A stretch of 64,000 nt of DNA from Sinorhizobium meliloti 4H41 (GTDB lineage: Bacteria > Pseudomonadota > Alphaproteobacteria > Rhizobiales > Rhizobiaceae). A program made the position numbers and the translations under genes. The DNA is taken from the NCBI RefSeq assembly GCF_000375585.1, contig NZ_AQWP01000016.1:42207-106206 (forward strand), given 5' to 3'. Numbering within the stretch: position 1 is the first letter of the stretch; each line of letters opens with the position of its first letter. Under the pieces are notes generated by a model. That model was not told the DNA's origin, did no database searches, and saw only the letters and a program-made list of their open reading frames with translations. Positions 1 through 64,000 of the stretch are shown piece after piece.

Positions 1-236
1 CTCCGGCTGGCCGTCGAGCAGCCGCGCTTCGACCAAGCGCCTTTGGACCGCGTCCGCGGGCAGATCGTCACGGGCATCATCGCGGAAGCCAAGGATCCGG
101 AGACGGCCGCGCAGGGCGCATGGAGGAAGGCGCTCTATGGCGATCATCCTTATTCCCGGCCGGACGAAGGGACCGAGCAAACTCTTGCCACTGTCACGAC
201 CACCGATCTAAAGGCGCTCCATAAGCGGCTTTTCGC
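1..236 (+). repeat. Near-identical direct repeat shared with 27510-27745
   Basis: Bases 1-236 match 27510-27745 almost without difference (a mismatch at 210 and another at the end of the tract). Immediately downstream the two paralogous genes differ at many synonymous and non-synonymous positions. The abrupt change suggests gene conversion or a recent recombination tract within the M16 paralogues. The left end of the tract lies outside the window. Confidence 0.85.
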
Positions 237-927
237 ACGGGGCAAGCTAACCATCGCCGTGGCGGGAGCGATCGATGCCAACGCCCTCAAGGGTGATCTG
301 GATCGGATATTCGCCGGTTTGCCAGCCACACCGTCCCTGGTGCCCGTGTCGGAAAGCGCCCCCAAATTGGGGCAGGAAATACATATTCCGTATGACCTCC
401 CCAAGACCGGGCTGCACCTGGCCTATCCGGGAGTTAGCCGCAAAGACCCGCAGTTCTTTGCAGCGCATCTGATGAATCATATTCTCGGCGGAGGAGCGTT
501 CACGTCGAGGCTCCGGAAAGAGGTGCGCGAGAAGCGAGGGCTTACTTACAACATCAGATCTCGCCTCGTGAACAGCGGCCACAGCTCTATGCTCTTGATC
601 GATACGGGGACCGGCCCTGATCGCGCCGCAGAGACGCTTTCAATCATTCGTGCGGAAGTCCGGCAGATGGCAGAGCAAGGCGTAAGTCAGGAGGAGCTTG
701 AAGCGGCGAAGAAAAAGCTCATCGGTGGTTACGCGATTGACAATCTAAACTCGTCCAGTGCGATCGTGAAAACCCTCGTCGAAATTCAGGAGCGAGATCA
801 TGACACCGACTATATCGAGCGCCGGAAGCAGTTGATCCAGGCCGTAACCGTTGAGGACGTCGGAAGGGTCGCAAAACGGCTTCTCTGTGCCGACCCTACC
901 GTGATGATCGTGGGAGCGCCGCTCTAA
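1..927 (+). CDS. M16-family peptidase-like protein, C-terminal part (5' end outside window)
   Basis: The reading frame is open from base 1, so the gene starts upstream of the window; about 308 residues are visible. It is a close paralogue of the second M16 protein at 27108-28451 and aligns with that protein from its residue 135 to the end. The visible part covers the C-terminal M16 domain (GGGAFTSRL and the basic EVREKRGL segment), which in the family forms half of the substrate chamber. The N-terminal half, which would carry or lack the HXXEH zinc site, cannot be seen; by homology with the paralogue it is probably the inactive partner type, but this is inference. The first 236 bases are almost identical to 27510-27745, after which the two genes diverge clearly. 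An active M16 partner is expected just upstream of the window. Confidence 0.85.
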
Positions 928-1019
928 AGAAGGAACTGATCGCGTCCAAAGGGATGAACGAGTGATTTCTAAGATCGGCTTTGGCGTCGGCACGGCCGCC
1001 TGCGCATCGTCGTCACATG

Positions 1020-1165
1020 CGCCTTGCTCGTACTTCTGAACCCCATGCGGATAAGGTTGCGCGACACGTCATGGCGTTTTGCCAGACCATGCAGCGTTCG
1101 CCGGCGAGGAATTCCTGCGCGACCTGACGTTTGAATTCGACGCTGTGACTGCGGTGTTTTGCCAT
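1020..1165 (-). pseudogene. IS3-type transposase OrfA remnant
   Basis: Reading the minus strand from an ATG at 1165 gives a start like MAKHRSHSVEFKRQVAQEF, typical of the helix-turn-helix OrfA of IS3-family elements. After a frameshift it continues in another frame as LHGLAKRHDVSRNLIRMG, the second conserved OrfA segment. The rest of the element is missing. It lies in the roughly 450-base gap between the M16 gene and the DUF982 gene; nothing else is recognisable in that gap. Confidence 0.6.
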
Positions 1166-1376
1166 GGGTCTTCTTTCCGAAAACCCGGTAGGCCAGTCAA
1201 TTCCTCATCCCGATCTGTCCACCCCAAGGGGCGCACGCCAGCCCGGTTAAACTTTGCCCTGGTGCGAGCAATCTTACGTCGTGCGTGCGTGGTGACGAAG
1301 AGCTAAGAATCGTTGTAGAGTTGGCGACGGATAGGAGGGGGTCTGTTCTCAATACGACCTTTGAGGAGGTCCGAAC

Positions 1377-1655
1377 ATGCGAGAAGTGCCATGGCATACC
1401 CCGCTGTGGGTGACACTGCAAAATGGCATGAAGCGCCAGTTTTGCGGGCCCTACGACGCCCTTGATTTCCTGGAGAATGAATGGCCGAACCAGCGAGTGC
1501 AGCACGCACGGGCGGTACAAGCCTGCCGTGAAGCGTTGCATCACCCCGCATACGCGAGTTCCGCAAGAAACTGTTTCAGGGCGGCATGCATCGAAGCGGC
1601 ATTCGCATGCGGCGAAGCTGGAGATCTGATCACTCGAACTGAGCGAAGCCGGTGA
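1377..1655 (+). CDS. DUF982 family small protein
   Basis: This encodes 92 residues. A strong ribosome-binding site (GAGGAGG) lies just before the ATG. The body, with a beta-rich start, a segment like YDALDFLENEWP and a following helix RAVQACREALH, fits the DUF982 family, short proteins common in several copies on rhizobial plasmids and of unknown function. The C-terminus is longer and more irregular than usual for the family, so the reading frame may have been extended by a late mutation. No operon partner is visible. Confidence 0.65.
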   Translation: MREVPWHTPLWVTLQNGMKRQFCGPYDALDFLENEWPNQRVQHARAVQACREALHHPAYASSARNCFRAACIEAAFACGEAGDLITRTERSR

Positions 1656-2599
1656 CCCGACATAGATAAATTCCTGGCTAATCCGCGCAGGTCATTGCGG
1701 CGCAGAAGAACGTCCAGGCTTTGGCATGGTTCGAACGTCCCAGAGTGGCTCTTGCAAGGGTAGGGCGCCAGTTTATATAGTGCAGCACGTTTTGGACCGG
1801 CTTGATTGAGCAGCCTCTGGCGGACGAAAAGAGATCGTAGGCGTGTGCGCCAATTGCCGCGGTGATGTTCCCGCGTCAGGCAACGCCTGCCGCGGGATCA
1901 AACGCCGGCTCCTATTTCTCGATTTCCTCATTGGTTATCCGCTTGCTCCCTGTTTCGATTGCCTCAATGGGATGATGTGACACCGTCGGTGAGCTGTAGC
2001 GTCCACCGCAGCAAATTCGCGGCCAGCGCGGGGGCCCATCACGTCCTCCGTTGCCGGCAAAAAACGGGACAGGTTTGCTGAACTCGCGGGTCGATTATCG
2101 GCAACGATACATCTGTACATCGTCGAGCAACCTCGGCTGCCGGAAGCTCTCGCCAATCAGCGTCCAGCCGTGAGGATTCGCCGCGCCGGCCGCCAACCTT
2201 TTCAAAAGGCGTCACGTGGCGGGTTGCCTGTCATTGATCGACGTCAAGGATTGTTCTTTCCGATCCTGTAGCCTCTTCTGTAGGTTCATGGACATGCGGC
2301 AGTGAACAGACAAACCGCGCTCGGCGGCGATTGCGCCGTACTCCTGCTCGCAGGCGCGTCCGCGCTCTGTGGCGAAAGTCCGTGAAACGATGGCGCGGCT
2401 TACGCGCACCAGTTCTTCCAGCTTTCGAACGATAAGTGAGCCATTTCAGCTGGAATACTTCGACGAGTGCTAAGGATCGAGAGGAGAGCAGGGGTGAGCT
2501 TTCTTGAAACGAGTTTGGAGCTGTTTCATCAACGATATTCGCCGGACCTAGGTCCTGAACAATACGCTAAACACCGGAGTTGATCGAAACGGTAATTCG
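1656..2599. other. Intergenic region without a supported gene
   Basis: Only short open frames with no recognisable family occur on either strand. The sole notable item is a perfect 12-base palindrome at 2544-2555, listed separately. The stretch probably consists of decayed DNA. Confidence 0.5.
2544..2555. repeat. 12-bp perfect palindrome, copy 1
   Basis: GGACCTAGGTCC, 45 bases before the first ATG of the damaged methyltransferase gene. The same 12 bases occur at 8640-8651, about 100 bases before the monooxygenase pseudogene. It could be an operator half of a shared regulator or a coincidence; the function is unknown. Confidence 0.4.
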
Positions 2600-3414
2600 A
2601 TGAGTGGCGCGTTGCTATGGTCTGAGGCTGAATTTCAGAGGATCAGGAATGCGCTCGACACCGGGACCACCAATATGGTGGAAGCTGAGATCAAGTTGGC
2701 GCAAGAACTACAGCAGAGAGTGCGAGATTATGTACAATGTATCACCGAGACAAGCGATCCCGTAAAGGCGTGTCGGTTCTGGAATATGGCCCCGGAACAG
2801 TGCGGGCATTCCAACAAAAGACGCTTCCCCTTGTGACAGACTTGCGCGGCGAGGCCTCACGTTGCGTGCTGGTCGATCGGTCGAACGAGTTCCTTGCGGA
2901 CATCGCGGAGTCAGCGGCAGCTTTCGGGTTAAAAATCGACTTTATACGCGATGATATATTCTCTGGGCGACGCTATTTTTTCGATGATGAAGCGGCTTTT
3001 GTTGGCATGTTTGGCCGGACATTCGGGAATCTTGCTGCCTGCATATGTGATGCACCCCCGGCGGAAGTGGTCGTCCAGGCGCTGAAGAAAATATCGAACT
3101 GCGCTAAGCGTTGCTGGGTTGCAATCTCGATTGGCTCAGATCTGAGGAGGGATGCCGCGAAGTTATACTATAAAGCGCATCCAGAGTTTCAGCAAAATGT
3201 TTTCTACAGAATGAAAGCAGAGTTGCCTGTCGACGGCAACTTCGATCCAGAGGCCTTTGAGTATGAAGCGGATATTAGAGGTGATGATGAATTCATGCAG
3301 GTAGTACACACCGCCGTCGTAAAAAGGAATTCATCATTTTGCCTCAAGGGCAGCAATATCAGGTTATTGCGCGGTGATCGATTGCATCTAAAGAACCTCG
3401 TTTTCTTTTTCTAA
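2600..3414 (+). pseudogene. SAM-dependent methyltransferase, EgtD/DUF2260-like, frameshifted
   Basis: Two overlapping frames join to one protein of about 270 residues. The first (from ATG 2600) gives an N-terminal helical part; the second, from about 2760, continues with VLEYGPGTVRAF and VDRSNEFL, which resemble the glycine-rich SAM loop and following acidic strand of histidine N-methyltransferase-like proteins. The change of frame falls around 2750-2770, just before the SAM loop, so the gene is probably inactive unless the second part is made from the ATG at 2737. Base composition is AT-richer than the neighbours, suggesting transfer. No egtB partner is visible. The family assignment rests on the SAM motif and context only. 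Confidence 0.5.
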
Positions 3415-3977
3415 CGCATTTTTTGAACAATGTGCGCATTTGGCAGGGCTCGCGTCCATCGATGTGATCTCGGATAATGCCGGCTCAGACATTCACGTGC
3501 TCGAGAAGGTGGCTTGAAGCATCACGGAGGAGACAGAGCGGACGGTTGTCGAGAGATAATGTGAGGCCGGCGGAACAGCGCCGTTAAATAGCAGAACAGC
3601 CCCGCTAACCAGGGCATCATGTTTACCACGGCAGTAAATGAACCTTGTGAGTAAAAGTACTCCTTCGTGGCTTTGGTAGCGGTCAAGAGCCGAGGACAGG
3701 CTATCAGCCGTGACATGGCAATTCCCGGGGCGAGTGCGACGAGAGAGCAGGATATTTTCGTCCACGTCACGAGGAAAGAAGCGGCGCTCTCCCGTCAACG
3801 ACCTGTCATTCCTGCCCACCGGGTTCGCGAGGTGAACCGGCGACCACTCCCGTGAAATCAGGGGCTGGGATGCACTTCCTCCTCCAGCCAAGCAATGTCC
3901 AGCACGGCTGGGGGAACCGTCTTCACAGGCTCTTAACACTCAGTCCACCTGACGCGGCGTTATGTTGATGTAGAACA
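3415..3977. other. Intergenic region, no supported gene
   Basis: No frame on either strand resembles a known family with confidence. A short tail of a frame around 3440-3516 reads like protein sequence but is too short to assign. The right end merges into the NifA-type control region of the S9 peptidase gene. Confidence 0.5.
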
Positions 3978-3993
3978 TGTCTGATGCCCGACA
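3978..3993. promoter_or_regulatory. NifA upstream activator sequence (TGT-N10-ACA)
   Basis: TGTCTGATGCCCGACA is an exact TGT-N10-ACA match. It lies about 75 bases before the -24 element at 4055-4072, a normal NifA distance, and is followed by a second site two bases downstream. Confidence 0.75.
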
Positions 3994-3995
3994 AA

Positions 3996-4011
3996 TGTCA
4001 GGTATGCGACA
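3996..4011. promoter_or_regulatory. Second NifA upstream activator sequence
   Basis: TGTCAGGTATGCGACA, again exact TGT-N10-ACA. It is in tandem with the site at 3978-3993. Similar sequences occur at the matching position before the promoters at 8547 and 25569. Confidence 0.75.
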
Positions 4012-4054
4012 TGTCGGTTTCGACCACCGCATTGTATTTATAAGAGGTTCTTCT

Positions 4055-4072
4055 TTGGCACGAATAATGCTT
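4055..4072 (+). promoter_or_regulatory. Sigma54 (-24/-12) promoter of the S9 peptidase gene
   Basis: TTGGCACGAATAATGCTT carries GG and GC separated by exactly ten bases and a TGGCACG -24 box. The next gene starts at 4394, giving an untranslated leader of about 310 bases. Together with the two NifA sites this predicts expression in nitrogen-fixing bacteroids. Confidence 0.8.
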
Positions 4073-4393
4073 GGGGTATGCAGAAAACCCCGTAAACCCC
4101 TTAATGACGCCGAGTCAAAGTGATAGCTCAATCCCCCCCACTGATCATCGTGATTCTGATTCAGGGGTTGGTCTATGACAATGCTCGGTCAGGCTGCGGC
4201 TGGGGCGGGAAGTCCATTCCAACTTCGCAATCGGTTCAGCCTCGTCAGTTCTGGAGTGTCCGGAGACTTGTCGAGGCAGCAGGTCCGGATGCGGCGGTTG
4301 CGCAACAAGGCGGCCGCAGGCTCCCCAGGGCCTGAACGCTGCTGCGAAGCGTCGATCCAAGAAAGCAGTAAATGACAAAACTGAGGGAGGCAA

Positions 4394-6736
<2,343 letters not shown>

Positions 6737-7238
6737 CGGGGCCGGGGAGAGCGTTTGTCACGGGGTAGATGCGAAAATTGCGGTGCTTTCCACCCGGGGC
6801 AAGGAGGACACGCCCGTCGGCGCATGCCTGAAACAGCTTTGTAAAATGTCCACCGCACTGACTGTTTGCTCTTTCGCTAAGGACGGCAGCAATTTTCGGC
6901 TGCCTCCTCCAATCCCACACACTATTAGACGTCCGTCCATTCACGCAGATGGCATGAGGCCGGTGAGCTTCAGGACATCCCTGGAATTTCGCAAAGCGCT
7001 TCCCCAAATCGGGGGTGATAATCATTCCCTGGATGCGGTGTCGACGGCGAAAAGCAGCCGGTGCAATTGCTCACTCGTCCGCGTCACCACCGTTGCCTGA
7101 CGCAGAGGCCAATGGAACCTGTTGTGACCTGATCGTTGCAACCGTCAAAAAAACAGTAGACTAATCCGATCGCGCGACGATTGTAGAAGAAAAGACCGCC
7201 TGGCTGCCGATTCCGAAGTTTCTAAGGTAACCACATTC
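6737..7238. other. Intergenic region, no supported gene
   Basis: Short open frames only, with no recognisable motif. No clear terminator hairpin or promoter was found by eye. Confidence 0.45.
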
Positions 7239-8117
7239 ATGCATGATGCTGTCGTTATCCGTTCCGGTACTGCACAGGCAGTTATCAACCGCAAAGGAGC
7301 AGAGCTAATTAGGTGGCAGGTCGGTGCAAACGACCTCCTTTGGCCGCGAGGCTCCCCAGGTTGGAACCGAACTTGTCCCCTGATGTTCCCTTCATGCGGA
7401 TGGAGTGAGTCTTCGCTTGTCGAAATAGAAGGGCAATATTATCCGATGCCTGTTCACGGCTTTATCGGGATGCAGGAATTTGACGTGGTTTCCAACTCAG
7501 AAAGTGAGGTGATGTTAGAAGCATCTGACGATGAATTTACGAAAACAATGTTTCCATTTTGTTTCCGGTTTACGATTAAGTTCAAAATTGTGGACAGCCA
7601 ACTGAGCATTGATATCTCCGTAAAAAACAAGTCATATAGCACGTTCCTGCCTTATTCCATCGGAATACATCCCGGGTTTAGATGGCCGTTACTGTCTTCG
7701 CGCAAAGATGGCTGGCGGCTGCAGTTCGAGAAATCAGAATCTCCACTTGTTCCTTGCATATCTTCTCAAGCGCTAATTCGAAGTAACCAACGGAGAATTC
7801 CATTCCAGGGAAGGTCTCTCGATCTGAATGAGACCCTTTTCGAAAATGATGCCCTTTGTTTTTTGAATGCGAACAGCAAAAGGCTGTCGCTTGTTGGAGA
7901 GAAGGCCACAATCAGAGTTGACGCGCCAGATGCGCGTCACTGGGTTGTATGGTCTCTTCCACAGCAGGACTTTCTGGCGTTGGAACCATGTACGGGGCAC
8001 GGTGACATGGAGGGCAGACGCATTCCATTTGACGAGCGAGAACACAATGTCAATCTCGCCCCAGGAGAAGAGCAACAATTCCGAGTACGATTTGAGTTCT
8101 TGCAGCATGAACATTAG
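7239..8117 (+). CDS. Aldose 1-epimerase (LacX-type galactose mutarotase-like) protein
   Basis: The 292-residue product has the beta-sandwich pattern of the aldose 1-epimerase superfamily. Visible features are the N-terminal GAELIRWQ, then PLMFPSCGW, a conserved histidine in MPVHGF, HPGFRWPL in the middle and LEPCTGHGD near the C-terminus, where family members place the catalytic glutamate. It probably interconverts anomers of a hexose or hexose derivative in the cytoplasm. The gene is noticeably AT-richer than its surroundings, a sign of separate acquisition. No neighbouring sugar-uptake gene is visible, so the physiological sugar is unknown. Confidence 0.8.
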   Translation: MHDAVVIRSGTAQAVINRKGAELIRWQVGANDLLWPRGSPGWNRTCPLMFPSCGWSESSLVEIEGQYYPMPVHGFIGMQEFDVVSNSESEVMLEASDDEFTKTMFPFCFRFTIKFKIVDSQLSIDISVKNKSYSTFLPYSIGIHPGFRWPLLSSRKDGWRLQFEKSESPLVPCISSQALIRSNQRRIPFQGRSLDLNETLFENDALCFLNANSKRLSLVGEKATIRVDAPDARHWVVWSLPQQDFLALEPCTGHGDMEGRRIPFDEREHNVNLAPGEEQQFRVRFEFLQHEH

Positions 8118-8470
8118 TCCTGCACCACCGGGCATGTCAGAGGTCCAACTGACTGGCCTTGTGATTGTGCCAATCGTTATGTACGGCAGACAAAATCCTG
8201 CCCGGCAAGACCGATTTCGCCGAAACGCCGATATTCCCATTGTTGAGGGCCCCGCCACAGCGAACGATGGCGCCGACAATACCGAAGTGACAACGGCCTT
8301 GAAGATGGCGCCCTTGCAGGCTCACTGGCTTTTTCATTCAGCGGATCAGTGGAGACTTAATCCGCCTCTGACGATGGCTGCCGGTCGGCTGGCTCGCGCT
8401 TGCCACGGGCGCTGACATCGGACGCTTTTAAGGATGCGGGAGCACCCGCGGGCTCGCCCGCAGATCCGAT
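8118..8470. other. Intergenic region before the monooxygenase promoter
   Basis: No supported gene. A GC-rich inverted repeat around 8441-8465 (gagcacccgcgggctcgccc) could be a hairpin but lacks a clear U-tract. The regulatory elements of the monooxygenase follow. Confidence 0.4.
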
Positions 8471-8486
8471 AGTCCGAGATGCGACA
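8471..8486. promoter_or_regulatory. NifA-like upstream site, one mismatch
   Basis: AGTCCGAGATGCGACA differs from TGT-N10-ACA only in the first base. It sits about 76 bases before the -24 box at 8547, the same distance as in the S9 peptidase promoter, and its core resembles the sites at 3996 and 25491. Confidence 0.5.
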
Positions 8487-8546
8487 ATTCTTGAACATGT
8501 TGAATGCCGGTTCGCTCGATCGTGTTGTTTTGGAAGAGTTTTTTCT

Positions 8547-8564
8547 TTGGCATGCATATTGCTC
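8547..8564 (+). promoter_or_regulatory. Sigma54 promoter of the monooxygenase pseudogene
   Basis: TTGGCATGCATATTGCTC has GG and GC ten bases apart and a good TTGC -12 box. The flanks (ggttcgct upstream, a T-rich run before the -24) match the promoter at 25569, so the two are probably copies of one ancestral cassette. Confidence 0.75.
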
Positions 8565-8639
8565 TCAGGCATTTGCAGAAGTCACGGACCAACGATGATT
8601 GGGCGGAGATGTCGAATGCCAGCACAATGCTTTCTGCCG

Positions 8640-8651
8640 GGACCTAGGTCC
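8640..8651. repeat. 12-bp perfect palindrome, copy 2
   Basis: GGACCTAGGTCC, identical to 2544-2555, located between the sigma54 promoter and the start of the monooxygenase remnant, so it would be in the transcribed leader. Confidence 0.4.
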
Positions 8652-8749
8652 GATCATCCTGGGCGCATGTGCCCGCACCGTCGGAACGAGGGCACGGAGC
8701 TATCGTTCGCCAGTTGGGTCGGATTCTTGCGTCTGTAGGAGCCTGGATC

Positions 8750-10718
8750 ATGGCTGACTCTAGGGACCTTGAACTGTTCCGCCAACGTATCGCCGAAGCA
8801 CTCCCTTCGGCCAACATTCCAACCCTGCTGCTCCTTTTGTACCAGTTCACAGGGCAAGTGTTGGCTGAGAACGCCGTTTATTCCCGTGAGGAGCCGCTGG
8901 GATGAGAACGATTCCGGCGGTTTTGCGGTCGAATTGCAGATGGAGGTTCGCGATGCAGCACTGTCCGCCATCATGGCTTGGCGCCAGGGGGCACACATCG
9001 CCAAGCCGGAGCTGTCGGCAGATGAGTTGATACGCATGCTGTCTATTTCAGAGGCCGAACCTGTTCCGCCGGAATACGCTGACATGATGATCCACAAGCT
9101 GCGGAGGTATTCAGGCGCCGTTCCCGATCCAATATGCTTGCCGGAGGGCTTCCGCGTGCTCATCATGGGGGCTGGCATGTCCGGTCTAGCGGCTGCAATT
9201 CGGCTGCGACAACTGGGCGTTTCCTACATCCAGATCGAAAAGCAAGATCACACCGGCGGGGTATGGCACTCACAGCGCTACCCTGGCTGCGGGGTGGACA
9301 CGCCCGGACATCTCTACGCCTACACTTTTGCCGGTGGCAACTGGAGCAAGTTCTTCCCGTTGCAGCGGGAAATCGACGACTATTTCAACCGCGTTGCTCG
9401 TGAATTCGGCATCGAGAGCTCTATCCGCTACTGCACCGAGTGCCTTGTCTCTCGCTATGACGAAGAGAGCCGGACCTGCCATTCCCGTTTACGCCTGCCC
9501 GACGGCACGGAAGAAACCCTAGTAACCAATGTGGTCATTCGGCGGTGGGAGGCTTCACCACTCCGAAATGACCGAACATCCCGGGCCTCCTCGACTTCGA
9601 TGGTCCGGTGGTACACACCTCCGAATGGGACCCTGAGGTTGCCCTCGACGGCAAACGGGTGGCAGTGATTGGCAATGGGGCCTCCGCTATGCAGGTTGTT
9701 CCTGCCATTGCAGATCGGGTGGGCGCCCTGGCAATCTTCCAGCGTTCACGCCAATGGGCGGCGCCCTTTGCGAAATTTCGGATGCCGGTTCCGGAGCCGG
9801 TGCAGTTCTTGCTCCGCGAGGTGCCACACTACGAATGGCTGTACAGGCTTCGGTTGAGTTGGATTTTCGACAGTCACGTACACGAGGCCCTGCAGAAGGA
9901 CCCGGCCTGGCCGCATCCAGACCGTTCTGTGAATGCGGTGAACGACGGCCAGCGCGAGACTTATACGCGGTATATCGAAGAACAGCTGGCGGGGCGTCCC
10001 GACCTTCTAGCCAAGGTCATCCCGCCGTACCCGCCATTTGGCAAGCGGATGCTCCTAGATAACGGCTGGTACAATACCCTTCTCAAGCCGCATGTGACAC
10101 TCGTAGACGCCGCCGCTGAGCGTGTGGAGGGCAGGTCTATCCACGGGATCAATGGTGAAACGCATGAGGCAGACGTTCTCATCGTCGCTTCAGGCTACGA
10201 TACCACACGCTTTTTACTTCCGGTTGAGGTGATCGGACGCAACGGCGTGACAGTATGTGAGGTCTGGAAGGACCGACTGCCAAGCTTATCTCGGCACCGT
10301 TGTGGCGGGCTTTCCGAACTTCTTCATGCTAAACGGCCCCAATACGGCGCTCGGCCATCGGGGCAATTTCATGTTCACGATCGAAAGCCAGATCGATTAC
10401 GTGCTGAGCGTTCTGCGCCAGATGGGCGAGGAAAAGCTCGTGGAGGTCGAGTGCCGTCAAGATGTGTATCAACGCTACAACGAAACGATCCAAGAGATGC
10501 ACCAGCAGATGATCTGGAGTCATCCCGGTATGTCCACCTATTTTCGCAACGATAAAGGGCGAATTGTAACGAACAGCCCTTGGCGCCTGATCGATTATTG
10601 GAACCTGACGAAGGAAGCGAACCTCGCCGACTACCATACTGTGTGCCACGTCGGCTCCCAACCAGAGGTCTCTGCTGAGGCGGTTCGAGAGGGCAGTCAA
10701 ACACCCGCTCGTGAGTAA
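8750..10718 (+). pseudogene. Baeyer-Villiger-type flavin monooxygenase, at least three frameshifts
   Basis: From the ATG at 8750 (ribosome site GTAGGAG) the protein can be followed to 10718 only by changing frame near 8900, 9550 and 10265. The pieces together make an almost full-length class B flavin monooxygenase of about 650 residues: an N-terminal helical extension, the FAD site GAGMSGLAAAIRLRQLG, the segment GGVWHSQRYPGC, the NADPH site GNGASAMQVVP, and the C-terminal FMLNGPNTALGH. Such enzymes insert oxygen into ketones or oxidise N/S atoms. The frameshifts make a functional product unlikely; each break should be checked against reads. The upstream NifA-like/sigma54 cassette is intact, so the decay is probably recent. 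Confidence 0.8.
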
Positions 10719-10909
10719 CTCGCTGGCTAACAAAGGCCGTGTTGACGACGTGCTTGCACGGTTTGCGACCAGGGCTGAATTCGCGATTGCGGCAAGTCCA
10801 CGAAATTCGCCGAGATCTGGCCCGGTTCGTCTCAATGTTTGGCACGCTGATGCGTCGGCAAAACACTGCCCCGCGCAAACGTGCGCGGCTCGTCGATCTC
10901 CCGAGGTTG

Positions 10910-13900
10910 TTATGGCCGAGCCACGTCATCTCTGACCATGTCCCTGAGTGACAGCTTGAAGGCGTTCGGCTCGCAACTGTTGAACGCATCCGTTTCCTGC
11001 TCATACGTTTCGTTGCATAGCCCGGTACGGCGTGCGAGCCGCTTCAGTGTCTCAAGCAGGTCATCGAAGTACGTGAAGATGATGGGGATAACGATAAGGC
11101 AAAGTAGCGTTGACGTTATCACGCCGCCGATCACCACAATGGCCATGGGCCGTCGGAAACCTGAATCGCCTCCCGTCAGGCTAAGAGCAACCGGAAGCAT
11201 GCCCGATGCCATGGCGATGGTCGTCATGACAATGGGACGCCCGCGCTTATGGCAGGCATCCACGAGAGCATCGAACCGCTCCATTCCCCGGCGGCGCGAC
11301 ACGATCGCGTATTCAACGAGGAGGATCGAGTTCTTAGTCACGACGCCCATGAGCATCAGCAGACCGATGACGACTGGCGCCGAGAAGCTGGTCGCGGTCG
11401 CCACCAGTGGCAGCAGAGCGCCTCCGAGCGATAGGGGTAAGGCCATCAGGATAGTGAACGGTTGCAGGAAGTCGTGAAAAAGCAAAACGAGCACGGCATA
11501 TATGCAGAGTACCCCGATTGCCATCGCAATAGCGAAGCTTTGGAACAGCTCCGAGCTGCGCTGAAGTTCGCCTTGCTTCACGAGCGTGACGCCCGCCGGC
11601 AGGTGCTCAAGAGCTGGCAGCGCCTTTGCCTCGCGATAGACATCGCCCAGAATGCGGCCGTTGAGCTCGACGGAAAGAGTCGTATTGCGCATCCGATCGA
11701 ACCGGTTGATCTCGGACGGACTTCCGCCAATACGGATGTCGGCGATTGATCCGAGATCGACACTGCCATGGGCTCCTGCCACCCTTATGTTGCGGATGTC
11801 GTCGAGATTTGTGCGTGCCTCCGGTTTGAACCGGACGACGATGAGAATTTGGCGCTGAGGCAGATCGAGCTTTGGCAGGGCGGAAGTGTAATCGCCATGT
11901 GTGGCAACCCGCACCGCTTCTGCGATGGCGCTCGAGGTTACGCCAAGTGCGGCTGCGCGTGAAAAGTCCGGCGTGATCTGAACCTCAGGCGCCTGCCTCG
12001 AGGCGGTCGAAGTCACCGCTCCAATACCGTTCAGCGTACGGAGTTGCTCCTCAAGCGCTTCGCTTGCCTTGTCAAGAACATCGGAGTCATCGCTGGCAAG
12101 GGTGAGGACGAGCTGCGTACCGTTGCCACCATTCCCGACCGCAACCCGCACTCCGGGGAGCACGGAGAGGGCCGAGCGGATATTGTTTTCGATCTCTGAC
12201 TGCCTACGGTCTCGCTCGTTCAGCGGCGTCAGCAGGACGTCAAGCGTAGCCGTCTCGATACTGGCCCCGGGGCTATCACCCGACGATGCCGAACCGACGG
12301 ACGAGAAGACATGCGTCACATCGCCAAGCTTGCTCACGATGTCTGCCGCCTTCTTGGTCGTGCTGTCCATTTGGTCGATGGTCGCGCCGGGCTGCTGGAC
12401 CAGCGTCACCTGGGTCCGCGCATCGTCGGCAGCCGGCAGAAAGCCCGCTTTCAGGAAGGGGATGGTGGAAAGCGAGAGCGCGACAAAGATTGCGGTCACG
12501 AAGAGCGTTTTGTTTCTGTGGTACAAGGACGTCTTCACAATCGCCATGTAGGCGCCCATGATTCGTCCATCCTTTACCTCGGTGGAATGCGGCTTCATGA
12601 AGTAGGCAGCCATCATAGGTGTCAGCAGGCGGGCAACGACCAGGGAGGCGAGTACGGCGACTGCGGCGGTGATGCCGAACTGGCGGAAGAGCAGCCCTGG
12701 TATGCCGCCCATGAATGCCGTCGGCAGAAAGACCGCTACGAGCGCGAGCGTAGTCGCAATAACTGCTAACCAGATCTCATTGGCCGCTTCGAGGGCGGCA
12801 TCAATCGGCCGTTTGCCCATCTGGAGATGGCGAGCGATGTTCTCGATCTCGACGATGGCATCGTCTACAAGAATGCCGACCACCAGCGACAGTGCAAGCA
12901 GAGTAATGATATTGAGACTGAAGTCGGCGAGGTACATGGCGAGGAAGGTCGGTATGACGGACAATGGCAGTGCCACGGCCGACAAGACAGTCGCGCGCCA
13001 GTCCCGGAGGAAGAACCAGACGACCACGACAGCCAGGATCCCCCCCTCAAACAACATGTGCATCGAACCCTGATAGCTCTCAAGGATCGCTACGTCTCTA
13101 CTGTAGATTTCATTGATCTGCACGCCGGGGTGTTCGGCGGCGAACTGTGCAACCGCCTTGTCCACGTCGGAGGCGACACCGGTGTCCGAGAACCCGTTTG
13201 AGCGCTTGACCGCGACAGCGATCACGGGCTGTCCGTCGAGATAGGCCAGCGAGGATCGGTCCGCGAAGCTGTCAGTGACGGATGCGACATCGTCGAGACG
13301 GACCTGTTGGCCGTTGGCTAGCGGAATTTGCAATCCCCTGAGGCTTTCGACGGACGCGACGGCGCCGAGCGTCCGCAAGGTCTGGCGTGTGCCGCCAATT
13401 TCGCCAACCCCACCCGACGTATCGGCCTGGACCGACTTCAACTGTTCTGAAACAGCCGCTGCTGTGACTCCAAGGGAGGCCATCGTTCCTGGATCGAGGT
13501 CGACATGAACCTCGCGATCGATCCCGCCGAATCGGCTCACCTGTCCCACCCCCGGTACCGACAGAAGTGCCTTCGTCATATTGTTGTCGACGAACCAGGA
13601 AAGCTCAGTTTCGTTAAGGCTAGACGAACGGACCGCGTAGGTGGCAAGCGCAGCGCTCTGCATGGTGATTTTGGTGACGCTCGGTGTCTGCATCTGCGCC
13701 GGCAGATCTGGCTTTACACTGTCGACGGCATTGCGGACTTCGTTCAAAACCTCGTCGCTGTTCCTCTCCAGCTCGAAAGTGACGTCGATGGATACGGTAC
13801 CGTCGGCGATCGTCGTTGCGATGTGGTCGAGATTGCTCAGCGACGCGAGCCGGTCCTCGATAACGCGGGCAACCTCCGTCTCGAGCTGCGTCGGCGCCGC

Positions 13901-14077
13901 GCCCTCGAGTGTTGCGCTGATGCTGATCCTTGGAAGGTCCATGTCAGGGAAGTATTGGACCGGCAACCGCTCGAAGGCTAACAGCCCACCGAGGGTGAGC
14001 ATTGCGAAGAGCAGTATCGCCGGTATCGGATTGAGAATCGACCAAGCAGAGAAATTCATTACCTTACTCGGCGACAT
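10910..14077 (-). CDS. nolG: RND family efflux permease, NolG-like
   Basis: The 1055-residue inner-membrane protein has the full RND architecture: an N-terminal membrane helix (PIPAILLFAMLTLGGLLAF), a porter domain, a central helix block with the proton-relay type segment VGILVDDAIVEIENI, a second porter domain, and a C-terminal helix block ending near residue 1020. It works as a proton antiporter together with the membrane-fusion protein encoded just upstream. The two genes overlap by 14 bases, so translation is probably coupled. The pair downstream of a nod box matches the NolF/NolG(HI) pair of Sinorhizobium, thought to export Nod signals or related compounds. A general multidrug role cannot be excluded; no outer-membrane partner gene is seen. 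Confidence 0.8.
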   Translation of the reverse strand: MSPSKVMNFSAWSILNPIPAILLFAMLTLGGLLAFERLPVQYFPDMDLPRISISATLEGAAPTQLETEVARVIEDRLASLSNLDHIATTIADGTVSIDVTFELERNSDEVLNEVRNAVDSVKPDLPAQMQTPSVTKITMQSAALATYAVRSSSLNETELSWFVDNNMTKALLSVPGVGQVSRFGGIDREVHVDLDPGTMASLGVTAAAVSEQLKSVQADTSGGVGEIGGTRQTLRTLGAVASVESLRGLQIPLANGQQVRLDDVASVTDSFADRSSLAYLDGQPVIAVAVKRSNGFSDTGVASDVDKAVAQFAAEHPGVQINEIYSRDVAILESYQGSMHMLFEGGILAVVVVWFFLRDWRATVLSAVALPLSVIPTFLAMYLADFSLNIITLLALSLVVGILVDDAIVEIENIARHLQMGKRPIDAALEAANEIWLAVIATTLALVAVFLPTAFMGGIPGLLFRQFGITAAVAVLASLVVARLLTPMMAAYFMKPHSTEVKDGRIMGAYMAIVKTSLYHRNKTLFVTAIFVALSLSTIPFLKAGFLPAADDARTQVTLVQQPGATIDQMDSTTKKAADIVSKLGDVTHVFSSVGSASSGDSPGASIETATLDVLLTPLNERDRRQSEIENNIRSALSVLPGVRVAVGNGGNGTQLVLTLASDDSDVLDKASEALEEQLRTLNGIGAVTSTASRQAPEVQITPDFSRAAALGVTSSAIAEAVRVATHGDYTSALPKLDLPQRQILIVVRFKPEARTNLDDIRNIRVAGAHGSVDLGSIADIRIGGSPSEINRFDRMRNTTLSVELNGRILGDVYREAKALPALEHLPAGVTLVKQGELQRSSELFQSFAIAMAIGVLCIYAVLVLLFHDFLQPFTILMALPLSLGGALLPLVATATSFSAPVVIGLLMLMGVVTKNSILLVEYAIVSRRRGMERFDALVDACHKRGRPIVMTTIAMASGMLPVALSLTGGDSGFRRPMAIVVIGGVITSTLLCLIVIPIIFTYFDDLLETLKRLARRTGLCNETYEQETDAFNSCEPNAFKLSLRDMVRDDVARP

Positions 14078-15128
14078 TCACGAGGTCGTTGTCCGACAGA
14101 AACGCGCCGCCCGATGCAACGATCCTCGAGGACTGATCTATGCCGGAGACAATCTCGACCTCGCCATCCTTGCGCCGGCCAGTTTCAGCCCGGACCCGTT
14201 GCACCCGTTGGTCGTCGCCGACCGTGAAGACGTAGCTTATCCCGTCGCGGAATACGATCGCCGTCTCCGGAACCGTAAGCGCCGAAGTCGTCTTCAGTTC
14301 AATGCTGCCGGTGACATAAAGGCCGACACGCGGATGAACGTCGGTAGGGAGCGTGACATAGACTATCGCTCGGCCGGTGTCGGTGCTGACAGACGGTCCG
14401 ACAAGCCTAACCTTGCCCTGGATGGGGCGCTCATCCGGGTCGTTGACCTCAACGCTCAGTCCCTCCGAAATGCGCGCGAGGTAGCGCGTCGAAACTTCTG
14501 CCTGCCACTCGACGCGCTGCTGACGGATCAGGCGGAATAGCTCGGTGCCAGTCGAAACGACTGCACCAAGATCGGCCGTGCGTGACGTTATCAGCCCGTC
14601 GTCAACGGCGGTGACGGTCGTCTGAGCGAGCTTGATCTTTTGGCTGTCGAGCGCGGCCTTTTGCGATTCAAGGCTTGCTACAGCCATCTGCTCGTCGGTT
14701 AAGCGCTCGGCGATCTTCTCGTCTGAAATTGCTCCCGAGGGGCGAAGCTGCCGGGCTCGGTCCGCGTTCGCTTTGGCCTTTGTTAAATTTGCCTTGGCAG
14801 TCTCGACCGCCGAGGCTTGCTTTCGGAGGTCGGCCAGCACGCTCTCCTGGGAAAGCCGTACCAGTGTCTGCCCCTTGGTAACAACCGATCCGACATCGAC
14901 CAGAACGTCGGTTACGCGCAGGCCGCTCGTCTCGGAGGCGATAACAGCTTCCTGCCAAGGTTTGAGCCATCCGCTTGCAGGAACTGTTTCCGGCCAGTCC
15001 CGTTGCGCCGGCGCGACCACTGAAACCGTGAGGGCGGGTACTGAGGGCTGATCCGCCATGGAACTCCCGGAGGGAAGGAGTGCTGTGCAAAAGACGATGA
15101 TGGCGAGTGGGATAGACGGCTTTCTCAA
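14064..15128 (-). CDS. nolF: Membrane-fusion protein of RND exporter, NolF-like
   Basis: The product of 354 residues starts with a signal peptide (IPLAIIVFCTALLPSGSSMA). It has a lipoyl/hairpin region with a coiled coil (about residues 95-175, rich in Ala, Lys and Gln) and a beta-barrel part after residue 200, the periplasmic adaptor layout. The start is a TTG directly after the stop of the upstream ORF, with GAGG eight bases before it, so it seems translationally coupled. It forms the adaptor for the RND pump encoded next. In Sinorhizobium, nolF follows nodM behind a nod box; here an unknown ORF occupies the nodM place and nodM is found 31 kb away. Confidence 0.8.
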   Translation of the reverse strand: MRKPSIPLAIIVFCTALLPSGSSMADQPSVPALTVSVVAPAQRDWPETVPASGWLKPWQEAVIASETSGLRVTDVLVDVGSVVTKGQTLVRLSQESVLADLRKQASAVETAKANLTKAKANADRARQLRPSGAISDEKIAERLTDEQMAVASLESQKAALDSQKIKLAQTTVTAVDDGLITSRTADLGAVVSTGTELFRLIRQQRVEWQAEVSTRYLARISEGLSVEVNDPDERPIQGKVRLVGPSVSTDTGRAIVYVTLPTDVHPRVGLYVTGSIELKTTSALTVPETAIVFRDGISYVFTVGDDQRVQRVRAETGRRKDGEVEIVSGIDQSSRIVASGGAFLSDNDLVNVAE

Positions 15129-15641
15129 CTACAAATCCTCGTAGGTCACGGCATCAGCACATTCCCAAATCCGCCTCAGCGCCATGGAGTTGTTCTTTCG
15201 CTCGGTCGCGGTCACGTGTCGGCAGGGCCTCCAGGCGATGACCCATGTCGCCGTGCTCAGGAGCTGTCGGCCAAACACATCAAAGCGCTGCAGGGCGTTC
15301 CCGGGCGGGCTGGTCAGCTGGATGTATCTGACCTCCACGGAAGAGCGGGCGTCGGGCAGTCCGGACTGGCGGCGGGATCTGCGGTAGAGCGTCCGCAGCT
15401 CAACCGGGAGACCGCCTGGCAGGATAGATAACGAGTCGTTCGCAGCGTCGTCGTGCCACTGAAGCCTGGCCGGGTCAGTCTCGGGCAGGTGCGTCTGTGG
15501 GGCCAGGGCGGCATCGAGCCACCGAAGCGAAATGTTACCTTCACCCGACCGGGCCTGACCTGTATTCACTGTTGCCGTCTCTTCGGTAGCGAAATCAAGA
15601 GAGTGCATGCTAGTGCCCGTTTGCCCGCTCCCCCCATGCAT
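15129..15641 (-). CDS. Unknown protein encoded between nod box and nolF
   Basis: An uninterrupted frame of about 170 codons (start uncertain; 15641 is chosen because a GGAG lies a few bases upstream, and the frame stays open further into the nod box). Its stop touches the start codon of nolF. I do not recognise the family: no signal peptide or membrane helix is evident, the protein is Arg-rich, and the central part (RLQWHDDAANDSL, SSVEVRYIQLTSPPG) looks like a soluble domain. Its position as first gene after a nod box argues that it is transcribed with nolFG on flavonoid induction. It could instead be a degraded remnant that stayed open by chance. Confidence 0.45.
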   Translation of the reverse strand: MHGGSGQTGTSMHSLDFATEETATVNTGQARSGEGNISLRWLDAALAPQTHLPETDPARLQWHDDAANDSLSILPGGLPVELRTLYRRSRRQSGLPDARSSVEVRYIQLTSPPGNALQRFDVFGRQLLSTATWVIAWRPCRHVTATERKNNSMALRRIWECADAVTYEDL

Positions 15642-15688
15642 GCCGCTCCGCCTGCGGATCACATCAATCTTCATGCAAGACGCCGCAG

Positions 15689-15735
15689 CATAATTACAAT
15701 CGATTGTTTGGATGGCAGGCATCGATGGCATGGAT
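15689..15735 (-). promoter_or_regulatory. nod box upstream of the nolFG operon
   Basis: Read on the minus strand, the 47 bases begin with ATCCATG and contain ATGCCTG and ATCCAAACAATCGATT in exactly the same register as the nod box at 46790-46836 before nodM. NodD-type LysR proteins bind such boxes and activate with flavonoids. The box ends about 50 bases before the chosen start of the first ORF. Confidence 0.8.
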
Positions 15736-15975
15736 AGAAGGGTTGTACTTCGCGTGTCAGGGACTCCTAAAGTCGCGTTAGCCTGCCAAGGAGGAGGCAG
15801 CCATGCTGCGTTCGCGGCTCGCGGCGCCTATGTCGAACCGTTGCCACTCCGCACCACCCGTCCCTGGTGGAACGAGTACATACCGAATATTCAGCTACTG
15901 CTCTATCGTCTTGGGGATACTGAAAATGCAGATCGATCCACCCTCTTCCTAGTGTCAGATGGCTTCTCCCCGTAA
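15712..15975 (+). pseudogene. Patatin-like phospholipase, N-terminal remnant
   Basis: The frame gives VALACQGGGSHAAFAA, the oxyanion-loop start of bacterial patatin-like proteins. The similarity stops after about 38 residues; the rest of the frame is unrelated, and the GXSXG nucleophile motif is absent. The remnant overlaps the nod box, so it is a leftover of a rearrangement at this boundary. Confidence 0.55.
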
Positions 15976-16919
15976 GTCGCTTTGTACGATGCTGAGAACC
16001 TTCCAAAATGAAAGAAACCCCATTTCAGGCAAATTTCCCTCACAGCCTGATTATTGGCGGGATTGAGCAGGTCCTGCCGCGCTGCCCGCATACGAAGCAT
16101 CATCAGGTAAGCAGCAGGTGTTGTTTCCCTGAAGGCGCGAAAGCCCAGTTGTAGCGCTCGACTGGTCACACCAGCTGCTTCTGCTACCATCGGCATTGTG
16201 ATCGGCTGATTGATATTGGCCTGCATGTATTCGATCGCGCGACGGACATGCCGAGGGGCGATCAAGCAGGGCTTCTTGTCGAGCAAGTGCGATAATCTGT
16301 GAGGAATTTGGCGCACCACCAGATCGGCCAGTGCCTGCGTCAGATGTGTCATTGCTATCGGAGAACGCAGCAGTGCGCCGTTGTCCCGTAGGCCGTTAAT
16401 CATCGTTGATGCGAGATTGCCGATCGTCTGGCCAGTCGGTGTGGCCAACTCCAACTCCGGTAATAGATCCAGAGGGTCGTTGATCGGCACCTCAAATGTT
16501 TGGCCGACAGCGTGCAGAATAACGGACCAATCCAGCAACAGCTCGTCTATTATATTTGATTGGCCATGCATAATAACTCCGTCTGGTTCAAAATTATTAT
16601 AGAGCAGCAGCTTCCCCCTTCCGGCCCCGGCCGTGCGGCCCCCATATGTCACCTCCATGCCGCCACTTCGTGGAATGACAATCGACAAATACTCTGCTGT
16701 TTCGGAGGTCGGCGCGATACTGAACTGGAACTCGTTCTGGTGATAACCGCTGATCAAAACTGCATTGTCGCACGCAACAAGATTTATTCCCCAACGAAAG
16801 TCGCCAATTTTCCCAATAGGCTCGGCGTTAAATGTACCGAAAGCCCCACCGAGAGCTTCGATCATGCCGTCGAAGGAGGAACCACGAAATGAAAACTGTG
16901 GAGGGCCATTTTCTGGCAT
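15903..16919 (-). CDS. AraC family transcriptional regulator
   Basis: The 338-residue protein (start MPENGPP at 16919) ends with a double helix-turn-helix AraC domain: VRRAIEYMQANINQPITMPM, then AGVTSRALQLGFRAF, and a second helix pair leading to TYGEKPSDTRKR. The first 210 residues form a cupin-like sensor part of the type found in AraC-binding regulators. It is the last gene, in the same orientation, after the sugar-modifying operon 17266-25039, separated by about 345 bases, so it could control that operon in response to a sugar-like ligand. This link is inferred from position only. Confidence 0.8.
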   Translation of the reverse strand: MPENGPPQFSFRGSSFDGMIEALGGAFGTFNAEPIGKIGDFRWGINLVACDNAVLISGYHQNEFQFSIAPTSETAEYLSIVIPRSGGMEVTYGGRTAGAGRGKLLLYNNFEPDGVIMHGQSNIIDELLLDWSVILHAVGQTFEVPINDPLDLLPELELATPTGQTIGNLASTMINGLRDNGALLRSPIAMTHLTQALADLVVRQIPHRLSHLLDKKPCLIAPRHVRRAIEYMQANINQPITMPMVAEAAGVTSRALQLGFRAFRETTPAAYLMMLRMRAARQDLLNPANNQAVREICLKWGFFHFGRFSASYKATYGEKPSDTRKRVDRSAFSVSPRR

Positions 16920-17265
16920 TGTCGATTCCCCAATTCTGAAGTGCTTTTTGCGTTCACCTGGACCAGGAGGCCGTGTTGCCGACGTCATTTTTTTCTGTGG
17001 TTTGCGTACGTTCCGATGAACCATCGAATGGCCACTCCACTCGAGTCGGATCCAGTGCAGGGGGCTAAGGCTGCCTCCGTTTCGCCCCGTAGTTTGTGCG
17101 CCGATGACCAGCAGTTTCTTGATCGGCGGTACGCCGTGCCTGACGTGTGCCGAGCCCTCGACGAGCAGCGGATCTTCACCACCACCCGTCGCAAACGGCA
17201 CGCTGGCCCGCGGGGGAGCTGGAAGCATACCTCGCTGAGTGGTGGGCAGACCTCCGCCGCCTGGC
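16920..17265. other. Spacer between araC-like gene and operon
   Basis: Nothing supported. Frames are open on both strands over parts of it but match no family that I recognise. It should hold the promoter of the AraC gene. Confidence 0.4.
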
Positions 17266-18708
17266 TCAGCTAACGGTTGGCTTAAACGGTTCCCGGCCTT
17301 GAGTCTGGTCGAAGCTGGATAGAGCCGATTGAATGGAGCCATACCATTTTGGTATTTGCGAAATTTGCGTACTGGAGCGCTGGGAGTTTTCCCGCGCGGT
17401 TCTCGCCAAATCCCTGAAATTATCGTAATCGGCCACAAGGCGATGCATCATTTCTGCAGCTTTGATCTCGATGTCCGGGGTGTCGAGGACAACTCCATTC
17501 GCCCCATTTATGACCTGCCTTTTCAGGCCAAAGGCGGAAGACACTATGACGGGCTTGCCACGGAATAGAGCCTCAGTTACTGTCAGGCCGAAGCCCTCTT
17601 CGCGAGACAGCTGAAATATCGCATGTGCGTTCTGTTGTAGGCGTCCGACAATTTCGGCATTTGCGTCACTGTCCTTCATCGAGATACAGGTGAGATATAC
17701 GCGCCGCCGCACTTCCTTGGGCAATTGAGAGCATAGTACTACGCATCTGTCGAAATACTCGCGTCCTTCAGGGTCGTCTGCCACACCCAAAGGATCCGGT
17801 CCCGCGATCACCAGGCGTGTTTCGGAAATCTCGTCGCGGGCCGTTCCTACAAAGCGATCGAACGCAGCGATGATGCGGTCAATGCCCTTCAGTCCATCCC
17901 ACCTGGATACATGCAGGAAATACTGGGAGCCGAGAATGTCCTGAAGGGTCGCTTTGGGCTCTAATTCATGACCGTTGAACGAAACCAAGTTCTCCAGTGC
18001 CTGGCTCGGCGGCCCTTCATGGTTGCGGTTCTTGGTCGAGAAGGGGCTGATCGATGGCTGGATGAAATCGATGGGGTGACCGGCATCAAAGGCATATGCC
18101 TCGTCACTCAGAACAACGCGCTGGAAGGGACGGAGGTATTCCTTCAGGAGACCCCAGGTTTTCTCGACTGTCGGAGTGCGCTTCGGATAGCCGATATGGC
18201 ATCGCCAGATAGCCGGGTGTGGGTGAGAATCCAGGAACTGTGCGGCTGCACAGAGTGGCTGCGGATCATGAATAACAAGGAAGTCATCCAGTCCGATAAT
18301 CCTTTCCAGCTCCGAGGCGCCCTGCTGCGATGTCTGAAGATAATACGGCAGCAGCTCATTCACACCTGCTGCGATGGTGTCGTGAAGAGAATTGTGGAGC
18401 CCTTTGGTGAACCGGAAAAAATGCTCGTCCTTCGGCTTGAAGATAAGCCAGCGAACATCAAAACCAAGTTCCCGAAGGAGGCAAATGTGGTGGGGAAGCA
18501 TTTCAGCCACCCCACCGCCGAACGCGGTGGAATTTATATGCCAAATACAACGGGCGCCAATCTTGTCACGAGTTGTGTTGGACGAACGAAAGAGTTCATC
18601 GAGAAGTTCCCCATAGTCCGCCCGCTCCTCAGCGTAGCGCTCAAGTACCGACCCTTCTACCTGCACCTCGTCAAATAGAGATGTGCACTGTTTCGTTGTT
18701 ACCTTCAA
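17266..18708 (-). CDS. Glycosyltransferase family 4, trehalose synthase (TreT)/trehalose phosphorylase-like
   Basis: The 480-residue GT-B enzyme has WHINSTAFGGGVAEML near residue 57, the signature loop of TreT and fungal-type trehalose phosphorylases, and HVSRWDGLKG in the second domain. The GT4 EX7E motif is present in EEGFGLTVTE (the two Glu bind the nucleotide sugar). Established members join glucose from NDP-glucose to glucose, or run the reverse reaction, giving alpha,alpha-trehalose with retention. The protein probably makes trehalose or a trehalose-like non-reducing disaccharide as the scaffold of the cluster product. It is the last gene of a minus-strand operon, 33 bases after the HAD gene. 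Acceptor and donor cannot be told from the sequence. Confidence 0.82.
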   Translation of the reverse strand: MKVTTKQCTSLFDEVQVEGSVLERYAEERADYGELLDELFRSSNTTRDKIGARCIWHINSTAFGGGVAEMLPHHICLLRELGFDVRWLIFKPKDEHFFRFTKGLHNSLHDTIAAGVNELLPYYLQTSQQGASELERIIGLDDFLVIHDPQPLCAAAQFLDSHPHPAIWRCHIGYPKRTPTVEKTWGLLKEYLRPFQRVVLSDEAYAFDAGHPIDFIQPSISPFSTKNRNHEGPPSQALENLVSFNGHELEPKATLQDILGSQYFLHVSRWDGLKGIDRIIAAFDRFVGTARDEISETRLVIAGPDPLGVADDPEGREYFDRCVVLCSQLPKEVRRRVYLTCISMKDSDANAEIVGRLQQNAHAIFQLSREEGFGLTVTEALFRGKPVIVSSAFGLKRQVINGANGVVLDTPDIEIKAAEMMHRLVADYDNFRDLARTARENSQRSSTQISQIPKWYGSIQSALSSFDQTQGREPFKPTVS

Positions 18709-18741
18709 ATTCTAGCCCTCCTTTTGGTCTGGGGAGCAGGT

Positions 18742-19434
18742 TCAGCGCGCCCGGTGAGCAAGGAGCTCGAGAAAATTCTCGATCCAGCCCTTGGTATCAG
18801 CGTGACCTTTGGCATCAGCGCCGACACCCACGCAGTCGCAGCCTGCAGCGGTTGCTGCTTCAATTCCGGTTTGGGTGTCTTCAAACACCAAGCATCTTTC
18901 GGGGGCCATGCGCAGCATCCGCAATAGTTTTTGATAGGGTTGCGGGTGCGGTTTTCCCTGACTGACGTCCTCAGCTGCAATCATGATCTTAGGGCAGGAG
19001 ATTCCGGCCGCCTTAAGTCTCGCTAGGGCGGAAGCCCTTGTCGAAGAGGTGACGATGGATCTCCTTTCGTCAGGGATCGAGCTATAGAACTCCGCAGCCC
19101 CCTGGATTGGCCGCAACAGGCTCATTGCTTGGATCTCGTAATCCGCGATGCGAGCTGCTTCGTGTTCCGGCGAGAGGCCGGGCGCAATCGCCTTCACCAA
19201 CTCGATATCCCTGCGAGCGGCCGACATCCGCATTGCGTGATCCGGACAAATCCCTTCCTCCCGAGCCCACCGGCGGAGTGCGCTTTCGATTACAGCATGG
19301 GAATCTACAAGGGTTCCGTCCAGATCGAAGGCTACGTGATCATAATCTGCAAGCTGAACTTCGATCGTGACTCGGTCTAGAGGATTCGAGCCATTGTGCG
19401 AATGGATTGTTGTAGCGTTCGTTTGATCGCTCAC
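18742..19434 (-). CDS. HAD-superfamily phosphatase (beta-phosphoglucomutase/phosphatase type)
   Basis: A GTG start at 19434 with GGAGG seven bases before it gives 230 residues. All four HAD motifs are visible: FDLDGTLVDS (nucleophile Asp and acid/base Asp), a motif II Thr/Ser in IVTSSTR, Lys in GKPHPQPY, and the acidic motif VFEDTQTGIEAA. The helical cap after motif I places it in subfamily IA with sugar-phosphate phosphatases and phosphoglucomutases. In this operon it could remove a phosphate from a sugar intermediate (for example from a 6-phosphate before oxidation) or supply hexose phosphate isomers. Spacing to the aminotransferase gene is 16 bases. Confidence 0.85.
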   Translation of the reverse strand: MSDQTNATTIHSHNGSNPLDRVTIEVQLADYDHVAFDLDGTLVDSHAVIESALRRWAREEGICPDHAMRMSAARRDIELVKAIAPGLSPEHEAARIADYEIQAMSLLRPIQGAAEFYSSIPDERRSIVTSSTRASALARLKAAGISCPKIMIAAEDVSQGKPHPQPYQKLLRMLRMAPERCLVFEDTQTGIEAATAAGCDCVGVGADAKGHADTKGWIENFLELLAHRAR

Positions 19435-19450
19435 GGTTTGCCTCCGTGTA

Positions 19451-20698
19451 TCAGGCCCAATGATGCTTGTTGGAAAGACATGCTTTCTCGGTGGTGTGAA
19501 AGGCCTCGGCGCAGTAGTTGACCATCGATGCATCGGTGACCTGAGCATTCATGTCCTCGTCCTTGCGATAGTCTGCGAGAGCGAGCTCCAATGCTGCCTG
19601 CAGAGCTTTGAAAAATGCGCCATTCATGGACGCATTGCTCATGTATGTTCCCGGATAGCCTGTGTAGATGCCGTGTTGCAGACACCTCTGAGCGAAGGCC
19701 CTTCCATGCTTTTGCGAGGGCAGAAGGATATCGAACATCGTATCGCTTCCGAGAACGCGCGCAGGTATTTCGCTGCGCTTGAAGGAGGTTTGGAATTGCC
19801 TCTTGAGCGCTGAGCCCCTTTCGACGAGGCGCTCAACAATTTTTGCTTCCTCAAATATTTCCTGTGTCAGGTTGCCGGCCACAAAGGCCCGGTTCTCGCG
19901 CAGATACGTGTTGCCGAGATAAGCCCTGTCGGCTCCCGCCATGGCATCCGCGGTGCCGGCGACCGCGGAAAGGCCGATGCCTTGCGCGATCCCCTTGGCC
20001 AATGTGATGATGTCGGGTTTCACACCGTGCTTTCGGCAATAACCACCCTTTGCATAACGAAGTCCGCACAGGACCTCATCCACAATCAGTAGGGCTCCAT
20101 GCAGTCCTGCCAACGTGGAGATTTCTTGGAGCAATTCCGGAGGAAAGACTGAGGGCTCAGGCGTGAAGAAAATGCCTGCGACTCTGCCCCGGTTCCGGGC
20201 CAGTTGCTGTTCCAGAATACTGAGATCGTATTGATAATCCTGGATGTGTTGATCCTTAGCCGGCGGATTGTCCGACCAGGGATGCTGTTGAAAGATGTCG
20301 TGCCAGCCGTGGAAGCCAGCCGTCAGGATAACCGGCCGACCAGTTCGGTAGCGAGCGATACGAACGGCCGCTTCCGTTGCACAAGATCCGGTTCTCAGAA
20401 AGAACACTCTAGGAGTGTCTGGGAACATATCTGATATTTTTCCGGCAAGTAGCTGGCGTTGCTCGCTCACTGGCGATGGCAGAACGTCAGTTTCTTGCTC
20501 CATCGCCTGCGCAAGCCGGGTCGTGAATACCGTGTTATTGCTGCCCAACGGGGAAGCCCCGCTGCATGATGTCATATCCAGGTAGGTCTTGCCATGGATG
20601 TCCTCCGCTATCGCGCCATTGGCGGAGCGGAAGACGATGGGCGCCGGCGTGTCAGCCTCCCATTCAGCTAGATGTCCAGTAGCTCCAGGATTGAGCAT
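19451..20698 (-). CDS. Class III PLP aminotransferase (GSA-aminotransferase-like)
   Basis: The 415-residue protein shows the fold type I pattern of class III aminotransferases: FLRTGSCATEAAVRIAR for phosphate binding, GFHGWHD, the PLP-pyridine aspartate in LLIVDEVLCG and the Schiff-base lysine in TLAKGIAQG. Relatives include glutamate-1-semialdehyde aminomutase and the sugar aminotransferases NeoB/BtrB of aminoglycoside pathways, which aminate a carbonyl produced by a partner flavin dehydrogenase. The gene directly upstream encodes such a GMC-type flavin enzyme (13 bases apart), so an oxidation-transamination pair is likely, giving an amino-deoxy sugar. The amino acceptor position is not determinable here. 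Confidence 0.85.
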   Translation of the reverse strand: MLNPGATGHLAEWEADTPAPIVFRSANGAIAEDIHGKTYLDMTSCSGASPLGSNNTVFTTRLAQAMEQETDVLPSPVSEQRQLLAGKISDMFPDTPRVFFLRTGSCATEAAVRIARYRTGRPVILTAGFHGWHDIFQQHPWSDNPPAKDQHIQDYQYDLSILEQQLARNRGRVAGIFFTPEPSVFPPELLQEISTLAGLHGALLIVDEVLCGLRYAKGGYCRKHGVKPDIITLAKGIAQGIGLSAVAGTADAMAGADRAYLGNTYLRENRAFVAGNLTQEIFEEAKIVERLVERGSALKRQFQTSFKRSEIPARVLGSDTMFDILLPSQKHGRAFAQRCLQHGIYTGYPGTYMSNASMNGAFFKALQAALELALADYRKDEDMNAQVTDASMVNYCAEAFHTTEKACLSNKHHWA

Positions 20699-20711
20699 CT
20701 AAATTACCCCT

Positions 20712-22196
20712 CTACTTCAGTGACAGGGCCATTCTCCTCGCGTTGGCCATGATTGTGTGTGTCGGATTGCTGTTCCCCGCGAAATTCATAACGGAGCCGT
20801 CCATGACATAGATGTTGGTGAACCCATGGACCTTGCCGCAACTGTCTACGACGGATCTCCTGGGGTCACATCCGGCGCGCATGGTTCCGTGCAGGTGGGA
20901 ACTGCCTCTTGCATGCGAGGAAGGTTCTCGTTCGATGCGGAATGCGCCCAAGTGGAGCAGAATGTCATCTGCACGGTCGGCGAGAAAGCCTATTCGGGCT
21001 TTGTCATTTTCCGAGTTCCTGTATTCGAAACGGATATAGGGGATACCATACCGGTCAGCGGCGTCATCAAGCATTAGGCGGTTGTGCGACCATGGCTCGT
21101 CCCCGGCTATATAGTGCAGTCGCACGCGGCCAATGTTCTCACTCGGCAAGTGGAAATTCGCTTCATAAATGAGGCCACCGAATCTGCACGGTACGTCATT
21201 ATGTTCGTAGAACTCGTCTGTATAAACGGTTGCATGCGGTCCCCAGTGCGAAGCCATTGCGTCGGAGCCGCAATCAGCCGCATCCACGTAGCCGACGGAG
21301 TAGCCGCTGATCTTGAAGGAGAGACCTCGCCCAACAAGGTCAGATTCATTTCCTATTCCGTGCGGGGCATGCCCGCTCTTCGACCGAAGCATCAATGCCG
21401 CGGACTGTATCGCGTTTGCGCAGACAACGATCCTTTCAACTGGGATCCGGATCAGTTCCGATGAGAGCGCCACATAGCACTCTAGGGCTTCGGCCCGGCC
21501 GTCGCGGCCAATCTCGATGCGGTTGACGAAACAGCCGTAGAAAACCGAAATTGCTCCTGGCAGTTCGGAGTCATCCAATATGTTTCTTGCAAGCACTGAT
21601 GCTCTCGCATCGGTAGGGCATACCAGCTCATCGCAAGCTGAACACTTGATACATCCTCTGCTGTCGCCAGGCGCCCGGATTGCCAGGGGGATCTGCTTCG
21701 GCCTTATGCCGAGTTCCTGCATCGCATCGGATAACATCACTCCACGGGGGCTGGCTGGGTAGGATGCGTGCCCGTTCGTGCCACCGATCTCCAGGAGATG
21801 CTCGATCTGACAATAGCAGGGTTCGAGATCCTGAAGTGTAATGGGCCAATTGACCTCCATGTCGGTCCCAAGATATTGGGAAGCTGACAGATCCGATTGG
21901 CGATATCTGAACGTGATTGCGTTGTAGAATTGCATTCCGCCGCCGACGCAACACGCCGTCCACGGGTTACCGTCAGTGGCGCCAGTGGACGTGAATGCCT
22001 TGCTGTATGCCGCTTGATGGGGCTCGTGCATGGCACCAGGAGAAACCAGGCCTCCATATTCCAGGATGGCCACGCGGCAGCCTTTTTCCGCAAGCGTTCG
22101 CGCTACTATCGATCCAGATGGCCCGGAGCCCACGATAACCGCGTCGAAGGTTGTGTAATCACAAGAGGTCGCTGCAATGTGTCTGATGTCCGTCAT
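20712..22196 (-). CDS. GMC-family FAD-dependent oxidoreductase with extra cysteine cluster
   Basis: The chosen start ATG at 22196 overlaps the stop of the upstream gene (ATGA) and gives 494 residues. The N-terminus carries the FAD dinucleotide motif VIVGSGPSGSIVARTL, and the C-terminus the GMC_C pattern YVMDGSVM...GNSNPTHTI with the catalytic His/Asn region. Around residues 181-194 there is C-x2-C-x2-C-x4-CP, like a ferredoxin or the cysteine cluster of some bacterial sugar dehydrogenases. Related NeoQ/BtrQ enzymes oxidise the primary 6-hydroxyl of an amino-sugar precursor to an aldehyde. Next to a class III aminotransferase this suggests conversion of a sugar hydroxymethyl or ring hydroxyl to an amine. 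Confidence 0.82.
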   Translation of the reverse strand: MTDIRHIAATSCDYTTFDAVIVGSGPSGSIVARTLAEKGCRVAILEYGGLVSPGAMHEPHQAAYSKAFTSTGATDGNPWTACCVGGGMQFYNAITFRYRQSDLSASQYLGTDMEVNWPITLQDLEPCYCQIEHLLEIGGTNGHASYPASPRGVMLSDAMQELGIRPKQIPLAIRAPGDSRGCIKCSACDELVCPTDARASVLARNILDDSELPGAISVFYGCFVNRIEIGRDGRAEALECYVALSSELIRIPVERIVVCANAIQSAALMLRSKSGHAPHGIGNESDLVGRGLSFKISGYSVGYVDAADCGSDAMASHWGPHATVYTDEFYEHNDVPCRFGGLIYEANFHLPSENIGRVRLHYIAGDEPWSHNRLMLDDAADRYGIPYIRFEYRNSENDKARIGFLADRADDILLHLGAFRIEREPSSHARGSSHLHGTMRAGCDPRRSVVDSCGKVHGFTNIYVMDGSVMNFAGNSNPTHTIMANARRMALSLK

Positions 22197-23632
22197 TGGC
22201 AACGGTCTCCTGTCCGATGTGAAGTGGCGGGCCAGCAAGCGGTGCTCGCGACGGAGGCCAGGATGTGCTTCGTGCGGGCCACATAGTCGGGGACCGCGAT
22301 GCCTGCGGCGCCCGTGGCCGGGTGGCGGTAGTTGGCGACGAGGCCGTCGAAGGTCCGCACGAACCAGAGGCATACCTCGTACGGATCGGTGCTGCGGCTA
22401 CGCAGGGTGACAGCGTGCCAACTGTTCCAGTCCCGGGCGCCGGGGGTACGGCGAAGGTCCATGTACGAGACCATGAAGGGATCGCGGAGCGGCTGGCCGA
22501 GGAGATCCGCCACTCGGGGAATAGGTATCCTGGCCAGGTTCTTCGACCATTCCAGGTTGGAGGCCGCCCGACGCACCGCGTCGCAAAAGGAGTCGGTTGC
22601 GCCGAGCGGGAAAGCAAACGGGCCCATTCCTACGTACCAGCCAATGGAGGACCGGAAGGGAGCTGTCCGGGTATGAAAGGGGACCATGGTTCGAAATTCA
22701 CCCGAACCGGTGATTTCATGGCCGACTTTGGCGAGGCAGGCGAGCAGACCGGAGAACGAGTCTCCCCCGGCCTTACGGCAGACGGTGTCGAAGGCGCGCG
22801 CCGTGGATGCGTCGAGAAGCTCGGTGTATCCGCTTGGCTGGGCCGCGGAGCTGCTTCTCACGTCACTAACTGGTACAGGGAACTCCGGTAGGCGGCCGCC
22901 CGTCTCGGCGAGGAACTGCCGCCAATGGGCGATGGATTCGTCGTCCGGGGTCAGCGTGTCGGTCTCGGTTCGTTCGGCCTCCGCGAAATCGAGATAGCTG
23001 GATGTGGGGGGAAGAGGAGCCGGGACGGTCTTGCCGTTACGAACGGCAAGTGCTGCGGCGTACAGAGTGCGAATCTCATGCGCCGCTGCGAGAATGGAGT
23101 AACCGTCCATCAGGATGTGGTCGGCGACGAGACAGACAGTTGTGGCCTCCGGGCGACTGATGGTGGCACAAATATATGCGGGCCACTCGAGTGGGCCGAC
23201 TTCGGCGTCGAAGAGTTCCTCCAGGTACCGCGCGAGCTGCTGCCCCTCGGTGAAGTCCCCCGCCGCACTGTGGCGGATACTCACAGCTCCGGCCGGTAGC
23301 GTCCTGCGTTGGAGACGACCGCCTGGCGTGGAGCGAGGGGGTAGGCTGAGATGGCTCCGAAGGGTTTCGTGGCGGTCTGTCCACCCGCAAAGCGCCGTAG
23401 CGAAGGCATTCGCATCAAGTTCGGCGGGCAGATCGAAGACGCAGCCCAGCCAGGACGGTGGCAGGGAGGCCTCATCGGCCGCCTCGAGTGCAAATGCGAT
23501 GTGTGCTTCCTGAACGTGAGACGCCCGACGCTTATCTTCCGCCCAAATGGCCTCGGACATGCAGGGGGCGCAAGCCCGCCAGACGGTGAGGCGGCCCGGA
23601 GACAGAACGAGGGATGACATGTCAGTGAGCAT
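22193..23632 (-). CDS. Stand-alone condensation-domain (PapA/NRPS C-type) acyltransferase
   Basis: This encodes 479 residues of the CoA-dependent acyltransferase/condensation superfamily. The characteristic RHETLRSH segment lies near residues 87-94. The active-site motif HHxxxDG appears as DHILMDG at residues 171-177, keeping the catalytic second His172 and the structural Asp176. A later segment with GWYVGMGPFAFPL fits the C-terminal lobe. No adenylation or carrier domain is attached, as in PapA enzymes that transfer acyl chains to trehalose in mycobacteria or in stand-alone C domains. It probably acylates an amine or hydroxyl of the sugar product. The GC content is higher than in the downstream part of the operon, with codon use reminiscent of actinobacteria. 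Start could also be the Met at residue 5. Confidence 0.78.
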   Translation of the reverse strand: MLTDMSSLVLSPGRLTVWRACAPCMSEAIWAEDKRRASHVQEAHIAFALEAADEASLPPSWLGCVFDLPAELDANAFATALCGWTDRHETLRSHLSLPPRSTPGGRLQRRTLPAGAVSIRHSAAGDFTEGQQLARYLEELFDAEVGPLEWPAYICATISRPEATTVCLVADHILMDGYSILAAAHEIRTLYAAALAVRNGKTVPAPLPPTSSYLDFAEAERTETDTLTPDDESIAHWRQFLAETGGRLPEFPVPVSDVRSSSAAQPSGYTELLDASTARAFDTVCRKAGGDSFSGLLACLAKVGHEITGSGEFRTMVPFHTRTAPFRSSIGWYVGMGPFAFPLGATDSFCDAVRRAASNLEWSKNLARIPIPRVADLLGQPLRDPFMVSYMDLRRTPGARDWNSWHAVTLRSRSTDPYEVCLWFVRTFDGLVANYRHPATGAAGIAVPDYVARTKHILASVASTACWPATSHRTGDRCQ

Positions 23633-24086
23633 GAAATGGGGTACCTGTCTGCGAGGAAGGAAGTGGTGCTGAGGACGAGAGTCTCGCGCGTCGGAGTACG
23701 CTGACCAGACTTAACTCCCGCGCTGCCGCGCGCGCAAGGAACGCGCCCACGGCAAATCTCATTGCAGCGCTTCCCGTAGCGGCGGCGGTCAGGCTCAGCC
23801 TCTCGATCAACTTTGTAAGGACGACACGGAGCAGGCGCTTGAGCATAAAACGAGCTTGCCGGTGGCGACGAGAATCCGGCGAGCAGACCCCAGTAGGATA
23901 TTGGCTTCCTCCGCAGACGCGCAGTGCCCAGTCTCGTTCGTGCTCGGGTTGAGAAGTTCGATTGCCGTCAGCGGGTACGACGAGCATCACGTCGCATTCG
24001 ACGAGGGTGACCGTGTGGCCCGCGAGAAGAAAGTAGAAGCTTCGGGGCAGGCGGCGGCGGGGCGCTTGGGGTTCCTCCCGCGTCAC
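23622..24086 (-). CDS. Unknown Arg-rich protein inside the sulfotransferase-acyltransferase operon
   Basis: The frame of 154 codons overlaps the sulfotransferase stop by four bases (ATGA) and runs 11 bases into the acyltransferase gene, the pattern of coupled operon genes. I do not recognise a family. The sequence has a short hydrophobic stretch (FYFLLAGHTVTLV), a polar Cys-containing middle and a basic, possibly helical part from FMLKRLLRVVLTKLIERL. It might be a small partner protein, a decayed domain, or a chance frame in high-GC DNA; there is nothing else between the two enzymes. Confidence 0.4.
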   Translation of the reverse strand: MTREEPQAPRRRLPRSFYFLLAGHTVTLVECDVMLVVPADGNRTSQPEHERDWALRVCGGSQYPTGVCSPDSRRHRQARFMLKRLLRVVLTKLIERLSLTAAATGSAAMRFAVGAFLARAAARELSLVSVLRRARLSSSAPLPSSQTGTPFHAH

Positions 24087-25039
24087 CCTGCGCTCCCAGG
24101 ATCCGGCTTCGATAAGTCATAGCCCAGGTGTTGCAGCTCCTTCCCGGCGATCCGCTCGAACTCCTCGATTTCCGCGGGCGTGAGGTCCTGTCGGTACCGT
24201 CCCCGACGCCCGGTATTCAGCGGTTTACCCGCGGCTTCCGCTGCGGGATGCCCCCAGGGTTTGTCGAACAGCGCGTGCTTATGCTCCGCGTGGTGCAGGA
24301 CTGCCTCGTCCCACGGCAAACCGAGGTGTTCCAACATCCGACCGACGGTCTGGCGGGGGTGGGTAACCAGATCTTCATACCTCACTTCCAGATAACGACC
24401 GTCAGGAGCAGTCTGGCGGGGCCGGGTGACGATCTCCAGCCAGCCGGTCGCGGCCTGCGCAATAGTCCGGTAGCCCCAGCCTGGGACGGTCTTAAGGTGT
24501 GAGGCAGCCAGGTCGCGGCCGTCGCGGATTATGTGAATGAAATGAGCTTTAGGCCATATCGCCGCGTACATGCCGATGTCCTGGATTTTCCGCTGAAGCT
24601 TCAGGCCCCATCGTCCGGCTCCCGTCTGTTCACGTCGGAATTCCCCAATGGCGTCGATGAGCCGGCAGCGATCGTCGAGGGACGACAGATCGGTACCACG
24701 CTCCGCCATTAGGCTGGTCACCAGGCTCCGCACGTCGTCACGGTCGAGACCGAAACGCTCGCACTGCACGACAAAGTGCGCGCTGTCGAACCACTCAGGA
24801 TCAACGGTGTCCTTCGTGGCACCTGCCAGCCGTGGATCGCGGCGGTCGATCATGTCGCATACCGCGAGAATGTGCGGGCCGAGGTCGACGGGATCGGTGA
24901 AATCGATCTCCGGGCCGACGACCAAACCGGGGTAGGAGTCGAGCACGACACTCAACAGAGTGGTGCCAGAGCGGTTCTCGCCGCCAAGCAGGACAGGGTT
25001 AGAAGGCAGAACGAGAGGAGAAGAACCGAGACCGGACAT
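24083..25039 (-). CDS. PAPS-dependent sulfotransferase (Sulfotransferase_3-like)
   Basis: The start MSGLGSSPL at 25039 is preceded by AGGAAAG and gives 318 residues. The PAPS 5'-phosphosulfate loop is in GGENRSGTTLLSVVLDSYP, and the 3'-phosphate-binding part in HIIRDGRDLAASH, followed by VRYEDLVTHPRQTVGRML. These are the standard sulfotransferase motifs; the family covers carbohydrate and protein-tyrosine enzymes and the mycobacterial trehalose sulfotransferase has a related fold. It presumably sulfates a hydroxyl of the cluster product using PAPS in the cytoplasm. It is the first gene of the minus-strand operon. It is not close to NodH in motif context, so Nod-factor sulfation is a less likely alternative. 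Confidence 0.85.
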   Translation of the reverse strand: MSGLGSSPLVLPSNPVLLGGENRSGTTLLSVVLDSYPGLVVGPEIDFTDPVDLGPHILAVCDMIDRRDPRLAGATKDTVDPEWFDSAHFVVQCERFGLDRDDVRSLVTSLMAERGTDLSSLDDRCRLIDAIGEFRREQTGAGRWGLKLQRKIQDIGMYAAIWPKAHFIHIIRDGRDLAASHLKTVPGWGYRTIAQAATGWLEIVTRPRQTAPDGRYLEVRYEDLVTHPRQTVGRMLEHLGLPWDEAVLHHAEHKHALFDKPWGHPAAEAAGKPLNTGRRGRYRQDLTPAEIEEFERIAGKELQHLGYDLSKPDPGSAG

Positions 25040-25080
25040 GACTTTCCTGCGGGCATGTGGCGTTCGGTCAATGCTGTACC

Positions 25081-25144
25081 GGCAAAAATCAATTGCTGCT
25101 ATTAACACAAATGTAATTGTCCAGTTTATTTCCAAACATGGATA
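25081..25144 (-). promoter_or_regulatory. Degenerate nod-box-like element before the sulfotransferase operon
   Basis: On the minus strand an ATCCATG (from 25143) is followed, about 48 bases on, by CAATTGATTTTTGCC. These resemble the two ends of a nod box, but the inner part does not align and the spacing is about 18 bases too long. A degenerate or interrupted box is possible; so is chance in an AT-rich promoter region. Confidence 0.2.
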
Positions 25145-25490
25145 GGTTTTTCGTCAAACGTACAGTCTATTGTTTCTTTGCCGACGCAGTTGTTCGATAG
25201 CGGCGACGGTTTGGTCGGTGAAGATCATTGAATTGTCGGAAGGAGCGCCCTTTTGCGACAATTTGTTCGCGGAGATGTTGCGTTCCGGATCCGCCCAAAC
25301 ATGGCCGCGCTTGCGCACACTGTTCACTTGCGGTTCGACAGTGCCGCTGCAGCTTACCAGCACGAGACCTGGGCGGCTGCCAGAACATTCCGCTTCACGC
25401 CAAACGCCGGCGCCTGAACAGCATTTGGGACGGGGCAGTCCAGGTTTCGGAGCATCCCGGGCGAGCAACACCTCAAATGTATAGCGGAAT
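25145..25490. other. Intergenic region, possible IS481-type scrap
   Basis: No intact gene. A minus-strand frame near 25180-25235 reads TVAAIEQLRRQR, similar to the N-terminus of IS481-like transposases, but it is too short to be sure. Confidence 0.25.
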
Positions 25491-25506
25491 TGTCCGATGT
25501 ACGACG
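25491..25506. promoter_or_regulatory. NifA-like upstream site, one mismatch
   Basis: TGTCCGATGTACGACG deviates from TGT-N10-ACA only in the last base. It lies about 78 bases before the -24 box of the M16 operon, matching the geometry at 3978-4072. Confidence 0.5.
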
Positions 25507-25568
25507 ATTAGGGAACATGCCTCATTGTCGGTTCGCTTGGCCGCGTTGCTTTTACAAGAGTTTCCTCT

Positions 25569-25586
25569 TTGGCACGCTTAGTGCTT
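25569..25586 (+). promoter_or_regulatory. Sigma54 promoter of the M16 peptidase operon
   Basis: TTGGCACGCTTAGTGCTT has a perfect TTGGCACG -24 box, ten bases between GG and GC, and TGC at -12. The first gene starts at 25714. Confidence 0.8.
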
Positions 25587-25713
25587 CATGTTTGTGGATG
25601 TGGCCACAGGCGTGAAGCGGCCGATCTTCGATCAGGGCCCACCTGGCTGCGGTGCTAAACAAGACAATTCAAACCAGCTAACAGGCCGACGATTGTGCCT
25701 TTGAGGGGAGCAG

Positions 25714-27111
25714 ATGATGTATGGTCGAATAGATCTGCGTATCCGTGCAATCGCCCTGAGCATGGTTGTGCTGCAGGCGTTTACGACCCCGGAAACGCTG
25801 GCCGCCGAGATCCCGCGAGGCAAACCCGAGATTGGATATTTTGTACTGAGCAACGGCATGGAGGTGGTCGTCATACCCGATCACCGGACGCCGACCGTCA
25901 CGCAGATGGTCTGGTACAAGGCCGGGAACGCCGATGAGCCGCCCGGCAAATCCGGCATCGCGCATTTCCTGGAGCATCTCATGTTCAAGGGCACGGAGAA
26001 GCACCCTGCCGGCGAGTTTGAAGCAAAGATCGCTGAGATCGGTGGGGAAGAGAACGCCTTCACGTCGTCCGACTACACTGCCTACTATCAGACGGTCACG
26101 TCGGAGGCGCTCGGCACGATGATGGAATTCGAAGCTGATCGGATGCGCCATCTCGAACTTACCGACGCGGTCATCGTGCCTGAGCGCGATGTCATTCTCC
26201 AGGAGCGGCGCTCGCGCGTCGAGAGGGACCCCGAGGAGCTTCTCGAGGAGGAGATGCGGGCGACCCTCTATCAGAACCATCCTTACCGCATCGCGGTCAT
26301 CGGCTGGATGCACGAGATGAAAGAGCTCAATCGTTCTGACGCCATAGCGTTCTACAATCGCTACTATGCCCCGAACAACGCCATACTGGTCGTGGCAGGA
26401 GACGTGGACGTTGGGGGGGTGTGGTGGCTAGCGAACAAGACCTATGGGGCCGTACCGCGTGGCCCGGATTTGCCGCAGCGCGTAAGGCCCCAGGAGCCGG
26501 AGCAGAACACCAAACGAACCGTGGCGCTCACCGACGCGCGCGTGACCGTGCCGAGTGTGCGAAAAGCGTGGGTCACGCCGTCCTACAGTACGGCCGAGCC
26601 GAATGAAGCGGAAGCCCTCGAGATTCTTTCGGAAATTCTCGGTGGAGGATCGCGCAGCCGGATCCATCAGGAATTGGTCGTGAAACAGGGGATAGCCTCG
26701 TGGGCTGGCGCCTATTTCCATGGAAGATCGCTCGATCCGTCCAGCGTCACGATTTATGGCTCGCCGGGCGGCGCGGCGACAATCGAGGCGGTGGAACGCG
26801 CGCTCGACGCAGAAGTCCGGAAAATTATCGAGACCGGTGTTACCGATGTCGAGCTGGAGAAGGCCAAAAACCGCTTGGTGCGTTCGATGGTCTTCGCACG
26901 CGACAGCCAGGCGGGAGTGGCCAACATCTACGGGAAGGCGCTTGTGACCGGCAGCACTGTCTACGACTTGGAGGTATGGCCGTTGAGGGTCCGCGCGGTA
27001 ACCGCGGCGGAGGTGCAGGCGGTTGCCAGGAAATACCTTAATTCTGACCGCTCGGTGGCAGGATACCTGCTGCCGCGGGAGTCCGCGGTCTCAGGAGATA
27101 AAACCCGATGA
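25714..27111 (+). CDS. Secreted M16 zinc metallopeptidase (active subunit)
   Basis: The 465-residue protein has an N-terminal signal peptide ([14 protein letters not shown], cleavage expected near LAAE), so it is exported. The inverted zinc motif HXXEH is present as HFLEH around residue 86, with the distal glutamate in MEFEADRM about 75 residues later, so it should be catalytic. The C-terminal M16 domain carries [13 protein letters not shown]. It overlaps by four bases (ATGA) with the next gene, which encodes a partner without the zinc site; in the family such alpha/beta pairs form a closed clam-shell that degrades peptides of a few kDa. A NifA-like site and sigma54 promoter lie upstream, so it is probably made in bacteroids. 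Host nodule peptides are a plausible, unproven substrate, as for the rhizobial M16 peptidase HrrP. Confidence 0.88.
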
Positions 27112-28451
27112 CATGGTGCAACCGACTGCCGACCGGAGCCGCCAGGCCACTGCTGATCGTGTTTGTATTGCTGGGTCTTGTAGCGACGTCGGCCAGGGCG
27201 GCCATGGCCATACAGGAAGTGGAGACATCGAGTGGGATCAAGGCTTGGCTGGTAGAAGACTATTCGGTACCGATCGTCACCATTCGGTTCGCGTTCCGGG
27301 GCGGCACCACGCAGGATCCTTCCGGCAAGGAAGGTCTTGCCCATCTCATGACCGCGTTGCTCGACGAAGGGGCCGGCGACCTTGACAGCGAAACCTTCCA
27401 GGAACGGCTGGACGATGCCGGCGCTGAGATGCGGTTCGGGGCTGGGCGCGATGCGGTCTACGGCTCCATGCGAGTGCTCGCCGATCAGAAGGATGATGCG
27501 TTCGATCTCCTCCGGCTGGCCGTCGAGCAGCCGCGCTTCGACCAAGCGCCTTTGGACCGCGTCCGCGGGCAGATCGTCACGGGCATCATCGCGGAAGCCA
27601 AGGATCCGGAGACGGCCGCGCAGGGCGCATGGAGGAAGGCGCTCTATGGCGATCATCCTTATTCCCGGCCGGACGAAGGGACCGAGCAAACTCTTGCCAC
27701 TGTCACGACCACCGATCTCAAGGCGCTCCATAAGCGGCTTTTCGCAGGGGGCAAGCTTGCCATTGCCGTAGCGGGAGCGATCGACGCCGGTGCACTCAAG
27801 CACGATCTGGATCGGATATTCGGCGGGTTGCCTGCCGAGCCCTCCTTGGTGCCGGTTGCGGACACTGCCCCTAAGCTGGCGCAGGAAATTCGCACCCCGT
27901 ATAATTTACCGCAGACTGGTCTGCGCCTGGTCTATCCGGGAGTTAGCCACAAAGACCCGCAGTTCTTTGCAGCTTATCTGATGAATGACATTCTAGGCGG
28001 AGGCGCGTTCACGTCCAGGCTCTGGAACGAAGTACGCGAGAAGCGAGGGCTCGCTTACCACATTCGATCTGCCCTCGTGAACAATGACCATGCCTCGGCT
28101 CTCGTTATCGCCACGGGGACCCGCCCGGATCGGGCCGCAGAGACACTCGCCCTCATTCGCGCCGAGGTGAGGCGGATCGCGGAGGAGGGCGTCAGCGGGG
28201 AGGAGCTCGGAGCGGCGAAGAGAAAGGCCATTGCCGGTTACGCAATCGGCAATCTCAACTCGTTCCGCACCGTCGCCGACACTCTGGTCGATATCCAAAT
28301 GAAAGATCTCGGCATCGATTACATCGAGCGGCGGAAACAGTTGATTGAGGCTGTGAGCGCGGAGGACGTCCGGTCGGCCGCAAACCGGCTTCTCTCCGCA
28401 GACCCCGCCGTGATGATTGTCGGACCACCCCTTGAGGATAGGAGAGGGTAA
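27108..28451 (+). CDS. Secreted M16-family protein without zinc motif (partner subunit)
   Basis: The 447-residue product starts with a signal peptide ([18 protein letters not shown]). At the place of HXXEH it has [12 protein letters not shown], so the two zinc histidines and catalytic glutamate are not conserved; it is predicted to be the non-catalytic subunit that holds substrate, as in mitochondrial processing peptidase and two-chain bacterial M16 systems. The C-terminal domain contains [19 protein letters not shown]. Residues 135-213 are nearly identical at DNA level to the start of the window (1-236). It is the second gene of the sigma54 operon and is coupled to the active subunit by ATGA overlap. 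Confidence 0.88.
27510..27745 (+). repeat. Near-identical direct repeat shared with 1-236
   Basis: Second copy of the conserved tract described at 1-236; it lies inside the coding region of the inactive M16 subunit. Confidence 0.85.
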
Positions 28452-28755
28452 AACGGGTCGGCGGCGGACGGGACTCATCTTCCCCACCGCCCTGAACCGG
28501 TTGTTGCAGGACAGGCGTTCTCTGGCTGATCCGGTGGCGGTCGAGTATATCCACAGATGCGACAAATATCCAATTCGTCGACTTCCGCTCCTCAGCTGAT
28601 TTTGATTGGAAACCGACCTCGCGGCCAGCTTCGCGCGAACCTCCTCCATATCGCCACGAGCGAAGCTCGAGCGTTGGCACTCTGCTGACATCGTTGATGC
28701 GTTCACCCGTAACATTCACCTGTGGAGCGAGGTTTGACGGCGAACGGAGCTTTGC

Positions 28756-28857
28756 ATGGAATTCAGAAATACCACATGGGACTGGTGGAACTGGTATAAG
28801 AACGCCGATAGATGGAAGCGTTGTCGGGCGGGGTTAAAAGATAGGAACGAGGAATGA
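28756..28857 (+). CDS. 33-residue tryptophan-rich peptide or leader ORF
   Basis: An ATG at 28756, eight bases after CGGAG, opens a 33-codon frame starting MEFRNTTWDWWNWYKNADRW: five Trp within 15 residues. Its stop overlaps the ATG of the next small gene (ATGA, 28854-28857), so it is probably translated and couples expression of that gene. It could be a leader peptide sensing tryptophan supply, or a short membrane-active peptide. No obvious terminator/antiterminator hairpin follows, because the second gene begins at once. It is too short for homology judgement by eye. Confidence 0.45.
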   Translation: MEFRNTTWDWWNWYKNADRWKRCRAGLKDRNEE

Positions 28858-29030
28858 CAGAAGAACAGCGCGAAGCTGCAGAGAACCTGCAAGAGGCGAT
28901 GCGGGTCTTCAACGAGACCGGTCGAAAAGCGGCGTACCACGGGCTGCATGTCGATCTTCAGGTGATCGAGCTGCGCCGTAGCAAAGGACCTACGCCAGTT
29001 CCATTGGTGAGCGTCGCGGCGCGACTGTGA
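28854..29030 (+). CDS. Small conserved-looking protein, 58 residues
   Basis: The ATG is preceded by AGGAACGAGG and overlaps the stop of the Trp-rich ORF. The product begins MTEEQREAAENLQEAMRVF and is an amphipathic helix followed by a short beta-type part (HGLHVDLQVIELRR) and PVPLVSVAARL. This compact pattern looks like a real soluble small protein of the kind abundant on rhizobial symbiotic plasmids. The function is unknown. Confidence 0.55.
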   Translation: MTEEQREAAENLQEAMRVFNETGRKAAYHGLHVDLQVIELRRSKGPTPVPLVSVAARL

Positions 29031-29324
29031 GGAGTCTTTCAAAAGCCTGCAGGGACACTCCGGAACAAACAGCGCGCACTGAATTAACTGGCCAGCCGCT
29101 CAAGCGGTCAGGTTTCCCGCCTCAAGAGAGTGCCCGCTCCCTGTCCCCTGGCACGGGCACTCGCATCTCGTCGGATGCAGCGGCGGCAGGCGAAGGCAGC
29201 GTTCGCGAATATTCACTCCTAGCGGCCGGAGCGCATAGTCGTCAGCCAAGGCCGTTGCTTCGACCCCCGTGGCGACGACGTCATCAGGCGAAGATTTTGC
29301 GCGCCGCCATCCTGAAGTGGATGG

Positions 29325-30551
29325 TCAGGCGAAGCCTATCAGCACGCCGCCGACGGCTGAGACGACCACCACGATCCAGTGAGGAGACTTCCAGGACATG
29401 AGAAGGACAAAGCAAATCAGGGCGAGCGCAAACTCGTGCGGGCCAATTATCGCGCTGGTCCAAACGGGCTGGTAGAGCGCGGCTCCGAGGACGCCCACGA
29501 CCGCCGCGTTGGCCCCGCGCATCAGCGCCTGCGCCGCAGGCCTCGTGCGAAATGCATCCCAGAACGGAATGGTGCCGATCAGCAGCAGAAAGCCGGGCAG
29601 GAAGATGGCGATAACCCCGATGCCGGCTCCGATCAGGCCGTTGGGCTCGGGGCCAAGCGCCGCACCGAGGTAGGCGGCAAAGGTGAACAGCGGCCCCGGC
29701 ACCGCCTGTGCCGCGCCGTATCCGGCGAGGAACTGGTCGGCCATCACCCAACCGGGCTGCACGACCTCCGCCTGCAGGAGCGGCAGGACGACGTGCCCTC
29801 CGCCGAAGACAAGCGCGCCGGCGCGGTAGAAGGCGCCGAAGACTGCCAAGCCTTGCGACGAAGTTGTGGCGGCCGCAATCGGCAAGCCGAAGAGCATGCC
29901 GAAGAACAAGACGAGCGCGATCCAGCCGACGGAATGCGATACCGGAAAGCTGACATGCCCGGTGATTGCCTCACCCTTTCTCCGGCATAACAACAGCCCG
30001 GCGACACCGCCGACGACAATGGCCGCGAGCTGACCGACGGAGCCGGGAACGAGAACGACGATCAGCACGGCGGCGAGCGCGATGCTCGCGCGTTCTCTGT
30101 CCGGGCACAGCTTACTGGTCATGCCCCACACCGCCTGCGCGACAATGGCGACGGCGACAACCTTCAGCCCGTGGATGACGCCGGAGCCGAGAGGCCCGCC
30201 GAAGGAGGCCGCCCCGAACGCGAAGAGGACGAGCAGGATCGCCGAAGGCAGCGTGAAGGCGGCCCAGGCTGCCGCTGCTCCCAGCGGGCCGCCGCGAAGG
30301 AGGCCGAGCGCGAATCCTGTCTGGCTGGAGGCGGGGCCGGGGAGAAATTGGCAGAGCGCCACGAGGTCCGCGTACCCCTTTTCGTCAATCCAGCGCCGCC
30401 GGACGACCAGTTCGTCACGAAAGTAGCCGAGGTGCGCGATCGGACCGCCAAAGGAGGTCAGTCCGAGCTTCAGAAAGGTCGCAAAGACCTCGCCGGCGCT
30501 GCCCCTCCGGTGATCCGTACGTTGGGCCGCCTTGGTAGCAGTGTCATTCAT
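29325..30551 (-). CDS. chrA: Chromate transporter ChrA
   Basis: The product of 408 residues is made of two homologous halves, the long-chain CHR architecture. Each half carries the family's conserved start and glycine-proline motifs: FGGPIAHLGYF and FLPGPASSQTGFALG in the first half, FGGGHVVLPLL and AVPGPLFTFAAYLG in the second. About ten to twelve hydrophobic helices place it in the inner membrane. Characterised members export chromate driven by the membrane potential. The gene stands alone; no chrB regulator is visible, so a role in chromate resistance is a family-based inference. Confidence 0.9.
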   Translation of the reverse strand: MNDTATKAAQRTDHRRGSAGEVFATFLKLGLTSFGGPIAHLGYFRDELVVRRRWIDEKGYADLVALCQFLPGPASSQTGFALGLLRGGPLGAAAAWAAFTLPSAILLVLFAFGAASFGGPLGSGVIHGLKVVAVAIVAQAVWGMTSKLCPDRERASIALAAVLIVVLVPGSVGQLAAIVVGGVAGLLLCRRKGEAITGHVSFPVSHSVGWIALVLFFGMLFGLPIAAATTSSQGLAVFGAFYRAGALVFGGGHVVLPLLQAEVVQPGWVMADQFLAGYGAAQAVPGPLFTFAAYLGAALGPEPNGLIGAGIGVIAIFLPGFLLLIGTIPFWDAFRTRPAAQALMRGANAAVVGVLGAALYQPVWTSAIIGPHEFALALICFVLLMSWKSPHWIVVVVSAVGGVLIGFA

Positions 30552-30701
30552 GGACCGTTCTTCTCTCGTGCTTCTCCGCTTCCGTTGCGAGTGTCGCAGC
30601 GGGATTGGCAGCTAAGCCAAAGCCCTTCTTTATCCTTGAAATACAAAACTCTGAAGAAGGAGCAAGTGTATAGCTCATCAGCACGACGCGGCCCCACGGC
30701 G

Positions 30702-32141
30702 CTAGTACCGGGAGCGGTCGAGATAAGCGTCGAATGCGGCAGCGACAGATCTAAGCACGAAGCCATGCTCCTGCCGCACTCTGACGAAACCCTTGTCAAT
30801 ATCTACGATCCCGTCCTCGACCAATGGAGTTAGAGGCTCAGCTCGATCCAAAAGGGGGATCGGATCAAATCCGTGAGCTGCGCAGACTGCGGGCACGTCC
30901 ACCTCTAAATTGCACATGAGCCGTTCGATGATATCGGCTCGCACGCGATCTTCGACGCTGAGACGGTAGCCACGCGCTGTCGCCAACTGGCCAACTGCGA
31001 TGCGTCGGCTATACGAACTCTGTGCGATCTCGTTCTGGACATATCCTTTGCCGAGACGACCAATGGCCGACGGGCCGAAGCTGATCAGGGTTTGGCATGT
31101 GTCGGCCGAGTAGCCCAAGGAATTGCGCCGCAGACGACCGGCCCTTTGCGCGAGCTCGTCATCCGGCAAGGCGAAATGGTCGAGCCCGATCTGGCGATAC
31201 CCCGCGGCAATCAGCGTATCGGCAATGGCCGCTGCCTGTTCAGCGCGGGCAGCAACGTCGGGCAGTGCTGTCTCAGCGATCAGGCGCTGATTCTTTCTAT
31301 AAGAAGGAACGTGCCCGTAGCCGAATACCGCAAGCCGGTCGGGGCGCATGTTGACCGCTGTCGTTGCGCTCTGGACACAGGACTGCACCGTTTGATGCGG
31401 GAGACCGTACATGAGGTCGAAATTGATGCGACTTACTTTATGCCGGCGCAGGTTTTCGACGGCAGCCGCCACTATTGCCTCACACTGGACCCGATTGATT
31501 TTCGTTTGGACAGTTAGATCGAAGCTCTGCACGCCGAGGCTCGCGCGGGTCACCTCGGCAACTTCCAAAGCTTCGGCCATTTCCGGCGTGAAAGTGCGAG
31601 GATCGATCTCGACAGCAACGGTAGCCGCTTTCTCAAAGGCGAAGCGGCGGCGCAGAATCTGCATTAGGGCGAGAAACTCAGCGGGCGGCATGATGGTTGG
31701 CGTTCCACCGCCGAAATGCACGTCGCTTACCGGCAGCGCCTGCGGCGCTTGCTCCGCAACCAAACGGATTTCCTCACTCAACACCGAAAGGTACTCGACA
31801 ATCGAGGCCTGCCTACGAGTAATTCTCGTAGGGAATCCGCAATACCAGCACATTGACCGACAAAATGGAATGTGGAGATAGAGCGACACCGCCTCGTCAG
31901 CTGGCAGCCCCTTCAGCCATTCCTCGCAATCCTCCGCGCCGACCGCCGGGGAAAATTCCGACACTGTCGGATAGATCGTGTACCAGGGCAGGCGCGCATC
32001 ATAATGCTTTGTATGCAGGGAAGTTGGCGGCGCGATGGTTTGTTTCCAGTCGGACCGCGAGGATGTCCAGATCCCACGCGTCTTCTTCCGTTGGATCGAA
32101 TTCGATTCCGCCGTCCGGATGCTTTTATCAAGGTCAGCCAT
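30702..32141 (-). CDS. HemN-like radical SAM protein lacking the fourth cysteine
   Basis: From the ATG at 32141 the protein has 479 residues (a TTG at 32198 is also possible). It follows coproporphyrinogen III dehydrogenase HemN over its length: YTIYPTVSEFSP near the N-terminus, HIPFCRSMCWYCGFPT with the CX3CX2C radical SAM cluster, HFGGGTPTIMPP, LGVQSFD, FDLMYGLPHQT and the C-terminal winged-helix part. Canonical HemN has CX3CX2CXC; here the last Cys is Phe, unlike the second hemN at 54851, which keeps it. HemN makes protoporphyrinogen without oxygen. This paralogue could be a HemN with altered behaviour or a related heme-handling protein. A NifA-type site lies about 155 bases upstream, but no clear minus-strand sigma54 promoter was found. 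Confidence 0.78.
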   Translation of the reverse strand: MADLDKSIRTAESNSIQRKKTRGIWTSSRSDWKQTIAPPTSLHTKHYDARLPWYTIYPTVSEFSPAVGAEDCEEWLKGLPADEAVSLYLHIPFCRSMCWYCGFPTRITRRQASIVEYLSVLSEEIRLVAEQAPQALPVSDVHFGGGTPTIMPPAEFLALMQILRRRFAFEKAATVAVEIDPRTFTPEMAEALEVAEVTRASLGVQSFDLTVQTKINRVQCEAIVAAAVENLRRHKVSRINFDLMYGLPHQTVQSCVQSATTAVNMRPDRLAVFGYGHVPSYRKNQRLIAETALPDVAARAEQAAAIADTLIAAGYRQIGLDHFALPDDELAQRAGRLRRNSLGYSADTCQTLISFGPSAIGRLGKGYVQNEIAQSSYSRRIAVGQLATARGYRLSVEDRVRADIIERLMCNLEVDVPAVCAAHGFDPIPLLDRAEPLTPLVEDGIVDIDKGFVRVRQEHGFVLRSVAAAFDAYLDRSRY

Positions 32142-32295
32142 TGGTTCCCGCCACTGAATGCCAGTCGTCAGTGCCTGTCGCGTCAATAAGGGTTTCAAAA
32201 CTCATGCCGACTCCGGTGCGGCATCGGGGGAGGAAGATTTTCCGAGACTTATCAGGTGTAATCTTCGACTGAATAAAAACCACAAAACAAACTCG

Positions 32296-32311
32296 TGTCG
32301 CGCATTCGACA
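32296..32311. promoter_or_regulatory. NifA upstream activator sequence (TGT-N10-ACA)
   Basis: TGTCGCGCATTCGACA is an exact match. It is about 155 bases upstream of the hemN-like start and about 320 bases before the candidate -24 box of hupS, so which gene it serves is open. Confidence 0.6.
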
Positions 32312-32618
32312 AACACGACAGTATTGTGCGCAATCGCCTTCATCTTGCGTGAATGGCGACTAGCCCCTCGACAGTGGGCTTACACAGCCGACGGGTGACG
32401 GCGCGGCGGAAAGCATAATTTCCGGTTCGCTCGGAACAATGTTGAGGAAGATCGCTCGAAGGGCTTGAAGACGGGCCCACTTGATAGATTACTCAATCGA
32501 TGCTCCGCCATACTCTCGCATGCCGATTGAGGACGACGATCACCCATCGTTGGCAGGTCACCCCTTCGTTTTCTCCTCTGAACAAAGCCTTAACGAAGAC
32601 GTGGTCGGCCAACGGGAA

Positions 32619-32635
32619 CCGGTCCGCTTCTTGCA
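32619..32635 (+). promoter_or_regulatory. Candidate sigma54 promoter of hupSL
   Basis: CCGGTCCGCTTCTTGCA has GG and GC ten bases apart and a perfect TTGCA -12 box, but a weak -24 box. It ends about 68 bases before the hupS ATG. Rhizobial hupSL promoters are NifA/sigma54-dependent in the studied case. Confidence 0.45.
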
Positions 32636-32703
32636 CGATGCCCCTGTGACAAAGCCGGTTGCCAATCGGGACGTGGTTTAGAACGGATTGCTGGAGGAGC
32701 ACG

Positions 32704-33810
32704 ATGGCAACTGCTGAGACATTCTACGATGTCATTCGCCGCCAGGGAATCACCCGACGCAGCTTCACCAAGTTCTGCAGTCTGACGGCCGCGAGCCTTG
32801 GCTTCGGTCCGGGTGCGGCGACCGCCATGGCCGAGGCGCTTCAGACCAAGGAACGTGTGCCTGTCATCTGGATGCATGGGCTCGAATGCACCTGCTGTTC
32901 GGAGAGCTTCATCCGTTCGGCCCATCCTTTGGTAAAGGATGTCGTGCTGTCGATGATCTCGCTCGACTACGATGAAATGATTATGGCCGCTGCCGGCCAT
33001 CAGGCCGAAGCCATTCTCGAGGAAACCAGGGCGAAATATAAGGGCAAGTACATCCTAGCCGTCGAGGGCAATCCGCCGCTCAACGAGGACGGCATGTACT
33101 GCATCACCGGTGGCCGGCCTTTCGTCGAGAAGCTGAGGTGGATGGCAGAGGATGCGATGGCGGTCATCGCCTGGGGCTCCTGTGCCGCCTGGGGCTGCGT
33201 ACAGGCGGCTAAGCCGAATCCGACCCGGGCAACGCCGGTTGACAAAGTGATCCACGGCAAGCCGATCATCAAAGTTCCGGGCTGCCCCCCGATTGCCGAG
33301 GTGATGACCGGCGTGGTCACCTTCATCATCACTTTCGACAAGCTGCCCGAGCTCGACCGTCAGGGGCGGCCGAAGATGTTCTATTCGCAGCGGATTCACG
33401 ACAAGTGCTATCGCCGCCCGCACTTTGACGCCGGCCAGTTCGTCGAGGAGTGGGACGACGAGGGCGCGCGCAAGGGCTATTGTCTCTATAAGACGGGCTG
33501 CAAGGGCCCGACGACCTACAACGCCTGTTCCACAGTGCGTTGGAACGGGGGCGTTTCATTCCCGATCCAGTCGGGCCACGGTTGCATCGGCTGTTCCGAA
33601 GAAAGCTTCTGGGATCAGGGCAGCTTCTATGACCGGCTGACCAACTTTGAACAGTTCGGCATCGAGGCCGATGCCGACAAGATCGGCTTGACCGCGGCTG
33701 GCGTCGTCGCTGGCGCGATCGCCGCGCATGCCGCTGTGACCGTCATTAAGCGCGTAACCACGAAGCGCGAAAGGACCGAAGCATCGCACGGGCAGGAAAC
33801 ACCGCCATGA
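32704..33810 (+). CDS. hupS: Uptake [NiFe]-hydrogenase small subunit
   Basis: The 368-residue precursor has a Tat signal (TRRSFTKFC followed by a hydrophobic stretch ending around residue 45), so the folded enzyme is moved across the membrane. Mature cysteines for the proximal cluster are in [10 protein letters not shown] and [11 protein letters not shown]; the medial and distal cluster ligands lie in the later [10 protein letters not shown] and [10 protein letters not shown] and [14 protein letters not shown]-terminal hydrophobic helix ([14 protein letters not shown]) anchors the complex on the periplasmic face. It passes electrons from the NiFe site to the cytochrome b partner. GGAGGA precedes the ATG, and the stop overlaps the hupL start. 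Length and motifs are normal. Confidence 0.97.
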
Positions 33811-35597
33811 CGATCGATACTCCGACAGGCTACACGCTGGACAATTCCGGCAAACGCATCGTCGTCGATCCCGTCACCCGCATCGAGGGCCATATGCGGA
33901 TCGAGGTCAATGTCGATGAGAACAATGTCATTCGCAACGCCGTGTCAACCGGAACCATGTGGCGGGGCATCGAGGTGATCCTCAAGAATCGCGATCCGAG
34001 AGACGCCTGGGCCTTCACGGAGCGCATCTGTGGCGTCTGCACCGGCACGCATGCCTTGACCTCGGTGCGAGCAGTGGAAAACGCGCTCGGCATCACGATT
34101 CCCGAAAACGCCAATTCCATCCGCAACCTCATGCAGCTTGCCTTGCTGGTTCATGACCACGTCGTGCACTTCTATCACCTGCACGCGCTTGACTGGGTTG
34201 ACGTGATCTCGTCGCTGTCGGCCGATCCGAAGGCGACCTCGGCGCTGGCACAGTCGGTATCCGACTGGCCGCTTTCCTCGCCCGGTTATTTCAAGGACGT
34301 CCAGGCACGGCTCAAGAAATTCATCGAGTCGGGCCAGCCCGGTCCGTTCAAGAACGGCTATTGCGGCAATGCCTCCTACAAGCTGCCGCCCGAGGGAAAC
34401 CTGATGGTGTTGACGCACTATCTGGAGGCGCTCGATTTCCAGAAGGAGATCGTCAAAATCCACTCGATCTTCGGTGGGAAAAACCCGCATCCGAACTGGC
34501 TGGTCGGGGGCGTGCCCTGTCCGATCAATATCGACGGAACCGGCGGCGTCGGCGCTATCAACATGGAACGGCTGAATATGGTCGCGTCCGTCATCGATCA
34601 GCTGATCGAGTTCAACGACAAAGTCTACGTTCCCGACATCATGGCGATCGGCACCTTCTACAAGGATTGGCTCTATGGTGGCGGTCTCTCCGGCAAAAAT
34701 GTGCTCGCCTATGGCGACGTGCCGGAGCATGCCAACGACTATTCGGAAGCGAACCTAAAGCTGCCGCGGGGCGCGATTATCAACGGCAAACTCGCGGAGG
34801 TGCATCCCGTCGACCATGCCGATCCCGAGCAGATCCAGGAATTCGTGACACACTCCTGGTACAGATATCCCGACGAGACCAAGGGCCTGCATCCCTGGGA
34901 CGGCGTCACCGAGCCTCATTACGAGCTCGGGCCAAACGCCAAGGGCAGCAAGACCAATTTTGAAAAGCTCGACGAGAACGCGAAATATTCCTGGATCAAG
35001 GCGCCACGCTGGCGCGGTCATGCCATGGAGGTCGGGCCGCTGGCGCGTTGGGTCCTCGGCTACGCCCAGGACAAGGCCGAGTTCAAGGAGCCGGTCGATA
35101 AGGTCCTCAAGGATCTCGGCCTGCCGTTATCAGCGCTCTTCTCGACGTTCGGCCGCACCGCCGCCCGCGCGCTTGAATCTACCTGGGCCGGCCACCAGAT
35201 GCGCCACTTTCACAACAAGCTGATCGCCAGCATCAGAAGCGGCGATTCCTACACTGCCCACGTCGACAAGTGGAAGCCGCAGACGTGGCCCAGGGTGGTC
35301 AAGGGCGTCGGCTTTACGGAGGCGCCGCGCGGTGCGCTCGCGCACTGGATCAAGATCAAGGACGGGAGAATCGATAACTACCAGTGCGTCGTTCCCACGA
35401 CGTGGAACGGCAGTCCACGTGATCCCGCTGGAAACATCGGCGCCTTCGAGGCGGCGCTTATGGATATGCCGATGTCCGACCCTGCTCAGCCACTTGAAAT
35501 CCTGAGAACCATCCATTCCTTCGATCCCTGCCTGGCATGCTCGACCCATATCATGGGCCCGGACGGGCAGGAAAGGACGAGGGTTCAGATCCGGTAA
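33807..35597 (+). CDS. hupL: Uptake [NiFe]-hydrogenase large subunit
   Basis: The 596-residue subunit carries the NiFe active site. The two ligand motifs are [11 protein letters not shown] near residue 75 and [12 protein letters not shown] near the C-terminus (residue 576 onward). The last residues after the final His are the extension removed by the HupD protease once nickel is inserted. N-terminal [15 protein letters not shown] is typical. It oxidises the hydrogen released by nitrogenase in the periplasm. The gene overlaps hupS by four bases and is followed by hupC after 12 bases. No oddities seen. Confidence 0.97.
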
Positions 35598-35609
35598 GGA
35601 GGTTTGCTG

Positions 35610-36305
35610 ATGGCTCTCCATGAAAAAAACGACGTCGGGCGCCTGAGCGTCCATGTTTACGATGCACCGGTGCGCATCTGGCATTGGGTAAACGCCTTCT
35701 CGATCCTGACACTCGCTCTGACCGGCTACTTCATAGGCTCGCCGCTGACTTCCGTGTCCGGGGAGGCGAGCGCCAACTATCTGATGGGCCGTATCCGCTT
35801 CATCCACTTCGCGGCGGCACAGATCCTCACAGTGCTCCTGATCCTGCGGGTCTATTGGGTCTTTGTGGGTGGCGTGCATGCCCGGCAGATCTTCTACATG
35901 CCCATCTGGAGCGGCCGCTTCTGGAAGGAGTGGTCGCATGAAGTTCGCTGGTACATGTTCATGGCACCCCAGCCAAGGAAGTATCTAGGCCACAATCCGT
36001 TGGCGCGGTTCACCATGTTCCTCATGTTCACCCTGCCGTTGTTCTTCATGGTGATCACCGGCTTTGCGCTCTACAGCGACGGTGCGGGCCGAGACAGTTG
36101 GGAATATATGCTTTCTGGCTGGGTATTCTCGATCTGGCCGAATAGTCAGGATATCCACACCAACCATCATCTCGGAATGTGGGTCATTCTCATTTTTGCG
36201 ATCGTCCACATTTATGTAGCGGTCCGCGAGGACATCATGAGTTCGCAAAGCATCATCTCGTCGATGATCTCGGGCGAGCGGCTGTCCAAGGACATGGAGG
36301 ACTAG
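35610..36305 (+). CDS. hupC: Hydrogenase b-type cytochrome subunit
   Basis: A 231-residue membrane protein with four helices that bind two hemes b. Heme histidines are visible in RIWHWVNAF, FIHFAAAQI and HHLGMWVILIFAIVHIY. The ATG at 35610 is preceded by TAAGGAGG. It accepts electrons from the HupSL dimer and delivers them to the quinone pool. It belongs to the same operon as hupS and hupL. Confidence 0.95.
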   Translation: MALHEKNDVGRLSVHVYDAPVRIWHWVNAFSILTLALTGYFIGSPLTSVSGEASANYLMGRIRFIHFAAAQILTVLLILRVYWVFVGGVHARQIFYMPIWSGRFWKEWSHEVRWYMFMAPQPRKYLGHNPLARFTMFLMFTLPLFFMVITGFALYSDGAGRDSWEYMLSGWVFSIWPNSQDIHTNHHLGMWVILIFAIVHIYVAVREDIMSSQSIISSMISGERLSKDMED

Positions 36306-36309
36306 ACGG

Positions 36310-36915
36310 TTGCTCCATCATCAAACCCCCATTCGCCCCGCGCCCCGCATTCTCGTGCTCGGAATCGGCAATATTCTCTGGGCCGACGAAGGATTTGGCG
36401 TGCGTGCGGTCGAAGCCTTCCACAGGGCCTATGAAGTGCCTGCCAATGTCACCGTCCTCGACGGCGGCACGCAGGGCCTCTACCTGGTGCAGTTCGTCAA
36501 CCAGCACGACCGGCTCATCGTCTTCGACGCGATCGACTACGGCCTCGCACCGGGGACGATGAAGGTGGTAGAGGACGATGAAGTGCCGAAGTTCACCAGT
36601 GCCAAGAAAATGAGTCTGCACCAGACCGGCTTCCAGGAAGTGCTGAGCGCGGCAGATCTCATGGGACAATACCCCGAGCGCCTGACCCTGATCGGTTGCC
36701 AGCCGCTTGATCTTGAAACCTGGGGCGGTTCGTTGACAGCTCCGGTCAAGGCCGTCATTCCGGCGGCCGTCGACACCGCCTTCCGGACACTGCGGGACTG
36801 GGGCGTCGCCGTTGCCGCGAGGCCTGAAGGGGCAGTGGTTCCGCCGCTTCTCGAAAACGATATCGACATGGAAAACTATGAGCGCCGTGCTGAACGGGTG
36901 GCGTCGAACTGGTGA
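36310..36915 (+). CDS. hupD: Hydrogenase maturation protease
   Basis: About 201 residues from a TTG start four bases after hupC. The HupD/HyaD pattern is clear: VLGIGNILWADEGFGVRAVE with the nickel-binding Glu and Asp, then VLDGGTQGLYLV and the later His region MSLHQTGFQEVL. The endopeptidase cuts the C-terminal extension of HupL after nickel insertion. An in-frame ATG start is lacking close to the N-terminus, so TTG is likely correct. Confidence 0.92.
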   Translation: MLHHQTPIRPAPRILVLGIGNILWADEGFGVRAVEAFHRAYEVPANVTVLDGGTQGLYLVQFVNQHDRLIVFDAIDYGLAPGTMKVVEDDEVPKFTSAKKMSLHQTGFQEVLSAADLMGQYPERLTLIGCQPLDLETWGGSLTAPVKAVIPAAVDTAFRTLRDWGVAVAARPEGAVVPPLLENDIDMENYERRAERVASNW

Positions 36916-37100
36916 GAAGAATCCTAAAAAACCTCTTCCATGGCTATGCACATGGCGCCAAGGTGCCGGAAAGGACGCGTGAGCGATATGGCAGGCTCCA
37001 CTGCCGCCATAATTTATCCCGCGTCCCCTCGGCATCGAGCTGGCTTTATCGGGTTCCCCAATGGCAGGTCGCCGCCGCAGATGGCCATCGTCTGTGCCGA
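36912..37100 (+). pseudogene. hupE (nickel permease) remnant
   Basis: Between hupD and hupF, where rhizobial clusters normally have hupE, only the fragment LFHGYAHGAKVPE is recognisable, a conserved histidine-rich loop of HupE/UreJ nickel permeases. Before and after it the sequence is not open in one frame and the six-helix protein is missing. The cluster therefore seems to have lost its own nickel permease. Confidence 0.6.
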
Positions 37101-37213
37101 CGCGGTTCTGCTCGCCTGCGCATCTCACAAGGCTGGCGCTATTGGGCTTCGCACGGCAGCGCTGTTCCCGCGCCTGCGGATTCTGCAGTATCAGAAAGGT
37201 AAGGAGGAGGAGC

Positions 37214-37510
37214 ATGTGCATAGGCATTCCCATGCGGATCGTCACCGCCAATGAGTTCGTCGCGCAGTGCGAGCGTCATGGCGCAATATCTACAATCTCC
37301 CTCTTGCTTGTGGGCCCACAGCCGACCGGAACCCACCTCCTCACTCATCTCGGCTCCGCCATTCGCGTGCTCGACGCCGATGAGGCCCACGCGATCGACG
37401 ACGCGCTCGCCGGCCTCGTTGAAGCCAGCGAAGGCCGGGCCTTCGAACCGCTCTTTGCCGATCTTGTTTCCCGCGAGCCCGAATTGCCGCCGCATCTTGG
37501 CACCGAGTGA
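37214..37510 (+). CDS. hupF: Hydrogenase accessory chaperone of the HypC family
   Basis: The ATG at 37214 is preceded by AAGGAGGAGG and gives 98 residues. The N-terminal MCIGIPMRIV has the essential Cys2 of the HypC/HupF family. The longer C-terminal tail separates it from hypC at 44213. HupF keeps the large subunit precursor in a state ready for nickel insertion, particularly at higher oxygen. Confidence 0.9.
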   Translation: MCIGIPMRIVTANEFVAQCERHGAISTISLLLVGPQPTGTHLLTHLGSAIRVLDADEAHAIDDALAGLVEASEGRAFEPLFADLVSREPELPPHLGTE

Positions 37511-37578
37511 AAGCAACATGTCCAGACTGCCGATGGTGGTTTTCCCCTTGCAGATCACCGCAGCTCGATTTCTTCAGT

Positions 37579-37596
37579 TTGGCACGGCGCTTGCAA
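37579..37596 (+). promoter_or_regulatory. Sigma54 promoter between hupF and hupG
   Basis: TTGGCACGGCGCTTGCAA matches the -24/-12 consensus almost perfectly (GG and GC ten bases apart). It begins 68 bases after the hupF stop and ends 42 bases before hupG. No TGT-N10-ACA was found in the preceding 170 bases. Confidence 0.6.
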
Positions 37597-37638
37597 ACTA
37601 CCCCGGAACGTTCGGAGTGCTGATTTGTGGAGGAGACG

Positions 37639-38079
37639 ATGCCATCTATCTTGGTCCGCGCCGCGAGGGAGCGGGCGCTATCCGTCACCGATGAGACGAA
37701 TAGCGATGCGTGTGTCGTACGATCGAAGGGCGAACCCGACAACCCCGCAATAGTCTTCACCGGTACTCCGGCGCAGCGGCTAGAGGTCGAAGGAGTCGCG
37801 GTCGTTCGTCCCCATCTACCGCAGGTCTTTTGCCGCCGGCGCGGTGCTGTGGTCTGCCGAACGGCCAATGTCAAGCTCAAGGGCCGCTTGAACGTGGTTG
37901 AGCCGAGCTTGGCCGCTATCGGACGTGAGCGGCCGGCAGGCGTGGTCGGCAAGGTCCGCGACCGGTCGGTTAATGTCGAGAAATTCGGCGCCCGGTTTTC
38001 TTCCGTCGTGTCAATCAAGGTGCCCACCGGCGGGCCGAACCTCGCGATCACCCGTGCCGCCAAGGCGATCGTGCGATGA
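37639..38079 (+). CDS. hupG: Hydrogenase accessory protein HupG (HyaE-like)
   Basis: From the ATG at 37639 (ribosome site GGAGGAG) 146 residues follow. The central AIVFTGTPAQRLEVEGVAVV and the later ERPAGVVGKVRDRSVNVEKFGA fit the thioredoxin-like HupG/HyaE family, proteins that act on the small subunit before export. The middle and the last 25 residues (KVPTGGPNLAITRAAKAIVR) are more divergent than usual. The stop overlaps the hupH start by four bases. Confidence 0.7.
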   Translation: MPSILVRAARERALSVTDETNSDACVVRSKGEPDNPAIVFTGTPAQRLEVEGVAVVRPHLPQVFCRRRGAVVCRTANVKLKGRLNVVEPSLAAIGRERPAGVVGKVRDRSVNVEKFGARFSSVVSIKVPTGGPNLAITRAAKAIVR

Positions 38080-38912
38080 AGCCTGGTTTCTGGGTCGCCC
38101 CAAAGGGTGAGGCAAGCGTGATCCCCTTGGACGCCGAACCTCTCCACGCTCGCAGGCTCAATTTGCTCGCGACCAATAGGGCAGATGAGCTGATCCGCCG
38201 ATGTTGGAGGACGGCGCTGCTCCTGCCGGCGCTCGCGGATGCGCTGGCGGTTTATAAGTCCGACCGGCCGAGCCGGATGTTCGACATCACCGACTATCCA
38301 GAGGACGACAGAGAGCTGATTACCCAGATCCTCGGCGAGGGCGAGGTTGCCGGTGTCGCTGTGCTGGAGAACGGCATCATCGCCCAGGTGCAGGAGGCTG
38401 TCATGGCCGGCGTCTGGCGGATCCGCTTCACCGTCGGTGACGGTCGGATCTTTGCCGACTATATCGAGGTGGGCAGCATTCCCGCTGCTGTCAGGCTGGC
38501 CTGTTCCCGACTACCGGCATCGATCAGCCACGGCGCTGCGCCGGCTGGCGCCATGAGCGTCATGCCCTTGCTCACCGAAATCGGTGACCGGATCACCCGC
38601 CATCGCGACAGCGACCCAGCTCATGTCATCACCTTCTCGCTCTTCCCTATGAGCCCGCAAGACATGACCTTCCTGCAAGATTCACTTGGGGTTGGGCCGG
38701 TGCGGCTCACCTCTCGCGGATATAGAACTTGCCGAATTGTCGCGACCGGGGCTCGCAAGGTCTGGTCGGTGCAGTTCTATGACGTCATGGACACGATCAT
38801 TCTCGATACGCTGGAGATCTGCGACATACCCTCGATCGCCATTGCCGCCGAGGAGGATTTCCAGGACTCAAGGATGCGGCTCCGGGAGATGGAGGAGGCC
38901 CATTTCAAATGA
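38076..38912 (+). CDS. hupH: Hydrogenase accessory protein HupH (HyaF-like)
   Basis: The 278-residue product belongs to the HupH/HyaF family: TALLLPALADALAVYKSDRPSR is replaced here by a similar segment, followed by GEGEVAG, QEAVMAGVWRIRF and the C-terminal CRIVATGARKVWSVQFYD and DTLEICDIPS. The family assists maturation of the small subunit and its iron-sulfur clusters. It overlaps both neighbours by four bases, so translation is coupled. Function is assigned by homology and position. Confidence 0.88.
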   Translation: MKPGFWVAPKGEASVIPLDAEPLHARRLNLLATNRADELIRRCWRTALLLPALADALAVYKSDRPSRMFDITDYPEDDRELITQILGEGEVAGVAVLENGIIAQVQEAVMAGVWRIRFTVGDGRIFADYIEVGSIPAAVRLACSRLPASISHGAAPAGAMSVMPLLTEIGDRITRHRDSDPAHVITFSLFPMSPQDMTFLQDSLGVGPVRLTSRGYRTCRIVATGARKVWSVQFYDVMDTIILDTLEICDIPSIAIAAEEDFQDSRMRLREMEEAHFK

Positions 38913-39109
38913 GCGGCTCCTCAGGCAAGTGCGAGTCCGTATCCGGCGAAAAGATGGAGTGCGGTATCTGCTGCCGTGTCTATGATCCTGCCATCGGCGA
39001 CCCGGCCGTCGCAGATCCCAGCGAGCGCCCCTTTTTTCGATCTGCCGGAGGAATAGCGCTGTCCGAATTGCGATGCGCCGCAATCCAAGTTCACGAGGCT
39101 GGGCGATGA
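38909..39109 (+). pseudogene. hupI: hupI (rubredoxin), frameshift plus nonsense change
   Basis: The frame from ATG 38909 encodes the first metal pair, [17 protein letters not shown], as in HupI rubredoxins. After a run of six T at about 39030 the frame departs. In the neighbouring frame the expected second half is visible as FFDLPEE, stop, [12 protein letters not shown]: the usual Trp before RCPNC is replaced by TAG. Both a one-base change in the T run and the TAG would have to be corrected to restore the four-Cys iron site. The gene is thus probably inactive; the frame ends at 39109, overlapping hupJ. Confidence 0.75.
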
Positions 39110-39621
39110 TCGCTGACCTTACCGAGGGCGATCCGGCGCTGGCGCTCGGCGAACGGGTTGTGGCCTGCTATCGACACATTCACGAAACCGCCATGACTGA
39201 CGTGCCGATCTGCAATCCGGCGTTTAAGGTCGCGGCTACAGGTTTCCGGACCTATCGCGGCCGCGCCTTCGGCATTGTGACCACACCTTGGTTCATGAAC
39301 CTGGTGGGCGTCGATCTGCCTGAAGGGACCCCTGTCGCGCCTGTCGCCATTGGCACCATCGTGCGAATCGGCCTTCCTGCGGGGAAAGTCGAATTCATTG
39401 CCGGCGAGCTCCACGCGATCGGCCGCGTGGATTCCTGCGCGCTGCTCTCGCCGGTCTTCGAATTCGCCACGATGGGAGCGGCAATCGAAACGGCGGAGGA
39501 GGCCGCCCGTGCCCTCTTAGGTCCCGCTACGCCCGAGCCTGCGCGGGCACCAGCCGCGGTCTTCAACCGGCGGGAACTGTTGCGCGGGCGGTTCCTCAGG
39601 TGCGAGGAGGTGTCGAAATGA
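39106..39621 (+). CDS. hupJ: Hydrogenase accessory protein HupJ
   Basis: ATG 39106 yields 171 residues. Segments such as [32 protein letters not shown] and [19 protein letters not shown] match the HupJ/HoxT family of rhizobial clusters. The protein has a role in hydrogenase maturation, possibly for the small subunit, not understood in detail. It overlaps hupK by four bases. Confidence 0.88.
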
Positions 39622-40730
39622 CGTTTCTTCGCCGGCAAGGCACGATCAGTATTGAGGTGACGGTGTCACGCGGAGTTGCATCTTCCGTCGCAGTGAAGGC
39701 GAACCGGCCGCAAGGCCTAACCGGCATCTTCGTCGGCCACCGGGCAGAGGAGGCGCCCACACTCGCACGGCAGCTGTTTTCGCTATGCGGCTTCTCGCAA
39801 TCGGTCGCCTCAAGGCTCGCTATCCTGAATGCGGCAGATCTGCCCATGGGTGAAGGGGAGCGCGTCGAGGCCGCCGCAGGTCTGCACGCCGAACGGATCT
39901 TCGAAACTCTGCGGGCGCTGATTCTCCATTGGCCGTCTCCATTGCCGAGCGAGCTTGCGAGGGTCGCCGGCAGATGTCTGCGACAGGCTCAGGCTGCCTC
40001 ACAGGAGATAATTGCGCAGGCGAGTAGCGGCAAGACGAACCCCCAACATCTCGCTTTGGCGGTCGCTCGCCTCTGCTCAGTGGCCAGGGCGATCGGAGTT
40101 TCCGACCCGGGCGACATGCCCTTGCCGGGCTCGGCCTGTGCAGCAATGCTGCAGGACATAGTCGACGATCGAGTTTTTGCTGACCGGCGGCTCGATGCGC
40201 TGACCGTCGAAGATGACCTGGAGGTCATCGCCCGCCTCCGTGATGAACCCGATTACACCAACCTGCCGGATCTTCCCGGCCGGGTTGTCGAGACGGGGGC
40301 TCACGCCCGGCGCCCCGCATGGGAGGCTGCCGCGGGCTCCCATCTCGCGCAGCGCTTCCTGGCCCGCATTGCCGATGTCGGGTACTGCCTCGGGCAATTG
40401 AAAACCCTCGCCGGCGCAGGCGACCATGACTGGGCAACGCTCGCCTGCGGCGCACCGACGCCGGGCGCGGGCGGCTATGGAGCCGTGGAATGCGCACGCG
40501 GCCGGCTATATCATCAGGCAGAGATAGGCGACAACGGCAGGCTTTCGGCCTATCGCATCCTTGCCCCAACGGCATGGAACTTTCATCCGGCCGGCCCTTT
40601 CGTCGAAACACTTCTGTGGTCCCGGATCGGCTCAGACGATTGCGCCCCCCGCTCCGTCTCCCGGCTCGCCGTTCTGTTCGACCCTTGCGTCGCTTTCGAC
40701 GTCGGCATCCGTGAGGCCGACGATGCATGA
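39618..40730 (+). CDS. hupK: Hydrogenase accessory protein HupK
   Basis: The 370-residue protein starts MTFLRRQG at 39618, overlapping the hupJ stop (ATGA). HupK proteins resemble a hydrogenase large subunit without the full nickel ligands; here the C-terminal segment [12 protein letters not shown] aligns with the DPCLAC motif of HupL but keeps only one Cys. It is thought to act as a scaffold when the cofactor precursor is built. Its end overlaps hypA. Confidence 0.9.
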
Positions 40731-41064
40731 GATGTCGGTGATGGAAAGCGTGATTGAGATTGTGTGCGAGACCGCGCGGCTGAATGGCGCAAGGCAGGTC
40801 CAGTCAATCCGTCTCGATGTCGGCGTGCTGAGCCACGTCGATCCTGACGCGTTGCTCTTCTGTTACGAAGCGGTGCGGCACGGCACGCTCGCTGGACGGG
40901 CGAAGCTAGAGATTAATCGCATCGCCGGCGAGGGCTGGTGCCTCGATTGCGGCAAGACAATAGCTTTGCAGAAGCGATTCGGTCCCTGCCCCGACTGCGG
41001 GCGGCATCGAGTCCAGATGACCGCAGGCGACGAAATGAAGATCAGGGACATGGAGGTGATTTGA
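40723..41064 (+). CDS. hypA: Nickel insertion protein HypA
   Basis: The 113-residue protein begins [10 protein letters not shown]: the N-terminal Met-His-Glu is the nickel site of the family. Two CX2C pairs for structural zinc are in CLDCGKT and CPDCGRH. It delivers nickel to HupL with HypB. It overlaps hupK by eight bases and hypB by one. Confidence 0.95.
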
Positions 41065-41939
41065 TGTGCACGGTATGCGGTTGTGGAGCCTCACCCGTCG
41101 AAAGCTGCAATCACGAGGCGGGCAGCCATGGCCATAGCAAGGGCGAAGGGCTCGACCGTGACCATCATCACCATCACGGCCATGACCGTCATGCTCACGA
41201 TCATCTCCACCGCGATGGCGCCCGTAATCACCGCAGCGACGGCTTGGGCGGCGTGCATGTTCCCGGTATGAGCCAGGAACGGATCATCCAGGTCGAGAGG
41301 GAGATACTCTCCAAGAACGACGCTTATGCGGCCGAAAATCGGAGGTTTTTCGTAAACCAGGGCATTTTCGCGCTCAACTTTGTCTCCAGCCCGGGCTCGG
41401 GCAAGACCTGCCTGCTTGTTCGGGCGATCGGCGAGCTCAAGGACCGTATGACGATCAATGTCATCGAGGGCGACCAGCAGACTTCGAATGACGCGGCTCG
41501 CATTCGCGAGGCAGGCGCACGCGCGATCCAGATCAACACCGGCAAGGGCTGCCATCTCGACGCCCATATGGTCGGTCATGCGGTCGAGGACCTTGCGCCT
41601 GAGCCGGGCTCTGCGCTCTTCATCGAGAATGTTGGCAATCTTGTCTGTCCCGCCGCTTTCGATCTCGGCGAGGCTTACAAGATCGTGGTGCTCTCGGTCA
41701 CCGAGGGCGAGGACAAGCCGCTCAAATATCCCGACATGTTCGCCGCCGCCGACCTGATGATCCTCAACAAGGCGGACCTGCTGCCGCATCTGGATTTCAA
41801 TATCGAGCTTTGCATCACCAACGCGCTCTGCGTGAATCCGCGGCTGCACAGCCTGATTGTCTCCGCGCACTCGGGCGAGGGGATGGAAGCCTTCTATGGC
41901 TGGCTCGAAGCGTCCGCTGCGCGCTCGAAAGTGGTGTGA
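41064..41939 (+). CDS. hypB: Nickel-binding GTPase HypB
   Basis: This encodes 291 residues. After an N-terminal CTVCGCG motif there is a histidine-rich stretch ([14 protein letters not shown]) that can store nickel. The GTPase motifs follow: SSPGSGKT (Walker A), EGDQQTSND, and NKADLLP. The Cys-rich N-terminal site binds nickel tightly. It provides nickel to HupL with HypA under GTP hydrolysis. With hupE lost, this store may matter more for nickel supply. Confidence 0.96.
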
Positions 41940-41942
41940 ACA

Positions 41943-44222
41943 ATGGCGCGGGTGCACGCACAACCGGCCGAAAGCCAGGTCCGCCGGCGGATTAGGCTGC
42001 GGGTGCGCGGCACTGTGCAAGGCGTCGGCTTTCGGCCTTTCGTCTACAGGCTCGCGCGCAAGATGCGGCTCTCCGGATACGTCCTTAATGACAGTGCGGG
42101 CGTGCTGATCGAGATCGAGGGCCTGGGCGCAGACGACTTCTCCAGGGAGATCCGAACTCAGGCGCCGCCGCTCGCCCGTATCGACGCCGTCGATGTACTG
42201 GAACTGGCGCCTGTCGGCGACAAACGATTCGAAATTCTCGACAGCCTCTGCGGCAGGAGTGCGGCTCGTATCGGCGCCGACGCCGCGACTTGCGAGGAAT
42301 GCCGGCGGGAGCTCAAGGATCCGGGAAGCCGGTTTTTTGGCTATCCCTTCGTCAACTGTACCCAATGCGGCCCGCGCTTCACTATCACCGGCTCGCTTCC
42401 CTATGATCGCGCCCAGACCTCGATGGCCTCGTTTTCGATGTGCGGTGCCTGCGCGGCTGAATATGACGACCCGGAGAACCGGCGGTTCCATGCCGAGCCC
42501 ATTGCCTGTCCGGATTGCGGTCCGAGGCTCAGCCATCCGGTCGCCGAGTTGGCGGCGCGGCTCGAAGGCGGCGCGATCATCGCACTTAAGGGGGTCGGCG
42601 GGTTCCACCTGCACTGCGATGCCCGCAACGACGCGGCGATCGATCTCCTTAGGCTGCGCAAGGGTCGGGACCAGAAGCCTTTCGCCGTCATGGTGCGGGA
42701 TATCCCGGCGGCACGGCAACTCGCGCAGCTGACCGACGCCGAAGAGGAATTGCTGACCTCCGCCGCGAGCCCGATCGTTCTTGTCGAGGCCGTTGCCCGC
42801 GAACTCTCCAATCTCATTGCTCCCGGGCTCCGCCGGATAGGTCTCATTCTGGCCTACGCACCCGCGCACTTCCTCCTGTTCGATGAGCTCGATCGTTCAT
42901 CGCCGTTCTGTCCCCCTGCGCTGGTTGCGACCAGTGCCAATCCCGGTGGTGAGCCGCTCGTCGCAGACAATATGGATGCTGAGCTCCGCCTATCCGCGGT
43001 CGCCGATCTTATCGTCACCCATGATCGCGATATCATCATGCGTGCCGACGACTCAGTTATGCAGGTGATCGACGGCGCTCCCGCCTTCATCCGCCGCGCC
43101 CGTGGTTTTGTGCCAGAGCCCATCGACCTCGGCGAGGACGGACCTTCCGTGATTGCCACCGGTGCAGACCTCAAAAACACCCTATGCGTCACACGGGGGA
43201 GCGAGGCCTTCCTGTCGCAACATGTGGGCGGCCTCGACAATAGGGAGGCGATACGCTTCCAGCTTGAGGCGGCTGCCCATCTCTGTTCGATCCTTGATGT
43301 GAAGTTGGAATTCGCGGCCTGCGACCTGCATCCAGATTTCCGCTCGGTGCGGATGGCGGAGAGCTTCGGTCTGCCGGTCGTGCGAGTCCAGCACCATCTC
43401 GCTCATATCGCCGCCGTCGCTGCGGAGCATCGGCTTGCCGGGTCGGTTCTAGGGCTCGCGCTTGACGGCTACGGCTTTGGCATCGACGGCAGCAGTTGGG
43501 GCGGCGAGATGCTTGCAGTCGAGCGACATGACTGGCGGCGCTTGGGATCCCTCATGCCGCTGCCGCTGCCGGGTGGCGACCGCGCGGCGCGTGAACCCTG
43601 GCGCATGGGGGTCGCGGCGCTTCAGGCCGCGGGCCGTATCGACCTGGCGCTGGCGCTCGCGCCGGCTCATTCCGGCATGGCGCAATTGACGGCGATGTTC
43701 AGCCGCGGCATGCGGCCCCCGGTTACGAGCAGCCTCGGCAGGCTCTTCGATGCTGCCGCGGCGATATCGGGAACTCGCCTTGTCCAGACCTATGAGGGGC
43801 AGGCGGCGATGGAATTCGAGGCGCTGGTTCGGGCGCCGCGCTGCCTTCCTGGTGGGTATGCCATAAAGAACGGGGTGCTCGACTTTCGGCCGCTTATTCT
43901 GCGTCTGACTGAGACAGGCAACGGCGCCGCCGATGCCGCCGACCTCTTCCATGGTACGCTGATTGCCGGCCTTGCAGATTGGGCGGCCAAGGGTGCGGCA
44001 AGCCTCGGCACGCGGCAGGTTGCGCTCAGCGGTGGATGTATGACGAACCGCGTCCTTGCGGCGGGTCTAGCGCAGGCGCTGCGGCAGCGCGGCCTTCACC
44101 CATATCTACCACGTCTGACGCCGGCCAATGACGGGGGAGTTGCGCTTGGGCAAGCGGCCCATGCGTGCCAAGTCATCATGAACAAGCGTGCGTCGGCGCT
44201 GGAGAGCCCGACATGTGCCTAG
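41943..44222 (+). CDS. hypF: Carbamoyltransferase HypF
   Basis: The 759-residue enzyme has its four parts in order: an acylphosphatase-like N-terminus (RLRVRGTVQGVGFRPFVYRLA), a zinc-finger part with CX2C pairs (CEECRREL, CTQCGPRF, CGACAAEY, CPDCGPRL), a YrdC-like domain (GGAIIALKGVGGFHL), and a C-terminal Kae1-like carbamoyltransferase domain with HHLAH. It converts carbamoyl phosphate into the thiocarboxamide on HypE that becomes the cyanide ligands of the active site. It starts three bases after hypB and overlaps hypC. Confidence 0.96.
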   Translation: MARVHAQPAESQVRRRIRLRVRGTVQGVGFRPFVYRLARKMRLSGYVLNDSAGVLIEIEGLGADDFSREIRTQAPPLARIDAVDVLELAPVGDKRFEILDSLCGRSAARIGADAATCEECRRELKDPGSRFFGYPFVNCTQCGPRFTITGSLPYDRAQTSMASFSMCGACAAEYDDPENRRFHAEPIACPDCGPRLSHPVAELAARLEGGAIIALKGVGGFHLHCDARNDAAIDLLRLRKGRDQKPFAVMVRDIPAARQLAQLTDAEEELLTSAASPIVLVEAVARELSNLIAPGLRRIGLILAYAPAHFLLFDELDRSSPFCPPALVATSANPGGEPLVADNMDAELRLSAVADLIVTHDRDIIMRADDSVMQVIDGAPAFIRRARGFVPEPIDLGEDGPSVIATGADLKNTLCVTRGSEAFLSQHVGGLDNREAIRFQLEAAAHLCSILDVKLEFAACDLHPDFRSVRMAESFGLPVVRVQHHLAHIAAVAAEHRLAGSVLGLALDGYGFGIDGSSWGGEMLAVERHDWRRLGSLMPLPLPGGDRAAREPWRMGVAALQAAGRIDLALALAPAHSGMAQLTAMFSRGMRPPVTSSLGRLFDAAAAISGTRLVQTYEGQAAMEFEALVRAPRCLPGGYAIKNGVLDFRPLILRLTETGNGAADAADLFHGTLIAGLADWAAKGAASLGTRQVALSGGCMTNRVLAAGLAQALRQRGLHPYLPRLTPANDGGVALGQAAHACQVIMNKRASALESPTCA

Positions 44223-44440
44223 CCATACCGGTCCAGGTCACCGAAGTGCTGTCCGGCGAGATGGCGAAAGTCACGCTTGACGGCGTCTTGAAGGTCATCT
44301 CGACGGCCCTGATAGACGATGTCCGGCCGGGCGACTACGTCATCCTCCATGTCGGCTATGCGCTGACGAAGATTAAACCCGAGGAGGCGCAACGGACGCT
44401 GGCGCTGATCCAAGAGGCTTCGATCGGTGACGCGTCATGA
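44213..44440 (+). CDS. hypC: Hydrogenase maturation chaperone HypC
   Basis: This gives 75 residues beginning MCLAIPVQVTEV; Cys2 is the residue that binds the Fe(CN)2CO precursor with HypD. A short beta-barrel of OB type is expected. It overlaps hypF by ten bases and hypD by four. Confidence 0.95.
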   Translation: MCLAIPVQVTEVLSGEMAKVTLDGVLKVISTALIDDVRPGDYVILHVGYALTKIKPEEAQRTLALIQEASIGDAS

Positions 44441-45594
44441 AATATATCGACGAATATCGCGACGGAAGGCTCGCCAAGCTTATTGCGGATCGGATAGCGG
44501 CTCTTGCCGATGCGGCCCGCTCCTATTGCCTCATGGAGTTCTGCGGCGGGCACACTCACGCGATCTGTCGTTACGGGCTTGAGGATTTGCTACCTGCAAA
44601 TGTCCGGATGATCCACGGCCCGGGCTGTCCGGTTTGCGTGCTGCCGATCGGCCGGCTCGACGCGGCGATCGCGCTTGCGACCCGTCCCGAGACTACGCTG
44701 TGCACTTATGGCGACCTGATGCGAGTCCCGGGCACAAACCGTTCGAGCCTGCTTGAGGCCAAGGCGGCCGGCGCCGATATCCGCATAGTCTATTCGACGC
44801 TCGACGCGCTGAGGATCGCCGAGACGGAGCCCGAGCGCGAGGTGGTGTTCTTCGCAATTGGCTTCGAGACCACGACGCCGCCAACTGCGCTTGCACTCAA
44901 GACGGCTATCGCCAAGGGCCTCGGCAATTTCTCGGTCTTCTGCAACCATGTAGTGACACCGGCGGCCATGCACCACATTGTCGAAAGCCCGCCTGCCCGC
45001 AAGCTCGGCACGATCAAAATCGATGGGTTCATCGGCCCAGCTCATGTCAGCGCCGTGATCGGCACAAAGCCCTACGAATTGTTCGCCGAGAAATTTTGCA
45101 AGCCGGTCGTAGTGGCAGGCTTCGAGCCACTCGATGTCATCCAGGCAATCCTGATGCTGGTGCGGCAGATCAACGACGGGAGGCATGTGGTCGAAAACCA
45201 ATACATCCGCGCGGTGACCAGACGCGGCAATGAGAAGGCGCAGGCGGAGGTGGCGAATTTCTTCGAGCTGCGCGAGAGCTTCGAGTGGAGAGGTCTTGGC
45301 GAACTGCCTTTGAGCGGGCTGCGGCTGCGTCCGCAATATGCGGCCTACGATGCCGAGAAGCGTTTTTCGATGGTGACATCGAGGGCCAAGGACAATCCCG
45401 CCTGTGAATGCGGCGCCATTCTGCGCGGAGCCAAGCAACCTGCCGAATGCAAACTGTTTGGCGCGGTCTGTACGCCCGATACGCCGATGGGATCCTGCAT
45501 GGTGTCTTCGGAAGGTGCCTGCGCCGCATACTGGACCTATGGCCGCTTGCGCGAGAAGGCAGGGCAGGTGAATGCCCGGAGGGTGATCACATGA
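44437..45594 (+). CDS. hypD: Iron-sulfur maturation protein HypD
   Basis: This encodes 385 residues with the HypD signatures: EFCGGHTHAICRYG, HGPGCPVCVLP, GFETTTPP and the C-terminal cluster ligands in CECGAILRG, ECKLFGAVCTPDTPMGSCMVSSEG. It builds the iron centre with two cyanides and one carbonyl together with HypC and HypE. It overlaps hypE by four bases. Confidence 0.96.
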   Translation: MKYIDEYRDGRLAKLIADRIAALADAARSYCLMEFCGGHTHAICRYGLEDLLPANVRMIHGPGCPVCVLPIGRLDAAIALATRPETTLCTYGDLMRVPGTNRSSLLEAKAAGADIRIVYSTLDALRIAETEPEREVVFFAIGFETTTPPTALALKTAIAKGLGNFSVFCNHVVTPAAMHHIVESPPARKLGTIKIDGFIGPAHVSAVIGTKPYELFAEKFCKPVVVAGFEPLDVIQAILMLVRQINDGRHVVENQYIRAVTRRGNEKAQAEVANFFELRESFEWRGLGELPLSGLRLRPQYAAYDAEKRFSMVTSRAKDNPACECGAILRGAKQPAECKLFGAVCTPDTPMGSCMVSSEGACAAYWTYGRLREKAGQVNARRVIT

Positions 45595-46643
45595 ACATGA
45601 TGACCGACGGCTACAAGCGAAAGCTCGATCTTGCGGAAGGCCGGGTCGACCTATCGCATGGCGCCGGCGGACGTGCGATGAGACAACTCATCGAGGGTAT
45701 CTTCCACGAGGCTTTCGACAACCAGTGGCTGCGTGTCGGGAATGACCAGTCAGCCTTCGCCGTTTCGGACGGCCGCATGGTGATGAGCACCGACGGCTAT
45801 GTCGTCTCGCCGCTGTTTTTTCCCGGCGGGAATATCGGCTCACTCGCCGTGCACGGCACGATCAACGACATCGCCATGGCCGCTGCTCGGCCGCTATATC
45901 TCTCAGCGAGCTTTATCATCGAGGAGGGCTTTCCGCTCGCCGATCTCAAACGCATCGCCGACGGCATGGGCGTGTCTTCGCGCGAGGCCGGTGTGCCGAT
46001 TATCACCGGCGATACCAAGGTGGTCGAGCGAGGCAAAGCCGACGGTGTCTTCATCTCGACGGCTGGTGTCGGCAGGGTCCTGGACGGGCTCGATCTGCGT
46101 GCCGATGCCGCCCGGCCGCGCGATGCGGTAATCCTCTCCGGCTCGATCGGTGATCATGGCGTCGCCGTGTTGTCGAACCGCGAGAACTTAGAATTCGATG
46201 CGGCGATCGTCTCCGATAGCGCTCCCCTGCACACGCTGGTGGCCATGATGGTAGAAGCCGGTGGGAGGCACATCCGGCTGATGCGCGATCCCACGCGAGG
46301 CGGCCTCGCCGCCACTCTCAACGAGGTCGCGAGCCAGTCGAAGGTCGGCTTCCATATCGATGAGGAAGCGATCCCGATCAAGCCGCAGGTGGCCGCGGTT
46401 TGCGAGTTGCTGGGGCTCGATCCGCTCAATGTCGCCAATGAGGGCAAGCTTGTCGCTGTCGCCGCGCCGGAAGGCGCCGAAGCAATTTTGGCTGCGATGC
46501 GTGCACATCCCCTCGGGCGCGAGGCGGCCCTCATCGGACATGTCGTCGCTGACGACGACTGCTTCGTGCAGATGTCGACCTCCTTCGGCGGCCGCCGGAT
46601 CGTCGACTGGCTTACGGGCGAGCAATTGCCGAGAATCTGCTGA
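45591..46643 (+). CDS. hypE: Hydrogenase maturation protein HypE
   Basis: ATG 45591 gives 350 residues. The PurM-like ATPase features are VDLSHGAGGRAM, the Asp-rich GNDQSAF and STDGYVVSP, and GDTKVVERG. The family's cysteine, which carries the thiocarboxamide, is normally the last residue, and the sequence ends LPRIC. It dehydrates the carbamoyl group to a cyanide for HypCD. Last gene of the hup/hyp cluster. Confidence 0.96.
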   Translation: MNMMTDGYKRKLDLAEGRVDLSHGAGGRAMRQLIEGIFHEAFDNQWLRVGNDQSAFAVSDGRMVMSTDGYVVSPLFFPGGNIGSLAVHGTINDIAMAAARPLYLSASFIIEEGFPLADLKRIADGMGVSSREAGVPIITGDTKVVERGKADGVFISTAGVGRVLDGLDLRADAARPRDAVILSGSIGDHGVAVLSNRENLEFDAAIVSDSAPLHTLVAMMVEAGGRHIRLMRDPTRGGLAATLNEVASQSKVGFHIDEEAIPIKPQVAAVCELLGLDPLNVANEGKLVAVAAPEGAEAILAAMRAHPLGREAALIGHVVADDDCFVQMSTSFGGRRIVDWLTGEQLPRIC

Positions 46644-46789
46644 GGGCAGATACCGTCCTGCTTCTCTGCTACTGCTTCAATTCTCTGTTCCACCGGCTGC
46701 ATGTCGACTTGTGAGATGCTCCGTCATCCGCGCGTCGAGCACAGCGAGCACTTTGCGGCCAGAGCCCTTGAAGCGCATCAGCGTAATGC

Positions 46790-46836
46790 ATCCATAACGC
46801 AAATGCCTGTTATCCAAACAATCAATTTTCCCGATC
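46790..46836 (+). promoter_or_regulatory. nod box upstream of nodM
   Basis: A 47-base element starting ATCCATAACG, containing ATGCCTG and ATCCAAACAATCAATTTTCC and ending CCGATC, in the same register as the nod box at 15689-15735. It lies 215 bases before the nodM ATG and should make the gene flavonoid/NodD dependent. Confidence 0.85.
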
Positions 46837-47050
46837 AATCGAGCGCCATTAGAAAGTGCTGAAACTAACGAAAATCAAGTCCAGCAGACTTACCTGCCGG
46901 CATTTTCGCTCGGCCGATTGACAACAGCAGGTGACGCGCAGCGAAGGCACGATCGCCAGTGCGAGGCAACCGGGAAGCTATCGGCATTGCCCGCTCAGAC
47001 TGGGTCTTTGAGTACGTCGTTATCGGCGGGAAGGAACGCGAAGAGGGGAT

Positions 47051-48877
47051 ATGTGCGGGATTGTGGGTATCGTCGGGCAGCAGCCGGTCTCGGAGCGGTT
47101 GGTCGATGCGTTGAAGCGCCTTGAATATCGCGGCTACGATTCGGCCGGGGTTGCGACCATCGATGGCGGAGCGCTCGATCGCCGGCGCGCCGAGGGAAAG
47201 ATTGTCAATCTCGAGGCAAGGTTGAGAGAACAGCCTCTGGCCGGCGCAATCGGCATAGGCCATACGCGCTGGGCGACCCACGGGGCGCCGACCGAGCGCA
47301 ATGCCCATCCGCATTTCACCGACGGCGTCGCTGTCGTGCACAACGGCATCATCGAGAATTTTGCCGAGCTGAAGGACGAGCTGTCCGAGGCGGGTGCCGA
47401 ATTCCAGACCGAGACCGACACCGAAGTCGTCGCGCAGCTGCTGGCAAGATTTTGCCGCGACGGCCTTGGGCGGCGCGAGGCGATGCATGCGATGCTGAAA
47501 CGGGTGAAGGGCGCCTATGCCCTTGCCGTTCTTTTCCAGGACGATCCCTCGACGATCATGGCGGCCCGCAACGGCCCGCCGCTGGCGATCGGCCATGGCA
47601 ACGGCGAGATGTTCCTGGGCTCCGATGCCATCGCGCTCGCGCCCTTCACCAACGAAATCACCTATCTGATCGACGGCGACTGGGCGGTGATCGGCAAGAC
47701 CGGCGTCCATATCTTCGACATGGATGGCAACCCCGTCACCCGCCCGCGCCAGGTATCCTCGGCGGCCGCCTATATGGTCGACAAGGGCAACCATCGCCAT
47801 TTCATGGAGAAGGAAATCTACGAGCAGCCGGAGGTCATCTCCCACGCGCTCAGCCACTATGTCAACTTCATCGACCATCGGGTGCTGCCGGTTTCGGAGG
47901 CGATCGACTTCGCCAAGGTGCCGAGCCTGGCGATCTCCGCCTGCGGCACTGCCTATCTGGCCGGGCTGATCGGCAAATATTGGTTCGAGCGCTATGCGCG
48001 CCTGCCGGTCGAAATCGATGTCGCTTCGGAATTCCGCTACCGCGAAATTCCGCTTTCGCCAGAGTCGGCCGCTCTCTTCATCTCGCAATCGGGCGAGACT
48101 GCCGACACGCTTGCCTCGCTGCGCTACTGCAAGGAACACGGCCTGAAGATCGGCGCGGTCGTCAACACGCGCGAATCGACGATCGCGCGCGAGTCCGACG
48201 CCGTCTTCCCGATCCTCGCCGGGCCGGAGATCGGCGTGGCGTCGACCAAGGCCTTCACCTGCCAGCTTGCGGTTCTGGCTTCGCTCGCGGTTGCTGCGGG
48301 TCGAGCGCGCGGCACTGTCGGCGAGCTGGAGGAGCAGGCGCTGGTGCGAAGCCTGGCCGAGATGCCGCGCCTCATGGGCCAGGTGCTCAACAGCATCCAG
48401 CCGAAGATCGAATTTCTGTCCCGCGAATTGTCGAAGTGTCGCGACGTGCTCTATCTCGGCCGCGGCACGAGCTTCCCCCTTGCCATGGAAGGCGCCCTGA
48501 AGCTCAAGGAGATCTCCTACATTCACGCGGAAGGCTATGCCGCCGGCGAACTGAAACACGGACCGATCGCGCTGATTGACGAGAACATGCCGGTGATCGT
48601 GATTGCGCCGCATGACCGCTTCTTCGACAAGACCGTCTCCAACATGCAGGAAGTGGCCGCGCGCGGCGGACGGATCATCCTGATCACCGACGAGCGGGGT
48701 GCTGCCGCTTCGAAGCTCGACACGATGCATACGATCGTGCTTCCGAATGTCGACGAGATCATCGCGCCGATGATCTTCTCGCTACCCGTCCAACTGCTCG
48801 CCTACCACACGGCGGTCTTCATGGGCACCGATGTCGACCAGCCGCGCAATCTCGCAAAATCGGTCACCGTCGAATGA
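47051..48877 (+). CDS. nodM: Glucosamine-fructose-6-phosphate aminotransferase NodM
   Basis: The 608-residue enzyme starts MCGIVGIVGQQ, so Cys2 becomes the N-terminal glutaminase nucleophile after Met removal. The glutaminase part carries RWATHGAPTERNAHPH and the following SIS isomerase domains hold SQSGETADTLASLRY and EIGVASTKAF; the C-terminus ends LAKSVTVE as in GlmS. It makes glucosamine 6-phosphate from fructose 6-phosphate and glutamine. The upstream nod box identifies this as the symbiotic copy feeding Nod-factor backbone synthesis, with a housekeeping glmS expected elsewhere. It is located next to hypE, 31 kb from nolFG, its neighbours in Sinorhizobium. Confidence 0.93.
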   Translation: MCGIVGIVGQQPVSERLVDALKRLEYRGYDSAGVATIDGGALDRRRAEGKIVNLEARLREQPLAGAIGIGHTRWATHGAPTERNAHPHFTDGVAVVHNGIIENFAELKDELSEAGAEFQTETDTEVVAQLLARFCRDGLGRREAMHAMLKRVKGAYALAVLFQDDPSTIMAARNGPPLAIGHGNGEMFLGSDAIALAPFTNEITYLIDGDWAVIGKTGVHIFDMDGNPVTRPRQVSSAAAYMVDKGNHRHFMEKEIYEQPEVISHALSHYVNFIDHRVLPVSEAIDFAKVPSLAISACGTAYLAGLIGKYWFERYARLPVEIDVASEFRYREIPLSPESAALFISQSGETADTLASLRYCKEHGLKIGAVVNTRESTIARESDAVFPILAGPEIGVASTKAFTCQLAVLASLAVAAGRARGTVGELEEQALVRSLAEMPRLMGQVLNSIQPKIEFLSRELSKCRDVLYLGRGTSFPLAMEGALKLKEISYIHAEGYAAGELKHGPIALIDENMPVIVIAPHDRFFDKTVSNMQEVAARGGRIILITDERGAAASKLDTMHTIVLPNVDEIIAPMIFSLPVQLLAYHTAVFMGTDVDQPRNLAKSVTVE

Positions 48878-49475
48878 TCATCCGGCCGGAGACGCAAGGG
48901 GTTGCGCATTCGTAGTTTCCTAGCGCCAGAAACGATGACGTCCCTGGTCGCTCCGATGTATCCCAACTTTTGGTCGTTCACCTCCTCCATAACAGCGCTC
49001 CTTTGGGCGCCGGCATAATTGAATCACGCAGGGACGATGTCTGCCTCTGTTCAAATCTCCGTCACGCGGATTGCAATTTTCACGTCGGACGGCCGCGCCC
49101 TCAGCGCCCGCTCGAAAAACAGAATTGGTGAGAGGGGCGCAGAGGTGGAACTGAACTCGCAGGTCAGCCCAGCCAGACCCGGTATCAAGCCGCATTGTGA
49201 TGAACGGCGGCCCTGGAGGTAGGGCGAGCAGGCGCGATAGTTGACAATCGCACCGCTTTGTTTAGCCTGAGACAGCGGAGGCGAGACATCAGCTTGCCTT
49301 GCTGGTCCAGACTAGACAGCGGGTTGCCTACAAACGGCGCTCGTCCGGTTCAAAGACTGCGGAGTGGCGCATTCAGATGCGTCGTCTTGTGCGAGGATTC
49401 TCCTCCCGACTGAGGGGCGGCCCTTCAAAGGTTCGCTGCACGTCCGCTTCAGAATGAAGCAAAGGACGTGGACTC
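48878..49475. other. Intergenic region, no supported gene
   Basis: A short minus-strand frame starting at 48990 (MEEVNDQKLGYIG...) has no known relatives to me and runs into the nodM end, so it was not called. No clear nodM terminator hairpin was found by eye. Confidence 0.4.
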
Positions 49476-49835
49476 ATGAGAAACAGTCGCAAGCTAAGAA
49501 TGCTCAGGAACAAAGCCGCGCAACGCCAGCGAGGCCGTTGCCACTACTGCTTGGAACCCATGTGGGACGAAGACCAAACCGCCTTCGGCAAGCGCTTCTC
49601 GCTGTCATCGGGGGAAACGCTGCGATACCGCTGCACCGCGGAGCATCTCCTCGAGAAAGGCAAGGGCGGGGCCGATGACGAGCGCAACATCGTCGCCGCT
49701 TGCCGTCACTGCAACAGGACTCGCCATCGCGCGAAACGGCCGAAAGACCCGGCATCCTACGCGAAGTATGTCCAGTCCCGAATGGGAAAAGGGCGATGGC
49801 ATCCTGACAGGCTGGATCGTCAGCCCGACCCTTGA
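49476..49835 (+). CDS. HNH endonuclease family protein
   Basis: The 119-residue product has a zinc-ribbon-like CHYCLEPMW and the HNH core TAEHLLEKGKGGADD, RNIVAACRHCNRTRH, i.e. His-Asn-His type with two CX2C pairs. AAGGACG lies before the ATG. Small free-standing HNH proteins of this kind occur on phages and plasmids as nucleases; no phage genes are nearby. The function here is unknown, but the fold assignment is good. Confidence 0.8.
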   Translation: MRNSRKLRMLRNKAAQRQRGRCHYCLEPMWDEDQTAFGKRFSLSSGETLRYRCTAEHLLEKGKGGADDERNIVAACRHCNRTRHRAKRPKDPASYAKYVQSRMGKGRWHPDRLDRQPDP

Positions 49836-50402
49836 TGCGGTCACGACCCATTCCCTTACCTGAGGGCCGTCCGAACGGACGATGATCGCGGGCGGATTTC
49901 GCTCGAAAGCGGAAGCCACAGGCCGTCGCGTGAAGAGCACTCAATATGATCGGGGTTGGAAGGGGGGGCCGAATGCCAAGCGCATCCGCATTGCGCGACA
50001 CTTGGCGAATGCTCTCGCGGACGCGAAAAGTCGTTGTTTCCGGCGAGGTAACCGATGCCATGGGCGCGGAGCCACTGGGATTCCTCCTTATCAGGCAGAC
50101 GGCCGCATGATGGCATTGGTGGTCAGCCGTGGTCGGCCTGTACCCAAGGCGCCAGGCTTACGAATGACGAGAAAGCTGCTCTTTCGAACTCGTCCGGCCG
50201 TATTCGATCAGCGGCGACAGGGCTTTCAATATGACCCGCGTCCATAGCTAAAGCAGAAGCCTATTTCGGTTCCGGTAACTTCCGCAGCGATCTCGCGCCA
50301 CGGGTTGATATGCCCTACCGCGAGCCGAGATGCCGCCTGGACTTCAGGATTTCGGCGAGGAGGTGCTCCACATGAGCATATTCTTGGAACAAGCGGGCTC
50401 CC
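49836..50402. other. Intergenic region, no supported gene
   Basis: Open frames on both strands, none with family resemblance; probably decayed DNA. Confidence 0.4.
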
Positions 50403-50640
50403 ATGAGGGAAATGGTACGAGTCAGTGCGTTTGCCGGCGTGCTTCTCTGCGCCGCTTACCTGCCGCCGGATTGTCTCCTTGCGTGGACGTGGCTCTTGTG
50501 TTGGCCGTCGACGCCTCGGAAAGCATCGACGACACGGAATCCTGCAACTTGCGCGCCGGGTGCAACAGCTGTCTCAGACAGAGTTCAACGACACCTCATG
50601 CGATGTCTTGCCGGTCGGAGCTGCGGGTCTACTCGCGTAC
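50403..50640 (+). pseudogene. DUF1194 (von Willebrand A-like) protein remnant
   Basis: The signal-peptide-like start from the ATG at 50403 and the following VDVALVLAVDASESIDD and EFNDTSCDVLPVGA are typical of rhizobial DUF1194 proteins, but they lie in three different frames. The gene is broken by at least two frameshifts and stops where the mucR-like gene, on the other strand, begins to overlap. Confidence 0.65.
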
Positions 50641-51054
50641 CTCCCGTCTCTTGCCAAAGCCGGCTGCACGCGCGAGCGCGGAGCGTTGTCGAGCATAGTT
50701 TGGAGCAACCATCGGGTAGTCAGCGGGAAGCTTCCACTTTGCACGATATTCCTCAGGTGTGAGCCCGTACTTTGCCATCAGGTGCCGCCTCAGCGATTTG
50801 AACTTTTGGCCATCCTCGAGGCAAATGATGAATTCGGATGTCACCGACTTCTTGATCGGAATGGCGGGGCGACGTTCTTCAACGGCAACGTCGGCCTTGT
50901 CTGACTGAGATGTGCTGCTCAGCGAGGAATACGTCTGCTCGATAAGATCAGGCAGATCTGCGGCTGGAACAACATTGCGGCTCAGATAAGCCGCGACAAT
51001 TCGGCTCGTCAGCTCGAGCCTCCGTTCCTCATTGCCCGAACTCCATTCGCTCAA
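50629..51054 (-). CDS. MucR/Ros family transcriptional regulator
   Basis: About 141 residues from a TTG start with AGGAG seven bases before it. The C-terminal part has the Ros/MucR zinc finger: CLEDGQKFKSLRRHLMAKYGLTPEEYRAKW followed in pieces by LPADYPMVAPNYA. Only one Cys is seen in the finger, as in many MucR proteins where other residues replace the first ligand pair. The N-terminus ELTSRIVAAYLSRN is the family oligomerisation part. Such proteins repress or activate exopolysaccharide, motility and symbiosis genes. It is an accessory copy; its targets are unknown. Confidence 0.85.
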   Translation of the reverse strand: MSEWSSGNEERRLELTSRIVAAYLSRNVVPAADLPDLIEQTYSSLSSTSQSDKADVAVEERRPAIPIKKSVTSEFIICLEDGQKFKSLRRHLMAKYGLTPEEYRAKWKLPADYPMVAPNYARQRSALARAAGFGKRREVRE

Positions 51055-51379
51055 CAGTCTTCTCCTTTGTTTGCAAGTCGCTCAGATTCGCTCAGCGTGC
51101 AGGTATTTCGGTCGGAAGGAAGGCGGGGACAGGCCTAAGATGTCTTTTTTAACAGCTTTGGTGTCGTTGACTCGTCTTGAGCTGTCGATTCATTTTGCCG
51201 GGTCCGACGCTCCTCTCACCCTGGTGTACCCGGAGCACGGGAACCCACGAGGATGGCATCACAGCTTGACATGCTTCATGCGTTGCGTGAGGCGAGCGAA
51301 CCTGTTCATGAAGCTTCAGCCGTCTTTAAAGCGACGACGTGAAACGACCACATGGCGCGACATCAGAGGAGAGCGGAAA
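51055..51379. other. Intergenic region, no supported gene
   Basis: Contains the ribosome site and presumed promoter of the mucR-like gene. No further gene recognised. Confidence 0.4.
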
Positions 51380-51592
51380 CTATAACGTATCATCTGTCAG
51401 GCTATCGAACACTTCCAACAACGCGTCACTTATGGCCTTGCCTAGCATCACTGCAGTATCCGTCACCGCTTCCTCGTTCATGTCATGAGCCGCCATGGCA
51501 AACGCAGCGCCCTCCGAGGTCACAATTTCCTGCGCGCGCTGTATCGCCCACAGAACAAACTCGCTGCGGCTGCTGATTTCCACGGTTTCCAT
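51380..51592 (-). CDS. Small unknown acidic protein, 70 residues
   Basis: Starts METVEISSRSEFVLWAIQRA; helical, acidic, with AVMLGKAISDALLEVFDSL at the end. The regular amphipathic pattern and ATG preceded by GGAG-like sequence (aatcaggagaaatc) support a real gene. I do not recognise a family. It stands alone on the minus strand between the mucR-like and syrB genes. Confidence 0.5.
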   Translation of the reverse strand: METVEISSRSEFVLWAIQRAQEIVTSEGAAFAMAAHDMNEEAVTDTAVMLGKAISDALLEVFDSLTDDTL

Positions 51593-52235
51593 GATTTCTC
51601 CTGATTGCTGGGGCGGTTGCTGTATAGCGAATCGACGGGGATAACGCGGTCCCGAAAATCGATTCTAGGCCGGTCACTATATTCATCCTAACTTTGCCTT
51701 GGAATGGCCAACTCTCGCGAGATCGAATGCGGGTATCATGTCGCCTTCCCTAGTAAGGCCGCACGATCGCACAGAGGTTTTCGCGTAAGTCACTGGGCCG
51801 CTTGCATCCGGGGCGAGACTAATTTGTTCAGCACGACGATTGCGATGCCGGTGCGAGGGCATCCTCGCGTTATGCCGGTTTCCTCAGCGAGGCATTGCAG
51901 CCGATCTTGTTGCTTACGAACTGTAATCCGAGTTGACGAGCATCGTCTGACCGCATGCCGCGCCGTTGCACAGACGCGGCGATGAGTTTCAGCTTGGGTT
52001 GCCGGCTCCCGATCCGCGCGTGGTACTAAGGCCATCCCCCTGCAGATAGGTAATTTCGCGTCGATGCGATGAAGATGAGACACGAGGTTCCAATTGCGAA
52101 GGCGGAAGTCCTTCTTGCGACATCACTCGACAGCACAGACCCAAGATTAAGTATGCAAAAACTAGGAGTTTGACGGTCTGTTGACTCTGTAGTTCACTCA
52201 GATCAAAACAGGTGATGACTTAAGGAGAGTTTAGG
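51593..52235. other. Upstream region of syrB, no supported gene
   Basis: No gene with family resemblance. Near 52186 the sequence TTCACTCAGATCAA partly resembles an anaerobox, with two mismatches, about 45 bases before syrB; it is not called as a site. Confidence 0.4.
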
Positions 52236-52694
52236 ATGGCTGACGAGAGTAACACAGGACCGATTTCTGCAGTTGCAGAGACGAATGCTGAAGTGAAAAC
52301 ACCAACGGGTAAGAAGCAGAAGTCGCCAAGACGCCAGAAGGCGGCTGCCGAACCAGCTCGCACCCAATCGACGGCGCCGGCCGCAAAGCCCAAAAGGTAT
52401 GGCGAACAAGAGAAAGCCGAGAAGCTCAAGCTCATCGAGTCGCAAGTCAATGAAGGCAAAGGCACACTCAAAGACGCCATAAAGAGCGCCGGCATATCGG
52501 AGCAGACCTACTATCAGTGGAAACGGACCGCAAAGCCCGCTGAACAAAAGCCCGGGAAGGCTGTTCTGGCCGGTGACGACGAGTTGGCTGATTTCGTTCG
52601 ACTGGAAGAGGAAAACCAGCGGCTCCGCAAGCTTCTGGCGGAAAAGTTGCGAGCGGAGAATGCCGACCTGCGCAAAAGACTCGGACTAGACTAA
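52236..52694 (+). CDS. syrB: SyrB-type symbiotic regulator
   Basis: The 152-residue protein starts MADESNTGPISAVAE after TAAGGAGAG. A basic N-terminal half rich in Ala, Lys and Pro precedes the conserved core LIESQVNEGKGTLKDAIKS and GISEQTYYQWK, a helix-turn-helix of transposase OrfA type, and a C-terminal Leu/Glu coiled coil (EENQRLRKLLAEKLRAENAD). In Sinorhizobium meliloti SyrB represses syrM, an activator of nodD3 and exopolysaccharide genes. Orthology is by pattern; syrM itself is not in the window. Confidence 0.85.
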   Translation: MADESNTGPISAVAETNAEVKTPTGKKQKSPRRQKAAAEPARTQSTAPAAKPKRYGEQEKAEKLKLIESQVNEGKGTLKDAIKSAGISEQTYYQWKRTAKPAEQKPGKAVLAGDDELADFVRLEEENQRLRKLLAEKLRAENADLRKRLGLD

Positions 52695-52888
52695 GCCAGC
52701 TAGGACCGCGCGGGCCCGTAAACGCTGGCATGATATTGTCCATGATGGGCAATCAGTCACGCGAATGTTCCCGCGGCTCGCGCGCTAGTGAGTTGAAGCG
52801 CGAGGTGAGGAGATATATGCGTCCGAAGCCAGGGGCTCACCGGCGCTGGCTAGGAGTGGTTTTTTAAAATGCTTAAGGTTCAGGGTAT

Positions 52889-53503
52889 ATGAAAGTACCA
52901 CAACGGAGCTTCATCGTTGAATTCAAGTCGGGGCGTCGACAGACTAAGGCGAGGACAAACTCCATTTGGGGGGACACAGACCTCAAGGCTTTGGCCCGCG
53001 CAGTAGAAGAGGAGTCGTCCCACCTGTTCAATTCGACTGAAGTACCTGTCACGCCTGACGCAAGTGGAGACATGGTATCTCAGCAGATCGATGTTGGTTC
53101 TGCAAGCGAACCTTCGGGCGATATCGACGTTGCAGCAGAAGCCGTGCCGTTGGACCTTGCCGCAGGAACTGAAGAACAAAAGCAGCGTGAGGCCGAGCGT
53201 CTGCCCGACGAGCGTGTTGCAGTGGTAGAAGAAACCCAGCCGACGTCGGGGCCGCAAGCAACACCAAGGGGCCGTTCTCGAAAGCGTGCCAGGTATGTGC
53301 CGGCCCGGGCAATTGGGTCAACTTCAACGCGTCCAAACGAGCGCAAAAACGGGCCATCCGCGACCGCTGACAATGCGAGCTCCCTAGAGGAAGTTGCGGC
53401 CCTTGAGGCAGAAAACAAGCGGCTAAAGAGACTGCTGGCTGAACAGCTTTATGCACAGAACTTGCAGCTTAAGAGGATGCTTGCGCGGTTCCACGTGACA
53501 TGA
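52889..53503 (+). CDS. SyrB-like regulator, longer paralogue
   Basis: A 204-residue relative of SyrB-type proteins. It begins MKVPQRSFIVEFKSGRRQTK, then NSIWGDTDLKALAR, a long low-complexity acidic and Pro/Ala linker, a basic patch (RGRSRKRARYVPARAI) and a C-terminal coiled coil with AALEAENKRLKRLLAEQLYAQN that resembles the SyrB tail. Such SyrB-like proteins often sit next to insertion sequences and may derive from IS accessory genes; an IS21 remnant follows directly. No HTH with the TYYQWK core is present, so DNA binding is uncertain. Confidence 0.7.
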   Translation: MKVPQRSFIVEFKSGRRQTKARTNSIWGDTDLKALARAVEEESSHLFNSTEVPVTPDASGDMVSQQIDVGSASEPSGDIDVAAEAVPLDLAAGTEEQKQREAERLPDERVAVVEETQPTSGPQATPRGRSRKRARYVPARAIGSTSTRPNERKNGPSATADNASSLEEVAALEAENKRLKRLLAEQLYAQNLQLKRMLARFHVT

Positions 53504-53534
53504 GGAGGCTGCACCGCCACCGCCGCTAGGCTCC

Positions 53535-53819
53535 GTGAAAACTACCTGCAATAGGAGCGAGCCAGCTTACTGTCCACCTATCAAAGCAACGTCTCAAAGG
53601 AACCGGCGTCCTCCTGGGCTAAGGAAGGTAAGTCGAAGCCGGCCAGGGTATAAAGGTTGCGACCCTGCCCATTCGCAATGCCTTTTTGGGTACGGCCTTT
53701 CTCGCGTTCCTTTCGAAACCTCTCCCGGCGACCAGGCGCAGGTCGATTGTGAGCGCGACGAGCAGCGCACGGCTTTCGTCCGTTGTTTCACAACTTCTGC
53801 TTTGCGCGCTTTGGCATGA
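53535..53819 (+). pseudogene. IS21-type transposase (IstA) remnant
   Basis: The frame contains VPFETSPGDQAQVDCER, the conserved segment at the start of the IstA catalytic domain with one DDE aspartate. The rest of istA and istB is missing. The bases between here and 54115 hold only frames without family resemblance. Confidence 0.5.
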
Positions 53820-54115
53820 AGTAGCTTCGGATATTGACGGGCGCTTCGTCGACGGCAGCAGCATCCTCGTGGGTGGTGGCCCTTTAGTCTCGCTAAGTTT
53901 TCGGGGCACGCACTTTCTCGTTCGGGGCCGCGAGCCTCGCAGGGCCTCCTCCCGCTTTTGTACAACGGCTTCGCCCCCGCGACGATCGGTCTCATGCTCA
54001 TGTCAGCTTCTGCCTGCGCCGGGGTCGCGGGTCGATTATCGAGCGAGGAGATCTTTCTGGCCGTTATTCGAGCGGCCAGCGGCGACGCAGATTGGGAATC
54101 TCGAGGAATGTCCGG

Positions 54116-54403
54116 TTAGAAATACGATCGTGCGAGTGGCCCTATATATTCGATTCTAAAGCCATCCATTCGCGCCTTTCGGATAAAGGCGTTCGCCCCG
54201 GCAAGACCAGTCTCGAACACGTGCCCGTCTCGAGTGCTCCTTGAAAAGTTAGTCTCGAACCAGGGACTTGCCCTTAGCGAAAGAAGGCTGATGCGCCATT
54301 TTCGCGCTTCCTTTCTTTCAATGCGGAAATCCGCGGCCGGAGAGCCCTGGTCACTCAGCTCCGCCGTCTTGCCAGGTGTAAAACCTCCATCTGCGTGGGC
54401 CAT
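54116..54403 (-). CDS. Unknown protein, 95 residues
   Basis: A strong GGAGGAG lies seven bases before the ATG at 54403. The product begins MAHADGGFTPGKTAELSDQG and is polar, with FIRKARMDGFRIEYIG near the end. I do not recognise a family. The good ribosome site is the main support. Confidence 0.4.
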   Translation of the reverse strand: MAHADGGFTPGKTAELSDQGSPAADFRIERKEARKWRISLLSLRASPWFETNFSRSTRDGHVFETGLAGANAFIRKARMDGFRIEYIGPLARSYF

Positions 54404-54595
54404 AATCACGCTCCTCCTCGTGTTAGCGTTGGAAACAAGCCAGATGCTTACCTTGCCGCGGGTAATCCCAGAAACGCGGCTAGGCCTGCCCTCCCTTGCG
54501 CTATGTCACAAAATTACTTTCCGGCTGTGACAAAAGCCTCGACTTTAAAAAGCACCTTAATTGATGCATGCTTCGTCGCCGGTCTTTGAGCGAGA

Positions 54596-54820
54596 TCAAA
54601 CGCTCCCAAGAAAATATGGGTCGCCGCAAGCGGTGACTGTCACTACCAGGGGATACCCGAATAACAGATCCGCAAGAACCATTCTGACAGGTGTGAGCGT
54701 TTGCAGGTTGAGCTCTCTCGCGATACTTCTAGCCTGTCGAACGAGATCGTCCAGTGGACGTCTGCCAAATGTCCGACTGAAGTCGGTTGACGTTATATGC
54801 TGAACAACCTCTCGGTTCAC
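54596..54820 (-). CDS. Possible small protein downstream of hemN
   Basis: A 74-codon frame with a GTG start 31 bases after the hemN stop, on the same strand. The sequence MNREVVQHITSTDFSRTF and LDDLVRQARSIARELNLQ looks helical and soluble; the family is unknown. The ribosome site is weak, so this is a tentative call. Confidence 0.3.
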   Translation of the reverse strand: MNREVVQHITSTDFSRTFGRRPLDDLVRQARSIARELNLQTLTPVRMVLADLLFGYPLVVTVTACGDPYFLGSV

Positions 54821-54850
54821 GCCATGCCGTCTTCGTCATCGAAAATAGCT

Positions 54851-56203
54851 TCAAGCCGCCTTGATGCAGCTTCGCGTCGATACGTTCAGATAGGCATCGA
54901 AAGCTGCAGCGACTGCACGGATCAGGAAACGCCCTTCCTCCCGCAACCGTATGACCCCGCCCTCGTTTTCTAGGATTCCGTCGCTTTCCAGCATGGCGAG
55001 CCTGTCATTCCCGTCTAAAAGGGCACTATGCTCGAATCCATGGGCGGCGGCGAGTGCCGGAATGTCAACCCGCAAGTCGCACATCAGGCGCTCGATGATG
55101 TTTGCCCGCAACCGGTCCTCGGCCGACAAGCGGTAGCCTTTCACTATGGCAAGACGACCAGATGCAATCCGTTTCGCGTAGTCACCAGGGGATACCTCAT
55201 TCTGAACATAACCGCCTGCCAAGCGGCCAATGGCCGATGCTCCGAAGCCGATGAGCGTCTCGCAGGCGTCGGTGGTGTAACCCTGAAAGTTTCGGTGCAA
55301 TTGCCCGTTTGCCTGTGCAATTGCCAGATTGTCGCCCGGCCGGGCGAAATGGTCGAGCCCTATGCTGCAATACCCGGCCGAAAGGAGATTTTCCGCAATC
55401 GCCTGTGCCTGAGCAAGACGGTCTCCAGCACTGGCGAGCATGGCTTCATTAATCATTCGCTGATGCCTCTTGAGAGTAGGCACGTGGGCATAGCCGAAAA
55501 CGGCGAAACGATCTGGCTGCATTTCGAGCGCCATCTTGATCGTGTCGATGCAGGATTCGACCGTCTGGTGTGGCAGGCCATAGATTAAATCAAAATTAAT
55601 GCTGTCTACGCCCGCGCGGCGCAGGTGGGAAACCGCATTTATTGTCTGTTTGAGGCTCTGGTTTCGGTTTATCGCCTTCTGTACCACCGGATCGAAGCTC
55701 TGCACCCCGAGGCTTGCACGGCGGACCCCTGCTATGCCAAGAACCGCCGCCATCTCCTGCTCTAGCGTCCTAGGATCAATCTCAATGGCGATTTGGGTGG
55801 TACTTGCGAGATCGAAGTGCTCGTTTAGAAGCTCGATCAATGCCAGCATTTCCTTCGGTCGCATGATTGTTGGAGTTCCTCCGCCGAAATGTACATGGTC
55901 GATGTTGAGGGGCGCTTTTGTCGTTGCCGATACGAGGCATATCTCCTTACGCAGCATATGAAGGTAGTTGCCGATCGGTAGGTCGCGTCGCGTGATCGTC
56001 GTGTGACAGGCGCAGTACAAACACCTCGAGCGACAGAAGGGGATGTGCACGTATAGCGACGCCGGTTTCTCCCGGGGTATCTCGGCGAGCCAGTCATGAT
56101 AGGCGCTTGCGTCCACGTCGGGTGAGAATTGTAGCGACGTCGGGTAACTCGTGTAGCGGGGCAGGCGCGCATCGCCGTATTTTGCAGCAAGAGCTGATTG
56201 CAT
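54851..56203 (-). CDS. hemN: Oxygen-independent coproporphyrinogen III dehydrogenase HemN
   Basis: The chosen ATG at 56203 follows AAGGA by seven bases and gives 450 residues, the normal HemN length. The radical SAM cluster is complete, HIPFCRSRCLYCACHT (CX3CX2CXC), followed by HFGGGTPTIMRP, LGVQSFDPVV, FDLIYGLPHQT and DHFARPGDNL. It decarboxylates coproporphyrinogen III without oxygen, giving heme to the cbb3 oxidase in microaerobic cells. A FixK/Fnr-type box lies 65-78 bases upstream, consistent with control by the nearby fixK. Confidence 0.93.
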   Translation of the reverse strand: MQSALAAKYGDARLPRYTSYPTSLQFSPDVDASAYHDWLAEIPREKPASLYVHIPFCRSRCLYCACHTTITRRDLPIGNYLHMLRKEICLVSATTKAPLNIDHVHFGGGTPTIMRPKEMLALIELLNEHFDLASTTQIAIEIDPRTLEQEMAAVLGIAGVRRASLGVQSFDPVVQKAINRNQSLKQTINAVSHLRRAGVDSINFDLIYGLPHQTVESCIDTIKMALEMQPDRFAVFGYAHVPTLKRHQRMINEAMLASAGDRLAQAQAIAENLLSAGYCSIGLDHFARPGDNLAIAQANGQLHRNFQGYTTDACETLIGFGASAIGRLAGGYVQNEVSPGDYAKRIASGRLAIVKGYRLSAEDRLRANIIERLMCDLRVDIPALAAAHGFEHSALLDGNDRLAMLESDGILENEGGVIRLREEGRFLIRAVAAAFDAYLNVSTRSCIKAA

Positions 56204-56267
56204 AGGGAGATCCTTCTCTAGAGGGCGGTGCAAGTACCGCACTCTAGGGCCTCATCTCGCGAGCTCT

Positions 56268-56281
56268 TTGATCGAAAGCAA
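56268..56281 (-). promoter_or_regulatory. FixK/Fnr anaerobox upstream of hemN
   Basis: TTGATCGAAAGCAA matches TTGAT-N4-ATCAA except for one base in the second half. Its centre is about 72 bases before the hemN start codon. Confidence 0.55.
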
Positions 56282-56447
56282 GGATTGCTTCCAAATTCAC
56301 GTAATTATGCGGGGCGATCGAAGTGCGGCAACATAGCCGCGGGATGGCTGATGACTGCGGCATAGCCTATGGAATAGGCGGCGTGCGCTTGACTAAGGCG
56401 TTTCCTCGTCGAAAGACTGGACACAGCAACAGTAAACTAGTCCTCTG

Positions 56448-57974
56448 ATGGATCAGGCAAATGCATTCACAAAACGTCTTTGGAACGATCCGCCTTGGCA
56501 GATGCTTGCCAGATGGCGAGGGGAGGGGATGAGATCCTATGTAATCGTAACTGCGGTTCCAGTAGCCATTCTCGCACTGAGACTAGCGCTGTCACCGTTC
56601 ATCGGCGACAGCCTTGTTCTGTCCTCGTTTATTCCCGGTATGCTGATCGCCGCGTTCGTCGGCGGGCAAAAGCCAGTCGTACTTGCAGCCGCAATGTCGA
56701 TATTGGCAGCTATCTTTCTTCACTGGCTCGAAGATGCTCCTTACCCGGAGCTTGTCGAGTTGATTGTTTTTGGTTTGGCAATGCTTCTCATCGCATGCCT
56801 GGGAGAGGTGCTGGAGGCAGGGAGACGCGCCATGGACAAGATAAAGGCTGCCGTCAAAGCCCGTGATGCACATCTTAGGTCCATACTGGACACAGTACCA
56901 GATGCAACCGTGGTCAGCGCAGCCAATGGTACGATTGTTTCCTTCAACGCCGCCGCCGTGCGGCAGTTCGGCTATGCAGAAGAGGAGGTCATCGGCGAGA
57001 ACCTTCGCATCCTGATGCCAGAACCCTATCGCCATGAACACGACGGATATATGCAGCGATACATGAGGACCGGGGAAAAGCGCATCATTGGTATTGACCG
57101 CGTCATCGTAGGGCGGAGGAAAGACGGATCAACATTTCCAATGAAGCTGGCTGTAGGCGAGATGCGGTCTGGAGGCGAGCGGTTCTTCACCGGCTTCATT
57201 AGAGACCTGACCGAGCGGGAGGAGTCGGCCGCAAGGCTTGAACAGATCCAGGCGGAATTGGCCAGACTCGCCCGTCTCAAAGAGATGGGCGAGATGGCCA
57301 CGACGCTTGCGCATGAGCTCAATCAACCCCTATCTGCGATCGCGAACTATGCTCATGGTTGTACGAGGCTGTTGCGCGATATGGACGCCTCAATGGCAAT
57401 AAGGATGCGCGACGCGCTGGAGGAGGTGGCGAGCCAATCCCTGCGCGCAGGACAGATCATCAAGCATCTCCGGGAGTTCGTTACGAAAGGTGAGAAGGAA
57501 AGGGCACCCGAGGACATCCGTAAATTGGTGGAGGAAGCTGGCGCGCTGGCTCTTGTCGGTTCCCGTGAGAATAACGTTCGAACGGTATTCGAGTATTTGC
57601 CGGGTGCCGACATGGTGATGGTCGATCGGATCCAGGTCCAACAAGTGCTGATCAACCTCATGCGCAATGCGGTCGAGGCGATGCGCGAGGTAGAGCACCG
57701 CGAGCTTATCGTTCGCACCATGCCGGCTGGTGCGGGGGAAATCGCTGTGACGGTAAGAGACACGGGTGGTGGAATCCCAGAGGAGGTCACCGGAGAGCTT
57801 TTCAAGCCATTCTTTACGACGAAGCCGAGCGGAATGGGGGTCGGCCTTTCGATTTCCAAGCGCATCGTCGAAGCGCATGGCGGCGAGATGACCTTTTCGA
57901 AGAATGAAGCGGGAGGGGTAACCTTCCGGTTCACGCTTCCCACCTATGTGGAGCGGATTGATGGAAATGACTGA
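56448..57974 (+). CDS. fixL: Oxygen sensor histidine kinase FixL
   Basis: The 508-residue protein has N-terminal hydrophobic helices (about residues 25-130), then a heme-PAS domain with the FixL pattern [18 protein letters not shown], where the His is the heme ligand, and [20 protein letters not shown]. The kinase part carries [15 protein letters not shown] with phospho-His289, a N-box [10 protein letters not shown], and G boxes DTGGGIPEE and GMGVGLSIS. When oxygen leaves the heme it phosphorylates FixJ. Length and order match Sinorhizobium FixL. The stop overlaps fixJ. Confidence 0.96.
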
Positions 57975-58578
57975 CTATACAGTTCACATTGTCGATGACG
58001 AAGAGCCCGTTCGCAAGTCGCTTGCCTTCATGCTGACGATGAATGGTTATGCCGTAAAGGTGCACGAGTCGGCTGCCTCCTTCCTGGACTTCGCTCCGAA
58101 TATCCGCGACGGAATTCTAGTAACAGACCTCAGGATGCCTGATATTTCAGGGGTGGGTCTCATCCGCCAGCTCGGCTTAAAGAAAATAAAGATACCCGCC
58201 ATCGTGATCACGGGACATGGCGATGTGCCAATGGCAGTCGAGGCGATGAGAGCGGGAGCACTGGACTTTATTGAGAAGCCGTTTGAGGACTCGCTGATCG
58301 TGGAAGCTATTGAACGGGCATCAGGACATTTGACTGTTCCCGCGGTGGCCGATGAGATCACAGACATCCAGGCGCGCCTTGACACACTCAGTCCCAGAGA
58401 ACGGCAGGTGCTCTCAGCGGTGGTCTCTGGCCTCGCCAATAAAACGATTGCATACGATCTCGATATCAGTCCCCGAACCGTGGAGGTGCACCGCGCGAAC
58501 GTAATGTCCAAAATGAGAGCCAAGAGCCTCCCGCATCTTGTTGGGATGGCTATCGCGGCCGGGTTCGCGCCTTCGTAA
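57967..58578 (+). CDS. fixJ: Response regulator FixJ
   Basis: Start [20 protein letters not shown] at 57967 gives 203 residues and agrees with known FixJ proteins; an ATG two codons upstream is possible. The receiver has the phospho-acceptor Asp54 in LVTDLRMPD and the conserved Lys in IEKPFED; the C-terminal LuxR-type helix-turn-helix contains [18 protein letters not shown] and [15 protein letters not shown]. Phosphorylated FixJ activates fixK (and nifA in Sinorhizobium). It overlaps fixL by eight bases. Confidence 0.96.
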
Positions 58579-58682
58579 TTTTTGCCCTCTTGATCTCGCG
58601 CAATGCGTCGGCTTGTCGCAAGCGTTCAAATGGCGCTTAGCGGGCGGGCATATGCACGCCAGAATAAGAGCGGAACACTAAG

Positions 58683-59042
58683 TTGTCAGTTGCCAGGATC
58701 ATCGTTCTCGTTGTTCCGGACCGGGGCCTCCGGCGATCCCTTGCGTTCGCGCTAGAGGTTGAAGGTTACTTGACGGAGTCCTACGACGCGTTATGGAAGG
58801 CGGAGGCTTCCACCGGGCGGGCGCTCTGCACCATCGTCGACGAAGAGATTTTGAAGTCCGAGCAGCAAACGCCAAGGTCCCTAGAGACACCCGATGGTCG
58901 TGTAGTCCTCCTAGTTGATGGAATGACGGCGGTCAAAGAACAAGGCGACACGATCGTCTTGACGAAACCGATCAACGGCTCCGATCTCGTGAGCGTGGTG
59001 AACGACCTAGAAACGATGGCGGTTCGGAGAGACCGAGCATGA
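58683..59042 (+). CDS. Degenerate stand-alone receiver-like protein
   Basis: The frame starts with TTG at 58683 and encodes 119 residues. It follows the FixJ receiver in the helix-1 region (RGLRRSLAFALEVEGYL against [14 protein letters not shown]). The acid pocket is reduced to one Asp (VVPD), a possible acceptor Asp53 lies in TIVDEE, and the switch Lys is in LTKPIN. The usual DNA-binding domain is absent. It looks like an incomplete duplicate of the fixJ receiver that may act as a phosphate sink or competitor for FixL. Position between fixJ and fixK supports a link to that circuit; function is inferred. Confidence 0.6.
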   Translation: MSVARIIVLVVPDRGLRRSLAFALEVEGYLTESYDALWKAEASTGRALCTIVDEEILKSEQQTPRSLETPDGRVVLLVDGMTAVKEQGDTIVLTKPINGSDLVSVVNDLETMAVRRDRA

Positions 59043-59058
59043 CGCGACTGGCGGGCTC

Positions 59059-59074
59059 TAAGTATTTTTACTTA
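59059..59074. promoter_or_regulatory. Palindrome upstream of fixK, candidate FixJ site
   Basis: TAAGTATTTTTACTTA is an almost perfect inverted repeat 70 bases before the fixK ATG. It resembles known FixJ-binding sequences of the TAAGTA type. Direct footprinting evidence is of course lacking. Confidence 0.55.
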
Positions 59075-59143
59075 GTGATATAACCGAGTTTATCGCCGAG
59101 GCGCGACTTGGCAATCTTGCCCTGAAACATCAGGGGATATGAG

Positions 59144-59782
59144 ATGAACGCCGCCTCCAGACCTTTAGAGCGGAGCCATGTAGCGCCCAACAACATTGGA
59201 AGAGTAAAGATCCCGGGGCCGCACCTTGTTGCGACATACAAGGCTGGCCGGGAAATCTATGCACAAGGTGATACCGTAGCCAAGTACTACCAGGTCAAAA
59301 CCGGGACTGTCCGCGTATACCGCCTCCTCGCGGAGGGGCGACGGCAGATTGTATCCTTTCACTTTGCAGGGGAGGTGTTCGGCGTCGAAGCGGGCTCGAC
59401 CCATCGGTTCTTTGCCGCGGCCATTACCGAGACAACGCTGGCTGTCTTCAGGCAACATACGGTGAAGGAGCATTCACGGGAACTCTTGGGGTTTGCCCTG
59501 GACGGTATGGCGCGGGCTCAGGAGCACCTTCTGGCCGTTGGCCGACAATGTGCGGTGGAGCGTATGGCCGCATTCCTACTGGATCTCTCAAACCGGCTGG
59601 GACGCCTTCGGCAGCTAAGATTGCCGATGTCACGGCAGGACATTGCGGACTATCTCGGCCTGACAATCGAGACGGTATCCCGTGTCCTGACCAAGCTAAA
59701 GGAACGAAGCATAATCGCACTGCCAGACACAAGGGCGATAGACATCATGAAACCGGGAGCTCTCCGTTCGCTCTGCCAATAA
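59144..59782 (+). CDS. fixK: Crp/Fnr family transcription factor FixK
   Basis: This encodes 212 residues: a cyclic-nucleotide-like beta-roll (AGREIYAQGDTVAKYYQV, VRVYRLLAEGRRQIVSFHF) and a C-terminal HTH with DIADYLGLTIETVSRVLTKL. The N-terminal Cys cluster of Fnr/FnrN is absent, so it does not sense oxygen directly and fits FixK. It should act on the anaeroboxes at 56268, 60011 and 63664. AGGGGAT precedes the ATG. Confidence 0.92.
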   Translation: MNAASRPLERSHVAPNNIGRVKIPGPHLVATYKAGREIYAQGDTVAKYYQVKTGTVRVYRLLAEGRRQIVSFHFAGEVFGVEAGSTHRFFAAAITETTLAVFRQHTVKEHSRELLGFALDGMARAQEHLLAVGRQCAVERMAAFLLDLSNRLGRLRQLRLPMSRQDIADYLGLTIETVSRVLTKLKERSIIALPDTRAIDIMKPGALRSLCQ

Positions 59783-60010
59783 GCGTCTATCGCGGTGGCG
59801 GCACGCGGTGCCGACCCTCTGGTATCGTTGATTGTGAATCGCGTTGAGCGACACTGCAGGCGCTTCAGATTGGGCGCGGGTCTGTCAAACCGGCGAATAT
59901 CATTGGCGCGATTCTGCCGCAGATGGACCCTCTAATGCTGGAAAGCGCTTCTTTCGCTCGTTCGCCTCGTTAACAACCGCCGAGAGTTCACGGGCCGGCC
60001 CGACCCGATC

Positions 60011-60024
60011 TTGATTTGAATCAA
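60011..60024. promoter_or_regulatory. FixK/Fnr anaerobox upstream of fixN
   Basis: TTGATTTGAATCAA is an exact TTGAT-N4-ATCAA, about 105 bases before the fixN ATG. Confidence 0.9.
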
Positions 60025-60121
60025 GGTACGCAAGCCCCGCCTCTGACAAATTCTCCACGAGACTTCGGCAGATCTGTGTGTGGAGCCCGCGGCAGCGCTC
60101 CGACAAGTTGGAGGTTCAACC

Positions 60122-61756
60122 ATGACATACACAGTCGAGACGATCGCGCTCGCCATCGGCGCCTTTCTGGCACTGGTCGGCGCGGGCTTCGCGCAGGATC
60201 GTCTGTTTGAAGCACATATGTGGGTATTATTCTTCGTGCTTCTCGGCGCCACCTTAGTGCTCATGCACCGCACGGATTTTCGTCCGGCGGTTGCTGCGCG
60301 TGTCACTCGTAAAACGGAATACTTCGACGAAGTTGTAAAATACGCCGTCGTCGCCACCATGTTCTGGGGCGTGGTCGGATTCCTCGTCGGCGTCGTCGTG
60401 GCGCTGCAACTCGCCTTTCCCGATCTCAACGTCGAACCATGGTTCAATTTCGGGCGCATGCGGCCACTGCACACCTCAGCGGTCATTTTCGCGTTCGGCG
60501 GCAATGCCCTGATCGCGACGTCCTTCTATGTCGTGCAGCGCACCAGCCGCGCCCGGCTTTTCGGCGGCAATCTCGGCTGGTTCGTCTTCTGGGGCTACCA
60601 GCTTTTCATCGTGCTCGCCGCCACCGGTTACCTGCTCGGGATTACCCAGAGCCGCGAATATGCCGAGCCGGAATGGTATGTCGACCTCTGGCTGACGATC
60701 GTCTGGGTCGCCTATCTTATTGCCTTCCTCGGCACGATTCTCGTGCGCAAGGAGCCACACATCTATGTGGCGAACTGGTTCTATCTCGCCTTCATCGTCA
60801 CAATCGCCATGCTGCATATCGTCAACAATCTGGCGGTGCCGGTCTCCTTCCTCGGTTCGAAGAGCTATTCGGCCTTCTCGGGCGTTCAGGACGCATTGAC
60901 GCAATGGTGGTACGGGCACAATGCCGTCGGCTTCTTCCTGACTGCCGGCTTCCTGGCGATGATGTACTATTTCATCCCCAAGCAGGTGAACCGCCCCGTC
61001 TATTCCTACCGCCTGTCGATCATCCATTTCTGGGCGTTGATCTTCATGTATATCTGGGCGGGTCCCCATCACCTTCATTACACGGCGCTGCCCGACTGGG
61101 CTCAGACGCTCGGCATGGTCTTCTCAATCATGCTCTGGATGCCCTCCTGGGGCGGCATGATCAACGGACTGATGACCCTCTCTGGAGCCTGGGACAAGAT
61201 CCGCACCGATCCGGTGGTCCGGATGATGGTCATGGCCGTTGCATTTTACGGCATGGCGACCTTCGAAGGACCGACGATGTCGATCAAGACGGTCAATTCG
61301 CTTAGCCACTATACCGACTGGACCATCGGCCACGTGCATTCCGGCGCGCTCGGCTGGAATGGCCTGATCACCTTCGGCGCCATCTACTATCTCGTGCCGA
61401 AGCTGTGGAATCGTAAGCGGCTTTACAGCCTGGGCATGGTCAACTGGCATTTCTGGCTCGCCACACTCGGCATCATTGTGTACGCCGCAACCATGTGGGT
61501 TGCCGGCATCCAGGAAGGTTTGATGTGGCGCGAATACGACGATCAGGGCTTCCTCGTCTATTCCTTCTCGGAAACTGTGGCTGCGATGTTCCCGTACTAT
61601 GTCATGCGGGCCGTCGGTGGCGCCCTCTATCTCTCCGGCGCCGTGCTCATGGCCTTCAATGTGGCGATGACGATCCTGGGACGCGTCCGCGATGATGGTC
61701 CGGTCCTCGGTTCTGCGCTCCTAGCCGTGGCGGACATAAGAGGGCATAGCCGATGA
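60122..61756 (+). CDS. fixN: cbb3-type cytochrome oxidase subunit I
   Basis: The ATG at 60122 follows TTGGAGG and gives 544 residues with about twelve membrane helices. Conserved heme and copper histidines are visible in [39 protein letters not shown] and [13 protein letters not shown]. It is the catalytic subunit of the high-affinity terminal oxidase used by bacteroids. Overlaps fixO by four bases. Confidence 0.97.
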
Positions 61757-62484
61757 CCATTTTCAATAAGCACGCGATACTAGAGCGCAACGCCACACTG
61801 CTGCTGCTCGGTTCGCTGCTCGTCATCTCGATCGGCGGCATCGTCGAAATCGCGCCGCTCTTCTATCTCGAGAACACCATCGAGAAGGTCGAAGGAATGC
61901 GGCCTTATTCGCCGCTGGAGCTTGCGGGCCGCGACATCTATGTCCGCGAGGGCTGTTATGTCTGCCACAGCCAGATGATCCGGCCGTTTCGCGATGAGGT
62001 CGAGCGCTACGGGCATTATTCGCTGGCGGCGGAGTCGATGTACGACCATCCCTTCCAGTGGGGTTCGAAGCGCACCGGTCCGGACCTCGCCCGCGTCGGC
62101 GAGCGCTATTCCAACGAGTGGCACGTCCAGCACATGATCGAGCCGCGCTCGGTCGTGCCGGAATCGGTCATGCCGAGCTATGCCTTCCTCAAGGAGATGC
62201 CGCTCGAGGTGAAGAACGTTGCCATGAGCCTCGAGGCGAACCGGGCCGTCGGCGTTCCCTATACGGACGAGATGATCGACGCGGCGCTGGCGGACGTCAA
62301 GGCGCAGGCCGATCCGAATGCCGACACCTCCGGTATCGAGGCGCGATATCCCAAGGCCAAGTTGGGGGACTTCGATGGCGATCCGCAAAAGCTGACGGAG
62401 ATGGACGCGCTTGTCGCCTATCTGCAGATGCTCGGCACGCTCGTCGACTTCTCCATCTATGACGACGCTGCGGGCTATCGCTGA
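61753..62484 (+). CDS. fixO: cbb3 oxidase cytochrome c subunit
   Basis: Membrane-anchored ([18 protein letters not shown]) monoheme cytochrome c of 243 residues; the heme site is in [13 protein letters not shown] and the axial Met in SVMPSYAF. It passes electrons to FixN. Second gene of the fixNOQP operon. Confidence 0.97.
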
Positions 62485-62497
62485 GGAGGAAAAAGGC

Positions 62498-62650
62498 ATG
62501 CAAACATACACGGCCCTGCGCCATTTCGCCGACACCTGGGGCCTTCTTGCGATGGTGCTCTTTTTCCTCGGCGTTACTACGTTCACTTTCCGGTCAGGCC
62601 GCAAGAAGTCTGCCCAAACGGCCGCCTCCATCCCGCTTAAGGAGGACTGA
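62498..62650 (+). CDS. fixQ: cbb3 oxidase small membrane subunit
   Basis: Fifty residues with one helix (LLAMVLFFLGVTTFTF), preceded by GAGGAGGAAAAAGG. It stabilises the complex, especially binding of FixP. Normal size and place between fixO and fixP. Confidence 0.95.
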   Translation: MQTYTALRHFADTWGLLAMVLFFLGVTTFTFRSGRKKSAQTAASIPLKED

Positions 62651-62652
62651 TT

Positions 62653-63522
62653 ATGGCGGACAAGCACAAGCATGTGGACGAGGTTAGCGGGATTGAAACC
62701 ACCGGGCACGAATGGGACGGCATTCGCGAACTGGACAACCCTATGCCGCGCTGGTGGGTCTACACCTTCTATACGACAATCATCTGGGCGATCGGTTACG
62801 CGATAGCCTACCCCTCCTGGCCACTGCTGACGGACACGACCAAAGGTGTACTCGGTTATTCGAGCCGCGCTCAGGTCGCCACTGATCTGGCTGACGCCAA
62901 AGCGGCGAAGGCCGGTTACAACGAGCGGATCGCCGCGAGCACGGTCGAGGAAATCATTGCGGATCCGCAATTGCAGCAGTTTGCGATTTCGGCCGGGGCG
63001 TCAGCATTCAAGGTGAACTGTGCGCAATGTCATGGTTCGGGTGCGGCCGGGGCAAAGGGCTTCCCGAACCTCAACGACGACGACTGGCTATGGGGTGGCA
63101 AACCTGAAGAGATTTATCAGACGATCGCCCACGGTATCCGCTATTCTCGCGACGCGGAGACGCGAGTTTCCGAGATGCCAGCATTCGCCGACATGTTGAC
63201 GCCGGAGCAACTGCGCCAAACCGCGGCGTTTGTCGTGAGCCTTAGCGCGACGCCGTCGCAACTGGAGCTCGCCGACAAAGGCAAGCAGATTTTTACGGAA
63301 AACTGCGCCTCCTGTCATGGCGCTGATGCGAAGGGAAACCGGGAAATGGGGGCGCCGAATCTCGCCGACTCCATATGGTTGAAGGGCAAGGGTGAGCAAG
63401 CGGTCATCAATCAGATGAAGGCGCCGAAGAATGGCATCATGCCTGCGTGGTCGCCGCGCATTGGCGACACGACGGTCAAAGAGCTCGCGGTCTTCGTCCA
63501 CTCGCTCGGTGGTGGCGAGTAG
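62653..63522 (+). CDS. fixP: cbb3 oxidase diheme cytochrome c subunit
   Basis: The 289-residue protein has one N-terminal membrane helix (TFYTTIIWAIGYAIAY) and two heme c sites, CAQCHGSG and CASCHGAD, each followed by a Met-containing motif (VSEMPAF, NGIMPAW). It brings electrons from the bc1 complex or cytochrome c to the oxidase. Last gene of the operon. Confidence 0.97.
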   Translation: MADKHKHVDEVSGIETTGHEWDGIRELDNPMPRWWVYTFYTTIIWAIGYAIAYPSWPLLTDTTKGVLGYSSRAQVATDLADAKAAKAGYNERIAASTVEEIIADPQLQQFAISAGASAFKVNCAQCHGSGAAGAKGFPNLNDDDWLWGGKPEEIYQTIAHGIRYSRDAETRVSEMPAFADMLTPEQLRQTAAFVVSLSATPSQLELADKGKQIFTENCASCHGADAKGNREMGAPNLADSIWLKGKGEQAVINQMKAPKNGIMPAWSPRIGDTTVKELAVFVHSLGGGE

Positions 63523-63663
63523 CAGGTTAGTCTCGATAAGGCTGAACGCCGGCGATCGCGCACATGGCCGGGCCAGACATGCCTTCCCGCCGCGTTCAAT
63601 CCGGCTCAAAGGCTATGCAGGTACATCGCGTCGCGCCATACCTCTGCGAGAATTGACGCGAAG

Positions 63664-63677
63664 TTGACTCAGATCAA
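63664..63677. promoter_or_regulatory. FixK/Fnr anaerobox upstream of fixG
   Basis: TTGACTCAGATCAA matches TTGAT-N4-ATCAA except one base; it lies about 70 bases before the fixG ATG. Confidence 0.75.
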
Positions 63678-63740
63678 GGATTGGGGCTTGCGCATCGGGC
63701 AAAGGTCGGCTGACAGGCGAAATTGCCGGGACTTGCCTAG

Positions 63741-64000
63741 ATGCTCCAACCGCCCATGATAAAGGCCTTGGTCGAAAGGCTCGATCTCGAACCGGTGAAT
63801 GCTGCGCGCGTTCGAAAGCCACTTTACCAGAAGCGACGGAAGATTTTTCCGAAGCGGGCGGAGGGGCGCTTCCGCCGGTTTAAGTGGCTCGTGATGCTGC
63901 TGACGCTCGGCATCTACTATTTGACACCGTCGATCCGCTGGGACCGCGGGGCGCATGCGCCTGATCAGGCGGTGCTCGTCGACCTTGCGGCGCGACGCTT
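63741..64000 (+). CDS. fixG: FixG/CcoG iron-sulfur membrane protein, N-terminal part
   Basis: The frame opens with ATG 63741 and runs off the window after 86 residues. KRRKIFPKRAEGRFRRFKW followed by the first membrane helix LVMLLTLGIYYLTPSIRW is the usual FixG/CcoG start. The protein is needed for copper supply to the cbb3 oxidase. fixH, I and S probably follow outside the window. Confidence 0.9.
   Translation, partial: MLQPPMIKALVERLDLEPVNAARVRKPLYQKRRKIFPKRAEGRFRRFKWLVMLLTLGIYYLTPSIRWDRGAHAPDQAVLVDLAARR

Follow-up and report, generated by a model that had tools for sequence, protein, structure and literature searches.

A candidate pathway of rhizobial symbiosis plasmids and islands for a sulfated, acylated amino-disaccharide of trehalose type

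Introduction

Stf0 is the trehalose 2-sulfotransferase of the mycobacterial SL-1 pathway, and PapA2 is the mycobacterial trehalose-2-sulfate acyltransferase. PapA2, PapA1, Pks2, FadD23 and MmpL8 are named in the literature as members of the SL-1 pathway. PMC6996325 gives H166 as the catalytic His of PapA2, and PMC4039129 attributes the C-6' amine of gentamicin to a flavin dehydrogenase and a PLP aminotransferase.

Here we describe an operon in a 64,000-nucleotide stretch of Sinorhizobium meliloti 4H41 DNA (contig NZ_AQWP01000016.1; the window). Like the SL-1 pathway, it combines a sulfotransferase with a PapA2-type acyltransferase, predicted to act on trehalose, and its gene set includes an exporter, which is of the MFS type here but MmpL in SL-1. 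Unlike the SL-1 pathway, it contains a sulfotransferase of a family other than Stf0, has no polyketide synthase or acyl-AMP ligase among its genes (Pfam), adds oxidation and amination, and is hosted by Gram-negative nodule symbionts. Like the aminoglycoside C-6' modules (GenQ/GenB1; NeoQ/NeoB), it brings together a flavin dehydrogenase and a class III PLP aminotransferase, but its GMC oxidoreductase resembles fructose and glucose dehydrogenases more closely, and its aminotransferase is closest to 7lm0/7lld. Unlike aminoglycoside clusters, it lacks other genes for aminoglycosides, and includes acylation and sulfation steps. The Nod factor genes (nodA, nodH, noeE) occupy the same plasmids or islands, and the predicted product is likewise a sulfated, acylated amino sugar, but the operon contains no Nod backbone enzymes and no nod box in front.

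Results

The operon comprises seven minus-strand ORFs at 17266..25039 of the window, with spacings of -4, -11, -4, 13, 16 and 33 bases (Table 1). The first-pass annotation had described seven tightly packed genes with overlaps or gaps under 35 bases, which agrees with the ORFs present and their spacings of -11 to 33, and the enzyme families that it named were recovered by Pfam (TreT_GT1 and Glycos_transf_1, HAD_2, Aminotran_3, GMC_oxred_N/C, Condensation, Sulfotransfer_3). Starts were set by the annotation of S. fredii GR64, and lie later than those of the longest ORF for the sulfotransferase (25039), GMC (22196) and HAD (19434) genes. The same gene order was present on five public Sinorhizobium plasmids, with identities from 99.2% (S. 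fredii GR64) to 87% (S. terangae). The dN/dS values of the six enzymes were 0.19-0.41 against S. americanum CCGM7 and 0.14-0.37 against S. terangae, indicating that they evolve as working genes. As judged from sequence comparison, the operon is real, with purifying selection acting on six of the seven genes, which are intact.

Table 1. Features of the operon and its flanks (window positions)
Feature	Position	Strand	Basis
Nod box	15688..15736	-	35/41 consensus positions; points to neighbouring RND efflux genes
AraC-family regulator	15903..16919	-	HTH_18 2.4e-17
TreT-like GT4 glycosyltransferase (GT), accessory	17266..18708	-	TreT_GT1 PF21269 1.5e-34; PF00534 1.6e-17
HAD-IA sugar phosphatase (HAD), accessory	18742..19434	-	Pfam HAD_2 6e-23
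Class III PLP aminotransferase	19451..20698	-	Profile nearest C-6' aminotransferases 7lm0/7lld
GMC flavin oxidoreductase	20712..22196	-	Pfam GMC_oxred_N/C; dN/dS 0.14-0.24
Stand-alone condensation-type acyltransferase (C protein), PapA2-like	22193..23632	-	Profile and fold
MFS exporter relic	23622..24086	-	Matches N-terminus of intact C. taiwanensis MFS transporter
PAPS-type sulfotransferase, operon's first gene	24083..25039	-	Sulfotransfer_3, Pfam 4.8e-27
Upstream region, probable promoter region	25040..25190	-	Conservation ends at operon border

The remaining ORF, previously counted as a small unknown protein and seventh component, is on these comparisons the relic of an MFS exporter gene. 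Its similarity to the C. taiwanensis transporter extends over 30 aa (53%, E 1e-4), and a match of this sort at <=1e-3 was found in 5 of the 13 searched loci lacking an intact MFS gene. The dN/dS against CCGM7 was 0.82, with 24, 21 and 18 changes at codon positions 1, 2 and 3 and no third-position excess, and no match was obtained in Pfam or NCBIfam. A functional protein or carrier protein was rejected on the grounds of the near-neutral evolution, the lack of a family match and the MFS similarity. The intact MFS gene occupies the same place in Cupriavidus, and lies between the sulfotransferase and C genes in Bradyrhizobium.

The AraC gene (dN/dS 0.21 against CCGM7) accompanies the complete operon as found in Sinorhizobium, including S. 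terangae (L002-L006, L011-L013), and was not seen at the M. alhagi, Cupriavidus or Bradyrhizobium loci. The upstream region is conserved in a six-locus alignment, also in S. terangae, whose further flank is unrelated. It contains no high-scoring nod box, and scans ahead of the sulfotransferase gene with nod-box, sigma-54 and FixK consensus sequences revealed no convincing promoter site. When the window was base-shuffled five times, the best nod-box score per shuffle was 24-26, a level exceeded within the window itself only at 15688(-) and 46789(+). The first-pass annotation had suggested a symbiotic role from the location beside nolFG and near nodM. The nolFG adjacency proved to be local, the operon genes being located elsewhere in S. 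terangae and Bradyrhizobium. These neighbourhoods speak against nolFG as a pathway component; nolFG could act as exporter in the remaining carriers.

The conserved core consists of the genes for the sulfotransferase, MFS exporter, C protein, GMC oxidoreductase and aminotransferase. Its carriers belong to Sinorhizobium, Mesorhizobium, Cupriavidus and Bradyrhizobium, and two arrangements of the genes occur among these alpha- and beta-rhizobia. Co-conservation across four genera extends to these five genes, but not to the GT/HAD pair or the small ORF. The core is intact in C. taiwanensis STM 8555 and in 12/13 Bradyrhizobium loci. Decay in some symbionts is seen in the aminotransferase, which is cut short at five loci (L008, L017, L018, L019, L038), and the C gene is frameshifted at two (L020, L021).

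In support of the symbiosis link, nodA was present in all 24 proteobacterial genomes from the species-wide scan, and on all seven plasmid records bearing the locus. The Bradyrhizobium carriers were nodA-positive in 17/17 cases, compared with 108/195 genomes overall (hypergeometric 2.4e-5, uncorrected for kinship). The same test is uninformative within Sinorhizobium (11/11 carriers), because 31/33 of all genomes are nodA-positive anyway. The majority of nodA-positive genomes lack the locus. An order-wide sample of 397 genomes contained an orthologue in the window's own genome only, and 8/9 nodA-positive genomes were without it, showing that carriage of the locus is by no means general among rhizobia. 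Twelve genomes with a C protein of 135-196 bits (2/12 nodA-positive) were left out of the Bradyrhizobium count as paralogues, and four of these proteins form a separate long branch. A neighbour check of those four and G264 (L071) found no sulfotransferase or MFS gene within 1.5 kb. The C matches of G146, G264 and G340 in the order-wide sample, at 177-182 bits, are similar to the excluded paralogues.

In profile searches, the C protein matched PapA2 over its full length (8.3e-48), with the next chain at 3.2e-16. PapA2 was also the best Foldseek match of its AlphaFold2 model (pLDDT 90.8; 3.4e-37, TM 0.86/0.90, 22% identity in the structural alignment). By full-length similarity and fold, the C protein is closer to PapA2 than to NRPS C domains. 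The His and Asp of the HxxxD motif are kept (H172/D176), and DHxxxD is found in 15/15 rhizobial rows checked. The resemblance to PapA2 lends support to trehalose as the substrate; the clustering of rhizobial C proteins with actinobacterial tandem proteins, whose acceptor is uncharacterised, counts against it.

The nearest profile relatives of the GT are the trehalose synthase TreT (1.5e-43) and trehalose phosphorylase/synthase. As in TreT, a GT4 enzyme, the match covers nearly the whole length, and the HxNSTxxGGGVAE, HDPQP, WRCH and EGFGLTVTEA stretches are conserved. Unlike TreT, it is longer, accessory and paired with a HAD phosphatase, and reaches an E of only about 1e-43. It scored 164.8 bits against the (Thermococcales) TreT equivalog model NF041139, below the cut-off of 775, and is therefore filed as TreT-like, not TreT. 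The best NCBIfam match of the HAD protein was the sugar phosphatase model PRK11587 (5.3e-29, under its cut-off). The pair, previously listed as part of the set, is missing from 13/13 Bradyrhizobium loci and from the locus of C. taiwanensis (L007, L008) and of three Sinorhizobium (L014-L016); C. necator UYPR2.512 has it in decayed form. Its absence or decay at the locus of many carriers shows that GT/HAD is dispensable. All 13 whole genomes tested, including the nine without intact GT/HAD at the locus, carry a gene of the trehalose-6-phosphate synthase family (PF00982). This retention suggests that the role of GT/HAD may be limited to supplying a precursor that the cells make anyway. Bradyrhizobium G006 encodes another TreT-like protein elsewhere in its genome (29%, 1.4e-30), and a GT outside the locus is conceivable there.

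The GMC protein is nearest in profile to the large subunit of fructose dehydrogenase (1.7e-46), and matched the aminoglycoside oxidase 7dve at 5.3e-18. This affinity to fructose and glucose dehydrogenases, over the aminoglycoside oxidase type, makes any assignment of the oxidised position tentative. In NXT3, one ORF matches the whole GMC protein. The aminotransferase matched the aminoglycoside C-6' enzymes 7lm0/7lld at 252 bits, with the next at 153. Both may belong to the GenB3/GenB4 kind, involved in dehydroxylation, a point against the amino-disaccharide pathway proposed below.

The sulfotransferase is 62-64% identical to the orthologues of four Bradyrhizobium. Its nearest solved structures are tyrosylprotein sulfotransferases, matched in the C-terminal part only, and no Stf0 match was found in Pfam (E 0.01) or the PDB (E 0.001). 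The parallel drawn earlier with the mycobacterial sulfotransferase thus does not extend to the family, which is Sulfotransfer_3/TPST. Two Cupriavidus carry an APS-kinase gene, a source of PAPS, close to the core.

Discussion

We hypothesize that this locus of symbiosis plasmids and islands encodes a pathway for an exported, sulfated, acylated amino-disaccharide of trehalose type, a proposal that we regard as evenly poised between right and wrong. The TreT-like GT4, using NDP-glucose and glucose or glucose-6-phosphate, would together with the HAD phosphatase form trehalose, the presumed substrate, duplicating the housekeeping route. In the putative order of steps, the GMC flavoenzyme would oxidise one hydroxyl group, with the primary C-6 as the likeliest site, the aminotransferase would convert the carbonyl to an amine, the sulfotransferase would transfer sulfate from PAPS, and the PapA2-like enzyme would take an acyl chain from the presumed donor, an acyl thioester, and attach it to an oxygen or the new amine. 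Pfam revealed no acyl-activating enzyme or carrier protein among the operon genes. The MFS protein would have been the original exporter, since decayed in Sinorhizobium. The aminated, acylated and sulfated disaccharide of the first-pass annotation is in keeping with PapA2, TreT and the C-6' aminotransferases as nearest relatives, the product being a prediction.

The core may instead modify a different disaccharide or glycoside, the GT joining glucose to another acceptor, and the product would still be a sulfated acyl amino-glycoside. The modest GT similarity to TreT, with an AlphaFold2 model built on five close homologues at pLDDT 39.5, the low identity of the acyltransferase to PapA2, and the Bradyrhizobium and Cupriavidus loci without an intact GT are consistent with this reading. 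We nevertheless consider it unlikely: two unrelated enzymes, the GT and the C protein, both indicate trehalose, and the repeated loss of GT/HAD agrees with a housekeeping substrate.

Two further readings concern what the product is for, or what is decorated. A role as antibiotic or competition factor, resembling an aminoglycoside or glycolipid and directed against other soil bacteria rather than serving as a plant signal, would fit the aminoglycoside enzymes related to the aminotransferase, the C relatives in Streptomyces and Amycolatopsis, and the exporter in the core. Among the Proteobacteria tested, however, the locus occurs in nodA-bearing genomes only, a restriction not expected of a general soil antibiotic, and Pfam and NCBIfam reveal no resistance gene among the operon genes, making this explanation quite unlikely. 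Decoration of the lipo-chitooligosaccharide Nod factors, or of a different surface glycan, instead of a free disaccharide, is suggested by the nodA co-occurrence, and by the combination of sulfotransferase and acyltransferase, which is typical of Nod factor decoration. We judge it improbable, because the acyltransferase and GT match trehalose enzymes, the operon is not preceded by a nod box, and the sulfotransferase scored 19.9 bits against the NoeE model (cut-off 500).

A literature search aimed at the locus found no description in open-licence papers, in line with the earlier remark that no described rhizobial pathway with this set is known. The available parts of PMC5011921, PMC3224233, PMC5995829 and PMC4339197 contain no occurrence of sulfotransferase, condensation domain, GMC or trehalose.

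Returning to the amino-trehalose pathway, a bolder extension, which we hold to be doubtful, is that alpha- and beta-rhizobia share a second diffusible sulfated amino-glycolipid beside Nod factors. The island-borne pathway for this acylated, sulfated amino-trehalose would have been put together from a PapA-type acyltransferase of actinobacteria and an amination pair of the aminoglycoside type, and the product would target the host legume, either in the course of infection or inside nodules. The intact cores of C. taiwanensis STM 8555 and most Bradyrhizobium loci make the pathway directly testable. If the proposal is true, symbionts of four genera produce a small molecule without description in the literature found, chemically parallel to Nod factors and to the tubercle-bacillus sulfolipid, both classic host-directed molecules. 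The compound could be a small molecule of legume symbiosis that has been overlooked.

Genes, spacing and selection

The window lies on contig C16 of the Sinorhizobium genome G000, and is 99.2% identical over the region to the 464-kb plasmid record pSfreGR64b from S. fredii GR64. This is presumably the same replicon as pSfr64b, described in an excerpt of PMC3224233 as both necessary and sufficient for bean nodulation. All seven minus-strand reading frames claimed by the first-pass annotation are there, with intergenic spacings of -4, -11, -4, 13, 16 and 33 bases, and Pfam confirmed its six enzyme classes: a sulfotransferase (ST), a stand-alone condensation-type acyltransferase (C), a GMC flavin oxidoreductase (GMC), a class III aminotransferase (AT), a HAD phosphatase (HAD) and a TreT-like GT4 glycosyltransferase (GT). 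The six enzyme genes have dN/dS values of 0.14-0.41 (window versus two relatives).

The remaining frame, previously taken for a small unknown protein, is instead a dead MFS exporter gene: it matches MFS, and has a dN/dS of 0.82 and changes without codon bias. Cupriavidus taiwanensis STM 8555 contains an intact 429-aa MFS gene at this position, and its first residues were matched by the Sinorhizobium small frame in 5 of 13 searched loci (E 1e-3). Just ~130 bases remain between ST and C in strain LCM 4579, S. kostiense and S. aridi (L014-L016).

The operon block and a downstream AraC regulator gene are present in five public Sinorhizobium plasmids (L002-L006), all five bearing nodA, and in three draft genomes (L011-L013). 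The block moves as one unit: in S. terangae it is set among other genes than in the window, and similarity begins roughly 150 bases ahead of ST. No promoter element was identified for the operon. Elsewhere in the window, the 3' part of a pitrilysin-family gene is duplicated, with the second copy 27 kb off at the window edge.

Coordinates of the operon and of neighboring or related features
Feature	Sequence	Position (strand)	Remark
Operon	window	17266..25039 (-)	
Nod box	window	15688 (-)	oriented toward RND genes
Nod box, strong	window	46789-46837 (+)	37/41 consensus positions; ~210 bases upstream of nodM/glmS-like gene
nodM/glmS-like gene	window	47051-48877	named by eye
Pitrilysin-family 3' parts	window	1-915 and 27510-28424	82.6% identical
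ST-MFS fusion in single frame, AT cut short	L008, Cupriavidus	12716-14809	also in L018, L019 (Cupriavidus plasmids/contigs)
Radical SAM/SPASM protein near core	L032, Bradyrhizobium	2903-3769	
Radical SAM/SPASM protein near core	L004, S. terangae	5753-6616	

Distribution and association with nodA

The C-protein alignment was run in one pass against 84,980 species genomes, using two short peptide patterns that may miss distant members. The resulting 46 loci comprised 22 actinobacterial and 24 proteobacterial ones (6 Sinorhizobium/Ensifer, 1 Mesorhizobium, 4 Cupriavidus, 13 Bradyrhizobium). Co-conservation, a check proposed with the original prediction, was observed throughout the latter, with further core genes (from ST, MFS, GMC and AT) adjoining C in 24/24. 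Two arrangements occur: Bradyrhizobium has GMC-AT-ST-MFS-C, and the other three proteobacterial genera have ST-(MFS)-C-GMC-AT-(HAD-GT). Comparison of 12 Bradyrhizobium loci with L032 revealed no real gene common to all besides GMC, AT, ST, MFS and C. The radical SAM/SPASM gene of S. terangae follows a nod-box-like site (33/41) at a distance of about 570 bases; such a gene is not conserved among the Bradyrhizobium loci.

Nearly all actinobacterial loci contain two or three tandem C proteins without GMC or ST; a weak AT-like ORF lies at the far end of L051. Such tandem PapA-like proteins occur in Streptomyces, Amycolatopsis and Nocardia (e.g. L022, L029, L041, L047, L054); those of the Nocardia locus L041 lie close to an AMP-binding acyl ligase.

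All 24 proteobacterial genomes of the scan contain nodA. Among 195 Bradyrhizobium genomes, 17 contain a C orthologue or its remains, with MFS and/or ST seen adjoining in 16 and G541 judged by fragments only. All 17 are nodA-positive, versus 108/195 overall (hypergeometric 2.4e-5, not corrected for kinship), as are 2 of twelve other genomes with a distant C paralogue. C and nodA share a contig in 12 Bradyrhizobium genomes, ~59-108 kb apart in 10 of them, 274 kb in G456 and 505 kb in G485. The locus occurs in 11 of 33 Sinorhizobium genomes, once merely as a Bradyrhizobium-like fragment; the nodA test is empty here, because 31/33 are nodA-positive anyway. The sole genome of the window's own species in this set (G421) lacks both the locus and nodA.

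Relatives of the encoded enzymes

By both profile and predicted fold, the closest relative of rhizobial C among solved structures is the trehalose-2-sulfate acyltransferase PapA2. A profile of 11 rhizobial sequences matched PapA2 over its full length at 8.3e-48 (next chain, 3.2e-16), and the predicted C structure (pLDDT 90.8) matched it at 3.4e-37 (TM 0.86/0.90, 2.6 A), with the second-best match at 8.8e-23 (TM 0.69 by query). In an alignment read by eye, H172 and D176 of the window protein align with PapA2 H166 and D170. S389 aligns with S384, one of four residues set beside the substrate by docking, according to an excerpt of PMC6996325, whereas the other three differ in C.

In a midpoint-rooted tree of 35 C proteins, in which the Nocardia and Tsukamurella rows were flagged as long branches, the 15 rhizobial proteins form one clade (support 96/98), grouping with actinobacterial first-position proteins (96/97). 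Since C of the beta-rhizobium Cupriavidus clusters with that of Sinorhizobium (100/99) and not with that of Bradyrhizobium, the gene has moved between alpha- and beta-rhizobia. A partial C gene of Bradyrhizobium type in Sinorhizobium G436 (L084) hints at a second transfer.

For GT, the only PDB sequences below 1e-5 were two TreT, the better one at 1.5e-43, and a trehalose phosphorylase/synthase at 2.1e-39; the GT score is short of the TreT equivalog cut-off. HAD matched a sugar phosphatase model at 5.3e-29, under the model cut-off. GMC matched best the large subunit of fructose dehydrogenase (1.7e-46), followed by glucose dehydrogenase (2.6e-39) and 6'''-hydroxyparomomycin C oxidase (5.3e-18), and the C-terminal half of ST matched tyrosylprotein sulfotransferases (1e-18). 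AT is closest to the C-6' aminotransferases 7lm0 and 7lld (252.6 and 250.5 bits; next, 153.3). These could be either of the GenB1 kind or of the GenB3/GenB4 kind; in gentamicin biosynthesis, GenB1 performs amination and GenB3 and GenB4 participate in dehydroxylation, as stated in excerpts of PMC4039129 and PMC11420954. Two Cupriavidus loci contain an APS-kinase gene close to the core, on the opposite strand, plausibly a source of PAPS. It lies behind nod-box-like sites matching 29 and 31 of 41 positions, of which 29 is hardly above chance (28 at chance-like sites elsewhere).

The case for trehalose and the proposed pathway

Two unrelated enzymes, C and GT, point to trehalose as the sugar, judging from the sequence of both and the predicted fold of C. 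GT and HAD are present in the window, in eight Sinorhizobium loci (L002-L006, L011-L013) and in Mesorhizobium alhagi (L020); they are absent at the locus from L014-L016, C. taiwanensis (L007, L008) and 13/13 Bradyrhizobium loci. Short contigs L017-L019 carry little weight here. C. necator UYPR2.512 retains only fragments (HAD, 68% over 107 aa; GT, 54% over 52 aa). A genome-wide search of 11 genomes revealed no intact close GT besides the three expected; a TreT-like protein of Bradyrhizobium G006, away from the locus, is 29% identical to GT. A trehalose-6-phosphate synthase family gene is present in 13/13 whole genomes (the fourteenth record being a plasmid only), including nine without intact GT/HAD at the locus and the four tested carriers of the pair. 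GT/HAD would duplicate the housekeeping trehalose supply and be losable without harm; its loss while the synthase stays would be a third argument for trehalose, tempered by the synthase gene of those four carriers.

From the observed genes, families, selection, co-conservation and nodA co-occurrence, we infer the substrate, modified positions, step order, acyl donor, product and role: a disaccharide would be oxidized, aminated, sulfated, acylated and finally exported. No description of the locus was found in the open-licence literature searched, and none of the key terms for the pathway occur in the genome papers on such strains that were searched.

Decay of the locus

AT is truncated in L008, L017-L019 and L038, and C is frameshifted in L020 and L021. 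The shortened AT gene of L008 adjoins an IS4-family transposase. Since the locus has decayed in several symbionts, any role it has is host- or niche-dependent.
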